From the NCBI GenBank assembly GCA_001768195.1, contig MENI01000062.1:873-47735 (forward strand): DNA of 46,863 bases, read 5' to 3'. Below the pieces are notes generated by a model. That model saw only the letters and a program-made list of their open reading frames with translations. It was not told where the DNA came from and ran no database searches. The stretch's first letter is position 1; each line of letters starts with the position of its first letter. Below, one piece after another: positions 1 through 46,863 of this stretch. This stretch comes from Bacteroidetes bacterium GWA2_40_15 (GTDB lineage: Bacteria; Bacteroidota; Bacteroidia; Bacteroidales; VadinHA17). The translations under genes and the position numbers were made by a program.

Positions 1-2026
1 TTACAGCTGGGTTCCAGTAAAGAGTATTCCTGAAATCGGGTATTCTCGCCTTTTTTTCTAATTCTGAAGAATAATCAGGAGATGTGAAAGATACAACGGG
101 ATCAATAACCCTGTATTTCCGCCTGACAGCATTTTCAGGAAGCTCAATTCCGCTGAAATCTCCTGCCACAGTTATGATGTTGACAATTCCAAAGAAAATA
201 TAATCCCCAACCAGATAGAGATCCTTGATAACATCTATTTTTTCCACGGTTTCAGGATCAATAGCGGCTATAACTGCAGGATCATTTATCACCACTCCGT
301 CAGAAAAAAGAACGGGGGGTTTTTCATAGATCCTGTTGCTCGCAGGATCAGCAACAGTCATAGAGTACGTATTCCTTTTTCTTTTCAACTGGACGCCTGG
401 AGTAAGTTCAAAGAACACCTCCTCCATTAAAGGAAGTAGTATGTAATCATTCATCGTTAATTCAATATCAGGCTTTCCATAAAACCTTTTTGGTGGGTTT
501 GATTTTAAAGTCTGATTATTGGTATCAACAAATTTATTTGTTCCGTAGATCTTACTTATCTGGTAATTGACACCCCATTTTGAAATGAAACCTGGCAGTG
601 TCAATGATGAAGTATCAGCGTTTCCTGAATTTTGAAAATATCCTGCAGCAAATGGTGATTCGATAATGATTGAACTTTTAATATCCGGATCTTCAGGTTG
701 GATTATCATGTCCATTAGTTCATTGCTTACGGGAAGGGTAAACCTGAATGATCCGGTACTATCTGTCCTGGAATACTGAAAAGTTGCTGTTTTACCTGGT
801 ATTGAGAGAAAGACATTCTTCCCTCTTACAGGAACACGGGTGGCTTTCTCAGTCAGCTTCCCCTTAACAAGATGAAAATCCTGTTCTGCCGGATAATCCA
901 GTAATGGAAATTTACCTGAAATCACAGAATGCCAATCGATCCAGTTGCTTTTAGCTTTCAGAAGAAACCTGTTAAGAGTATCAACCGGAATATCCTTAAT
1001 ATTGCGATTTCTGATAGCTTCCGGAAGAGGTCCGAATTCAGTCCCAAAAATAATATAATCAGCAATATCAGGCATGCTTATCCTTCCTGTAGCCGGAACC
1101 ACAGATATACTAAAACATTGGGATGGAACAGATTCAGCATTATCAGTACCAATTGTAAGGCTGACTCTATCCCTTGTTTTGAATGTGTCAGCTGAACTTA
1201 ACTTTGGATATCCTGTCTCATTCAAAGGAGTGTAAAATAACTTCTCAAGCACAGGTTCCAGATTATCATTAAAAATAACCAACTGGTTTATTCCTGGAAT
1301 AAACACATCAGCCATCAGGTGAGTTATAACCCTATCCGATTTCAGGTCAATTTTCTTTACCAGGTTTACAACTCCATGTGTCTGCACCAACAGGTAACAT
1401 ATATTATCGCTGGAAGCCCTGAAGCTTACATCTGTTTCTAAAGTCAATTCTGTTATTCCATCCTCAGATTTGTTGATTTTCATTTCAACTCCTGAGTTAT
1501 ATTTTAATAATGTATTAGAATTATTTACATTTTCATCTCTGATGCCATAAGGCTCAGGTCTGCCCGTAAGAATCCTTTCACTTAATGCATTATAAATAGT
1601 TATTTCCCTGACAAAGCAATTATATGGCAGAAAATTTTTCATCCAGTTTGTATAAGCCCTTATGACATACCGGCCGGTGGATAAAGTATCGGGCAACAGA
1701 ATATGATCAGGTCCCACTCCATCATTAAGCCTGATCCTTTTAACTATAACCTGGTGGTTATCGGAATTAACAAGTTCAAGGTAGGCTAATGAACTGTGAT
1801 CTGATAGTTTATTCTTTTGTCTGTCAAATAGATAAACAGAGAACCATAAATCTTCACCTGCCATGTATTTATCTCTGTCGGTATGAATATAGATCTCTTC
1901 ACGTGGAACTGATTCACAATACCTTCTGAATTTCTCCTTTATAATATCTTCAGGGGAATTGGCAGACTGCCCATGCATCTTAAACATGAATAGAAGAAAA
2001 ATAAAAGGAAGCCAGAGTCTGTTCAT
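1..2026 (-). CDS. MG2-domain / TonB-plug-like surface protein (C-terminus beyond window)
   Basis: At least 675 residues, open at the left edge, so the C-terminus is missing. It has an N-terminal signal peptide (first ~20 residues, ending MHGQS). At about residues 45-150 there is a macroglobulin MG2-like domain opening with IYIHTDRDKYMAGEDLWFSV, a phrase typical of large Bacteroidota exported proteins. Near residues 580-640 there is a TonB-receptor plug-like stretch (VVINDPAVIAAIDPETVEKI followed by a VNIIT segment). No beta-barrel is visible in the part seen. The ATG overlaps the stop of the upstream DUF4249 gene (TGATG), so the two are probably translationally coupled. Such proteins are thought to work at the outer membrane with TonB receptors; the ligand is unknown. 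The domain reading is fairly secure, the function is not. Confidence 0.75.
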   Translation of the reverse strand, partial: MNRLWLPFIFLLFMFKMHGQSANSPEDIIKEKFRRYCESVPREEIYIHTDRDKYMAGEDLWFSVYLFDRQKNKLSDHSSLAYLELVNSDNHQVIVKRIRLNDGVGPDHILLPDTLSTGRYVIRAYTNWMKNFLPYNCFVREITIYNALSERILTGRPEPYGIRDENVNNSNTLLKYNSGVEMKINKSEDGITELTLETDVSFRASSDNICYLLVQTHGVVNLVKKIDLKSDRVITHLMADVFIPGINQLVIFNDNLEPVLEKLFYTPLNETGYPKLSSADTFKTRDRVSLTIGTDNAESVPSQCFSISVVPATGRISMPDIADYIIFGTEFGPLPEAIRNRNIKDIPVDTLNRFLLKAKSNWIDWHSVISGKFPLLDYPAEQDFHLVKGKLTEKATRVPVRGKNVFLSIPGKTATFQYSRTDSTGSFRFTLPVSNELMDMIIQPEDPDIKSSIIIESPFAAGYFQNSGNADTSSLTLPGFISKWGVNYQISKIYGTNKFVDTNNQTLKSNPPKRFYGKPDIELTMNDYILLPLMEEVFFELTPGVQLKRKRNTYSMTVADPASNRIYEKPPVLFSDGVVINDPAVIAAIDPETVEKIDVIKDLYLVGDYIFFGIVNIITVAGDFSGIELPENAVRRKYRVIDPVVSFTSPDYSSELEKKARIPDFRNTLYWNPAV

Positions 2027-3168
2027 CACCGATTCAGTTTATCATCATCCCAGAATGTAGGCCTTATAGTGGTTCCCCTCACCGTGCAGTCGGCACAACC
2101 TTTTTTATCAGTGAGAATCTTGTAGGGAGGCATATCCATGGAGCCGTCGATGATAACCCAAACAGACGTACCAAGATATGGTATAGGTTGCCATGGTGGA
2201 ATAGTATCTACAGGACAGTTTATATAAAGATTGACAAGACCTGAGAAAGACTCTTCAATAAAGATCCTTCTGGTCCTTTTGGCTGAGACGCTGAAATAGC
2301 CAAGAACCTTTTCAGAGGGATTTTCGTTACAGTAAATATTACCCTGAACTGAAGACGGAGTGATATCATACAAAGTTCCTGTCTGCTCTGACATCAGTTG
2401 CATTTTATCCCAATAAATAAATTCCTCTTCACTCAGTGAGTACTGATTTACAAGTAGGCTATACTTATCTTCGAGCCTGTCGGTTTTATCCGACACAAAG
2501 TTTAAAAGAAACCGGCTGATTGAATTTGCACTTAACAGACTTGTGTTCTTTATAATGATCTGGCTCGATTTATTTGATGTCCAACAGATCTTATTGGGAA
2601 CATCATAAGGAAGCCTGATCTCCCATGTCTCTGTATAATCCCATCGGTAATAGTTGCATTTATTACTATCATCATGTGTATCAATTAAGATCCGGCATCC
2701 TTCCTTTGCAGTTCTCTGTTCAGTTTCTGCCTCAATCAATATCCTCTCCCAGTACAGGTTATCTATCTCAGGTACTGGTTTGAGTTCCATGGGGATAGAT
2801 TCATAAGTATAATTATTTGGAAATTTCCCGTTGCTGTTCACCCTCAGGGTATATTTCCTGCCGACAACTCCCCTGAAATTCAAAGAATCTGTTATATAAT
2901 TACCATTACCTGATTCTTTCAGTAACCATGAGTTGTCGAGGTCATCTGAGATGCTTACAATGCATCCGGCTACAGGTTTAACCAGATTCTTCTTATCAAT
3001 TGATGATGATTTGGTCAGCCTTATCCTGTTTGTCTCAAGTTGGTCAGTTATCATGCCTTCCACAACAAGCAACTCCCTGCTTTCATCAATCTCTGGCATG
3101 AATTTGGTTATACATCCCGATGCAGAAAGAATAATTAACAGCAACATGAGCGACTTGTATAATATCAT
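2026..3168 (-). CDS. DUF4249 family lipoprotein
   Basis: 380 residues. The N-terminus is a lipoprotein signal with lipobox SASGC (Cys19), so it is probably anchored in the outer membrane. The first 60 mature residues (LLVVEGMITDQ, then an IRLTKS segment) are the characteristic opening of DUF4249, a Bacteroidota family usually encoded beside a TonB-dependent receptor. A late CADCTVRG motif near the C-terminus is shared with its neighbour. It is a clear paralogue of the adjacent 3219-4367 gene along its whole length. By analogy with SusD-type partners it may help capture the ligand of the receptor at 4371-7103, but no DUF4249 biochemistry supports a specific substrate. ATG start; the stop overlaps the start of the next gene. 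Confidence 0.85.
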   Translation of the reverse strand: MILYKSLMLLLIILSASGCITKFMPEIDESRELLVVEGMITDQLETNRIRLTKSSSIDKKNLVKPVAGCIVSISDDLDNSWLLKESGNGNYITDSLNFRGVVGRKYTLRVNSNGKFPNNYTYESIPMELKPVPEIDNLYWERILIEAETEQRTAKEGCRILIDTHDDSNKCNYYRWDYTETWEIRLPYDVPNKICWTSNKSSQIIIKNTSLLSANSISRFLLNFVSDKTDRLEDKYSLLVNQYSLSEEEFIYWDKMQLMSEQTGTLYDITPSSVQGNIYCNENPSEKVLGYFSVSAKRTRRIFIEESFSGLVNLYINCPVDTIPPWQPIPYLGTSVWVIIDGSMDMPPYKILTDKKGCADCTVRGTTIRPTFWDDDKLNR

Positions 3169-3218
3169 CTTGTTAAAATTAATCTACTTACTTTAATCAT
3201 GTATAACATTAAATTTAT

Positions 3219-4367
3219 TCATCTCTGATTAAGTATATCATCATCCCAAAAGGGTGGCTTAATATTTGTACCCCTCGTTGTGCAATCAGCACAAAACTTC
3301 TTGTCGGTATATATTATAAACGGTGGTATATTCCATCTGTGGTCAATGATAATCCAGACATTTGTACCGAGTGTTGGAACAGGATCCTCTAATGGAATGG
3401 GGGGGCTAATTGGACAGTCGTTATAAAGCTGAACCATACCTGATAAAGAAGTTGCAATAAAGATCCTCCTGGAGGTTTTTGCCGAAACACTGAAATAACC
3501 AAGCACTTTCTCAGTAGGGTCTTCAACACAATAAATGTTACCCGGTACAGAAATAGGGATATTATCATAAAGTGTACCTGAATGCTCAGTAAGCCTTTGC
3601 ATTTTATCCCAGTATTCATACTCTTCCTCATTAATCGAATATTGGTTAACTATAATGCTATACTTTTCCTTAAGCCTGTCAGTTGCAGGTGATATAAAAT
3701 TAATCGGGAACCGACTGACAGAAGCTTCGCTAAGCAGTGATGTGTTTTTTATTAAAATCGAACCTGACTCGTTGGTTACCCAGCATACTCTGTTGGGAAC
3801 GATAAAAGGCAGGATAAGTTCCCAGGTCTCAGTGAAATCCCATCTGAAAAACTTACACTCCCGTTTATCATCGTGTGCATCAAGAAATATTTCACAACCT
3901 TCCTTGGGAGCATGCCTGTCATCCCCCTCTTCTATCAAAAACTTTTCCCAGAAAAGGTTATCGATAGGAGGCACTGGTTTAAGCTCCATTGGCAACGATT
4001 CATATGAATAGTTATTCAGCACACTACTATGAGACTGTATCTGTAATTTATATTTCCTCCCTGTCACTCCTCTGAAATTAAGTGAATCGGTTATATAGTA
4101 GCCATTGCCCTTCTCTTTCAGTGACCATGAATTATCAAGATCATCAATAATGCTGACAGTGCAACCCAGCAACGGTTTTATATTGGATTTCTTACCAAAA
4201 GGCAATGATTTGGTCAACCTGATAGTGTTAGTTTCCTGCTGATCTGTCAGAAGGCCTTCAACAACCAGAAGCTCCATTTTCTCATCTAAATCAGGCATGA
4301 ATTTGGTGATACATCCTGAAACCGGAAGAAAGATTGCGTATAATATGATTAGCCTGATTAATTTCAC
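3219..4367 (-). CDS. DUF4249 family lipoprotein (tandem paralogue)
   Basis: 382 residues starting with GTG, three bases after the stop of the TonB receptor gene, so the two are almost certainly cotranscribed. Lipobox PVSGC places the lipidated Cys at residue 19. It shares with the downstream 380-residue protein the opening GCITKFMP, the VVEG and IRLTKS blocks, the KVLGYFSVSAK block and a C-terminal CADCT motif, so the pair arose by tandem duplication. Expected at the outer membrane as an accessory to the receptor. Only family membership can be stated; the role is unknown. Confidence 0.85.
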   Translation of the reverse strand: MKLIRLIILYAIFLPVSGCITKFMPDLDEKMELLVVEGLLTDQQETNTIRLTKSLPFGKKSNIKPLLGCTVSIIDDLDNSWSLKEKGNGYYITDSLNFRGVTGRKYKLQIQSHSSVLNNYSYESLPMELKPVPPIDNLFWEKFLIEEGDDRHAPKEGCEIFLDAHDDKRECKFFRWDFTETWELILPFIVPNRVCWVTNESGSILIKNTSLLSEASVSRFPINFISPATDRLKEKYSIIVNQYSINEEEYEYWDKMQRLTEHSGTLYDNIPISVPGNIYCVEDPTEKVLGYFSVSAKTSRRIFIATSLSGMVQLYNDCPISPPIPLEDPVPTLGTNVWIIIDHRWNIPPFIIYTDKKFCADCTTRGTNIKPPFWDDDILNQR

Positions 4368-4370
4368 TTA

Positions 4371-7103
4371 TTAAAAATCAAAACTGTATGTAATCGATGG
4401 AATAGCTTTTGCAAAAACAGATAACTTATACCCGTTAATAACATTTCCCTCTTTTCTGAAGTAAACTGAGTATACATTTTCCCGTCCGAGAATATTATAA
4501 ACAGAAAAGGTCCAGCTGGGATGGGCAATGCGCCTCGATTTAAGGTTACCGTTATAACGAAGTGCAAGATCGAGTCGTGAATAATCAGGAAGTCTGTATT
4601 TATTTCTGTCTGAATAATGAATAAGCATCTGATTTCTTACTGAGTAAGTTGCCACAGGATAAGTTATCGGGCGTCCCGTGCTATAAGTATAGTTTGCAGA
4701 AAAACTCATCCGTCTTGAAAACAGATAGTTAAATGTAGCAGTAATGTCATTTGGCTTGTCATAATTTGCAGGAAACCATTCTCCTTCGTTGATTATTTCA
4801 TCACTCATTTTGCCTGTACTTCTGAGTAATGCCCTTGAATAAGTATAACCTAAACTCCACAGGAATCTGCCTTCCTGTTTTTTTACCATCATTTCTATGC
4901 CGTAAGATTTTCCTTCAACGGCGACAAGGTCTTTTTCAATGGTACTGTTCATAACAAGTCTTGTGCCTGCCTTGTAATCAACAACGTTTCTTATTCTTTT
5001 ATAATAAATTTCAGCAGAAGCTTCAATACCCTTGAACAGGCTCTGGTAAAAACCTGCCGCATACTGATCGCCTGACTCCGGTTTAAGATAATAATCACTT
5101 AACTTCCATGTATCTGATGGTGAGATTGAAGTTGAATTGGTCAGCAGGTGGATGTATTGCCTGGTCCGGTTATAATTAATCTTCAGGGAGCTTTTTGAAG
5201 AAATCCTGAAATTAAGGGAGAGTCTTATTTCAGGTCCCCCATAGGTCTGATATACATCGTTTGAGGCGAAATACATTGTATCAATAACCGTTGAAGTGCT
5301 CCGCGGGAAGGATGGTTCATAAATCAAAACTTCCTTCGGTCCCGATGTGAAATATGCAGAAAATCTCAGTCCGGCATTTATTGAGAAATAATCATTTACT
5401 ATAAACTTGTCATCAATATAAACTCCTGATTCAAGGGAATTTTCCATGCCTATAGTGACAGGTTTTACAAGTGATGAATCACCCTGGGGCAGATAGCTGC
5501 CCGGCAGAACTGAATAACGTGTATGGTCAGTGCCGAAATTAATTTCATTTCTTCCCTGATACCAGTTGAAATCAGCTTTAAGCCCTGTACTGTTTATGCT
5601 ATGGGAGAGCACGAATGCATCCTTTTGATTTCTGATACTCGATATATCATAATCATACTTGCTGTTACTGACAGAAAAGACTGAAAAGAGATGACTGTTA
5701 AAGAAATGCCTCCATTTTAATGCATAGATATTGTTATTATACGAGTACGATGTATCTGTATTGAATTTGAATGAATCGTGGCTGTTATATGTTGAAAAAT
5801 CGATTTTATTGTTCGTATTAATATCCAGGGTTACCCTTCCGTTCAGATCATAGAATGATGCACTGCTGTTCCGGAGTGTCGGATTATCAAAAAGATGCAT
5901 AACCCAGTTTGAATAGGTTGTGCGACCTGCAAGCATATATGTGAGTTTATCCTTTATAACCGGTCCCTCTACTAAAAGCTGGGTGGTAAGAGGACTGATA
6001 CCCGCCTTGCCGGTAAATTCCTTCCTGTTACCATCCTTCGAGACTATGTCCATGATGGATGAGATCCTTCCTCCATATCTGGAAGGAATTCCTCCTTTGT
6101 ACAAAGTGACGTCCTTTATTATTTCGGAATTAACGGCGGAAAAAAAACCAAAAAAATGTGATGCGTTATAAACTGGTGCGCCATAAAGAAGTATAAGGTT
6201 CTGATCGGAAGAGCCACCCCTCACATTGAAACCGGATGAACCTTCCCCAACCGACTGTACTCCGGGTATAAGCAAGACACTCTTGAAGATATCCGCCTCT
6301 CCCATCGGACTTGGCAGCAATTTGAATGAGGAAATGTTTATCTTTTCCACTCCTACTTCAAAGCGCTGAAACATTACATTCTTTTCAGCAGATATCACTG
6401 TCTCTTTTATGGGTATCAGTATGCTGTTCATCTCTATATTCATTTCTCCGGAACTGTTGAGATTTACATTTACCTGCTTTTCTTTCATGCCGATAAAAGT
6501 AAACTGAAGAAGGTGAGAACCCCGTGGTAATGTGATGGAATAATAACCATATTCGTTTGATATCGTTCCGGCAGATTCCCTTAGGACATAAACTGTTACT
6601 CCTGAAACCGGTTGTTTTGTGTCCCTGTCGGTTATATAGCCTGTTACAGCGACCCCTCCCGGTTTATTTCTGTCGGCCGGGTTACCAATATCAACAAACA
6701 GATTCCCTGTAAACTTGCTGTCATCCTGATCATTACTGTAATCCATGGAAGGAACAAACCTGCTTTCATCAATAACAGCAGGTTTCCTTGTATCCCTGAT
6801 TGCAAAATTTAAGGTAAGTATTACATTATTCTTATCATCAATATAATAGTAAACAGATGTGCCACTGAGTGCTTTAACAAGTAGTTCTGATAATGTATAG
6901 TTTCCTTCCATGATCGAGGGAGAGATATTCTTAGTCCATTCATCACTGTAGAAGAATCTAACTCCATAGAGTTCTTCTGCATCAGAAATGAACTCCTCAA
7001 ATGTCATATCGCGGGTGGTCCAGGATACTCTTATCTGTTCTTGTGCACCCACAGAGATAATTATGAACCAGAGAGAGACTATGAATACCAGCTTAATTCT
7101 CAT
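4371..7103 (-). CDS. TonB-dependent receptor with STN and carboxypeptidase-regulatory-like domains
   Basis: 910 residues. In order: signal peptide (1-20, ending ISVGA); an STN (secretin/TonB short N-terminal) domain at about 25-105; a carboxypeptidase-regulatory-like beta-sandwich at about 150-235 (VTGYITDRDTKQPVSGVTVY); a plug at about 265-370 (GFNVRGGSSDQNLILLYGAP and YKGGIPSRYGGRIS); then an outer-membrane beta-barrel to the C-terminal aromatic residue (YSFDF). An STN domain usually means signalling to a FecR-type anti-sigma factor, but no sigma/anti-sigma pair lies in the window. It is second in a minus-strand operon (7110-7814 upstream by 6 bp, DUF4249 downstream by 3 bp). It is not a SusC with a SusD partner. 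The substrate cannot be read from the sequence. Confidence 0.92.
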   Translation of the reverse strand: MRIKLVFIVSLWFIIISVGAQEQIRVSWTTRDMTFEEFISDAEELYGVRFFYSDEWTKNISPSIMEGNYTLSELLVKALSGTSVYYYIDDKNNVILTLNFAIRDTRKPAVIDESRFVPSMDYSNDQDDSKFTGNLFVDIGNPADRNKPGGVAVTGYITDRDTKQPVSGVTVYVLRESAGTISNEYGYYSITLPRGSHLLQFTFIGMKEKQVNVNLNSSGEMNIEMNSILIPIKETVISAEKNVMFQRFEVGVEKINISSFKLLPSPMGEADIFKSVLLIPGVQSVGEGSSGFNVRGGSSDQNLILLYGAPVYNASHFFGFFSAVNSEIIKDVTLYKGGIPSRYGGRISSIMDIVSKDGNRKEFTGKAGISPLTTQLLVEGPVIKDKLTYMLAGRTTYSNWVMHLFDNPTLRNSSASFYDLNGRVTLDINTNNKIDFSTYNSHDSFKFNTDTSYSYNNNIYALKWRHFFNSHLFSVFSVSNSKYDYDISSIRNQKDAFVLSHSINSTGLKADFNWYQGRNEINFGTDHTRYSVLPGSYLPQGDSSLVKPVTIGMENSLESGVYIDDKFIVNDYFSINAGLRFSAYFTSGPKEVLIYEPSFPRSTSTVIDTMYFASNDVYQTYGGPEIRLSLNFRISSKSSLKINYNRTRQYIHLLTNSTSISPSDTWKLSDYYLKPESGDQYAAGFYQSLFKGIEASAEIYYKRIRNVVDYKAGTRLVMNSTIEKDLVAVEGKSYGIEMMVKKQEGRFLWSLGYTYSRALLRSTGKMSDEIINEGEWFPANYDKPNDITATFNYLFSRRMSFSANYTYSTGRPITYPVATYSVRNQMLIHYSDRNKYRLPDYSRLDLALRYNGNLKSRRIAHPSWTFSVYNILGRENVYSVYFRKEGNVINGYKLSVFAKAIPSITYSFDF

Positions 7104-7109
7104 ATCCGG

Positions 7110-7814
7110 TTATTTTAGAGTATCATAATATTCCAGAACCGGCACATATGTATCGGGTGATTTTCTTGATATCATTATTCTGTTTTCCTTCAGATATGCT
7201 TTTATTTCATCCTTCTTATCAGAAACAAATTTTTTAAAGTCCCTGTTATTTCTGACCTGGTGAAAAAAACCGTCCTTGACAATATACACCCTGTTGGACT
7301 GGACAAAATCTTCATAATTTTTGCCCGGGCCGCTCTTGGAGATTTCCTTGTAATACCTGATGAAAAGTGAAGATCTGCCTTCATACAGTATATTTAAATA
7401 ACCTGGCACTTTGCTAAGGCTGTCAGACTCTGAATTTGTGAAATCATAATTGCGGAAACGATATTTCAAAGTGAATTTCTCTACCATTTCCTTGTTCAGC
7501 TGAAGTATTTGACCTTTGTCTGTAACAATCATAATCTCATCATTCAGAATATCATACCTGAGCTTAGGAGTATTAAATGTTTTGCCATTCATTGTGACCG
7601 TTCCAGGCAGGAATTCATTTGAGAACAGGAACTGGTCTTCCCTGATGCTTACATAGAGATCTCTCCATATTCTGCCATTGTAATTAAACTGACTGCCTTT
7701 TAGGGTATCTCCTCCCTGTACCGGAAAAAAGGTATCAGATTGTGTATGAATTGCGGAGCAAAGACCGGAAATCATAGAAAGCTGAATAAAAACCAGGAAA
7801 AAATTTCTTTTCAT
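7110..7814 (-). CDS. exported protein of unknown function heading the TonB/DUF4249 operon
   Basis: 234 residues with a cleavable-looking signal peptide (about 1-24). No domain is recognised with confidence. The mature part is rich in beta-type sequence and charged residues, with a Lys/Arg-rich helix (about 195-220: DFKKFVSDKKDEIKAYLKEN). It is the first gene of the operon leading into the TonB receptor six bases downstream. A small exported protein in that position suggests a periplasmic or surface accessory of the uptake system. This is inference from position only. Confidence 0.7.
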   Translation of the reverse strand: MKRNFFLVFIQLSMISGLCSAIHTQSDTFFPVQGGDTLKGSQFNYNGRIWRDLYVSIREDQFLFSNEFLPGTVTMNGKTFNTPKLRYDILNDEIMIVTDKGQILQLNKEMVEKFTLKYRFRNYDFTNSESDSLSKVPGYLNILYEGRSSLFIRYYKEISKSGPGKNYEDFVQSNRVYIVKDGFFHQVRNNRDFKKFVSDKKDEIKAYLKENRIMISRKSPDTYVPVLEYYDTLK

Positions 7815-7887
7815 AAAGAATTCCGATAATCTTAATAAACAAAATAAATATAAAGAATATTCCGCTCAATTATTATTCCAACCCGAT

Positions 7888-7895
7888 CAAATCTA
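7888..7895 (-). promoter_or_regulatory. possible -7 box for the TonB/DUF4249 operon
   Basis: Read on the minus strand the bases spell TAGATTTG, matching the Bacteroidota -7 consensus TAnnTTTG, about 74 bases before the ATG at 7814. No TTTG is present 19 bases upstream, so the match is half a promoter at best. The 119-bp divergent spacer 7815-7933 shows nothing else. Confidence 0.3.
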
Positions 7896-7933
7896 AGAAT
7901 TATTATTAGTTTTAACTCAGTAAAAGAAAAACT

Positions 7934-9508
7934 ATGAATACAAAATCTACTGCACAACTAACCGGGATAAGGCTTTATGCCGTTGTATTACTGAGGATTG
8001 TTATCGGATGGCATTTCCTCTTCGAAGGCATTTCGAAACTTTTCTCACCGGCATGGTCATCAGCTGACTTTCTTCTGCTCTCAAACTGGATCTTCAGGGA
8101 TCTTTTCCACTGGATAGCTGAGAATCCTGGTGTACTGGCAATCGCCGATTTCATAGTTATCTGGGGACTCATACTGATCGGACTTGCTCTCTTTATCGGA
8201 TTGTTTGACAGAATGATAGCTGTTGCAGGAATGGTACTTATAGGTTTGTTCTGGCTCGCCAATCCTCCTCTCACAGGAATGGATTTCGGATTACCTCATG
8301 AAGGTAATTACCTGATAGTTGACAAGAACCTCGTTGAAATGTTTGGGCTCCTTATAATCAGCCTCTTCCCGACTGGAAAGATACTTGGACTGGAACTCTT
8401 TATCAAAAGAGGTAAAGCCTCTGAATCTGCTTCAGAGCCAGTTCAAAAAGCAACAGAAAAACCGATCCAGGCAAAGACATCTGATAATAACAGACTCGAC
8501 CGCAGAGCAGTCATCAGGGGTTTATCGTCTCTACCCTTCCTCGGAATATTCGGATATGCCCTTTTAAAACAGAAGCAGTGGGAATCATATGAAGAAAAGA
8601 ACCTTGTTGATGCAGTGACCGGAGCCAGTGCAAAGACTTTCAACAATGCGAGTCTTAAAGAACTTAAAGGCCAGGTTCCCCTCGCTAAAATCAAGGATAC
8701 TGAATTCAGCAGAATAATTCTTGGAGGCAACCTTCTTTCAGGCTGGGCCCACTCACGCGACCTTCTGTATGTTTCTCAGCTTGTAAAGGCCTACCATCAG
8801 AAGGAAAAAATATTTGCAACACTGCTACTTGCAGAAAAATGCGGTATCAACACTCTGCTCACCAATCCGATCCTGTGCTCACTCATTGATGAATACTGGA
8901 GAAGAGGCATTGGAAAGATACAATTCATAACTGACTGTGCCGGACTAAATTACAGCGACAAGGGAGCATCCCCGATGCCTTTCAATGAATACCTCGATAA
9001 GATCAAAAAAGCAATCGACACAGGAGCTGTGGCTTGCTATATACAGGGTGAAACAGCCGATTATTACATGGGCAATGGTCAGCCTGATGTAATTGCGAAA
9101 GTACTTGATTTCATAAGGCAGAATGGTCTTATAACCGGCATCGGAGCTCATAAAATTGAAACAATTAAGGCTTGTGTTGATACAGGTTTCGTCCCTGATT
9201 TCTGGATGAAAACCCTGCATCATCACGATTACTGGTCGGCAGGACACCCTGTTGAACATGACAATATGTTCTGCTATAAACCATCAGAGACAATTGCTTA
9301 TATGAAAACACTCCCACAGCCATTCATTGCATTCAAGGTTATGGCTGCCGGCTCTATCCTTCCGAAAGACGGATTCCGTTATGCCTTTGAAAACGGTGCC
9401 GACTTTATCTGTGCAGGAATGTATGATTTCCAGATGGTGGAGGATGTAAACATTGCATGTGATATTCTGAGAAGTGACATTAAAAGAGAAAGAGCATGGT
9501 ATGCTTAG
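7934..9508 (+). CDS. DoxX-type membrane domain fused to an uncharacterised TIM-barrel-like domain
   Basis: 524 residues in two parts. Residues about 10-150 form a DoxX/DoxD-like four-helix membrane domain (VVLLRIVIGWHFLFEGISKL at its start). After a polar linker comes a second hydrophobic segment at about 196-215 preceded by a twin arginine (DRRAVIRGLSSLPFLG), resembling a Tat signal embedded in the protein. Residues about 255-515 look like a TIM-barrel domain, with ILGGNLLSGWAHSRDL, TLHHHDYWSAGH, IAFKVMAAGSILP and NGADFICAGMYDF, like a set of uncharacterised exported barrel proteins of Bacteroidota and Planctomycetes. DoxX proteins are often linked to quinone-dependent redox reactions, so a membrane-tethered oxidoreductase is possible. 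Function unknown. Confidence 0.8.
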   Translation: MNTKSTAQLTGIRLYAVVLLRIVIGWHFLFEGISKLFSPAWSSADFLLLSNWIFRDLFHWIAENPGVLAIADFIVIWGLILIGLALFIGLFDRMIAVAGMVLIGLFWLANPPLTGMDFGLPHEGNYLIVDKNLVEMFGLLIISLFPTGKILGLELFIKRGKASESASEPVQKATEKPIQAKTSDNNRLDRRAVIRGLSSLPFLGIFGYALLKQKQWESYEEKNLVDAVTGASAKTFNNASLKELKGQVPLAKIKDTEFSRIILGGNLLSGWAHSRDLLYVSQLVKAYHQKEKIFATLLLAEKCGINTLLTNPILCSLIDEYWRRGIGKIQFITDCAGLNYSDKGASPMPFNEYLDKIKKAIDTGAVACYIQGETADYYMGNGQPDVIAKVLDFIRQNGLITGIGAHKIETIKACVDTGFVPDFWMKTLHHHDYWSAGHPVEHDNMFCYKPSETIAYMKTLPQPFIAFKVMAAGSILPKDGFRYAFENGADFICAGMYDFQMVEDVNIACDILRSDIKRERAWYA

Positions 9509-9735
9509 ATGGGGAGACGGGGAGAGTGGGAGACTGGGCGAGGGGGAGATGGAGCGACTGAGCGATGGGGAGATTGAAGGGCGAAACGGCACAACGGCAC
9601 AACGGCACAACGGCGCAATGGCAGGAATTGAGGGAAGGTGGTTCCCCTCCTGGGAGAGCCTGTCCCGACTCAGCGGGAGGCCAGGGGTGGGTTTCCGTGG
9701 AAGACAAAAGACAAAAGATACAAGACAAAAGTGAG
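9509..9735. repeat. composite intergenic repeat block
   Basis: The 257-bp spacer after the DoxX fusion is made of simple-sequence blocks. First comes a purine-rich GGGAGA-type stretch (9509-9582). Next is a tandem octamer CGGCACAA at 9587, 9595 and 9603, continued by the variant CGGCGCAA at 9611. Then there is a G/C-rich palindromic stretch with CCCCTCC and GGGAGG (9640-9690), and last an ACAAAAG repeat (9703-9731). Short open frames here are low-complexity artefacts. The octamer recurs in opposite orientation at 16504-16551 and the purine block resembles 33513-33540. Confidence 0.8.
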
Positions 9736-9765
9736 TTAAGAAACTATAAATAAAATTCAACTTCC

Positions 9766-9981
9766 ATGAAAACAAAAGCCGCAAGGGAGATTGAAAATTC
9801 GATGAATAAGAATCCCAATAACAGGAAAGGTATTTTCTATTTCAACAGAAAGGATTACAGGCTGATCGTACCTAAAAACAATCCTTACCTTGGATGGACA
9901 CTTAACTTTGCCAGTCCGTATACATACCTGTTTCTGGCTTTCTTATTCGCTCTTGTACTGGCTTTCCAATTCCTGCTTTAG
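9766..9981 (+). CDS. small DUF5808-like membrane protein
   Basis: 71 residues. The middle (FYFNRKDYRLIVPKNNPYLG followed by WTLNFASPYTY) matches the short DUF5808 motif, in which a tyrosine/phenylalanine-rich hairpin precedes WTLNFA. A single hydrophobic helix ends the protein (about 50-71, LFLAFLFALVLAFQFLL). DUF5808 modules are small membrane-associated domains of unknown role. The gene sits 36 bp before the GH78-like gene and on the same strand, so it could be the first gene of that operon. ATG start; there is a second ATG 12 codons in, so the N-terminus is uncertain. Confidence 0.65.
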   Translation: MKTKAAREIENSMNKNPNNRKGIFYFNRKDYRLIVPKNNPYLGWTLNFASPYTYLFLAFLFALVLAFQFLL

Positions 9982-10017
9982 CCAAAGATATTATTAATAA
10001 TTCAAGCTGATTCCACT

Positions 10018-12414
10018 ATGCACCCACCAAGAATTATTTTGCAGTTTGCCTTCATCCTGCTTTTTACTGCTAATTCATTTTCACAGGATGTTGATTGGAA
10101 AGCGCAATGGATCATGCACCCAGGCGTTCAGCCTCAGCAACATGCTGTAATCCTGTTCCGCAAATCATTTGATCTGCTGTCAAAACCAGACAGGTTTGTT
10201 ATACATCTGTCAGCTGATAACCATTACAGGCTTTTCGTTAACGGAACATACATCCAGCGGGGACCGGCCAGGGGAGATCTTTCACACTGGTTCTTCGATA
10301 CAGTCGATATTGCTGAATTTCTTAAACATGGTAAGAATTCAATTGCCGTTGAGGTTGTTAACTGGGGACCAAAACGTTCATTCACTTTTTTCTCTCAGAT
10401 GACATCCTTCATAATGCAGGGAAAAACTGAAAATGAGAATGTCGTGAATACATCAGGAGGAAGCTGGAAATGCTTTCACAACAGGGCTGTAAATGATATT
10501 AACATTGAATGGATGACTGACCGCAGTACTATTGATTTCGGCCTTTATGTAGGCAATCCGACTGACAGTGTAAGAGCGGAATTATACCCGTGGGGATGGG
10601 AAACTCCGGGATATGATGACAATTCATGGCTGCCTGCCAAATGGTGTGATATATCGGGAGGCAGAGGCAAACAGTTTGCCGGAGGAATACTCTACAGCGG
10701 CGGTAAAATGCTGATCCCCAGACGAACTCCCATACTCAGTGAAAAGAAGAGCCTCTTTTCAGAAGTTAGAAGGATGACAGGAATTGAAATGAGTAATCTC
10801 TTTATATTGAATAAAGGCAGCCTTATAATACCTCCCGGCAAAAAAGTAACAGTTCTTATTGACAACGGAGTGGAGACTATGGGTTATCCGGAGATGGTTG
10901 TGAGCAGGGGAAAAGATTCATGGATCAGGGCAATGTATGCCGAAAATATGATTGTAAACAACAAATCGCCGAAGGGTAACAGGAATGATATTGAAGGTAA
11001 AAGGATGGTCGGTATCAAAGATGTTTTCATTTCTGACGGTGGAAAAAGCAGGCTTTTCAAGCCGACTTACATCAGGGCTTTCAGGTTCATCCAGCTCGAT
11101 ATTGAAACTAAAGATGAACCTCTTACAATCAACTCTTACTACAATGTTGAATGCAAAGCCTCTGTTGAGCTCAGGGCTTCATTCAAAACGGGGAACACTG
11201 ACTATGACTGGATAATGGATGCAGGGTGGAGAACCATCAGCATCTGCGCACAGGATATGCTTTTATCAGATGCTGCCTATGAGCAGATGCAATATACAGG
11301 TGACTCAAGAGTGCATAATCTTTCACTTCTCACTCTTTCAGGCGATGACCGGCTGACACGTAATTCGCTTATCCAGTTTGATCAGTCGAGGATTCCCGAG
11401 GGGCTTACCTATGCATGTTATCCAAATCCTTTTCACCTGATCATCCCCTCCTATTCCCTGATATGGATCGATCAGGTTCATGACTATATGATGTGGAAGG
11501 ATGACAGAAAGTTTATTTCAGGATTCGAAACGGGAATAACCAATGTCATTGACTGGTTTGAAAACAAAAGACAGACCAACGGACTGATCGGTAAAATGGA
11601 ATGGTGGGGAGCTTTAGCCTGGCCACGGTATTATAAAAACGGAGAACCTCCGGATATATATAACGGCAATAACACTCTGTATACACTGCATTATGCCTAT
11701 ACTCTGAGGCATGCTGCTGAGATTTTCAGGTTCCTTGGTAAAACTGAAAAAGCAGTTTCATATTCTGAGAGGGCTGATGAGATATGTGCAGCTGTAAACA
11801 AACTATGCAGAAATTCCGATGGCAATTACACGGAATCAATTGAAAATAAACAGGTAAGCCAGATCACAAATATCATGGCTGTCCTGGCCGAAGCCGTGAA
11901 AGGGGATGATGCACTTAAGCTTATGACTTCTCTGCTTGAACCAAAAGACTGGTTCGGACAGGCTGATCTTTTTCTGCATGTTTATCTGTTCGAAGCCATG
12001 AATAAAACAGGACTGCAGGAATACTTTTCACAAGAGCTTTCAGAATGGCGCCTTATGAAAGAAAGAGGTCTGACAACTTTCGTTGAGGTTCCTTTGGAAT
12101 GGGGTGAAGAAAATCAAAGATCGGAATGCCATCCATGGAGCAGTTCACCTAATTATTTCTTTTTCAGAACAGTATGCGGTATACGTCCGGTGACTCCCGG
12201 GCACCGTGAAATTGAAATTGCCCCCTCTTTCGGCAACCTGAGCAGGATTAATGCAATTTACCCTCATCACCTCGGGAATATTGAATTCAACCTGACAAAG
12301 AAAGGAACGGGTGTGGTGGGCGAAATCGCTCTGCCTTCAGATATGAAAGGTGACTTTATCTGGGGATCAGAAAAACTCTCTCTTAAAGCTGGAAAACAAA
12401 AAATAAACTTATGA
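10018..12414 (+). CDS. GH78-like alpha-L-rhamnosidase
   Basis: 798 residues with a signal peptide (about 1-22). An N-terminal carbohydrate-binding beta-sandwich typical of bacterial rhamnosidases is at about 40-150 (LSADNHYRLFVNGTYIQRGP). An (alpha/alpha)6 catalytic barrel follows at about 390-720; the acidic segment SDAAYEQMQYTGDSR is where GH78 places its general acid. ECHPWSSSPNYFF with GIRPVTPG near 705-735 is the conserved end of the barrel before the C-terminal beta-sandwich. The expected reaction is removal of terminal alpha-L-rhamnose from pectic or glycoconjugate material in the periplasm or at the surface. The last four bases overlap the next gene (ATGA), so the two are translationally coupled. 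GH78 itself versus a related six-hairpin family is not settled. Confidence 0.8.
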   Translation: MHPPRIILQFAFILLFTANSFSQDVDWKAQWIMHPGVQPQQHAVILFRKSFDLLSKPDRFVIHLSADNHYRLFVNGTYIQRGPARGDLSHWFFDTVDIAEFLKHGKNSIAVEVVNWGPKRSFTFFSQMTSFIMQGKTENENVVNTSGGSWKCFHNRAVNDINIEWMTDRSTIDFGLYVGNPTDSVRAELYPWGWETPGYDDNSWLPAKWCDISGGRGKQFAGGILYSGGKMLIPRRTPILSEKKSLFSEVRRMTGIEMSNLFILNKGSLIIPPGKKVTVLIDNGVETMGYPEMVVSRGKDSWIRAMYAENMIVNNKSPKGNRNDIEGKRMVGIKDVFISDGGKSRLFKPTYIRAFRFIQLDIETKDEPLTINSYYNVECKASVELRASFKTGNTDYDWIMDAGWRTISICAQDMLLSDAAYEQMQYTGDSRVHNLSLLTLSGDDRLTRNSLIQFDQSRIPEGLTYACYPNPFHLIIPSYSLIWIDQVHDYMMWKDDRKFISGFETGITNVIDWFENKRQTNGLIGKMEWWGALAWPRYYKNGEPPDIYNGNNTLYTLHYAYTLRHAAEIFRFLGKTEKAVSYSERADEICAAVNKLCRNSDGNYTESIENKQVSQITNIMAVLAEAVKGDDALKLMTSLLEPKDWFGQADLFLHVYLFEAMNKTGLQEYFSQELSEWRLMKERGLTTFVEVPLEWGEENQRSECHPWSSSPNYFFFRTVCGIRPVTPGHREIEIAPSFGNLSRINAIYPHHLGNIEFNLTKKGTGVVGEIALPSDMKGDFIWGSEKLSLKAGKQKINL

Positions 12415-14096
12415 AAAGAAATTTAAAAGTACTGATCCTTTTCGCATTAATGCAGATTTTGAGCAGTGTTTATCTCTTTTGTCAGCAATCGGTTAAAACC
12501 TGGGATGTATTCGAGGTAACACTAAAGTCTTCGGATACTCCGCAAAATCCTTATGTTAACCTTCTATCTCAGGGCAAGACTGCTCATGTTACCGCTATCT
12601 TTACCGGAGCATCGGGTGAGTGTACCGGACAAAAAATTACAGTTCCCGGATTCTGGGACGGAAATGATACCTGGAAGATCAGGTTTGCTCCTACCCTGGC
12701 AGGCACATGGAATTATCAAACCAGCTCGGCTGACAGAAAAATGAATAATAAAAAAGGTCAGTTGTCTGAAAATTCATGGAGTGAAGAGGAGAAGAAGCAG
12801 GTTCCCACAAGAAGAGGATTCATTGTTGTAAATAATAGTGAAGTGAGAAAAGGCAGATATTTTACCTATTCCGATGGCACTCCCTGCCTCTGGATTGCAG
12901 ATACCTGGTGGGACTGGACAAACCGAAGGATAAAATTCGAATCATTCACCAGACTGGTTGATACCAGAGTTGAACAGGGATATAACATAGGCCAGCTATT
13001 CTTTGCAGGAAACGGATGGGGAAAGGAGAGTTCACTTCTTGATGAAACCTACCAGATTCCTGATATTGAGCAGATAAGGAAGGTTGAAAAAATGATAGAA
13101 TATGCCAATTCGAAAGGCATGACAGTATGGATACATCCCTGGTGGAGCCGTGAAGGAATTGACAAATCAATAGGTGAAGAAAATTTTATAAGGTGGTGGA
13201 GATATGTTATCCACAGATTACATGCATATAATGTAATATGGGTACTTGCAGGGGAGTATAATATGTACAATAATGGCGGATTTCCTCCGGAATTCTGGAA
13301 CAGGCTCGGAGAAACTATTAAAACTGAGGATCCCTATCAAAGAATTGTTGGCGCTCACCCGACTCCTCCCATGTGGGAAGGTGGAGCAGATGCCCCACAA
13401 TGGTCAACAGCTGAGGCATTGCATAATCAGAAGTGGCTCGATTACAACCAGAGCCAGACAGGTCATGCCAGATGGTGTAACGAATTAACTCCTGAGATTA
13501 TAACCAGAGCTTATAATATGACTCCTGCAAAACCGGTTGTTGTAACGGAACCCTGGTATGAATTCATAGATGGTAACCCGACTGCAATGGATATACGCTT
13601 CGGAGCATGGAGCGCTGTAATGTCGGGAGCTGCCGGACAAACTTACGGAGGAGGCCATATCTGGAGGGTACACCTACCTGAGCGTCCGACCGATGTTGGT
13701 TCCTGGCCAATGGATACAAGTCTGAAAACCAATACAATGATCTACCCCGGAGCCATATCGGTCGGTTTTATGGGCAAGTACCTGAGGCAGATCGAATGGT
13801 GGAAACTGGAGCCTCATCCTGAACTTGTACTTGAAAATCCATCAAATTATTGTCTTGCAATTCCCGGCAAAGAATATCTGTTTTATCTGAGGTACGGCGG
13901 CGCTGTGAAAATCGATCTCCGTTCAGTTCCACCATCAGCAATATTTGAATACAAATGGACTGATCTTGTAAACAGTGAAGATTCCAGGAAAGGAACAATT
14001 AAGGGCGGAACTGTTGTTGAAATAAAATGTCCTGAGGATTATCCTGGTACTGTAAATTTCAAAGACTGGTTATTGCATTTAAAATCAATAAAATAA
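12411..14096 (+). CDS. DUF5060/DUF4038 glycosidase (apiosidase-like TIM barrel)
   Basis: 561 residues: signal peptide (about 1-25); DUF5060 beta-sandwich (about 30-105, beginning WDVFEVTLKSSD); a DUF4038-type (beta/alpha)8 barrel (about 140-440) opening with GRYFTYSDGTPCLWIADTWW; and a small C-terminal beta domain. Candidate catalytic acids are the Glu in VIWVLAGEYNMY and the Glu in KPVVVTEPWYEF, positioned like the acid pair of clan GH-A enzymes. DUF4038 includes GH140 apiosidases, but this protein has Glu where the clearer apiosidase at 39117-40520 has Asp, so the substrate may differ. It is coupled to the rhamnosidase gene upstream (4-bp overlap) and followed after 10 bp by a deacetylase. 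Confidence 0.8.
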   Translation: MKRNLKVLILFALMQILSSVYLFCQQSVKTWDVFEVTLKSSDTPQNPYVNLLSQGKTAHVTAIFTGASGECTGQKITVPGFWDGNDTWKIRFAPTLAGTWNYQTSSADRKMNNKKGQLSENSWSEEEKKQVPTRRGFIVVNNSEVRKGRYFTYSDGTPCLWIADTWWDWTNRRIKFESFTRLVDTRVEQGYNIGQLFFAGNGWGKESSLLDETYQIPDIEQIRKVEKMIEYANSKGMTVWIHPWWSREGIDKSIGEENFIRWWRYVIHRLHAYNVIWVLAGEYNMYNNGGFPPEFWNRLGETIKTEDPYQRIVGAHPTPPMWEGGADAPQWSTAEALHNQKWLDYNQSQTGHARWCNELTPEIITRAYNMTPAKPVVVTEPWYEFIDGNPTAMDIRFGAWSAVMSGAAGQTYGGGHIWRVHLPERPTDVGSWPMDTSLKTNTMIYPGAISVGFMGKYLRQIEWWKLEPHPELVLENPSNYCLAIPGKEYLFYLRYGGAVKIDLRSVPPSAIFEYKWTDLVNSEDSRKGTIKGGTVVEIKCPEDYPGTVNFKDWLLHLKSIK

Positions 14097-14106
14097 CCAC
14101 AATAAC

Positions 14107-14961
14107 ATGAAAATAAAACTAATTACCATCCTGCTTCTGATAGTCAGTAACTACATCAGCTGCCAGACAACGGGCGAAATCAAGCTTCTTGTTCGCGGCG
14201 ATGATATAGGTTCATCACATACAGCTAATGTGGCATGTATAGAATCCTACAAAAACGGGATCATGCGGTCGGTGGAACTGATGGTTCCCGGGCCATGGTT
14301 TCCTGAAGCAGTAAGATTGCTTAATGAAAATCCCGGTTTGGATGTTGGTGTACATCTTGTTATTACTAGTGAATGGAACGATATAAAATGGCGTCCCCTC
14401 ACCTGTTGCCCCGGCATTGTTGATAAAGACGGCTATTTCTACCCGATGATATGGCAACGGGAAGATTTTCCAAAAGGGACAGCACTTAAAGATGCTCCAT
14501 GGAAGCTTGATGAAATAGAAAAGGAATTCAGGGCACAGATAGAGATGGCAAAAAGACATGTTCCGCATGCTAGTCATGTAAACTGCCATATGGGCTGCGG
14601 GAGTTGCTCTCCCGAAATAGAAAATCTCATCAAAAGGCTTGCTAAGGAGTACGATCTTAATGCTGAACCATCGGAGCACGGTTATAAGTATATCTCACTG
14701 TGGAAACGGGAAGATACAACTGCTGATGCCAGGATAGCTTCCGCAGTAAAAATAATCAAAGAGCTTAAACCAGGCAAGTACCTTTTTATTGATCATCCGG
14801 GACTTGACACCCCGGAGATGAGAGCCATCTGGCATACCGGTTATGAAAATGTAGCTGCCGACCGTGATGCAGTGACAAAAGTCTTTACAAGCAGTGAAGT
14901 AAAAAAGGCTGTTTCTGAAAAAGGTATTAAGCTTGTATCATATAGAGAGTCATCAAAATAA
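14107..14961 (+). CDS. exported ChbG/HpnK-family carbohydrate deacetylase
   Basis: 284 residues. The YdjC/ChbG/HpnK fold is recognised from LLVRGDDIGSSHTAN (Asp32-Asp33, metal/catalytic), LDVGVHLVIT (His83) and SHVNCHMG (His ligand near 153). The family removes N- or O-linked acyl groups from oligosaccharides such as chitobiose. Unlike cytoplasmic ChbG this one carries an N-terminal signal (about 1-20, with a Cys at 19 that is not a classical lipobox), so it acts outside the cytoplasm. It lies between two DUF5060 glycosidases on the same strand, implying that it removes substituents so that the neighbouring glycosidases can work. The substrate is not known. Confidence 0.82.
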   Translation: MKIKLITILLLIVSNYISCQTTGEIKLLVRGDDIGSSHTANVACIESYKNGIMRSVELMVPGPWFPEAVRLLNENPGLDVGVHLVITSEWNDIKWRPLTCCPGIVDKDGYFYPMIWQREDFPKGTALKDAPWKLDEIEKEFRAQIEMAKRHVPHASHVNCHMGCGSCSPEIENLIKRLAKEYDLNAEPSEHGYKYISLWKREDTTADARIASAVKIIKELKPGKYLFIDHPGLDTPEMRAIWHTGYENVAADRDAVTKVFTSSEVKKAVSEKGIKLVSYRESSK

Positions 14962-14977
14962 AAATAAAAATAAGAAC

Positions 14978-16477
14978 ATGATCAGGGTAAAACTACTATT
15001 TATTACGGCAATCATTATAATTGCTAATACTCTAAAAGCCAACACAGTTGAGCAGTATTCAGTTCACGAAATCGAACTTAAAGGTCCTGTTTCAGGTAAT
15101 CCATTCATTGATGTAAAATTATCTGCGGAATTCAGATTTCTTAACCGGACAGTTTTTTGCGAAGGCTTCTATGACGGCGATGGGATCTATAAAATCAGGT
15201 TCATGCCTGATATACCGGGGGACTGGACATATATAACAAAAAGCAATATTAAAGAGCTTGATAAAAAGAAAGGAAGCTTTTCCTGTACAGCAGCTTCCGG
15301 CAATAATCACGGACCTGTAAAAGTCCGTAATGTATATGATTTCGGATATGCAGATGGCAGGCCTTTCTATCCTGTTGGCACAACATGCTATGCCTGGGTG
15401 CATCAGCCTGATGAACTTGTTAACCAGACACTTGCATCTCTGGCAAAAACCAGGTTCAATAAGATCCGAATGACTGTGATGCCCAAGGATTACGATGTGT
15501 ATATAAATAATGAACCTCCCTTCTACCCCTTTGAAGGTTCGAAAGAGAAAGGCTGGGATTTTAACAGGCCGAATCCGGAATTCTTCAGGAATTTTGAAAA
15601 GAAGATTCTTGAATTGCAGAAGCTTGGAATTGAAGCTGATGTAATACTCTTTCATCCTTATGACAATGGTCACTGGAACCTCGATAAAATGAACCGGGAA
15701 CAGGCAGCTTTTAACCTGAAATATCTTATTGCACGCATAGCCTCTATCCGCAACGTCTGGTGGTCAATGGCAAATGAATATGACATCCTGAGAAAAACAG
15801 ATGAAGAGTGGGAAAAATACTTCAGGATAATTCAGGAATCTGATCCTTATCAGCATCTCTGCAGCATCCATAACGGGATGGAGTGGTATAATCACTCAAA
15901 ACCATGGATAACTCATCTGAGTATCCAGACTGCCTACCTTCAGGATATACAGGACTGGAGGGAGCTATACAATAAACCTGTTATTATTGACGAATGTGTT
16001 TATGAAGGCAACATTCCTAACGATTGGGGGAACCTGACAGCTGAGGAGATGATGAACAGGTTCTGGATTTCATATTGCAGGGGAGCATACTGCACACATG
16101 GAGAGACTTACATCCATCCGGAGAATATTCTGTGGTGGTCAAAAGGAGGTAAATTATATGGTAAGAGTGCTGAAAGAATAGGTTTTCTGCATAAGATAAT
16201 GACCGAAACTCCCGCTGAAGGTGTTTATCCCTTCCATAATACATGGAACAAAGAGACATATCTTATAAAGGAAAAAGAATTTTACCTTTATTATTATGGC
16301 AACAGCCAGCAGGCTAAAGCCAGACTCTACCTGCCAAAAGATGTTAAATTCAGGCTTGAGGTAATAGATGCATGGAACATGACTGTCACTCCTGTTAACG
16401 GAGAATTCAGCGGAATGACAGAGATCCCTTTACCAGGAAAACCGTATATTGCTGTCAGAGCAATAAAAGTAAAATAA
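14978..16477 (+). CDS. DUF5060 glycosidase with clan GH-A-type barrel (DUF5605/DUF4038-like)
   Basis: 499 residues from the ATG at 14978, chosen over an upstream ATG at 14933 because it starts the signal peptide directly (MIRVKLLFITAIIIIANTLK) and removes an Asn/Lys-rich leader that overlaps the previous gene. A DUF5060 beta-sandwich (about 25-95, VHEIELKGPVSGNPF) precedes a (beta/alpha)8 barrel. The pair NVWWSMANEYDIL (Asn-Glu acid/base) and KPVIIDECVYEG (nucleophile Glu) is the classic retaining clan GH-A arrangement. A small C-terminal beta domain follows. Exported, with unknown glycan substrate. Same operon as the deacetylase 16 bp upstream. Confidence 0.82.
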   Translation: MIRVKLLFITAIIIIANTLKANTVEQYSVHEIELKGPVSGNPFIDVKLSAEFRFLNRTVFCEGFYDGDGIYKIRFMPDIPGDWTYITKSNIKELDKKKGSFSCTAASGNNHGPVKVRNVYDFGYADGRPFYPVGTTCYAWVHQPDELVNQTLASLAKTRFNKIRMTVMPKDYDVYINNEPPFYPFEGSKEKGWDFNRPNPEFFRNFEKKILELQKLGIEADVILFHPYDNGHWNLDKMNREQAAFNLKYLIARIASIRNVWWSMANEYDILRKTDEEWEKYFRIIQESDPYQHLCSIHNGMEWYNHSKPWITHLSIQTAYLQDIQDWRELYNKPVIIDECVYEGNIPNDWGNLTAEEMMNRFWISYCRGAYCTHGETYIHPENILWWSKGGKLYGKSAERIGFLHKIMTETPAEGVYPFHNTWNKETYLIKEKEFYLYYYGNSQQAKARLYLPKDVKFRLEVIDAWNMTVTPVNGEFSGMTEIPLPGKPYIAVRAIKVK

Positions 16478-16503
16478 CAGAATGTATCTAATACCGTACA
16501 CCC

Positions 16504-16551
16504 TTATGCCGTTGTGCCTTTGCGCCGTTGCGCCATTCTGCCTTTGCGACA
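16504..16551. repeat. octamer repeat TTGTGCCG-type
   Basis: Six consecutive eight-base units: TTATGCCG, TTGTGCCT, TTGCGCCG, TTGCGCCA, TTCTGCCT, TTGCGACA. TTGTGCCG is the reverse complement of the CGGCACAA octamer tandem at 9587-9618, so the same repeat family occurs twice in opposite orientation in this window. It fills the 88-bp gap before the isomerase gene. Confidence 0.85.
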
Positions 16552-16565
16552 AATAAAAAATTAGT

Positions 16566-17477
16566 ATGGCAACAAGAAAAGAGTTTCTTTCAATAATTGG
16601 AATCGCAGGCATCGGAACTATGATGTCAGATAAGATGAATTCGCCTTCAGCATATCCTGAAACGAAATTCAGGTTCTGTCTGAATACGTCAACCGTCAGC
16701 AAAAAACCGCTTGATATAATACGTTATATCGATATTGCAACCGAGGCAGGGTATGATGGTATTGAGATATGGATAAGGGACCTGAAACAGTATCTCGATT
16801 CAGGGAAAAAGGCTGCAGAATTAAAGAAATATCTTACAGATAAAAACCTGACTGTAGAAAATGCTATCGGATTCGCTCCATGGTTAGCAGACAGGGAATC
16901 AGGATTCAGGCAGATGAAGGAGGAGATGGAGATGGCAGCAGCTATAGGGGGTAAAAGAATAGCAGCACCTGCATCCGGAGTAAAAGGAGATAAACCTCTT
17001 GACCTCTTTATGGCAGGTGATCGTTACCGTGAATTGCTTCAGCTGGGAAGGGAAACCGGTGTTATGCCTCAGTTTGAGTTCTGGGGAGCCTCAGATGTAC
17101 TGTGGCATATAGGCCAGGCACTTATGATAGTGGCTGTTGCAGGTGATAAGGATGCAAGGATACTGCCGGATGTTTACCATATGTTCAGAGGAGGTTCTTC
17201 GTTTGATACCCTGAAAATGATTGACGGATCACTGATCGAGATCTTCCATTTCAATGATTATATCTCTTCCAAACCCGGGAAGGAACAGAATGATTCCGAC
17301 AGGGTTTATCCGGGTGACGGAGCGGCTCCGTTCAAAGAAATAATCTCAAGGCTGAAGATGATGGGCGGGGAAAAGGTTCTTTCACTCGAACTTTTCAATG
17401 AAACTTACTGGAAGGAAGATCCTGTATCAATAGCTAAAACAGGTTTAAAAAAAATGAAGTCTGTTTCAATCCTATAA
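16566..17477 (+). CDS. sugar phosphate isomerase/epimerase (xylose isomerase-like TIM barrel)
   Basis: 303 residues. The N-terminus (ATRKEFLSIIGIAGIG) resembles a Tat signal with a degenerate RK pair. The barrel holds all four usual metal ligands: Glu in MPQFEFWG, Asp in ILPDVYHMF, His in IEIFHFNDY and Glu in LSLELFNETYW. Members isomerise or epimerise free or modified sugars. Probably exported, which fits the preceding secreted glycosidases. Same strand as that run but separated from it by the octamer repeat. Convergent with the hexokinase gene, with a 17-bp gap. Specific substrate unknown. Confidence 0.82.
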   Translation: MATRKEFLSIIGIAGIGTMMSDKMNSPSAYPETKFRFCLNTSTVSKKPLDIIRYIDIATEAGYDGIEIWIRDLKQYLDSGKKAAELKKYLTDKNLTVENAIGFAPWLADRESGFRQMKEEMEMAAAIGGKRIAAPASGVKGDKPLDLFMAGDRYRELLQLGRETGVMPQFEFWGASDVLWHIGQALMIVAVAGDKDARILPDVYHMFRGGSSFDTLKMIDGSLIEIFHFNDYISSKPGKEQNDSDRVYPGDGAAPFKEIISRLKMMGGEKVLSLELFNETYWKEDPVSIAKTGLKKMKSVSIL

Positions 17478-17494
17478 AATAAACAAAAAAGATT

Positions 17495-18781
17495 TTAATC
17501 TATCAGTGCAGCCAGTGCAGCTCCTGTCAGACTCGACTGAGCTACTTCGGCAAACTCAATATACCTCTTATTATCTCCGGAGAGGTATTCATTTAAGTAT
17601 GCACCAAATCTGTTCCTGAAATTGTGAAGATTATAGAACGTTGTTCCCTCAGCTGTTATCAGAACGGGTCTTTCGGGAGACTTTCCCTTGCCGCATTTAA
17701 GAATAACTGACGACATACTTCCTGCAACAAGCTTTGCAGCCCGATCTATTAATGCACCAATTATATATCTGCAACTATCAGCATCATTACAATTCCGGAT
17801 TGACTCCACAAGAGGATGTCCCTGAGCAATCTGTCGCGCTACATATGAATTTGCATCCCACGAAGGTAATTCAGATAAGTTAATGATTGCTTCAGCTGTC
17901 TGGTTCGAAAACACACCTTCCTTTGCCGCTGCTTTGAGAACAAACAGGGTTAACCCTCCAAAATAGCCTCCCGAGAACATCTTTTCAAACTTATAGCTGC
18001 CAGGATCGGTTGTTGTGTTATCAAACAGAATATCAAGATCAGTTTGCGGAGGTCTTCTGAAATCACCCGATTCAATATTAATTATCTGACTTCTCTCCGG
18101 GTTTAGTCCGGGTTTCTTCAGGATATTACAATTTCTTTCGATATAGCATGTATTTGTACCTGTTCCAAGGATATATCCGATAAATGAATCATATGATCTC
18201 CCGATAGAGGCCGATTTACCTGCCAGCAGTGTGGCAACTGTATCATTGAGTAATACTATCTTTTTATTGGGTGTTCCCAGAGTTTCAAGCAGATTTTTAC
18301 CTATTAACTGCCCATGGACATCAGGCGCCTGAACCTCCTTACAGAACTTTATCAGCCTTCCGTCCCTGTTTGGAAGAATCTCTGTGGGGTATGAAAAACA
18401 GAATCCGATGCGCTCTACCCTTGATGCAAGAAAGTCAATATAATCAGCAACAGTGGTGAAGAACTCTTTGCTGCTGATTTCTCCTTCAAGTCCTGGCATT
18501 TTGTAATTAACAGTATCACTGACATCCAGACAACCTGATTCAGAGATAGTTACAATCGAAGCTCTGAAATTCGTACCACCGGCATCAATAGCCAGAACAG
18601 GTGTATCAGTCAGAAAGTCGTTCTCAGCTTCTATATATGTAGGTATCATCCGTAGTGCTCCCTCCTTCCCTTCAAGACCGGAAATCATATCATCGGTGAA
18701 TACCCTGACAAGATCCACCATATCAATATCTGAGGTCCTTAATCTATGGTCTCTCAGAAAGTCTTCTGCTTTCTTTATCAT
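17495..18781 (-). CDS. hexokinase (eukaryotic-type fold family)
   Basis: 428 residues, cytoplasmic. Hexokinase signatures in order: LAIDAGGTNFRASIV (phosphate-1 loop), RIGFCFSYPTEI (sugar-binding), KIVLLNDTVATLLAG (catalytic Asp), GYILGTGTNTCYIE (phosphate-2) and PVLITAEGTTFYN (adenosine). Length and motifs fit the long hexokinase family found in Bacteroides rather than the ROK glucokinases. It phosphorylates hexoses with ATP. The ATG overlaps the deoC stop (ATGA), so it is the downstream partner in a deoC-hexokinase operon. Confidence 0.9.
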   Translation of the reverse strand: MIKKAEDFLRDHRLRTSDIDMVDLVRVFTDDMISGLEGKEGALRMIPTYIEAENDFLTDTPVLAIDAGGTNFRASIVTISESGCLDVSDTVNYKMPGLEGEISSKEFFTTVADYIDFLASRVERIGFCFSYPTEILPNRDGRLIKFCKEVQAPDVHGQLIGKNLLETLGTPNKKIVLLNDTVATLLAGKSASIGRSYDSFIGYILGTGTNTCYIERNCNILKKPGLNPERSQIINIESGDFRRPPQTDLDILFDNTTTDPGSYKFEKMFSGGYFGGLTLFVLKAAAKEGVFSNQTAEAIINLSELPSWDANSYVARQIAQGHPLVESIRNCNDADSCRYIIGALIDRAAKLVAGSMSSVILKCGKGKSPERPVLITAEGTTFYNLHNFRNRFGAYLNEYLSGDNKRYIEFAEVAQSSLTGAALAALID

Positions 18782-19491
18782 TCTCCGGATCTTTTATTTG
18801 CCTCCTCCAGCATAACTGCAGTAGCCGTAGCTCCTGACCTTGTTGCTCCGGCTGCCTTCATCTTCAGAAGATCATCAAGGGTCCGTACACCACCTGCACA
18901 TTTAACCTGAACTTTCGGACCGGAATGCTTCCTCATCAGCTCAATATCGTGAATTGTTGCACCTTTATAATTGAAATCACCGTTAGGCTGCTTCACATAA
19001 CCAAATCCTGTTGATGTTTTCACAAAATCAGCACCAACCTTTGTGCATATCTCACAGAGGCGGACTTTATCCTCATCCTTTGTAACAAAGTCGGTTTCGA
19101 AGATAACTTTAACGATTGCCTTATGCCTGTGAGAGGCTTCTGTAACATCCCTGATCTCATTTTCAACATAATCCCAGTCGCCCTGCAAAGCTTTGCCGAT
19201 ATTTATTACCATATCTATTTCAACGGCCCCATCCCTGCAAGCCTGCTCTGTCTCAAACACCTTGACAGATGTTGCGCTATTTCCATGGGGAAATCCGATG
19301 ACACAGCCAACAAGTACATCTGAGCCTTTAAGGAGTTCAGCAGCCTGTTTCACGGCATAAGGTTTCACACAAACAGAAGCCACATCATATTTCTTTGCTA
19401 CATCACACTCTCTTTTCAGATCATTATCAGTCATTACCGGATTTAAGATCGAATGGTCGATCATCTTTGCAAGTTCAGATACTTTGGTCAT
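18778..19491 (-). CDS. deoC: deoxyribose-phosphate aldolase
   Basis: 237 residues, near the usual DeoC length. The catalytic set is present: Asp94 in EIDMVINIG, the Schiff-base Lys158 in DFVKTSTGFG and Lys197 in VQVKCAGGV. It splits 2-deoxyribose 5-phosphate to glyceraldehyde 3-phosphate and acetaldehyde. Coupled by 4-bp overlap to the hexokinase gene, with a GntR/UTRA regulator 92 bp upstream on the same strand. In this setting it may serve deoxynucleoside salvage; a nucleoside-hydrolase-like fragment and a ribokinase lie within 9 kb. Confidence 0.95.
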   Translation of the reverse strand: MTKVSELAKMIDHSILNPVMTDNDLKRECDVAKKYDVASVCVKPYAVKQAAELLKGSDVLVGCVIGFPHGNSATSVKVFETEQACRDGAVEIDMVINIGKALQGDWDYVENEIRDVTEASHRHKAIVKVIFETDFVTKDEDKVRLCEICTKVGADFVKTSTGFGYVKQPNGDFNYKGATIHDIELMRKHSGPKVQVKCAGGVRTLDDLLKMKAAGATRSGATATAVMLEEANKRSGE

Positions 19492-19560
19492 TGTTGTTAA
19501 GTTTATTTCGTTAGTTCAAGTTATATTCCTGGTACCGGGTGCTGGCTTTTCCAACTGCCT

Positions 19561-19583
19561 GCCCTGAGCCTGCCGAAGGGCTG
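19561..19583. repeat. dispersed palindromic repeat fragment
   Basis: A stem of GCCCT and AGGGC around GAGCCTGCCGA, directly abutting the stop of the GntR gene. This CCTGAGCCTGCCGAAGG word is familiar as a dispersed intergenic repeat in Bacteroidota genomes (established knowledge). It might also act as a weak terminator for the regulator gene. Confidence 0.6.
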
Positions 19584-20294
19584 TCACATATTATTTCCTA
19601 TTGAAAAATCCGAAGTATTACACATCAGAGAGCTATATATATTAAGGTGTTCTCTGCTGGTTGAAAATTTAAGATAAATATGCAAAAGAGGTGTTCCCTC
19701 TTTTACATTCAGGAGTACGGAAGAATCTTTGTCTGCCAGAATAGCTCTGAGATCCTGTTCTACCTTTGTAATCTCAATCTGATAATTTACACTCATGGTT
19801 TCAAACAATGAACCTTTTACAAAAGGGTTCCGGCAAAAGCCGGGCAGATTGAGATTCGGGATATATGTGGTTTCAAGCATTACCGGTTCTTTATCAACGC
19901 ACCTGACCCTTTTAAGGTAAATACATCCTGAGTTTCTTTCTATATCGTCAAGCTTATAAAAGAAAGGATCATCCCAGGCAGTAACCTCAGGCTTCTTAAT
20001 AATTACAGTGGTTACCGCCAGTTTCTTTTCGGTAACAATCTGGGAAAAACCTTTGACAGACAGTACTCCCAGAGTCCTGCGGCTGGATTTCCGGACAATG
20101 CTTCCCTTCCCCTGTTGCTTTATAATATACCCCTCCCTGACCAGTTTCTCAAGTGCCTGCCTGACCGTTCCACGCGTGGATGAATGAGCCTTCATCATAT
20201 CACTCTCAGAAGGAAGAAGATCTCCATCGCGATATATTCCCGATAATATCTGGGATTTTATCTTTTGCTGAAGTTTACGGTAAAGCGGTTCCAT
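19584..20294 (-). CDS. GntR-family regulator with UTRA ligand-binding domain
   Basis: 236 residues. N-terminal winged helix (about 4-72) with the GntR signature LLPSESDMMKAHSSTRGTVR and the wing GYIIKQQGKGSIV. The C-terminal UTRA domain (about 90-232) contains YLKRVRCVDKEPVMLETTYI, the usual effector-binding core of the HutC subfamily. It probably represses a carbohydrate operon until a sugar or sugar-phosphate binds. It lies between deoC-hexokinase (same strand, downstream) and a divergent sugar porter, so either or both are the likely targets. Confidence 0.9.
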   Translation of the reverse strand: MEPLYRKLQQKIKSQILSGIYRDGDLLPSESDMMKAHSSTRGTVRQALEKLVREGYIIKQQGKGSIVRKSSRRTLGVLSVKGFSQIVTEKKLAVTTVIIKKPEVTAWDDPFFYKLDDIERNSGCIYLKRVRCVDKEPVMLETTYIPNLNLPGFCRNPFVKGSLFETMSVNYQIEITKVEQDLRAILADKDSSVLLNVKEGTPLLHIYLKFSTSREHLNIYSSLMCNTSDFSIGNNM

Positions 20295-20660
20295 TCAATC
20301 AGGATATTGCATAAAAGTATGAAAAATTCTTATTCGCATATGTTAATATTAAATATATTTTGTATATATCTGTATATCTATAATATATAATAAATAACTT
20401 ATTCATATATGTTGAATAAAATCTATTTTTTCGAAAAACAAGATACCTGCTGATCCTGAAGCAATTCCAGAATTTAACCATGGATTATATGGAATGACAC
20501 GGATTTTGCATTCTGTGAAATCCGCGCTTTTCGTGGTAAAAAAATTTTGATATTGGATTTTTAGTTTTTTAATCTATTTTTATAATCCTGAAATAATGAT
20601 CAGGAAAAAATTGAATATTCCGGAAACCAAACCTTTTAATTGATATTAAACCTTAAAAAA
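20295..20660. promoter_or_regulatory. divergent regulatory spacer between GntR regulator and sugar porter
   Basis: 366 bp without a credible gene. The part 20341-20420 is extremely A+T rich and holds a near direct repeat TGTATATATC / TGTATATCTA (20361-20380), a possible operator since HutC-type proteins often bind TATA-rich palindromes. Around 20495-20530 lies a remnant of the dispersed repeat with CACGGATTTTGC and AAATCCGCGCTTTTCG. No full TTTG-N19-TAnnTTTG promoter is visible on either strand. The operator call is a guess from position and symmetry. Confidence 0.35.
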
Positions 20661-22118
20661 ATGACTGAGAATAAAAAAAGTACACAAAACAAAAGCCTTG
20701 TGTTCATAATTGCTGCAATAGCAGCTACAGGAGGCTTGCTGTTCGGATTTGACACAGGCGTTATTTCAGGCGCCATACCCTTTTTTCAGGAAGCATTCGG
20801 CATTGACGACAGTTGGGTTGAAATAATAACTACCGCCGGACTTGTAGGTGCAGTTTTGGGAGCCATGTTCAGCGGCAGAATTGCAGATATAGTCGGAAGG
20901 AAGAAGGTTATTCTGACTGCTGCAATAATATTTATCATTGGAGCATTATGGTCAGGAGCAGCACCCAGTCCTCTGATGCTGGTTTTTGCCCGTCTTTTCC
21001 TGGGAGTAGCTATCGGCGTCTCATCTTTTGCCGTACCTCTTTATATCGCTGAAATTTCTCCGACAAAATCCAGAGGACAAATGGTTTCCATGTTTCAGCT
21101 CCTTATCACAATCGGAATTATGGTATCATATCTCAGCGATTCGGCCTTTGCTGTTCCGGATGGTCATCCCGACTACAACTCATGCTGGAGGCCTATGTTC
21201 TATGTCGGAGTTATTCCTGCCATCATTATGTTCATTGGAATGGCATTCCTTCCCGAGACACCAAGGTGGCTAATAAGTAAGGGTCATGAGGATAAGTGCC
21301 GGGAGGTGCTTCAAAAGGTTGAGGACCCTGAACTTGTTGAAGAGGTTATTTCAAAAATGAAGGCAGATATTGAAGCTGATAAGACAAATAAAGTTAAATG
21401 GAATGAAGTTTTTAAAAAATGGCTCAGGGTACCGCTTATAATTGCAGTAGGTATAATGTTTGTTCAGCAGTTTACCGGTATCAACACAATAATATATTAC
21501 AGTCCGAAGATATTCCTGATGTCAGGATTTGCCGATGCTCAGGCAGCTGTATGGGCTTCAGTGAGCGTAGGTGTTGTAAATGTAGCTTTCACTATCCTTT
21601 CTCTCTTTATGATCGACAAACTTGGAAGGAGAAAACTATATTTTATAGGAGTAACGGGGATTGTAATAGCTCTTTTAGCCATGGGAACATGTTTTGCACT
21701 TCAGGCTACACTGGGTGACTCCATAAAGTGGTTAACTATTTCTCTTATTTGGTTTTACATAGCTTGTTTTGCAATCAGTCTCGGACCACTCGGATGGCTC
21801 ATAATATCGGAAGTTTTCCCTTTAAGTGTAAGAGGCATAGGCTCAAGCATAGGAGCACTTTCAAACTGGCTCTTCAATGGTCTGGTAGCATTTACGTTCT
21901 TCAAACTTGTGAAGGGACTTACACTACCCGGTACATCCATTATACTTAAAGGTGAAGATCTGGGAAACCCGGCCGGTGCATTTTTCCTGTACGCTCTGGT
22001 CGGAATTGTCAGCATTATCTGGGGATATTTTTATATACCCGAGACAAAGAATGTTACTCTTGAGAAGATAGAGGAACACTGGAGAAACGGTACAAGTCCG
22101 AAGGATATCAATAAATAA
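20661..22118 (+). CDS. MFS sugar porter (proton-coupled monosaccharide transporter, XylE/AraE-like)
   Basis: 485 residues from the ATG at 20661; an in-frame TTG at 20640 would add seven residues but lies in sequence with no ribosome site. Twelve membrane helices are expected. Sugar-porter signatures: GRIADIVGRKKVIL after helix 2, FLPETPRWLISKG before the central loop, QQFTGINTIIYYSPKIF in helix 7 and IPETKNVTLEKIEEHW at the C-terminus. Imports a monosaccharide (xylose, arabinose, galactose or glucose type) with protons across the inner membrane. It is divergent from the GntR regulator, which may control it. The hairpin array at 22140 follows its stop. Confidence 0.92.
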   Translation: MTENKKSTQNKSLVFIIAAIAATGGLLFGFDTGVISGAIPFFQEAFGIDDSWVEIITTAGLVGAVLGAMFSGRIADIVGRKKVILTAAIIFIIGALWSGAAPSPLMLVFARLFLGVAIGVSSFAVPLYIAEISPTKSRGQMVSMFQLLITIGIMVSYLSDSAFAVPDGHPDYNSCWRPMFYVGVIPAIIMFIGMAFLPETPRWLISKGHEDKCREVLQKVEDPELVEEVISKMKADIEADKTNKVKWNEVFKKWLRVPLIIAVGIMFVQQFTGINTIIYYSPKIFLMSGFADAQAAVWASVSVGVVNVAFTILSLFMIDKLGRRKLYFIGVTGIVIALLAMGTCFALQATLGDSIKWLTISLIWFYIACFAISLGPLGWLIISEVFPLSVRGIGSSIGALSNWLFNGLVAFTFFKLVKGLTLPGTSIILKGEDLGNPAGAFFLYALVGIVSIIWGYFYIPETKNVTLEKIEEHWRNGTSPKDINK

Positions 22119-22139
22119 TTGTAAATAATTACATGTAAA

Positions 22140-22275
22140 GGTCACGCCATGGCGTGACCCTACATGTTTAATAATCAGGTTAATGTAGGGACATGACATG
22201 GCATGTCCCTATGTGTATATTAATGGAGTCAATGCAGGGGCACGCTATGGCATGTCCCTACAATGACATGTTCCT
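22140..22275. repeat. array of dyad-symmetric repeats between convergent genes
   Basis: Three related palindromic units: GGTCACGCCATGGCGTGACC (22140-22159, perfect), a 24-base unit with stem AGGGACATG/CATGTCCCT (22187-22210), and a diverged copy AGGGGCACG...CATGTCCCT (22236-22259). A partial fourth (GACATGTTCCTAC) runs into the stop of the isomerase gene. The array separates convergent genes and could terminate transcription from both sides. Confidence 0.85.
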
Positions 22276-23164
22276 ACATTTTAAGATTCTGCAAATAGTT
22301 ATAACATTCAACAAGGTCCTGCAACGGATCCCCGGGAGCCTTTGTTTCCATTTCAACAATCATTCCGTAATCAGAAATTCCGCTTTTCTTCGCAGTCTCC
22401 AGCAGTTTCTTCCAGTCAATCACTCCTTTGCCTGTGGGTACCACCTTTTTCTGTACAGGGTCCCAGTCATGAATATGAAGCGAAATGTATCGTCCCGGAT
22501 ATTTTGCAATGTAACCTGCTACATCAACATCTTCGGAGACTACCGCCAGCTGGAACTGCATTTTGATAAGTTCAGGATCATAAAGACGCATCAGAATGTC
22601 GTAAAGCTTCTCGCCATTTAATTCCGGACCGATCGAATGATTGTGATAAACCATTTGCAACCCGGCATTTTTAACCTGTTCGGCCGACTTATTCATTTCA
22701 TCGGCAACAACTTTCCAGTCATCGATAGTAGCGTCCTTCTTAATCCATGCTCCGGATATTACCAGGTCTTTTAATCCAAGATTTTTACCGAAACTTATTG
22801 TTTCCTGAATTTTGTCCGGCTTAAGCTCCGGGTATTGGAAATGGCAGCTTTTGCAGAACAGATCGGTATCCTCAATCTTTTTTCGGAGATCTTCCGGACT
22901 AAAAGCAGTGAGAGGACCGAATCCACTCTTTTCGTATCCTTTTGGAGAGCACATTTCAATACCTTTGTACCCTATCGACCTCAGCTTTTTCATTGTCCCA
23001 TCGAAATCCTGACCAAGCATCTCCCTGACCCCGTAAGACTGGAAGCTCAACGGCCAGTTGAACGGAGTTGAGCCAGATAAAAGTATATCTGATTTAAAAT
23101 ACATTGCTGCGAGTGTGCCCATAGCACCTGCACCGACAAATTCTCTCCTTGAATATGTTTTCAT
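22274..23164 (-). CDS. Tat-exported sugar isomerase/epimerase-like TIM barrel
   Basis: 296 residues. A clear twin-arginine signal MKTYSRREFVGAGAMG starts the protein. The xylose isomerase-like barrel follows from about residue 38. The stretch usually carrying a metal-binding Asp reads LIKMQFQLAVV, with Gln in that place, followed by YPGRYISLHIHDWDP and MIVEMETKAP. This MQFQ variant is a recurring subgroup in Bacteroidota, so it is unlikely to be a sequencing fault, but metal binding may differ from classical members. Divergent from the sugar transporter gene at 23310. Substrate unknown. Confidence 0.85.
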   Translation of the reverse strand: MKTYSRREFVGAGAMGTLAAMYFKSDILLSGSTPFNWPLSFQSYGVREMLGQDFDGTMKKLRSIGYKGIEMCSPKGYEKSGFGPLTAFSPEDLRKKIEDTDLFCKSCHFQYPELKPDKIQETISFGKNLGLKDLVISGAWIKKDATIDDWKVVADEMNKSAEQVKNAGLQMVYHNHSIGPELNGEKLYDILMRLYDPELIKMQFQLAVVSEDVDVAGYIAKYPGRYISLHIHDWDPVQKKVVPTGKGVIDWKKLLETAKKSGISDYGMIVEMETKAPGDPLQDLVECYNYLQNLKM

Positions 23165-23255
23165 TTGACTAAGTGTTTATTTAAATTAAAAATAATTAAT
23201 TTTCATTATATTTCATCAATTTAAACAGGCATTAATATCCTTTTAAAATATTTAT

Positions 23256-23292
23256 CATTAAGCATTAAACCTTTTAACATTAAGCATTAAAC
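23256..23292. repeat. 15-bp direct repeat upstream of the transporter gene
   Basis: CATTAAGCATTAAAC occurs at 23256-23270 and again at 23278-23292, a 22-bp period (two helical turns), ending 17 bp before the ATG at 23310. The spacing would suit a protein bound twice on one face of DNA. However, ATTAAGCATTAAAC words also occur as dispersed intergenic repeats in this phylum. Confidence 0.7.
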
Positions 23293-23309
23293 TATTTAAA
23301 ATTAATACC

Positions 23310-24311
23310 ATGTTTATCATCAACTCTTACGCGCTTGCAGTATTCTTCTGTATCATCACAATGTTATGCTGGGGATCATGGGCCAATACCGCAAAAGTAT
23401 CAACTGCGAGATGGCCATTCCCGATGTTTTACTGGGATTATTCCCTGGGACTCATAATAATGACGCTCATCTATGGTCTTACAATGGGAAGTACAGGTGA
23501 AAACGGAAGAAGCTTTATTGCCGATCTGCAGCAAGCCGATACATCCTCAATCACCTCGGCTTTTGTCGGGGGAATTGTATTTAATCTTTCAAACCTGCTG
23601 ATCGTGGCTGCAATAGTAGTTGCAGGTATTTCAGTAGCCTTTCCGGTTGGTGTAGGACTGGCACTGGTAATCGGCGTGATCGTTAATTATGCAAAGAATC
23701 CGGCCGGTGACCCGATCCTGCTTTTTGGCGGGGTAGCACTTGTTGTGGTTGCTATAGTCGTTAATGCCCTGGCCTCATCAAAGGTCTCGAAATCAAAGGG
23801 ATCAACCCCTGCAAAAGGAATCGTGCTGTCGGTACTTGCCGGTATTATTATGGGATTTTTCTACCGTTTTGTTGCTGACGGTATGACACTTAATTTCACC
23901 TCCCCTGATCCGGGGAAAATGACCCCATATTCTGCTGTGCTTATTTTCTCTCTTGGTGTCTTTATATCAAACTTTCTATGGAACACTTTCTTTATGTATA
24001 AACCTGTTGAAGGAAGCAAGTCGACCTATAAGGATTATTTCACAAACGGTACGCTAAGGCAGCATATATTCGGACTCCTTGGCGGAATGATCTGGCTTAC
24101 CGGATTTCTTTTTAACCTGATTGCATCTGACAAGGCTGGTCCCGCAATCTCCTATGGTCTCGGACAAGGCGCTACAATGATAGGTGCAGCCTGGGGTGTC
24201 TTTGTCTTTAAAGAATTCAAAGGGGCTCCGCCATCTATCAACAAGTACCTGGTTACCATGTTTGTAACATTTATTATCGGGCTGGCTCTGATTATAATAG
24301 CCAGGCTTTAA
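23310..24311 (+). CDS. DMT/ureide-permease-like sugar transporter (ribose candidate)
   Basis: 333 residues, about ten membrane helices in two five-helix halves, related to the RhaT/GRP sugar-transporter and ureide permease group of the drug/metabolite superfamily. Landmarks are MLCWGSWANTAKV in helix 1, FYWDYSLG, GISVAFPVGVGLALVIGVIV and the C-terminal GAAWGVFVFKEFKGAPP. It is a full-length paralogue of the protein at 37932-38933. Ribokinase starts 12 bp downstream, so it probably imports ribose or another aldopentose. Substrate by context only. Confidence 0.85.
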   Translation: MFIINSYALAVFFCIITMLCWGSWANTAKVSTARWPFPMFYWDYSLGLIIMTLIYGLTMGSTGENGRSFIADLQQADTSSITSAFVGGIVFNLSNLLIVAAIVVAGISVAFPVGVGLALVIGVIVNYAKNPAGDPILLFGGVALVVVAIVVNALASSKVSKSKGSTPAKGIVLSVLAGIIMGFFYRFVADGMTLNFTSPDPGKMTPYSAVLIFSLGVFISNFLWNTFFMYKPVEGSKSTYKDYFTNGTLRQHIFGLLGGMIWLTGFLFNLIASDKAGPAISYGLGQGATMIGAAWGVFVFKEFKGAPPSINKYLVTMFVTFIIGLALIIIARL

Positions 24312-24323
24312 TTCAAAAATACT

Positions 24324-25256
24324 ATGAGCAGTAAAATCCTTGTAATAGGAAGCACCAATGTCGACTTCCTGATTAAAACAGAAAAACTTCCCGGTTTCGG
24401 AGAGACAGTTACCGGTGGAGTTTTCTTCCAGAACTATGGAGGGAAAGGGGCAAACCAGGCGGTAGGAGCTGCAAGAGCAGGTGGAAATGTAACATTTGTA
24501 ACTTGTCTCGGGGAAGATCTCTATGCTGAAAACCTGATGGAAAACTTCAAAAAAGACAACATTGAAACCTCTTACGTTTTCAGAGACAGGGATGAAGCAA
24601 CCGGATCGGCTCTTATAATGCTTGACAAAGATGGTAACAACTATCTGTCTGTTGCTTCAGGCGCCAATTACAAGCTGACTCCTGCTCATATTGACCAGGC
24701 TCTGACTGCCATTCTCAAGGCTGAAATGATAGTGATGCAGATGGAAATACCATTTGAAACAACCAGCTACGTTTTTGAACTTGCAGAAAAACATAAGATA
24801 AAGGTACTGTTTAACCTTGCTCCCGCCAGGCCTTTCGACCTCTCAGTGCTGAAAAAGACCTATGCATTTGTTGTCAATGAAATAGAGGCATCAATGGTCA
24901 CAGGATTGAAAGTTGAAACTGATGATGAGATAAAAACAGCTGCACAGGAACTGTTGAAACTCGGATGTAAAATTGCAATTATAACTCTGGGTGCAAGAGG
25001 ATCATATGTGGCCTCTTCTGACTTTACAGGATTTATTCCTGCTTATAAAGTGAAAGCGGTTGATACAACAGCAGCAGGCGATGTTTATTGCGGGAGCCTG
25101 GCCGTTGCCCTGGTTGAAGGAAAATCGCTGACTGAGGCTGTGAGATTTGCAGGAGCTGCGTCAGCTATCTCAGTGACCAGGCTTGGCGCACAGCCTTCTG
25201 CACCCATAAGAAAGGAAATTGAGGAATTCTCAGGAACTCACTCTCCATCTGTTTGA
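24324..25256 (+). CDS. rbsK: ribokinase (PfkB family)
   Basis: 310 residues, usual length. PfkB motifs: the N-terminal GGKGANQAVGAARAG (39-53) and the C-terminal AVDTTAAGDVYCGSLA with catalytic Asp253. NLAPARP near 164-170 replaces the NPAPA of typical ribokinases by a single change. Phosphorylates D-ribose to ribose 5-phosphate in the cytoplasm. In operon with the transporter 12 bp upstream. Another PfkB sugar kinase specificity cannot be excluded. Confidence 0.88.
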   Translation: MSSKILVIGSTNVDFLIKTEKLPGFGETVTGGVFFQNYGGKGANQAVGAARAGGNVTFVTCLGEDLYAENLMENFKKDNIETSYVFRDRDEATGSALIMLDKDGNNYLSVASGANYKLTPAHIDQALTAILKAEMIVMQMEIPFETTSYVFELAEKHKIKVLFNLAPARPFDLSVLKKTYAFVVNEIEASMVTGLKVETDDEIKTAAQELLKLGCKIAIITLGARGSYVASSDFTGFIPAYKVKAVDTTAAGDVYCGSLAVALVEGKSLTEAVRFAGAASAISVTRLGAQPSAPIRKEIEEFSGTHSPSV

Positions 25257-25304
25257 AATGATACAAATATCCAATGTGTTTCAGGAAAATGTAAAACATT
25301 GATT

Positions 25305-25340
25305 TGGCTTTAACACCTAATATAAATACAGTTAAAGCCA
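25305..25340. terminator. 10-bp perfect inverted repeat after ribokinase
   Basis: TGGCTTTAAC (25305-25314) and GTTAAAGCCA (25331-25340) are exact inverted copies around a 16-base A+T-rich loop. It lies 49 bp after the ribokinase stop and just upstream of the promoter for the next gene. There is no clean U-run, so it could be a terminator for rbsK or a binding site for the promoter at 25357. Confidence 0.45.
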
Positions 25341-25356
25341 TATTCATTTAGTTAAT

Positions 25357-25387
25357 TTTGCTTTATTATAGTATTCTATTATATTTG
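25357..25387 (+). promoter_or_regulatory. Bacteroidota-type promoter for the AAA/DUF234 ATPase gene
   Basis: TTTG at 25357-25360, then exactly 19 bases, then TATATTTG at 25380-25387, matching the -33 TTTG / -7 TAnnTTTG pattern of the Bacteroidota primary sigma factor. The ATG of the ATPase follows at 25407, giving a leader of roughly 12-15 bases. The best promoter match seen in the window. Confidence 0.65.
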
Positions 25388-25406
25388 AAGCCAGAATAAA
25401 ACCGTA

Positions 25407-26852
25407 ATGAAACAGTTCATCGGACGCAAAAAGGAGCTTGATCTGCTGAAAACTGTCATAAATTCAGGAAGATCGGAGTTTGTTGCTGTTTATGGGAGAA
25501 GGAGAGTCGGGAAGACTTTCTTTATACGACAGGCCTTTCCCGGTGATTTCACATATCATGTTACTGCACTCAGCAAAGCAGGCTTTTCAATGCAGCTCGC
25601 AAATTTCTACATCGAACTGGTAAAATTAAATCCGGATGATCAGTTAAAACCACCTTCTGACTGGCTGGAAGCATTCGAAATGCTCAAATCACATCTTGAA
25701 AAGAGTCCAACTCCACGAAAGGTTGTATTTTTAGATGAACTTCCGTGGTTTGATACTCAAAACTCTGGTTTTATACCGGCTCTTGAACATTTCTGGAACC
25801 ACTGGGCATCGGCAAGAAAAGACATAATTCTTGTTGTATGCGGATCGGCAGCATCATGGATGATAAACAGGTTGATCAATGACAAGGGGGGGCTTCATAA
25901 CAGGGTAACAAAACGGATAAAAATATATCCTTTCACACTTGAAGAATGCGAACTTTTCCTGAGGTCAGGTGAGATCCTATTGGACCGTTATCAGATAATT
26001 CAGTTATATATGGCACTTGGTGGTATACCCTTTTACTGGGATCAAGTTTTGAAAGGGAAAAGCGCTGTACAAAATATTAATGATATCTGCTTCACTGTGA
26101 CCGGTTTGCTCAGGAATGAATTTACCAACCTGTTCAGATCACTGTTCGATAATTATCAGAAACATGAGGCAATAATTATAGCCATAGCCTCAAAAGCAAC
26201 CGGTATTACACGTGATGATATACTCCGTCTGACCGGTTTGCCAAATGCAGGAAGCTCTACAAGAATTCTGCAAGAACTTGAAGAGAGCGGTTTTCTGAGC
26301 AAGTATCTGCCTTTCGGAAAAAAAATACGCAACAGCCTGTATCAGCTTACTGACCATTATACTCTTTTCTATCTGAGATTTCTCAGGGGCCTTGGCAAAA
26401 ATGAATCTGCCAGCTGGATTACATATTTTGATACTCCTCTGTTCAGAACCTGGAGTGGATATGCTTTCGAAACAATCTGCCTGAATCATACCAGTCAGAT
26501 AAAACATTCACTTGGCATTTCAGGTGTACAAACATCTGTTTCATCATGGCGCTATGCCGATAAAAAAAAAGGAGCACAAATTGACCTTGTAATTGACAGA
26601 AGAGATCAGACTATAAATATCTGTGAAATTAAATTCTCGGTTAGTCCGTTCAGGATTGATAAAAAATACCAGAAGGTACTTCAGAATAAAATCTCACTTT
26701 TCAGGGAAGAAACAGAAACAAGGAAAGCATTATTCCTTACTTTTATTACTACCTTCGGAATAGACCGTAACAGTGCAGGCGCAGGTCTTGTTCAAAACAG
26801 TCTTACTATGGACAATCTATTCGTTCAGAACGATTCAGTTTTAAATACTTAG
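25407..26852 (+). CDS. AAA-type ATPase with C-terminal DUF234 nuclease-like domain
   Basis: 481 residues, cytoplasmic. Walker A YGRRRVGKTFF (Gly30-Thr37), Walker B RKVVFLDELPWFD (about 102-114) and a sensor-type VVCGSAASWM. A winged-helix segment sits at about 255-320, then the DUF234 region from about 350 with GAQIDLVIDRRDQ and ICEIKFS, a D-(E)xK pattern of PD-(D/E)XK nuclease-like folds. These ATPases are widespread in archaea and Bacteroidota, often beside mobile DNA, and their role is unsettled (toxin- or defence-like suggestions exist). It has its own promoter and is unrelated to the sugar genes around it. Confidence 0.85.
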   Translation: MKQFIGRKKELDLLKTVINSGRSEFVAVYGRRRVGKTFFIRQAFPGDFTYHVTALSKAGFSMQLANFYIELVKLNPDDQLKPPSDWLEAFEMLKSHLEKSPTPRKVVFLDELPWFDTQNSGFIPALEHFWNHWASARKDIILVVCGSAASWMINRLINDKGGLHNRVTKRIKIYPFTLEECELFLRSGEILLDRYQIIQLYMALGGIPFYWDQVLKGKSAVQNINDICFTVTGLLRNEFTNLFRSLFDNYQKHEAIIIAIASKATGITRDDILRLTGLPNAGSSTRILQELEESGFLSKYLPFGKKIRNSLYQLTDHYTLFYLRFLRGLGKNESASWITYFDTPLFRTWSGYAFETICLNHTSQIKHSLGISGVQTSVSSWRYADKKKGAQIDLVIDRRDQTINICEIKFSVSPFRIDKKYQKVLQNKISLFREETETRKALFLTFITTFGIDRNSAGAGLVQNSLTMDNLFVQNDSVLNT

Positions 26853-26869
26853 CCGTAATTTACTATTAT

Positions 26870-27601
26870 ATGAAAGCACCATCATCTTTAATTAATCTAC
26901 TCCTGTTTTTTTCAATTTTGCTGACACCGGAAACAGTATCCGCACGCGATTACCATATAACTGATTATGGAGCAGTCAGAGGGACAAATTCAACGGCAGC
27001 CCTACAAAAAGCCGTTGACGAATGCTTTGCTTCCGGAGGCGGCAGGGTTGTCGTCCCCCCCGGAACCTTCATCACCGGTCCTGTTACACTGAAGAGCAAC
27101 ATAAATATATTCCTCGAAAGCGGCTCAGTGCTTAAGGGGAGTGAAAACATTGAAGATTACAAAGCAGGTAATTCCAGGAGAGGAATTTTTTTCTGCGAGG
27201 ATGCATGTAATGTGTCGATTACAGGCGATGGAACTATTGATGCAAGCGGATCGTATTTCTATGATTTCAGCCAGAATCACGGTTCCCCTGATTTCGAAAG
27301 ATCCCTTACCAGACAAAAGGAAGAATATATGAAAGATGGTACCTTCTTTACCGACGGACCGGTGAAAAGAATTTCAATGCCAGGCATGACAATAGTCTTC
27401 TTCCACTGCACCGGGGTTACTTTGTCTGGCATAACAGTTAAAGACACCCCGATCTGGGCAATCAGGTTTGGTTATTGTGAAGATGTTCTTATAGAAGGCA
27501 TTACAATAAGGAACAATGTCCTTATACCGAACAGTGACGGGATACATTGCACCGCATCGCGAAACATAAGAATCTCCGATTGTGATATTGTGGCCGGTTG
27601 A
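26870..27601 (+). pseudogene. GH28 polygalacturonase-like gene, truncated by an internal deletion
   Basis: 243 residues: signal peptide (about 1-25), then the opening of a GH28 right-handed beta-helix (DYHITDYGAVRGTNSTAALQ, with VVVPPGTFITGPVTLKSNIN). It runs through the usual helix turns to NSDGIHCTASRNIRISDCDI. It stops at VAG just where GH28 enzymes carry the catalytic Gly-Asp-Asp, so the active site and C-terminal half are absent; full enzymes have about 450-500 residues. After the stop, a shifted frame at 27594-27707 reads PVEVTDFDNLRIDSFQGEAS, which could be the far C-terminus, so the middle seems to have been lost. It would have cut pectic galacturonan; as it stands it cannot. Confidence 0.75.
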
Positions 27602-27660
27602 AGTAACTGATTTCGATAACCTGAGAATTGACAGCTTTCAGGGTGAAGCTTCTTATAATT

Positions 27661-27876
27661 CAAAGAATACTCAAGGAAAGATGGATGGAACAGAATCCGC
27701 AGGATAAGAAAAGGGTAATGTGGGATCTGGCATTAGTTGAAGCATACCTTAACCCGGATAAGTCAACCATCATCAAAGCTTCCACACCTCCTGAAAACAA
27801 GCAGAGAGAGATCAGAGTATTTTCAAAAATCGATGAGAAAGCTTTAGCCGAAGATTTTTGGAATTCATTGAACAAT
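27661..27876 (+). pseudogene. nucleoside hydrolase-like C-terminal fragment
   Basis: The frame reads LKERWMEQNPQDKKRVMWDL, then EAYLNPD, TPPENKQREIRVFSKIDEK and DFWNSL, resembling the last ~70 residues of exported Bacteroidota inosine/uridine-type nucleoside hydrolases. Nothing upstream in this frame encodes the Asp-rich N-terminus of that family, and downstream the frame runs into the convergent GH9 gene without a natural end. It therefore looks like a leftover from the event that damaged the GH28 gene. The family call is from memory of its C-terminal phrase and is tentative. Confidence 0.5.
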
Positions 27877-27914
27877 GATCACTTAACCATAAACAGCAGT
27901 TCAGGATATACTGT

Positions 27915-30515
27915 TTATTGGTTCCTTGCTACAGTCCGGGCTCCCTTATTATCAAATACCTTTGTTTCAGCGGTCCTGAATGGTTCATTCCCCTTCAGAA
28001 ATTCAAACCTGTAAGGCGGAGATTTGTCAATATACCGCAACTTGTGATCAACATAAAATTCAACTCTTTCAATTCTTCCATCACTATCCCCTGCCCTTAC
28101 CTCAAGCACGATAGCAGAACCATCAGAATTAACAGATTGCTTAATCGAAGCCACGGGTGGCTGGTTTGGTTTCCTCTTTCCACCCTGCTGGCACAGCATT
28201 CCATATACCGCGGCAGAAGGAGCAACAGTCTGATGTACAGTATATTCTCCTGAGGGCGGACTATACGGATTATCGAACCAGAGTTCATGGATTGGCCATA
28301 ATGATGAAGCAGGATACACATTATCAAGGGCATAATCATTATCCCACGGACCCGCTCCCCTGCAGCTGTCGCCCGGGCGGCTCATCCAGTCACACCTTGG
28401 GCATGGACCATAGGGAGCTATGCCGGGTATCGGATCTTCAATATTGTCATAATATGAATCGAGGTTCATAATATGTTTTGGAGGATTATCGCCAAGCCCT
28501 GTCAGCCAGAGGGTATTCAGCGGATTGCCTCCGAGAGCATAATCCGCAGATGTCTGGGCGACATTAAAATACTTCCTGATACCTGTTATCTTCCATGCAA
28601 CAAGTGCAGGCATTGCATAAGGAATAGTGGCCGAACCCTGGAGAGCCCTGGCAGATGGATTGCCTCCGGCACGAAATCCTCTTCCGGCATCAATGGCATT
28701 GGTAACACGGTTCTGAGCATAATCAACTACAATTGCCCTGACCTCCTTCCAGAGCTCTTTGTCGAGTCCGGTAAAATATTCCGGAAGAAGAGCATAGGAA
28801 TAAAGGGCCCAGATAAAATTATATTCACCCAGTCTGTTGCTGCCTTTTATCTTTTGTTTGAAGATAGCTGAAAATGATTCCTGAAATTTAATGTCGCCGG
28901 TCATTTTATAAATCCAGACATCAGCAGTAGCCCTTGATGCAATTACTTTAGCAGAATCTTCAGGAAGAGTATTACTCTCAGCCCATCTGTAGGCAGAATA
29001 TGCAGCCTCTTCATAATCACTCAGGCTATCCAGAATTGCTTTTTTCAAACCCTTTGTTTTATTCTTCAGGCACCAGGAATACTCAATTGCCAGAGCTGCA
29101 AAGTCATATGATAACCTGGGATCCTCGCCGAATGCGATACTGAAACCAGGGTCTTCCCATGAAGGTATTCCCATCCCTATCATTGGAAAACTGTCGCAAA
29201 ATTCTGTATGTATCCTGTCACCGAAAATACCTCCTGTTTTTCCCACATTCCTCCTGAAATAATTGATAAGCCACGCTGCTTCATCAAGAATATCGGGAAT
29301 ACCGTTTCCGCTTTCAGGGATATTTAATTCACCATCGGAAAAGTTTTCAGGAGCAATCTCATATGCCATAAGCAATTCCCTTGGAACACGGATATGCGAA
29401 CTATACCCATCCCAGTCGCCTGCATCATGATAAAATCCCCAGCAATTATCAAGTGTATCGATAATACTATTCAGGATTTTTTCCTTCTGATTATGTCCCG
29501 ATTCATCTGTAAGATCAGAATTCCTGATACTCGTCAGGTAAACCCTGTGTTTTGAAGAAGCACCGTAATATTCAGGTGTGATCTTAGGATTATGATCAGC
29601 AGGTCTGGTCCATTTGGTATATTTTGCTTCCCTCTCAATTCCGCTTCTCTGGTGAAAAAGACCCCTGCAGGAAAAGTAGAAAGCATCCCTGTAGATATCG
29701 GCATCAATCTCAAAATCATAGCTGCAACCCATTCCTTCAACCACAATCCTGTATTCCCCCGGCTTACCATATGCTGAAAAATCGCATGCCCATATATCAG
29801 CCCCTGACATTGAGCCTCTTATACTTTCATTAACCGGAACGTCAGGTCTTGCAGTTTGAAAATCTGAGAATTTCCTGACAATACCGTTATATACAACTTT
29901 ACTGTTAACAGAGCTAACAAGATAAAAAGCCCTTCCATTAATATCATTGCTTTCAAATCCTCCCCTGTCTCCCATCCAGTGAGAAATATATGCAAACTTT
30001 TTTTCAGATTCCGGAATGAAGCCAAGCTGGTTGACATGTATTGAAGGCGAGAGCATGCTGAAAGGATCAAACAAGAAACTAAATTCATTTATATATTCAG
30101 CCAGATTATTCACTTTCAATTCATAATTCATGCCTGCCTTCAAAGGAAATGGAAATTCCAGGTAAATCCAGTGTTCCATAACAACGGGATAATTTTCAAC
30201 CTTATTCCAGGAGAACTCTGTTGGCTTGCTTTTCCTGCTTATCATCTTTGGATTTACACCTTTTGTGTAGTCCTGGTCATTCTTACTCGTAAGGGAATAA
30301 TTCAGAATATTAACAGCCTTTCCGATGTCAAGCGGATCCCGAAATACCGTGTCATTTACCCCTGTTTCATGGTATCCATGGTTTCTCACATATCCGTCAT
30401 CAAACCTGACAACAAGGATATGCCTGTCAACAGGCTGTATTTCAACAATATTACTTGAAATAACATAGTATGGAAATGTCAAAAACAACAGAGTGATGCC
30501 TAAGGATATTTTCAT
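27915..30515 (-). CDS. GH9 glycosidase (endoglucanase-like) with N- and C-terminal Ig-like domains
   Basis: 866 residues with a signal peptide (about 1-20). A long N-terminal beta region leads into a CelD-type Ig-like domain (about 155-270, from SIHVNQLGFIPESEKKFAYI). The GH9 (alpha/alpha)6 barrel spans about 275-790. The catalytic base pair is in FYHDAGDWDGY (Asp364 and Asp367), and the late Glu in PPSGEYTVHQTVAPSAA aligns with the family's acid. A bacterial Ig module (about 795-866) with RIERVEFYVDHKL ends the protein. Cleaves beta-glucan or glucomannan-type chains, probably at the surface. It starts 1 bp after the stop of the upstream lipoprotein gene, so the two form one operon. Confidence 0.88.
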   Translation of the reverse strand: MKISLGITLLFLTFPYYVISSNIVEIQPVDRHILVVRFDDGYVRNHGYHETGVNDTVFRDPLDIGKAVNILNYSLTSKNDQDYTKGVNPKMISRKSKPTEFSWNKVENYPVVMEHWIYLEFPFPLKAGMNYELKVNNLAEYINEFSFLFDPFSMLSPSIHVNQLGFIPESEKKFAYISHWMGDRGGFESNDINGRAFYLVSSVNSKVVYNGIVRKFSDFQTARPDVPVNESIRGSMSGADIWACDFSAYGKPGEYRIVVEGMGCSYDFEIDADIYRDAFYFSCRGLFHQRSGIEREAKYTKWTRPADHNPKITPEYYGASSKHRVYLTSIRNSDLTDESGHNQKEKILNSIIDTLDNCWGFYHDAGDWDGYSSHIRVPRELLMAYEIAPENFSDGELNIPESGNGIPDILDEAAWLINYFRRNVGKTGGIFGDRIHTEFCDSFPMIGMGIPSWEDPGFSIAFGEDPRLSYDFAALAIEYSWCLKNKTKGLKKAILDSLSDYEEAAYSAYRWAESNTLPEDSAKVIASRATADVWIYKMTGDIKFQESFSAIFKQKIKGSNRLGEYNFIWALYSYALLPEYFTGLDKELWKEVRAIVVDYAQNRVTNAIDAGRGFRAGGNPSARALQGSATIPYAMPALVAWKITGIRKYFNVAQTSADYALGGNPLNTLWLTGLGDNPPKHIMNLDSYYDNIEDPIPGIAPYGPCPRCDWMSRPGDSCRGAGPWDNDYALDNVYPASSLWPIHELWFDNPYSPPSGEYTVHQTVAPSAAVYGMLCQQGGKRKPNQPPVASIKQSVNSDGSAIVLEVRAGDSDGRIERVEFYVDHKLRYIDKSPPYRFEFLKGNEPFRTAETKVFDNKGARTVARNQ

Positions 30516-30516
30516 T

Positions 30517-32130
30517 TTAATTGAATGTTATCTCAATATTATTGCATTTATGACCGACCCGGAGTATCCCTCCTGTTGAAAGAGGCTCCCAGGAATAGCC
30601 ATCTACTTTCACTTCTGAGGTCTCCTGCATGGCTAACCTGTCACATTTCACCGATAAAGGTTTTGTTTTTAACCTCAAAACATCTGTTGCTTCCGTATAT
30701 GTTGAATATTTGATTGATGTCTCAAGGTATTCAATTTTTGTTACAACAGAGGTAGTTCCGAGGAAACGGTTTTTGTCAGATGGCGCCAGATCAGGCATTG
30801 CCGCCATTGCTCTCAGATAGTGCCTTACATAATCTCCATATCCGTCTGTCAGCCATATGTCATCACGGATGTAGCGGTTCCTTCCGTCGGAAGCAACGGT
30901 ATATGTTGCCCAGTTGAGTGTCCGGATAGCATTTGTGATAAGGGAGGTATCAACCGATAAGGCAGCATACATCAGTTCAACCGATGCCTGGCGCGAAGAA
31001 TGGCTGTTTCCCGGCACTCTGTAAACCGTCTGCTCATTCATAACAGTTACTTTATATTTCTCATATTCATGGTTCCCAAGTTCACGATATGTCCAGTCAA
31101 TAATTCCTTTAACCTCATTCTTCCAGTCAGGAAAAAGCTCCCTGTTATTTAAAATGAACATAGCAAAGCTGATGGCATTGGTCTGGGTATCACTCCATCC
31201 GGGTATATCCTCAAAGAAAGGGCCCCATTTATTAGTCTTCAACGGATAGGATTTCATCCAATCGAGAAAAATACTGAAACATTTTCTGTACTTCTCTGAC
31301 CTGTCCGGATCAAGAATTGTCAACTCTTCAAACATCATCATGGTTCCGGTCCAGTTGGATGTATAAAGAGCATCTCTGACTTTTTTGCCTGAACCCATAT
31401 TGTCGAATAAGGAGCCTGATTCTCCGGTTTTTGCATTCATTCTGAATGGGAGGGGTGATTTGAGACTGTCACCCTCCTGAATATGCGAAGCCAGTGTTCC
31501 TGCTATTCTAAGGGCTGCCTCAAGATATCGTTTATCTCCGGTAATTTTGTACAGGTTAACAAGTTCATAGCCAAAGCTGCCTGCCTTATCCGGTTGTGTT
31601 ATCCATTTCCCGTTGCGCATATCACCATCATAGACTCCTGAGTGAATATCTGTATTGTAAGGGTATGGCAGATATGGCCATTTATCCTCTTTTCCTGATA
31701 AAGATCTTTCAAGGTAGGTGTCTGCTATATACCTCATATTTTCAATGATCGGGGGATACCCGGTATATGCATAAAGCAGAGTCCATGAAGAGAGAGCCAT
31801 ATTGTTCTGATCACCCCCGAGGCCACGCATATCATGTTCCGGTTTCCATACCTGATGGTTCATATAATACTTAAGGCCATTTGAATCGGTCTCCATTTTA
31901 TTCCAGAAATCCCACACGAGTATCAAAACAGTGTCATAAGATATTCCTAAGTCTGCTGAATACCAGGGGAGTATGGAACCATCTGTTTTAGAGATTCGCA
32001 CTGTATGATATTGAATAGTATCGCTAATTATCAGAGTATCACTTAATGCAGGCTGCGGACCTTTCTCTCCTGAACAGGAGATAAGTAATGTTAAAATGAT
32101 AACACATGGTATGCGGTTTAACTTTTTCAT
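30517..32130 (-). CDS. helical-toroid (six-hairpin-like) lipoprotein of unknown activity
   Basis: 537 residues from the ATG at 32130; a longer frame reaching 32445 is rejected because that part runs antisense through the neighbouring oxidoreductase and because the chosen start begins a lipoprotein signal (LTLLISC, Cys near 19). The body has repeated helical hairpins with NMALSSWTLLYAYTG, GSFGYELVNLYKITGDKRYL and ASVELMYAALSVD, as in (alpha/alpha)6-type glycosidases, epimerases and lyases. A short beta domain follows. I do not recognise the family. Because it is co-transcribed with GH9 one base downstream, an activity on the same polymer is likely. Confidence 0.78.
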   Translation of the reverse strand: MKKLNRIPCVIILTLLISCSGEKGPQPALSDTLIISDTIQYHTVRISKTDGSILPWYSADLGISYDTVLILVWDFWNKMETDSNGLKYYMNHQVWKPEHDMRGLGGDQNNMALSSWTLLYAYTGYPPIIENMRYIADTYLERSLSGKEDKWPYLPYPYNTDIHSGVYDGDMRNGKWITQPDKAGSFGYELVNLYKITGDKRYLEAALRIAGTLASHIQEGDSLKSPLPFRMNAKTGESGSLFDNMGSGKKVRDALYTSNWTGTMMMFEELTILDPDRSEKYRKCFSIFLDWMKSYPLKTNKWGPFFEDIPGWSDTQTNAISFAMFILNNRELFPDWKNEVKGIIDWTYRELGNHEYEKYKVTVMNEQTVYRVPGNSHSSRQASVELMYAALSVDTSLITNAIRTLNWATYTVASDGRNRYIRDDIWLTDGYGDYVRHYLRAMAAMPDLAPSDKNRFLGTTSVVTKIEYLETSIKYSTYTEATDVLRLKTKPLSVKCDRLAMQETSEVKVDGYSWEPLSTGGILRVGHKCNNIEITFN

Positions 32131-32185
32131 CCTATATTTATATAATCTATAATCCGGTGGAAGTAATACAATAATACTTAAAAAA

Positions 32186-33511
32186 ATGGATCGAAGAAAA
32201 TTCATAAGCAATACAGCATTAACGACAGCCGGAATAGGTATGTCTGGGATTCTTGCTGCAAAAAACATTTCCGACTCTCCGGCTCCCTCAGATACTGTGA
32301 ACATTGGCCTCATCGGATGCAGGAATATGGGATACGGAGATCTGCAGCAGCATCTCTCAAATCCCGGAGTGAATTGCGTTGCATTGTGCGACGTTGATGA
32401 GAATGTGCTGAACGAGAAAGCAGCAGATCTGAAAAAGAAATTCAACCAGTCGCCAAAGCTTTACAAAGACTTCAGAAAACTCCTTGAGCAGAAGGATATC
32501 GATGCTGTTATAATAGGAACGCCTGATCACTGGCACTGCCTGATGACTGTTTATGCTCTTCAGGCAGGCAAGGATGTTTACGTGGAGAAACCGATGGCAA
32601 ATTCCATTGCCGAATGCAATATTATGGTTAAAGCTGCAAATTATTACAGCAACCGGATTGTTCAGATCGGTCAGCAGCAGAGAAGCGGATTTGTTTTCCT
32701 GAAAGCGATGGAACTAATTAAATCAGGAAAGATCGGAAACCTGAGGAGGGTAAATATCTGGGCTAATTTTTCATATGGAGTGGGACAACAAATTGTTCCC
32801 GATGAGCCTGTTCCTTCAGGAGTTGATTTTGACATGTGGCTCGGCCCTGCACCATCAAGATCTTTCAATAAAACAAGGTTCCATGGAGTATGGAGGATGT
32901 TCTGGGATTACGGCGGAGGATTGATGTCTGACTGGGGAGTTCATCTTCTCGACATAGCTCTATGGGCTAAAGATATCACTACCGCACCGGAAAAGGTCCT
33001 TATTTACGGAGCTAATACATTCGAAGAACCAAGGAGCAGGGAGACCTTCGATTCAATGTCGGTAATATATCCCAAATCTGATTTTGTAATAAACTGGGAT
33101 ATGACAGCCGGTATCCAGAGCGGGCCATATGATTCCCCTTACGGGCTTGCATTCGTGGGTGATCTGGCCACAATTACAGTCGACAGGAATAAACTCATTG
33201 TCCGCCCTGAATGGGATAGTCTTGCTAAGAAAACCAAGACAGATGAGTATAAATTTACTGAAGGAAAAGAGTCTCATTCAGACCATGCAAAAAACTTCAT
33301 AGAGTGCATAAAAACAAGGTCAAAACCTGCATGTCCGCCTGAGATTGGAAGGGCTGCAGCAATTCATGTGCATATTCCCAACATAGCTGCCAGAACCGGT
33401 GAATCGATGTTATTATGGGATGATGCAAATAACAGATTCACTAACAGTGAGAAAGCAAACCAGCTTATTAAGCCAGCCTATCGTCAGCCATGGACATTGC
33501 CCTCATTTTAG
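32186..33511 (+). CDS. Tat-exported Gfo/Idh/MocA-family oxidoreductase
   Basis: 441 residues. Tat signal MDRRKFISNTALTTAGIGMS, then a Rossmann fold (NIGLIGCRNMGYGD, variant of GxGxxG), the catalytic motif VYVEKPMANS, VQIGQQQRSGF and DWGVHLLDIALW. These belong to the large exported Gfo/Idh subgroup of Bacteroidota and Planctomycetes, thought to oxidise or reduce sugars with tightly bound NAD(P). Divergent from the lipoprotein/GH9 operon (55-bp spacer) and followed by a Tat-exported isomerase, so the two probably act one after the other on a released sugar outside the cytoplasm. Confidence 0.9.
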   Translation: MDRRKFISNTALTTAGIGMSGILAAKNISDSPAPSDTVNIGLIGCRNMGYGDLQQHLSNPGVNCVALCDVDENVLNEKAADLKKKFNQSPKLYKDFRKLLEQKDIDAVIIGTPDHWHCLMTVYALQAGKDVYVEKPMANSIAECNIMVKAANYYSNRIVQIGQQQRSGFVFLKAMELIKSGKIGNLRRVNIWANFSYGVGQQIVPDEPVPSGVDFDMWLGPAPSRSFNKTRFHGVWRMFWDYGGGLMSDWGVHLLDIALWAKDITTAPEKVLIYGANTFEEPRSRETFDSMSVIYPKSDFVINWDMTAGIQSGPYDSPYGLAFVGDLATITVDRNKLIVRPEWDSLAKKTKTDEYKFTEGKESHSDHAKNFIECIKTRSKPACPPEIGRAAAIHVHIPNIAARTGESMLLWDDANNRFTNSEKANQLIKPAYRQPWTLPSF

Positions 33512-33512
33512 A

Positions 33513-33582
33513 AAGATGGGGAGAGGAGGAGATTCTGAGAAAATATCTCCGTGGACATCCGTGCTCTCCGTGGTTATAAAAA
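33513..33582. repeat. dispersed intergenic repeat
   Basis: A purine-rich block GATGGGGAGAGGAGGAGA like the one starting at 9509, followed by ATCTCCGTGGACATCCGTG and CTCCGTGGTT in which TCCGTGG-type words recur. It fills the 95-bp spacer between the Gfo/Idh and isomerase genes. Confidence 0.65.
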
Positions 33583-33606
33583 AGTATTAAATCAAAATAC
33601 AAACTT

Positions 33607-34452
33607 ATGATAACACGTCGAAAATTTATTACAGGTACAGCAGCTGCTATATCAGTTGCTCTCTTAGCTCCTGAATCTCTTGCAGTTCAGGAGAAGAAAA
33701 AACTTAAAAATTTCGGTTTCATTTCCGGAATAATAGGTAAAGAACTTAAAGGCGACTGGAAAGCTGTCCTGAAACAGGCTGCATCATATGGATTCACCGA
33801 GATTGAAACAGGTAATTTCATGGGTGATTCGGCTGAAACCTTCCTTGCTTATCTTAAAGAAATAGGGATGTCACTTCCGGCAGGCGGTTTTGAATTTAAA
33901 GCAGGTGAAGAAGACTTAAAGAAAAGCATGACACTGCTTAAAAGCCTTAAAGTAAAATATGCTATAGTCTATTGGCCATGGTATACCGGTGGCCCATTCA
34001 CTCTGGAAGATTGTAAAAAGAGCACAGAGAGACTGAACTACCTGGGCAAAGTATGCAAGGATAACGGACTAATACTGTGCTGGCACAATCATAATAAGGA
34101 ATTTACACCAATGGATAATGGCCTGCCATTTGACTACCTGATGAATAATACCGATAAAAACCTGGTTTTCTGCGAGCTCGATCTCTACTGGGTAAGAAAG
34201 GGAGGTGCTGATCCTCTTGAGGTAATGAAGAAATATTCCGGAAGATTTCCCGTTTTGCATGTTAAGGATATGGTTCCCGGTGATTTACAGGATTTCGAAT
34301 GTCCCGGATCAGGGATTTTAGATTTTCTATCCCTGTTTAAAGAGGCTGACAAACATGGAATAAAACACTATATTGTAGAGAGAGATAATGTTCCTGATGG
34401 TCTTGCCTGTCTTAAATCATCAGGTAATTATCTTAAAAATCTGACATTCTGA
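33607..34452 (+). CDS. Tat-exported sugar isomerase/epimerase-like TIM barrel
   Basis: 281 residues. Tat signal MITRRKFITGTAAAISVALL, then a xylose isomerase-like barrel with the metal-site phrases LCWHNHNKEF, FCELDLYWVRKGG, VLHVKDM and YIVERDN. Compared with the protein at 22274-23164 this one keeps the Asp in the third strand motif. It lies downstream of an exported Gfo/Idh oxidoreductase and 26 bp before a sulfatase. Pairs of this kind have been linked to oxidation, isomerisation or elimination of keto-sugars in Bacteroides. Substrate unknown. Confidence 0.87.
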   Translation: MITRRKFITGTAAAISVALLAPESLAVQEKKKLKNFGFISGIIGKELKGDWKAVLKQAASYGFTEIETGNFMGDSAETFLAYLKEIGMSLPAGGFEFKAGEEDLKKSMTLLKSLKVKYAIVYWPWYTGGPFTLEDCKKSTERLNYLGKVCKDNGLILCWHNHNKEFTPMDNGLPFDYLMNNTDKNLVFCELDLYWVRKGGADPLEVMKKYSGRFPVLHVKDMVPGDLQDFECPGSGILDFLSLFKEADKHGIKHYIVERDNVPDGLACLKSSGNYLKNLTF

Positions 34453-34478
34453 TACTGATAAAAGATATCCTATAACCA

Positions 34479-35909
34479 ATGAAAAAGATTTCTCATAGAC
34501 ACTTGGTATTTTGTATTGGTGCTATCGCAGCTTCTGCCTGCAGTGACAATAATGCTAATAAAAAACCCAATGAATCCAGTCCAAATATTTTGTTCATAGC
34601 AGTTGATGATTTGAGACCTGAATTAGGATGCTATGGCAACAGGATCATTTCCTCTCCTAATATAGACAGGCTTGCTTCCGCCGGTGTAGTGTTCCAGCGG
34701 GCATATTGTAATATACCAGTATCAGGAGCTTCGCGCGCCAGCTTACTAACAGGAACAAGACCAACAAGTTACAGATTTATTGATTTTGACACCTGGGCAG
34801 AAAAGGATAACCCGGGGGCTCTTACTCTCCCAAAACATTTCAGAAACAACGGTTATTATACTGTCTCTCTGAGCAAGGTATTTCATCATATGTATGATAG
34901 CAGGGATTCATGGGATCAAGAATGGAGGCCTTCCGGCAAAGGATCATGGAGGAATTACACCAAGGAAGATAATATCAGGATCGATACTCTTATTAAAAGG
35001 GGGATGCCATTTGAGTGTTCTGATGTTCCGGATACTGCATATTTCGATGGTAAAACGACACAGAAAGCAATAGAATTCCTAAGAGATTCCGGGAATAAAG
35101 GAAAGCCTTTCTTCCTGGCTGTAGGATTCCTTAAGCCACATCTTCCTTTCAATGCTCCAAAAAAATACTGGGATATTTATGATCCTTCAGTTATAGGCAC
35201 AGCAAATAATCCTTATCCTCCCAAAGATGCTCCATCACAGGCACTCCATAAGTGGGGTGAATTAAGGCAATACTATTCAATCCCTGAAACGGGATCCCTT
35301 TCCGATTCTGCTGCAAACAAGCTTCGTCACGGCTATTATGCTTGTGTAAGCTATGCTGATGCACAAATCGGGCTAATACTTGATGAACTGGAGAAAAACG
35401 GACTTGCAGAAAACACGATAGTCATCCTGTGGGGCGACCATGGATGGAACCTTGGAGAACATGGGCTCTGGTGTAAACATTGTAACTTCAATACCTCACT
35501 TAATGCACCGCTTATAATTAAGGTCCCCGGATTGACCCATGGAAGTAAGAATAACATTATCACGGAGTTCATCGATATATACCCTACACTTTGTGAACTG
35601 ACGGGCATTTCTCTTCCTTCTCACCTGGAAGGAGAAAGCCTTGCAGGCAGACTGAAAAATCCTGAAAAACAGGAGAAAGATTTTGCTGTAAGCAAATTCT
35701 TTGCGGGAGTAACACTTATTCAGGATGATTACTTCTATACAGAGTTCCTCAATGAAAAGGATTCGGCAGTTGCAAATATGTTATTTGATCACAATTCCGA
35801 TCCCGATGAAAATATAAATCTCTCAAAAAATGAAGATTTTAAAGCTATGGTTACATCATTCTCGTCGGAGCTCAGACAGAAACGGGGTAATGCATTCGTG
35901 AAGAATTAA
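34479..35909 (+). CDS. Ser-type S1 sulfatase (iduronate-2-sulfatase-like), lipoprotein
   Basis: 476 residues. Probable lipoprotein signal ending AASAC (Cys21). ILFIAVDDLRPELGCYG carries the metal-binding Asp pair (Asp43-Asp44). The active-site sequence VSGASRASLLTG has Ser82-Gly-Ala-Ser-Arg86, the S-x-A-x-R form that an anaerobic sulfatase-maturing radical SAM enzyme turns into formylglycine. HGWNLGEHGLWCKH near 325 supplies further metal/sulfate ligands. Removes sulfate from a glycan, probably at the cell surface. No maturase gene is in the window. Its place beside the apiose genes suggests either a sulfated substrate or independent use. Confidence 0.92.
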   Translation: MKKISHRHLVFCIGAIAASACSDNNANKKPNESSPNILFIAVDDLRPELGCYGNRIISSPNIDRLASAGVVFQRAYCNIPVSGASRASLLTGTRPTSYRFIDFDTWAEKDNPGALTLPKHFRNNGYYTVSLSKVFHHMYDSRDSWDQEWRPSGKGSWRNYTKEDNIRIDTLIKRGMPFECSDVPDTAYFDGKTTQKAIEFLRDSGNKGKPFFLAVGFLKPHLPFNAPKKYWDIYDPSVIGTANNPYPPKDAPSQALHKWGELRQYYSIPETGSLSDSAANKLRHGYYACVSYADAQIGLILDELEKNGLAENTIVILWGDHGWNLGEHGLWCKHCNFNTSLNAPLIIKVPGLTHGSKNNIITEFIDIYPTLCELTGISLPSHLEGESLAGRLKNPEKQEKDFAVSKFFAGVTLIQDDYFYTEFLNEKDSAVANMLFDHNSDPDENINLSKNEDFKAMVTSFSSELRQKRGNAFVKN

Positions 35910-35944
35910 TATAGTATATTTAAAATAAGAAAGGATATTTATAG

Positions 35945-37882
35945 GTGTCAACAGATATCAGACACATATGGTCAGGTGATCATATCCAGAAACCTGGTGT
36001 AACGCTAAATGCCGGAAGACTTACTATGCTGTATGAAAATGGCAGTATCAGGTATATATCAGCAGGAGAAAATGAGATAATCAGAATGATTTATTCTGCG
36101 GTCAGGGATAAGGAATGGCTGACAATAAAACCGGTGATAACAAATGAATGGATTGAAAGAGGTTCCAGCTCATTCAAAATTGTATATAGATGTCTGTACA
36201 AGTCGCGGGAGGTTAATTTTTCAGCCCGTTACCTGATTGAAGGGCAGTCTGATAATAAAATAAGCTTAAGTTTTGAAGGTGAAGCGCTTGATACTTTTGA
36301 AAAATGCCGCATCGGCTTCTGTGTTTTGCACCCGGTGGAAAACTGTTCAGGTAAACCATGCATAATTACCCACAGTGATCAAAGTACAGAAACATGCATA
36401 TTTCCTGTTGAAATTGATCCTCTGCAGCCATTCAGAGACATTAATTCCATGAGATGGGAAGCAAACGGGACTGAATTCCGACTTGATTTTTCGGGAGATA
36501 TATTTGAGACAGAAGACCAGCGAAACTGGACAGATACTTCATATAAGACATATTGTACACCTCAGAGCCTGCCTTCACCTTCTTTAATAAGGAAGGGAGA
36601 AAAGATAAACCAGAAGGTCATTCTGAAAGTAGTCAGGAGCTTTCCTGAAAAGAAAGGCCCGGCTGTTCAGCAAACAATAACAATCAACCCTGAGATTCAT
36701 CTTCCCCTGCCAAAGATTGGAATCAGTCGTTCCACAAGAGATATCCCTTTAACAGAAAATGAAGCAGGAACAATTAAAAATATCGGGTTTGATCATTACC
36801 GTACCGATCTGCACATGTACACCAGTGATTGGAAAAAGAAAGCTGATCTGGCTGGAAAAGAGGCTCTGGAGATGGGATATCCTCTTGAGCTGGCTCTCTT
36901 CTTTGATGATGGATTTCTTCGCGAGGTGAATGATCTCATCGAATGGATATCATCCTGCAATCCACGAATATCAGTTATTTTACTTTATCACAGAACCTGG
37001 TTAGTAACTCCCCTAATCCTTACAAGCCTTGTAACCCCTCTTCTTAAGAAAGCTATACCCCTGTTGATAACAGGCTATGGCACCAATGCAAATTTTGCCC
37101 AGATCAATTTCGACAGACCTGAGTCGGCACCAGGTGATCTTATATGCTATTCAGTTCAACCTCAGGAACATGCATCTGACAATACTACTCTGACCGAAAA
37201 TCTGCAGGCTCAGTTGCATACTGTTGAGAGCGCCAGGCAGTTTTCAGATGGAAGAGGAATATGGGTATCACCTGTCAATATCAAGAGAAGGTTTAATGCA
37301 AACGTAGAAAACTATGAAACTCCTCATACGGAAGATTCTCTTCCTCCTCAGGTTGACAGCAGGTTAATGTCACTATTTGGCGGCTGCTGGACAGCAGGAA
37401 GCCTTAAATATCTCTGTGAATCAGGATTAAGCGGGGCAACATATTATGAAACAGCCGGAGAAAGAGGTATCATTCAGGGTGATCTCCCTTCAAGATGGCC
37501 GGATAGGTTTCAGTCTGTTCCGGGAATGATCTTTCCTGCTGCAACTGTATTTAAGTTTCTTCTTCAGGATAAGTTCCTGAAGGTGATTAAAAGCAGCAGT
37601 TCGCATCCCCTGAAATTTGATTGCCTTGTACTATCCGATGGAAAAAAGACCAGGATAATTGCAGTTAATTTTACTGCTGACAGGCAAAATATATCCATAA
37701 CGGGAATACCGGGTCATGCAGGTTTGAGACAATTGCATGCAGGAAATTATCCGGATGCAGTAAGCGATCTGAAATGGATAGATAATTCTCCCTGTACAAG
37801 AATTAACCTTATAGAAAATCTTCTTCTGGAACCTTTTTCAATAAGTTTCATAAATACTGAATGGATTGTTAACGATATCTGA
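35945..37882 (+). CDS. apnL: D-apionate lactonase (D-apionolactone to D-apionate)
   Basis: 645 residues with no signal peptide, so cytoplasmic. It matches the ApnL family over its first half: LTMLYENGSIRYIS, IGFCVLHPVENCSGKPC and especially DQRNWTDTSYKTYCTPQSLP. The family hydrolyses the lactone made by D-apiose dehydrogenase. Starts with GTG at 35945, nine bases after AAAGGA, one of the few good ribosome sites here. A sugar transporter follows after 49 bp, and ApsD and ApnO homologues lie 3.5-5 kb downstream on the same strand, which is why the specific name is used. The main alternative is a lactonase for another branched sugar acid. Confidence 0.8.
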   Translation: MSTDIRHIWSGDHIQKPGVTLNAGRLTMLYENGSIRYISAGENEIIRMIYSAVRDKEWLTIKPVITNEWIERGSSSFKIVYRCLYKSREVNFSARYLIEGQSDNKISLSFEGEALDTFEKCRIGFCVLHPVENCSGKPCIITHSDQSTETCIFPVEIDPLQPFRDINSMRWEANGTEFRLDFSGDIFETEDQRNWTDTSYKTYCTPQSLPSPSLIRKGEKINQKVILKVVRSFPEKKGPAVQQTITINPEIHLPLPKIGISRSTRDIPLTENEAGTIKNIGFDHYRTDLHMYTSDWKKKADLAGKEALEMGYPLELALFFDDGFLREVNDLIEWISSCNPRISVILLYHRTWLVTPLILTSLVTPLLKKAIPLLITGYGTNANFAQINFDRPESAPGDLICYSVQPQEHASDNTTLTENLQAQLHTVESARQFSDGRGIWVSPVNIKRRFNANVENYETPHTEDSLPPQVDSRLMSLFGGCWTAGSLKYLCESGLSGATYYETAGERGIIQGDLPSRWPDRFQSVPGMIFPAATVFKFLLQDKFLKVIKSSSSHPLKFDCLVLSDGKKTRIIAVNFTADRQNISITGIPGHAGLRQLHAGNYPDAVSDLKWIDNSPCTRINLIENLLLEPFSISFINTEWIVNDI

Positions 37883-37931
37883 TCTGAAACTTATATTTTT
37901 ATAAAAACCGGAAACTTAAACATTATAATTT

Positions 37932-38933
37932 ATGGTACTTGTTCAGAATTACGGATTAGCGGTATTTCTGTGTTTTGTTGCAATGGTATGCTGGGGATCG
38001 TGGCAGAACACACAGAATCTTATTGGCAAAGAGTGGCGTTTTGAACTTTTCTACTGGGATTATTCTATCGGAATATTGCTCTTTGCTCTTATTATGGCAT
38101 TTACTTTTGGCAGTTTTGGAGAAGAAGGCCGCAGTTTTATGCCCGATCTGGCCCAGGCCGATCCAAAAAATCTGCTCTCATCAGCGCTGGGCGGATTTAT
38201 CTGGAATATAGGTACACTGCTGCTTGTTGCTTCAATATCAATTGCCGGCATGTCAGTTGCCTTCCCTATCGGAGGCGGTATAGGCTGGACACTCGGAATC
38301 CTGATAAATTACATAGGGAAACCTGAGGGTAATCCTGCACTCCTTTTCGGCGGAACAGCTGTAATCATTCTGGCTATACTGGTAAGTATGCAATCGTACA
38401 GGAAGCTCGCCGTTCATCAGAAGAAACCTTCCTTTAAGGGCATTGCACTTGCTTTCGCTGCCGGTTTATGCATTGCATTCTTCTACAGGTTTGTGGCCTC
38501 CTCGATGGCGACAGACTTCTCCCCTGCCGACGATGGAAAGATAAGCTCTTATACTGCGGTGGTATTCTTTTCTATCGGTGCTCTCTTAAGCACAATTATT
38601 GTGAATCCCATATTTATGGCCAGACCGGTACAGGGCTCGCCGGTTAAATTTTCGGAATGGATCAGGGGTAATTCCAGGGCGCATCTTCTGGGAATGCTGG
38701 GTGGAGCAATCTGGTGCCTTGGCAACTCTGTCAGCTTTATGTCAGTGGGTGCAGCAAGTCCGGCAATATCATATGGATTGAGCAATGCAGCACCGGTTGT
38801 TGCTGCACTATGGGGAATCTTTATCTGGAAAGAATTCAGGGATGCACCAAAGGGTACAAACCTGCTGCTGACGCTGATGTTTGCTTTCTACCTGGTCGGG
38901 TTGGTGCTTATCGTTTACTCGAGATTTGCATAA
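37932..38933 (+). CDS. DMT/ureide-permease-like sugar transporter (apiose candidate)
   Basis: 333 residues, about ten membrane helices. Paralogue of the 23310-24311 transporter with exactly the same length: MVCWGSWQNTQNL, FYWDYSIG, GMSVAFPIGGGIGWTLGILI and ALWGIFIWKEFRDAPKG line up with it. It lies between the apionate lactonase and the apiosidase genes, so D-apiose is the most likely cargo across the inner membrane, while its paralogue next to ribokinase would take ribose. The substrate is inferred from neighbours only. Confidence 0.82.
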   Translation: MVLVQNYGLAVFLCFVAMVCWGSWQNTQNLIGKEWRFELFYWDYSIGILLFALIMAFTFGSFGEEGRSFMPDLAQADPKNLLSSALGGFIWNIGTLLLVASISIAGMSVAFPIGGGIGWTLGILINYIGKPEGNPALLFGGTAVIILAILVSMQSYRKLAVHQKKPSFKGIALAFAAGLCIAFFYRFVASSMATDFSPADDGKISSYTAVVFFSIGALLSTIIVNPIFMARPVQGSPVKFSEWIRGNSRAHLLGMLGGAIWCLGNSVSFMSVGAASPAISYGLSNAAPVVAALWGIFIWKEFRDAPKGTNLLLTLMFAFYLVGLVLIVYSRFA

Positions 38934-38944
38934 ATTTAACATGT

Positions 38945-39070
38945 ACTCACCCCCCGGCCCCCTCTCTACTTCGTAAAGAGGGGGTGTAAAAAATAATAAG
39001 TTTAGAAATTTCCCCCTCATTGCAAAGCAGAGAGGGGGAGTCCTGAGCGGAGCGAAGGAAGGGGGTGAGT
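38945..39070. repeat. MITE-like palindromic intergenic element
   Basis: 126 bp bounded by exact 10-bp inverted ends (ACTCACCCCC at 38945, GGGGGTGAGT at 39061-39070). Inside are two C-run/G-run hairpins (CCCCCTCT...AGAGGGGG and TCCCCCTC...GAGGGGGA) plus GTCCTGAGCGGAGCGAAGGA. No coding content. The type is common between Bacteroidota genes. The CCCCTCC/GGAGGGG hairpin at 46837-46857 is related in composition. Confidence 0.82.
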
Positions 39071-39116
39071 TCATGAGACAAAATAATAATGATTTAATCT
39101 ATATAAAAACAATTCC

Positions 39117-40520
39117 ATGAATAAGTTTATAACTCTGATTATCTTAGCATTATTTACCTTCACACTCTCCCACTCCCAGGAAAAACCCTGGCAGGGCCCC
39201 TCTGCCGATCTGTCGCATGGGAAACTGATGGTTTCCGAAAATAAAAGATACCTGGTTCACGAGGACAGAACTCCCTTCTTCTACCTTGGCGATACCGGAT
39301 GGGAGCTTTTTCACAGATTGAACAAAGATGAAACTGAAAAATACCTCGAAAACCGAAGGGCCAAAGGATTCACTGTAATACAGGCAGTTGCACTTGCCGA
39401 ACTCGACGGGCTGAATACTCCCAATTCAGAAGGCAACAAACCTTTGATCAATAATGATCCCTTAAAACCGAATGAATCCTACTTTGCCCATGTTGACTGG
39501 GTGATAAAGAAGGCTGCCGAAAAAGGTCTTTATATTGGTTTACTTCCAACATGGGGCGATAAGGTGGATCCACAAAGATGGGGAAAGGGTCCGAAGGTAT
39601 TCAATAAAGAGAATGCATTCGGATACGGAAAGTGGATAGGGGCGAGATATAAAGATTACAAAAATATTATCTGGATCAACGGTGGCGACAGGCAGGGAGG
39701 GGGCGATAACTTCGAGGTATGGAATGCACTGGCTGAAGGTATTAAATCTGTTGACAAGAACCATCTGATGACTTATCATCCGATGGGTGAGAACAGCTCT
39801 TCCACATGGTTTCATAACAGTTCATGGCTTGATTTTAATATGATACAAACCGGACACGGACAGAGGTCCTATGCAGCTTACCTCAGATATGTAGTCAGGG
39901 ATTACAATCTGCAGCCTGTTAAGCCCTGCCTTGATGGCGAACCGAGGTATGAAGATCATCCGGTAAACTGGAATCCAAATGTAATGGGCTGGTTCGACGA
40001 TGCCGATGTAAGGCAGGCTCTTTACTGGAACCTCTTCAGCGGTGCATTCGGCCATACATACGGATGCCATCCGATATGGCAGATGAAGACTCCCGATAGA
40101 GAAGCCGTAGGTCTTGCCAGGAATAACTGGTACGATGTTCTTGATCTGCCCGGGGCATCTGACCTTATTCATGCCCGCAGACTAATTGAATCACGTCCTT
40201 TTCTCTCGAGAATCCCTGACCAGTCTCTTATTGTCCCGGCATATTATCCTGAAACTGACTATGTTGTTGCCACACGCGGGGATGGCTATGCTTTTGTGTA
40301 CTTCCCGACAGGATGGAGTGCAGAAATTGATCTTGAAAAAATGAAAAGTGAAGCTGTTCATTCCTACTGGTATGACCCCAGGACAGGGGAATCAACTCTT
40401 ATCGAGACTATCGATGATATGAGACCCAGGAAGTTCACGCCGCCTTCAAACGGGAGAGGTAATGACTGGGTCCTTATACTTGATGACGTCTCCAAAGGAT
40501 TTAACTTACCGGGTAAGTAA
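39117..40520 (+). CDS. GH140-type apiosidase (DUF4038)
   Basis: 467 residues with a signal peptide (about 1-20, ending SHS). HGKLMVSENKRYLVHEDRTP with FFYLGDTGWELFHRLN is the opening of the DUF4038/GH140 barrel known from a Bacteroides thetaiotaomicron apiosidase that removes apiose from rhamnogalacturonan II. Candidate catalytic residues are Asp191 in NIIWINGGDRQGGG and Glu275 in PCLDGEPRYEDHP, the Asp/Glu pair of that family. A C-terminal collagen-binding-like beta domain follows from about 385. The reaction is release of D-apiose from a side chain, outside the cytoplasm. One base separates it from the next gene, and apiose-oxidising enzymes follow within 2 kb. Confidence 0.87.
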   Translation: MNKFITLIILALFTFTLSHSQEKPWQGPSADLSHGKLMVSENKRYLVHEDRTPFFYLGDTGWELFHRLNKDETEKYLENRRAKGFTVIQAVALAELDGLNTPNSEGNKPLINNDPLKPNESYFAHVDWVIKKAAEKGLYIGLLPTWGDKVDPQRWGKGPKVFNKENAFGYGKWIGARYKDYKNIIWINGGDRQGGGDNFEVWNALAEGIKSVDKNHLMTYHPMGENSSSTWFHNSSWLDFNMIQTGHGQRSYAAYLRYVVRDYNLQPVKPCLDGEPRYEDHPVNWNPNVMGWFDDADVRQALYWNLFSGAFGHTYGCHPIWQMKTPDREAVGLARNNWYDVLDLPGASDLIHARRLIESRPFLSRIPDQSLIVPAYYPETDYVVATRGDGYAFVYFPTGWSAEIDLEKMKSEAVHSYWYDPRTGESTLIETIDDMRPRKFTPPSNGRGNDWVLILDDVSKGFNLPGK

Positions 40521-40521
40521 C

Positions 40522-41331
40522 ATGCAAATCGGTTTAAGTTCATATACCTACACCTGGGCAGTCGGTGTTCCGGGATCAATGCCCGGGAACCCACTGACTG
40601 CCAAAGGAATTATTGATAAAGCAGCTGAATCAGGACTGAAACTGGTCCAGATTGCTGATAATCTTCCACTTGAAAAATTCCCGGAAGATGAATTGAATGA
40701 TCTGCTTGGATATGCGATACAAAATAAGGTAGAGATTGAAATGGGAGGCCGGGGCATGACTCCTGAACACACCATGCAATGCCTGAAAACAGCAGAACTT
40801 CTGAAATCACAAATCCTGAGGATGGTAATTGATGGTCAGGATTTCGAACCTGACATTCCTGAAATATCCGGAATTATAAAAGATCTTTTACCTGAATTCA
40901 GATCGAGGAATATCACTCTTGCTATCGAGAATCACGACCGTTTGATGGCGTGGGAATTTGAAAGGATAATACAGAATGTCGGAAGTGAACTGGTTGGTAT
41001 ATGTCTTGATTCTGTAAACTCAATGGGAGCTGGTGAAGGCTTTGAAGAGGTAGCCCGGATCCTTATTCCTTACACCGTAAATTTCCATATTAAGGATTTT
41101 ACTATCAGGAGAGTGTCGCACAAAATGGGAATCATTATTGAAGGTACTCCTGCTGGCAAAGGTCGGCTTAATATAAGAGAGGTCGTCAATAAGCTGAAGC
41201 AAAAAGGACAATGCAGCAGTTCCATACTGGAGCTATGGACCCCTCCTGAACAGGATATTAAAAGTACTATTTTAAAAGAGAACCGGTGGGCTGAGGAGAG
41301 TATTGAATATTTGAAGAAAATCATAACCTGA
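40522..41331 (+). CDS. oiaC: xylose isomerase-like TIM barrel; candidate 3-oxo-isoapionate decarboxylase
   Basis: 269 residues from the ATG at 40522, directly after the apiosidase stop; an earlier in-frame start would overlap that gene and add no known domain. Cytoplasmic, no signal. All four metal ligands are visible: Glu136 (LAIENHDR), Asp163 (GICLDSVNSMG), His189 (VNFHIKDF) and Glu237 (SILELWTPP). In known oxidative apiose pathways the OiaC decarboxylase (3-oxo-isoapionate to L-erythrulose and CO2) is, as I recall, of this fold. With ApsD and ApnO next to it and no kinase or RuBisCO-like protein in the window, OiaC is the best guess. An apiose isomerase is the alternative. Confidence 0.62.
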   Translation: MQIGLSSYTYTWAVGVPGSMPGNPLTAKGIIDKAAESGLKLVQIADNLPLEKFPEDELNDLLGYAIQNKVEIEMGGRGMTPEHTMQCLKTAELLKSQILRMVIDGQDFEPDIPEISGIIKDLLPEFRSRNITLAIENHDRLMAWEFERIIQNVGSELVGICLDSVNSMGAGEGFEEVARILIPYTVNFHIKDFTIRRVSHKMGIIIEGTPAGKGRLNIREVVNKLKQKGQCSSSILELWTPPEQDIKSTILKENRWAEESIEYLKKIIT

Positions 41332-41333
41332 TC

Positions 41334-41399
41334 TGCGATAATCAGCGTGATCTGCGCGAAAAAGTATTTCCCGCAGATTTCGCAGATTTGCGCTGATTT
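41334..41399. repeat. inverted repeat of CGCAGATT/AATCTGCG words
   Basis: AATCAGCGTGATCTGCG (41340-41356) and CGCAGATTTGCGCTGATT (41381-41398) form an imperfect inverted repeat, with extra GATCTGCG (41331-41338) and CCGCAGATTT (41371-41380) copies. It occupies almost the whole 80-bp spacer between the oiaC candidate and apsD. This word family is a known dispersed repeat in Bacteroidota. A hairpin here could also lower transcription of the downstream genes. Confidence 0.7.
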
Positions 41400-41411
41400 A
41401 AAAAATAACTT

Positions 41412-42446
41412 ATGGGAAAATTAAAATTTGCAGTATTAGGTTGCGGATTCTGGTCGAAATTCCAGATTGGCGCCTGGAGCGAACTTGAAGGAGTCGAACT
41501 TGTTGCGGTATATAACCGGACTATTTCAAAAGCTCATAAAATTGCTGACTACTTTAAGGTTCCGGCGACTTATGATGATCCTGAAAAGCTGTTCCGGAAT
41601 GAAAAACTTGATTTTATTGACATTATAACAGATGTTGACACTCACGCCCATTTTGTAAATATGGCGGTAAAGAATGCAATAAAACACATTATCTGCCAGA
41701 AACCAATGGCTCCTGATTTTGAAACTGCCAAAGGAATGGTGGAATTGTGCAAAAATGCAGGAGCAAAACTCTACATTCATGAAAACTACCGCTGGCAGGC
41801 TCCTGTAAGAAGGTTAAAGCAGATAATTGATTCAGGTGTAACAGGCAAGCCATTCAAAGCCAGAGTCTCCTTTCTCTCAGGTTATCCGGTATTCGACAAC
41901 CAGCCATTCCTGAAGGAGCTTGACCACTTCATTCTCACTGATATGGGGTCGCATGTACTCGATGTAACGAGGTACCTTTTTGGGGAATGTAATGACCTTT
42001 GGTGCGAGACAAGAGCGGTAAACAAGGGTATTAAAGGTGAGGATCTCGCTGTGATCATGATGAATATGAAGAACGGCATGCCGGTATATACTGAGATGTC
42101 GTATGCCTCAATCGTTGAGCATGATTCATTTTCAACACTTCATATCCTTGTTGAAGGTGAAAAGGGATCTGTATACCTTGGACCAAAATTTGAGATACGC
42201 ATTACAACAAAAACCGGAACTGTTTCGGAAACTGTAAAGTTTCCATCCTATACCTGGGCTGATCCTGATTATATAGTAAACCATGAAAGCGGAATTCATG
42301 TAAACCGCAATATACTTGAGGCAATTCAGGGCACAGGTAAAGCGGAAAACACCGGAGATGATAACCTGGAAACTGTAAGGCTTATATGGGCATGTTACAA
42401 TTCGGCAAAATCAGGGAAAAAGATCAGAATTGAAGAGTTCATTTAA
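41412..42446 (+). CDS. apsD: D-apiose dehydrogenase (Gfo/Idh/MocA family)
   Basis: 344 residues, cytoplasmic, no Tat signal (unlike the oxidoreductase at 32186). Rossmann motif FAVLGCGFWSKFQIGAW, then ITDVDTHAHF, the catalytic Lys97 in IICQKPMAP (Gln in place of the usual Glu), HENYRWQAPVRRL, SGYPVFDNQPFLKELDHF, DMGSHVLDVTRYLFG (His181) and TWADPDY. These phrases match the ApsD family, which oxidises D-apiose with NAD+ to D-apionolactone. Its product is the substrate of the lactonase at 35945. It is 16 bp upstream of apnO. Family membership is strong; substrate specificity is inferred. Confidence 0.82.
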   Translation: MGKLKFAVLGCGFWSKFQIGAWSELEGVELVAVYNRTISKAHKIADYFKVPATYDDPEKLFRNEKLDFIDIITDVDTHAHFVNMAVKNAIKHIICQKPMAPDFETAKGMVELCKNAGAKLYIHENYRWQAPVRRLKQIIDSGVTGKPFKARVSFLSGYPVFDNQPFLKELDHFILTDMGSHVLDVTRYLFGECNDLWCETRAVNKGIKGEDLAVIMMNMKNGMPVYTEMSYASIVEHDSFSTLHILVEGEKGSVYLGPKFEIRITTKTGTVSETVKFPSYTWADPDYIVNHESGIHVNRNILEAIQGTGKAENTGDDNLETVRLIWACYNSAKSGKKIRIEEFI

Positions 42447-42462
42447 TATTATACGAGGAAAA

Positions 42463-43290
42463 ATGCAAAAAGTTACACTTGTTGGAGCAGGAGGTAAGAT
42501 GGGTTTCCGTCTGACCCAGAATCTTAAGAATTCAGATTATGAGATGGCCTACCTTGAAATCAGTCCGCAGGGTATGCAAAAGCTTGGAGAAAAAGGTATT
42601 GTGGTTACCAGCGCAGGGAACTGTATTCCTGAAGCCGACATCGTCATACTCGCAGTGCCTGATGTAGCGTTGTCAATGGTCTCAGGGGAAATGATTCCGA
42701 TGATGAAAAGCGGAGCGCTGGTTGTAACACTTGACCCGGCAGCTGCTCTGGCAGGAAAGCTCTTTTCACGGAGCGATGTATCATATTTCATAACCCATCC
42801 TGCTCATCCTTCCATTTTCAACTGGGAATCCGAGGAGGAGAAAATGAAAGACCACTTCGGAGGTATAGCTGCAAAGCAGTCAATTGTTTGTGCCCTGATG
42901 AGTGGCACTGATGACGACTATCTTAAAGGAGAAATACTTGCGCGAACATTTTATGGACCAATTCATCGTTCCCACAGAATAACAGTTGAACAGATGGGGC
43001 TTCTCGAACCGGCCCTGGTTGAGACACTGGCATCTACCTGTATTTATGTAATACGTCAGGGGCTCGATGAAGTGATTAAGAGAGGCGTTCCTGCCGAGGC
43101 TGCGAGGGATTTTCTGTTAGGTCATCTCCGTATCCAGATGGCGGTCCTCTTCAATGAACTTCCCGGCGCTGTCTTTTCAGATGCCGCAAATAAAGCGCTG
43201 CAAAGAGGATTAAAAGAATTCATTAAGGATGACTGGAGGAAAGTTTTTGAACCGGAGAATGTAAGGGATCAAATAGCTTCAATAACATGA
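42463..43290 (+). CDS. apnO: D-apionate oxidoisomerase
   Basis: 275 residues from the ATG at 42463, which has GAGGA six bases upstream; an in-frame TTG at 42430 overlaps apsD and is less likely. NAD-binding loop VTLVGAGGKMGFRLTQNL (4-21), then ADIVILAVPDVALS, YFITHPAHPSIFNWE, FGGIAAKQSIVCALMSG, ITVEQMGLLEPALVETLAST and AARDFLLGHLRIQMAVLFN. This is the ApnO type of 6-phosphogluconate-dehydrogenase-like fold, converting D-apionate to 3-oxo-isoapionate with NAD+. Lies between apsD and the beta-propeller gene, overlapping the latter by 4 bp. Its pairing with apsD and apnL homologues is the main support for the substrate. Confidence 0.8.
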   Translation: MQKVTLVGAGGKMGFRLTQNLKNSDYEMAYLEISPQGMQKLGEKGIVVTSAGNCIPEADIVILAVPDVALSMVSGEMIPMMKSGALVVTLDPAAALAGKLFSRSDVSYFITHPAHPSIFNWESEEEKMKDHFGGIAAKQSIVCALMSGTDDDYLKGEILARTFYGPIHRSHRITVEQMGLLEPALVETLASTCIYVIRQGLDEVIKRGVPAEAARDFLLGHLRIQMAVLFNELPGAVFSDAANKALQRGLKEFIKDDWRKVFEPENVRDQIASIT

Positions 43291-44561
43291 AAAGATTACT
43301 GATTTTTCTGATTGCCGGTATACTGCTGGTAAACAATCACGCAACAGCTCAGCAGACAAACTGGAGCCACTTCAGGGGAAACAACCTCAACGGGATATCC
43401 GATTCGGAAAACCTTCCGGTTCAGTGGAATGAAGCACAAAATATTTTATGGAAAATACCCATTGCCGGTAAAGGGTGGTCCTCTCCTGTGGTTTGGGGCG
43501 AACAGGTGTGGTTAACCACCGCCTCCCCATATGGAAGAGAGATGTCCGGCATTTGTCTGAATTCAAAAACCGGCAGGGAGATCTTCAATATCAGACTATT
43601 TGAACTGGATAAAACGTATTCAAAGCATGATTTCAATACGTATGCCACACCAACTCCATGCATTGAGCAAGGATTCGTATATATCCATTTCGGTACTTCC
43701 GGAACAGCATGCCTCAGAACAACAGATGGTTCAGTGGTCTGGAAACGAACTGATCTTAACTGTGAGCACATACAGGGACCTGCTTCATCACCGGTAATAT
43801 ATAAAAATATGCTGATCCTTCATTTGGAAGGATCTGACATTCAATACATTGTGGCACTTGACAAAACCACCGGGAAAACTATCTGGAAAACAGACAGGCC
43901 TGCAGAGGTATATGATAAACTCAAACCCATTGGTAAAAAAGCCTACATAACTCCCATTATAATAAATGTAAAGGGAAGAGACCTGCTGATATCAAACGGT
44001 TCTGCTGCCTGCATTGCATATGATATTCTTACAGGCAAAGAGGTGTGGAGGGTTGTCCAGGGAGAAGACTCAACCATATCAATGCCGGTAACAGAAAATG
44101 GAATTGTATACTTCTACACCGGCTTCGTTACCCCTGGTGAAGGTGAACAGTATGCCGAATTGCTTGCCGTTGATCCGGCCGGTTCGGGTGATGTGACATC
44201 GACACATGTTAAATGGAGGTTCAAAGGAGCTGTTCTTCAGCTTCTTACACCTCTCATAAAGGATGGACTGATTTATACTGTGGACACTAAAAATAACCTG
44301 TTCTGTATTGATGCAGCTACAGGAAAACAGGTGTATACCAGGAGAATGACAGCCAAATATAACTCCTCCCCTGTTTATGCCGGAGGAAATATCTACTTTA
44401 CGTCGGTTCAGGGAGAAACAACTGTTATAAAAGAGGGAAGAAAACTTGAGATAGTATCCCGCAACAAGCTTACAGGGGAAATATATGCAACTCCTGCCAT
44501 AACAGGTAATAAACTGTTAATCAGAACTGCAACTGACATGTATTGTATTGGGATAAACTAA
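43287..44561 (+). CDS. exported PQQ-like beta-propeller protein
   Basis: 424 residues with a signal peptide (about 1-22, ending ATA). Repeating blades of the quinoprotein/BamB type: WSHFRGNNLNGISDSENLPV, ILWKIPIAGKGWSSPVVWG, SVVWKRTDL, TIWKTDRP and EVWRVVQGE, each with the W-x-x-x start and GxxV patterns. No haem site and no clear PQQ-ligand set is seen, so it is more likely a scaffold or binding protein than a dehydrogenase. Its ATG overlaps the apnO stop (ATGA), so it is translated together with a cytoplasmic apiose enzyme although it is exported. Role unknown. Confidence 0.85.
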   Translation: MKRLLIFLIAGILLVNNHATAQQTNWSHFRGNNLNGISDSENLPVQWNEAQNILWKIPIAGKGWSSPVVWGEQVWLTTASPYGREMSGICLNSKTGREIFNIRLFELDKTYSKHDFNTYATPTPCIEQGFVYIHFGTSGTACLRTTDGSVVWKRTDLNCEHIQGPASSPVIYKNMLILHLEGSDIQYIVALDKTTGKTIWKTDRPAEVYDKLKPIGKKAYITPIIINVKGRDLLISNGSAACIAYDILTGKEVWRVVQGEDSTISMPVTENGIVYFYTGFVTPGEGEQYAELLAVDPAGSGDVTSTHVKWRFKGAVLQLLTPLIKDGLIYTVDTKNNLFCIDAATGKQVYTRRMTAKYNSSPVYAGGNIYFTSVQGETTVIKEGRKLEIVSRNKLTGEIYATPAITGNKLLIRTATDMYCIGIN

Positions 44562-44701
44562 TCTGTATTCCGAAGTAAGAACAATTGAACAAACGAACTA
44601 AGAAATCAGAACTTCTTAATTCTCCTGTTTTGTGCGAAAGACACCCAAAATTAAGATAGAAAGACAAACCCAATTTAAGAACTTCCCATTACTGACATAA
44701 A

Positions 44702-44719
44702 TCCCGAGTTTGACAGTTA
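44702..44719 (+). repeat. IS left inverted repeat
   Basis: TCCCGAGTTTGACAGTTA, an exact inverse of 46560-46577. The match stops abruptly at both outer and inner edges, which fixes the element ends. Confidence 0.88.
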
Positions 44720-44750
44720 GATTTTTTAAGTATTTAATATAAAGCATATT

Positions 44751-44777
44751 AGTGCCGCAAAAAAAATTTGTGACACT
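44751..44777 (-). terminator. hairpin at the end of the transposase gene
   Basis: AGTGCCGCAAA and TTTGTGACACT pair around an A-run with two mismatches, overlapping the transposase stop codon. It could end transposase transcription or block read-through into the element from neighbouring genes. Confidence 0.4.
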
Positions 44778-46422
44778 ACATTTCTTCCTTTTTCAATATT
44801 TTTGGTGGGATCTTAATGCTTATCGCGTTTAAAAGCTTCATGGCATTTTCCGGGATATCAGTTCTCACCCAAATTGTCTGGTTCCTCATTTTTATCGGGA
44901 TAGCAAATACCTGATTGAGTTCCTTTAAACCTTGAACGGATGTTAATGGCCTGGGTTTAATACAATCTTTCTCAATAGCTTTTGAGTTAAGTAATTCGGC
45001 TTTCGCACGGAGATTTTTTGTCAGGTGTGCCTCACAAAGGTATGCAAGGAAACAGACCATGATGTGACCAATAATACGATCATCTGTCCAATGGAAAACG
45101 GGTCTGGTTTTGAATGTTCCTTTAAGTTCGCCGAAAGCGTCCTCTATCCGCCAGAGTTGTTTGTACTCTGAAATGATATGGGCAGCCGACATAGCCTCCT
45201 TTTTTACATTGGTAATTATGCCAAAGAACCCATCCTTTTTTCTCTCTTTTTCAATTGCCTGATGGTTAATCGCTGGCTTGTTGTTACTGCTGATACAAAC
45301 ATATTTTTTGTAATTGGTATTGCTGACAAAATCTTTAACGGTCACATTTTTTCTGGATAGCTTTATCCTGATTTTATCCAGTATTTCCTCTCTGGCTTTG
45401 TGATCCCTTTCTGCCCGGCTCTTTGACCACGTAACTATGTAGCGATCTTCATCTTTTTGGGTTTCATACCAGGCAAGTTCATCATTAACAAAAGAGAATC
45501 GATCGATGTCATAAAATTCATCCCGAATGATTTTTTTACTGGTTCCGATTTTGAACCCCACGATGAACTCACCACAATCTTTTCTCAAATATTTTAAGTT
45601 TTCAGTCGAAAATAGGCCCCGGTCAGCTACAAAAATAAAACGGTTGACAGTAAATTTTTTGCGCAGTTTTCTTACCATTCCTTCAAGGGTCTTGCCTTCA
45701 AAGGTATTACCCGGGTGAACTTCAAATCCAAGCGGGATACCTTCAGTGTCGGTCAGCAATCCCAAGACCACCTGGGTACAATCACTGCGCCTTTCCTTGC
45801 TGTAACCAAACCTTGGTAAATCCCCCAGGTCAGTCCGTGTACTCTCAAAACGAAGGGTTGTTAAATCGTAAAGAACAACATCAACCTGAACGTTGAACAG
45901 ATCTTTTCCATAATAAAAAAGTTGTTTTTCAATATCTTCCTTATGGGTGCTGAGTAAATCCAGACTCCTGTAAAAATGATGAAGTTCAATTTCGTTATCA
46001 AATAATCCGGGATAAAACCGATCCAGCATTCTATCCCAGAGACCAAGTTTGGAAATTGGTTCCATAAATCTTGATACCACCATTGAAAAAACAGCCCTTT
46101 CAAATTTAAACTGCAAACGATCATGTTTTTGAGCAATACCTGATAGTACATTACTGATACCCAATTGATCTGCCATATGTTGTAAAAGCAACAACGGACC
46201 ATACAGGTAGGCCTGGCTTATGTCAATTGATGAAGCCAGGTTCAGAGCGGTAACCCTATCGAGATGTTTATTAACAGCTTCTGCCAATTTTTGAAGTTTC
46301 CCCTCTTCGACCCGACCCAGGGAAAGCAGCACCCGCTGACGTACTTTCCCGTCACGGCGAAAGGACTCAACAAGATGATAATAAGCTTCACCACGACTGT
46401 TTTTTGTAATTCGGATATACAT
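44776..46422 (-). CDS. IS1634-family transposase (DDE)
   Basis: 548 residues, apparently intact. DDE residues: Asp186 in VVLYDLTTLRFES, Asp267 in FIFVADRGLFS and Glu427 in YKQLWRIEDAFGELKG, followed by Lys434 in the Y-R-E-K signature of the IS4 superfamily. The N-terminal segment YIRITKNSRGEAYYHLVES is typical of the IS1634 branch. Cuts and joins the 18-bp ends of the element at 44702-46577. A TATGTTTG box on the minus strand just upstream (46441-46448) may be its promoter. Confidence 0.93.
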   Translation of the reverse strand: MYIRITKNSRGEAYYHLVESFRRDGKVRQRVLLSLGRVEEGKLQKLAEAVNKHLDRVTALNLASSIDISQAYLYGPLLLLQHMADQLGISNVLSGIAQKHDRLQFKFERAVFSMVVSRFMEPISKLGLWDRMLDRFYPGLFDNEIELHHFYRSLDLLSTHKEDIEKQLFYYGKDLFNVQVDVVLYDLTTLRFESTRTDLGDLPRFGYSKERRSDCTQVVLGLLTDTEGIPLGFEVHPGNTFEGKTLEGMVRKLRKKFTVNRFIFVADRGLFSTENLKYLRKDCGEFIVGFKIGTSKKIIRDEFYDIDRFSFVNDELAWYETQKDEDRYIVTWSKSRAERDHKAREEILDKIRIKLSRKNVTVKDFVSNTNYKKYVCISSNNKPAINHQAIEKERKKDGFFGIITNVKKEAMSAAHIISEYKQLWRIEDAFGELKGTFKTRPVFHWTDDRIIGHIMVCFLAYLCEAHLTKNLRAKAELLNSKAIEKDCIKPRPLTSVQGLKELNQVFAIPIKMRNQTIWVRTDIPENAMKLLNAISIKIPPKILKKEEM

Positions 46423-46440
46423 GGTCTATTGTTTATGCAA

Positions 46441-46448
46441 CAAACATA
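46441..46448 (-). promoter_or_regulatory. possible -7 box of the transposase gene
   Basis: Minus-strand TATGTTTG fits TAnnTTTG, 18 bases before the ATG at 46422. The -33 region lacks a TTTG, as expected for a weakly expressed transposase. Confidence 0.4.
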
Positions 46449-46559
46449 TGTATAAATCCAATACATAATACTTATTAACTTAAAATTGTTCACTACATTT
46501 TCAAAAATCGGGAACAAGAATCACGATTTTATGCGGATCTCAGAAGCCCTAATCCAGTT

Positions 46560-46577
46560 TAACTGTCAAACTCGGGA
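46560..46577 (-). repeat. IS right inverted repeat
   Basis: TAACTGTCAAACTCGGGA, the perfect inverse of the left end at 44702-44719. Confidence 0.88.
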
Positions 46578-46768
46578 CTTGTTATTGAACTTGACGGAGA
46601 TTCCCACGGGGAATACCATAAAAACAGGAAGACGAAAACAGGGATAAATACATAGAGAGCTTAGGATCCACTGTATTAAGATTTGAAAACAGATTTGTAT
46701 TCCGGGAACCTGAATATTTAAAAAGTGAGATAAGGAAAGTTTTCGGTACAAGAAAAGAATCAATCTGA
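46578..46768 (+). pseudogene. DUF559 endonuclease-like fragment, truncated and frameshifted
   Basis: Starting at the IS boundary the frame reads LVIELDGDSHGEYHKN, the core of DUF559 (a very-short-patch-repair-like PD-(D/E)XK domain), then stops at 46656. A second frame continues with RDKYIESLGSTVLRFENRFV and ends in a natural-looking TGA at 46766-46768. One single-base indel near 46620-46645 would join them. The N-terminal half of the domain (usually about 50 residues ahead of VIELDG) is absent on both sides of the element. So the gene was first cut at the IS and has also decayed. Confidence 0.75.
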
Positions 46769-46836
46769 CAAACCAATCAACCCCCCCGGCCGCTATTAGC
46801 TCTTGTAATGCTTTGATTATCTTTGCACTGCGGCCA

Positions 46837-46857
46837 CCCCTCCTTCAAAAGGAGGGG
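46837..46857. repeat. hairpin CCCCTCCTT-CAA-AAGGAGGGG at window end
   Basis: A perfect 9-bp stem with a three-base loop, within a non-coding tail (46769-46863) that also has a run of seven C near 46782 and CGGCCGC. It resembles the C-run/G-run hairpins of the 38945-39070 element and is probably the edge of another dispersed repeat. Confidence 0.7.
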
Positions 46858-46863
46858 AAAGTA

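Follow-up and report, generated by a model that had tools for sequence, protein, structure and literature searches.

Apiose is a rare plant sugar that occurs in many plant glycosides, and its oxidative catabolism has been worked out in bacteria other than Bacteroides thetaiotaomicron. Carter et al. reportedly defined, in 2018, oxidative D-apiose pathways in which ApsD, ApnL, and ApnO are joined by OiaK and the RuBisCO-like OiaX/OiaT, encoded in proteobacterial clusters such as that of Shinella pShin-03. Among the known apionate pathways, route I converts 3-oxo-isoapionate to L-erythrulose and CO2; its members include OiaC (a decarboxylase of the xylose isomerase family), LerK, and LerI, and its L-erythrulose kinase is of the Dak type. 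The genes named for a non-oxidative pathway encode a kinase (aplK), transketolases (aptA/aptB), and an isomerase (apsI), the last missing from the E. coli cluster (PMC13001218). At the polymer end, the borate cross-link of rhamnogalacturonan II (RG-II) is held by apiose (PMC10952590), and the B. thetaiotaomicron enzyme BT1012 cleaves apiose off galacturonic acid within RG-II (PMC7939467).

Layout and recurrence of the gene set

The window analyzed here is a stretch of 46,863 nucleotides from Bacteroidetes bacterium GWA2_40_15, with positions 34479 to 44561 as the focus. A core set at 35945 to 43290 encodes, uninterrupted and entirely on the plus strand, homologs of ApnL, a RhaT/ureide-permease-like importer, a GH140 apiosidase, a TIM barrel protein, ApsD, and ApnO, each gene being intact where the initial annotation had placed it. 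From the upstream sulfatase gene through the downstream PQQ-like gene, the intergenic gaps are, in order, 35, 49, 183, 1, 80, and 16 bp, followed by a 4-bp overlap. As in the pathways ascribed to Carter et al., the ApsD, ApnL, and ApnO homologs are grouped, all three lying within one cluster here and also in congeners. Unlike the OiaK/RuBisCO-like clusters, the window operon lacks OiaK and RuBisCO-like genes and has the GH140 gene inside it, and where the Shinella pShin-03 cluster has an ABC importer, the window has the RhaT/ureide-permease-like one. The locus is thus built of known enzyme families, a variant of the known apiose pathway in which GH140, importer, and oxidation are combined; a search of open-licence papers found no description of this enzyme combination for Bacteroidota.

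The order importer-GH140-TIM barrel-ApsD-ApnO, all on one strand, is kept in 6 of the 11 congeners that hold ApnL, the TIM barrel, or ApnO, and in a seventh it is split over two contigs. Exceptions among the congeners are a genome with the TIM barrel in which no ApnO was found (G316), one with an orphan ApnO (G309), and one with ApnL alone (G311). The gene set also occurs in more distant Bacteroidota, for example Mariniphaga, Prolixibacteraceae, and Telluribacter humicola, the last of which is cultured and has the same enzymes with an ABC importer. Because the same grouping recurs in other genomes, it is not due to chance, and the proposed link between the oxidative module, a GH140 apiosidase, and an importer is borne out as a conserved unit of this Bacteroidota lineage. 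The oxidative module by itself is widespread: ApnL accompanies ApnO in other Bacteroidota and in metagenome-assembled genomes (MAGs) of Chloroflexota, Acidobacteriota, Planctomycetota, Verrucomicrobiota, and Gemmatimonadota.

The flanks are less regular. A PQQ-like beta-propeller protein (43287 to 44561, plus strand; Pfam PQQ_2; export signal by eye) has a homolog immediately 3' of ApnO in three loci (L023, L031, and L151) and nearby in two more (L150 and L109), making it a frequent but not constant downstream neighbor. Upstream, the gene for a sulfatase-family protein, a lipoprotein by eye (34479 to 35909, plus strand; Pfam Sulfatase), perhaps shares the operon's transcript but is not a constant member of the cluster; of nine congener loci, only L030 has a close homolog (72%) adjoining ApnL, and L029 has a distant sulfatase (39% over 93 residues) in the vicinity of ApnL. 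Before it lie an IolE-like TIM barrel (33607 to 34452, plus strand; Pfam AP_endonuc_2; export signal by eye), a homolog of which shares a contig with ApnL in L024, L025, and L030, and a glycoside 3-dehydrogenase-like Gfo/Idh/MocA oxidoreductase (32186 to 33511, plus strand; 181 bits against NF058561, whose cut-off is 750), with close homologs in L024 and L030 and a distant one in L031. About 27 kb before the examined interval, a TonB-type receptor gene (4371 to 7103) sits beside two DUF4249 genes.

Predicted oxidative enzymes

The ApsD homolog (41412 to 42446, plus strand) is a predicted NAD-dependent D-apiose dehydrogenase of the Gfo/Idh/MocA family. It matches PDB 5uhw with 241 bits over residues 2 to 340, the next best structure scoring 76. 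We take 5uhw, listed as "Oxidoreductase protein," to be ApsD, an assignment that the proteobacterial cluster context supports. Compared with ApsD from four proteobacterial apn clusters, identity is 33 to 37%, and the Q96-K97-P98 motif and H181 are invariant in 29 sequences. The ApnO homolog (42463 to 43290, plus strand), a predicted D-apionate oxidoisomerase, scores 287 bits against PDB 5t57, which is listed as "Semialdehyde dehydrogenase NAD-binding protein" and is presumably ApnO. It is 47 to 50% identical to the proteins of Shinella, Sinorhizobium, Martelella, and Cupriavidus, 38% to that of Pantoea, and 42% to that of Halalkalicoccus, with H112, H115, E182, and E187 invariant in 33 sequences. 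Together, ApsD and ApnO favor the oxidative route over the non-oxidative D-apiose pathway.

The ApnL-family protein (35945 to 37882, plus strand; no export signal by eye), a predicted D-apionate/apionolactone lactonase, is a different case. Its match to NF049900 (E 7e-70) joins residues 11 to 585 to profile positions 8 to 593 of 595, yet its 236 bits fall below the curated cut-off of 750. Shinella (813) and Paraburkholderia (770) score above that line; Martelella ApnL, from a canonical cluster, is also under it at 624, although the window protein is much further below, and an Opitutales MAG (325), Rhabdobacter (325), and Telluribacter (313) likewise score low. Identity to the Paraburkholderia, Shinella, and Sinorhizobium proteins is 27.7, 25.7, and 27.3% over 657, 614, and 517 columns, and Martelella ApnL aligns as two pieces (37.5% over 216 and 24.0% over 146). 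F187-E188, E190-D191, and R193-N194-W195 are invariant in 30 aligned sequences. Judged by sequence, the window protein is a distant full-length homolog and not the filed NF049900 equivalog. Solitary ApnL homologs are common: in 21 of 33 loci with full flanks, no further gene of the module lies within roughly 10 kb. The predicted assignments of ApsD, ApnO, and GH140, by contrast, are secure at the sequence level.

Predicted release and import

The predicted GH140 beta-apiosidase (39117 to 40520, plus strand) has an N-terminal export signal by eye and scores 416 bits against Pfam Apiosidase (PF13204), 498 bits against PDB 8t9w ("Apiosidase"), and 317 bits against 3kzs/5msy, which we take to be BT1012. 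D191 lies in a GGD motif and E275 in a DGEP motif, both of which align with 8t9w; the catalytic pair of BT1012 is presumably D187 and E284. GH140 proper (>500 bits) occurs in 8 of 80 ApnL loci, all 8 of which have the TIM barrel, and in one genome of the same class GH140 adjoins ApnL in divergent orientation. Two other PF13204 members in the window (12411 and 14975) have lower scores and DUF5060 domains.

The GH140 protein is of the same family as the B. thetaiotaomicron RG-II enzyme. In contrast to that apparatus, a Pfam scan of 34 window proteins found no SusD, in keeping with the earlier remark that no typical SusCD pair is present, and catabolic genes are joined directly to GH140. The Pfam-scanned genes of 34479 to 44561 include no second glycoside hydrolase. 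RG-II is one possible substrate, alongside apiosides or apiogalacturonan.

The predicted apiose importer (37932 to 38933, plus strand) is a RhaT/ureide-permease-like membrane protein with 97 bits against Ureide_permease (PF07168) and 49 against Sugar_transport (PF06800). Among 26 ApnO loci, 9 have a RhaT-like importer, another 9 a ribose-type ABC importer, none both, and 8 neither.

A candidate decarboxylase

The xylose-isomerase-like TIM barrel (40522 to 41331, plus strand) scores 69 bits against Pfam AP_endonuc_2 and reaches the cut-off of no NCBIfam model. The full metal site claimed for it holds: E136, D163, H189, and E237, the expected ligands, are invariant in 21 aligned sequences, the window's included. 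Gene context suggests that it is most likely the missing OiaC-like decarboxylase, predicted to convert 3-oxo-isoapionate to L-erythrulose. Of 26 loci with ApnL and ApnO, 13 have only the TIM barrel, 9 only OiaK or a RuBisCO-like protein (OiaK/RLP), 3 both, and 1 neither (one-sided Fisher 6e-4, shared ancestry ignored), and in these and the other ApnL and ApnO locus counts the sets overlap and the score thresholds for gene presence were chosen after the scores were known. Over 37 congeneric genomes, 9 have both the TIM barrel and ApnO (on different contigs in G299), 2 only one, and 26 neither (Fisher 8e-7, shared ancestry ignored). The TIM barrel is also present in Telluribacter humicola KCTC 42819 and Rhodocytophaga aerolata KACC 12507, and Rhabdobacter roseus DSM 105074 has OiaK and a RuBisCO-like gene.

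On the Pantoea At-9b and Erwinia E602 plasmids, a Dak kinase, a Tpi-like protein, a TIM barrel, and ApnO are encoded together with RpiB near, a set that we take to be route I; there too an xylose-isomerase-like barrel with an intact metal site stands beside ApnO. The Pantoea barrel, however, is 26% identical to the window's and lies outside the supported Bacteroidota clade, whereas barrels in other plasmid settings are 32 to 34% identical. Route I differs further in its kinase, none of the 80 ApnL loci giving a Dak kinase match. The suggestion that the locus carries apiose "to 3-oxo-isoapionate and beyond" is thus upheld in part, because the TIM barrel fits the route I decarboxylase by gene context only.

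The initial annotation had noted that post-erythrulose genes are missing from the window; in 34479 to 44561 we recognized no kinase gene, no RuBisCO-like gene, and no other gene known to act beyond isoapionate. Across the genome (99.98% complete), PF00016 gave no RuBisCO-like match at E 0.001, PF02733 gave no Dak1-type kinase, and a search with E. coli AptA found no split AptA/AptB transketolase. The genome's Dak2 match is a 615-residue frame without Dak1, probably of the fatty-acid kinase type, and its only SBD_N kinase adjoins a PdxA-like gene and a GntP-like permease (by eye) away from the operon. Three AptA matches were rejected as a full-length transketolase (29%), a DXP synthase, and an E1-type dehydrogenase.

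Proposed pathway and alternatives

We consider it fairly probable that the operon serves apiose-containing plant glycans or glycosides through release, import, oxidation, and decarboxylation by the TIM barrel to L-erythrulose. The exported GH140 would release D-apiose in the periplasm or outside, and the sugar would cross the inner membrane via the RhaT-like protein. In the cytoplasm, by homology to characterized families, ApsD would convert D-apiose with NAD to D-apionolactone, ApnL would open this to D-apionate, and ApnO would oxidize and rearrange D-apionate to 3-oxo-isoapionate. The TIM barrel, as a metal-dependent enzyme, may then yield L-erythrulose and CO2. With no Dak1-type kinase found, the further use of L-erythrulose would fall to an FGGY kinase, a transketolase using free erythrulose, or a reductase encoded at another site in the genome. 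The meaning of the shared module is supported by a Rhodobacteraceae strain that has ApsD, ApnL, ApnO, OiaK, and OiaX genes and can live on D-apiose as its only carbon source (PMC11747546).

It is unlikely, but conceivable, that release, import, and the three oxidative steps are right while the TIM barrel isomerizes D-apiose, or isomerizes or epimerizes another sugar, and 3-oxo-isoapionate is consumed by the products of genes elsewhere. Eight alphaproteobacterial plasmid relatives of the barrel were examined, of which four were aligned (the 32 to 34% above); five adjoin split transketolase, SDR, and TRAP genes, a context resembling the non-oxidative route, and their AptA-like proteins are 35 to 37% identical to E. 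coli AptA. The non-oxidative pathway (ApsI, AplK, AptA/AptB; PMC13001218) acts on the same sugar, and a same-family barrel may participate in some plasmid clusters. The three loci with the barrel alongside OiaK/RLP also fit an isomerase, but in most ApnO loci the barrel stands in for OiaK/RLP, an isomerase would compete with ApsD inside one operon, and the window's genome differs in lacking the split transketolase in our search. Moreover, in three of the eight plasmid settings the next gene after the barrel encodes a kinase of the Dak type, as seen with the Pantoea and Erwinia genes, whereas the E. coli cluster has an FGGY kinase.

We judge it quite improbable that the true substrate is some other branched-chain or unusual sugar or its lactone, D-hamamelose foremost, with the Apiosidase-family hydrolase releasing that sugar. 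The low ApnL score would allow this, as would the breadth of PF13204, to which the lower-scoring DUF5060 proteins also belong, and a D-hamamelose pathway with a RuBisCO-like protein has been published, to go by a title cited in PMC10176493. Yet ApsD is 33 to 37% identical to its canonical-cluster counterparts and far from other Gfo/Idh/MocA structures, ApnO is 47 to 50% identical to four proteobacterial ApnO proteins, and GH140 is nearest a deposited apiosidase with GGD and DGEP kept. That generic sugar genes merely lie near one another without a shared pathway, as is common in plant-degrading Bacteroidota, hardly seems credible: the flanks do mix hydrolases, TIM barrels, and oxidoreductases, and solitary ApnL homologs occur, but different genera and families share the set, with its genes in varying order, and the TIM barrel and ApnO are jointly present or absent in 35 of 37 congeneric genomes.

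Implications

On the favored reading, a cluster joining an apiosidase to oxidative catabolism provides a putative non-ABC apiose importer and a putative decarboxylase clade. All four non-proteobacterial ApnL relatives that we scored (the window protein and those of Telluribacter, Rhabdobacter, and the Opitutales MAG) fall short of the NCBI cut-off for ApnL. More tentatively, and with some doubt, Bacteroidota may possess a self-contained, one-operon apiose system in which GH140, a non-ABC importer, and oxidation lead through a distinct decarboxylase clade to unphosphorylated L-erythrulose that is used without the known Dak kinase. If transketolase itself or a new kinase, for instance, acted on this erythrulose, that would constitute a further apiose route beside those already known.

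Gene content and layout of the operon

The initial annotation had read one-strand homologues of an oxidative D-apiose route, an apiosidase and an importer in this part of the window, and all six that it named were found intact where it had placed them. The GH140 protein (39117-40520, + strand) scored 416 bits against the Pfam Apiosidase model, 498 bits against the apiosidase structure PDB 8t9w and 317 bits against 3kzs/5msy. The D-apiose dehydrogenase homologue, ApsD (41412-42446, +), matched PDB 5uhw with 241 bits, the next structure reaching 76 bits, and the D-apionate oxidoisomerase homologue, ApnO (42463-43290, +), matched 5t57 with 287 bits and 3c24 with 217 bits. Names in the PDB listing are generic; we take 5uhw to be ApsD, 5t57 to be ApnO and 5msy to be BT1012. 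A proteobacterial plasmid context independently supports the ApsD and ApnO identities: on Shinella pShin-03, homologues of both lie beside an ApnL (813 bits) and an OiaX (775 bits) that exceed their cut-offs, and the window proteins are 35% (ApsD) and 49% (ApnO) identical to those of Shinella. One study reports that a Rhodobacteraceae strain, whose annotated genes comprise the module, OiaK and OiaX, can use D-apiose as its only carbon source (PMC11747546).

The D-apionate lactonase homologue, ApnL (35945-37882, +), gave a full-length match to NCBIfam NF049900 that scored 236 bits, against a curated cut-off of 750. That cut-off is narrow, since a Martelella ApnL from a canonical cluster reaches just 624, and the window protein is, on its sequence, best called a distant homologue. 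The locus belongs to the oxidative module by its ApsD, its ApnO and their co-location, and misses the curated cut-off for ApnL.

From the sulfatase gene (start at 34479) to the gene for a PQQ protein (start at 43287), the gene coordinates leave gaps of 35, 49, 183, 1, 80 and 16 bp and then a 4-bp overlap; given this spacing, the genes are likely carried on a single transcript. Between 31900 and 44800 there are 25 promoter-like sites (shuffle mean, 29.7) and 13 terminator-like sites (shuffle mean, 10.1). An IS-type transposase gene (44776-46422) lies just past the operon. Inspection by eye shows N-terminal export signals on the GH140 protein, the sulfatase and the PQQ protein, and none on ApnL, the TIM barrel protein, ApsD or ApnO. 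This distribution suggests that GH140 would release apiose outside the cell or in the periplasm, after which the sugar would be imported and oxidized in the cytoplasm.

Conservation among congeners and beyond the genus

Of the 61 genomes searched, 10 yielded ApnL, and all 10 are among the 37 of the window's genus (own genome counted); 11 congeners have ApnL, the TIM barrel or ApnO. Six of these 11 (G297, G313, G314, G317, G323 and G329) keep RhaT-GH140-TIM-ApsD-ApnO in order on one strand, with one extra gene and a short GH140 frame (300 aa) in G314, unread bases within the TIM frame in G317, and a contig end inside ApnL or RhaT in G297 and G323. A seventh, G310, has the same set divided over two contigs. 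The exceptions are G316, with ApnL-RhaT-GH140-TIM followed by an opposite-strand gene and no ApnO found in a search of the genome; G299, with sulfatase-ApnL-ApsD-ApnO and the TIM on another contig by a distant Apiosidase-family relative; G311, with ApnL only; and G309, with an orphan ApnO.

The ApnL model matched 3 of 296 sampled genomes from the window's phylum, one of them the own genome. The other two are G249, where GH140 and ApnL are divergent neighbors, and G190, where they are not. A scan of genome contigs gave at least 518 confirmed ApnL loci, of which the best 80 were analyzed (L050, L051, L053, L055 and L057 are contigs of G314, G316, G310, G329 and G311). GH140 proper (>500 bits) occurs in 8 of these best 80, all eight Bacteroidota by title and all eight with the TIM barrel; this count excludes five Apiosidase-family matches of 90 to 222 bits, one of them a contig-end fragment. 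Among named strains the clearest case is Telluribacter humicola KCTC 42819, in which TIM-ApnO-GH140-ApsD-ABC importer-ApnL are consecutive.

ApnL by itself is not diagnostic of the module, because 21 of the 33 loci with full flanks have no other module gene close by. Five Larkinella loci (L086, L099, L103, L107 and L113) and L029/L057 have ApnL without ApsD, ApnO or TIM within ~10 kb; the Larkinella loci share flanking genes of housekeeping-like appearance, and the ApnL branch to which they belong may serve a different function. The single viral-contig match to ApnL was weak (E 5e-4), had no module gene around it and was taken as chance.

ApnL also occurs with OiaK-like and RuBisCO-like genes, the marks of alternative apionate routes, in L059, L077, L085, L106 and L121 and in a second set, L069, L082, L087, L098, L100, L114 and L116. 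The hosts are Bacteroidota, including Rhabdobacter roseus DSM 105074, and Chloroflexota, Verrucomicrobiota, Planctomycetota and Gemmatimonadota MAGs. Three proteins from those loci scored 450 to 527 bits against the NCBI OiaX/OiaK models, below the cut-off of 700.

The distribution of transporters bears on the import step. Of the 26 ApnO-bearing loci among the best 80, 9 encode a RhaT-like protein and a different 9 a ribose-type ABC importer; none has both, and 8 have neither (one-sided Fisher, 0.008); across all best 80 loci the contrast is weaker (14, 14 and both in 0; p 0.05). This mutually exclusive distribution supports the RhaT-like protein (start at 37932, +) as the predicted apiose importer. 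A GntR regulator, absent from the window operon, is present in 7 of the 80 loci (L049, L050, L052, L053, L065, L097 and L109), and that at L023:8329-9339 has a periplasmic-binding-protein-like domain; it is possible that the GntR regulator near ApnL loci is an apiose sensor.

The TIM barrel as decarboxylase or isomerase

The xylose isomerase-like TIM barrel (40522-41331, +) has no close relative among solved structures and no NCBIfam model above its cut-off; the four expected metal ligands and several further residues are invariant in an alignment of 21 sequences. One apionate route passes through a xylose isomerase-family decarboxylase to L-erythrulose. The gene order of two Enterobacterales plasmids (Dak kinase, triose-phosphate-isomerase-like protein, TIM homologue and ApnO, with RpiB nearby) appears to match that route. 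Over the best 80 loci our TIM model gave 18 matches, all of at least 163 bits, and it left the window's three other TIM barrels unmatched. With presence thresholds set after the scores were seen, the 26 ApnO loci (among the best 80 of 518) divide into 13 with TIM only, 9 with OiaK and/or a RuBisCO-like protein only, 3 with both systems (L069, L071 and L100) and 1, on a short contig (L115), with neither (one-sided Fisher, 6e-4, shared ancestry uncorrected). Of the 37 congeneric genomes, 9 carry both TIM and ApnO, 26 carry neither, 1 has TIM without ApnO and 1 has ApnO without TIM (Fisher, 8e-7, again uncorrected for shared ancestry). Both distribution tests favor a decarboxylase role for the predicted OiaC-like protein.

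Against that role stand the three loci holding both systems and the phylogeny, in which the Bacteroidota TIMs form a clade (98/96) separate from the Pantoea/Erwinia pair and from the alphaproteobacterial plasmid TIMs. Split transketolases adjoin the TIM in 5 of the 8 alphaproteobacterial plasmid relatives, and the TIMs of this set could be apiose isomerases. In the window's own genome an isomerase would lead nowhere known, because E. coli AptA matches only a complete transketolase, a DXP synthase and an E1 dehydrogenase there; the non-oxidative route was rejected there on the same matches.

In five alphaproteobacterial plasmid loci (L037, L039, L042, L141 and L142), a TIM from the OiaC-like family is accompanied by a TRAP importer, an SDR dehydrogenase and a split transketolase, and in some of them by Dak-type kinase genes as well; these clusters possibly encode either a variant of non-oxidative apiose use or a route from an acid to a ketotetrose.

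Downstream of 3-oxo-isoapionate

If the TIM barrel is a decarboxylase, L-erythrulose would need an onward path. The RuBisCO-like route was rejected since PF00016 has no match in the own genome (99.98% complete). The single SBD_N kinase of this genome lies beside PdxA-like and GntP-like genes and was set aside. Dak1 had no match in the own genome; Dak2 matches in 8 of 10 genomes (own plus nine congeners) are not Dak1 and so were discarded, the own-genome Dak2 being on its own in a 615-aa frame. No Dak-type kinase occurs among the best 80 of 518 ApnL loci. The non-oxidative route, as described in a paper on E. coli, comprises apsI, one kinase and two transketolases (PMC13001218), and in E. coli SE15 the kinase is an FGGY protein; the own genome has seven FGGY matches, none linkable to erythrulose. 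The neighborhood of RpiB in L048 held nothing informative.

In a search for a recurrent erythrulose gene, neighbors in the 80 loci were clustered and the 45 largest clusters inspected. Those recurring with TIM were module genes, ABC importer parts, the GntR regulator, the PQQ protein and a few hydrolases; judged mostly from sequence starts, none of the 45 was a kinase other than OiaK. The gene clusters thus offer no evident recurrent L-erythrulose gene. As an isolated case, a zinc-type dehydrogenase gene separates ApsD from ApnO in one Prolixibacteraceae locus.

Other genes in the window

Two PF13204 "Apiosidase-like" proteins with DUF5060 (12411-14096 and 14975-16477, +) score below the operon GH140 and neighbor an alpha-L-rhamnosidase-family gene and a YdjC-like gene. 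A second sugar locus (17495-25256, both strands), which may be for deoxyribose or a further pentose, combines a ribokinase and Pfam Hexokinase_1/2 domains with a DeoC aldolase, a GntR/UTRA regulator, an AP_endonuc_2 TIM barrel and two transporters: a sugar-porter MFS protein and the window's second RhaT/ureide-permease-like importer. The GH28 polygalacturonase frame at 26870-28014 (+) ends after 243 aa, matching profile positions 8-160 of 324, and is directly followed by an unrelated 128-aa frame without a Pfam match, an arrangement suggestive of gene decay or recombination. The non-SusD outer-membrane set at 2-7103 (-) consists of a TonB-type receptor with a carboxypeptidase-regulatory domain, a pair of related DUF4249 proteins and a large protein that has no Pfam match.

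Substrate and novelty

No SusD was found among the 34 window proteins scanned with Pfam, and the source of the apiose could be RG-II, apiogalacturonan or apiosides. In the open-licence literature searched, we found no paper describing such an arrangement for Bacteroidota. A truly new step would be the use of L-erythrulose, for which the argument is the absence of known genes alone. Each enzyme family is already known and the oxidative module occurs in many phyla; the proposal that this locus links release of apiose to its catabolism largely stands, as a new combination of known parts.
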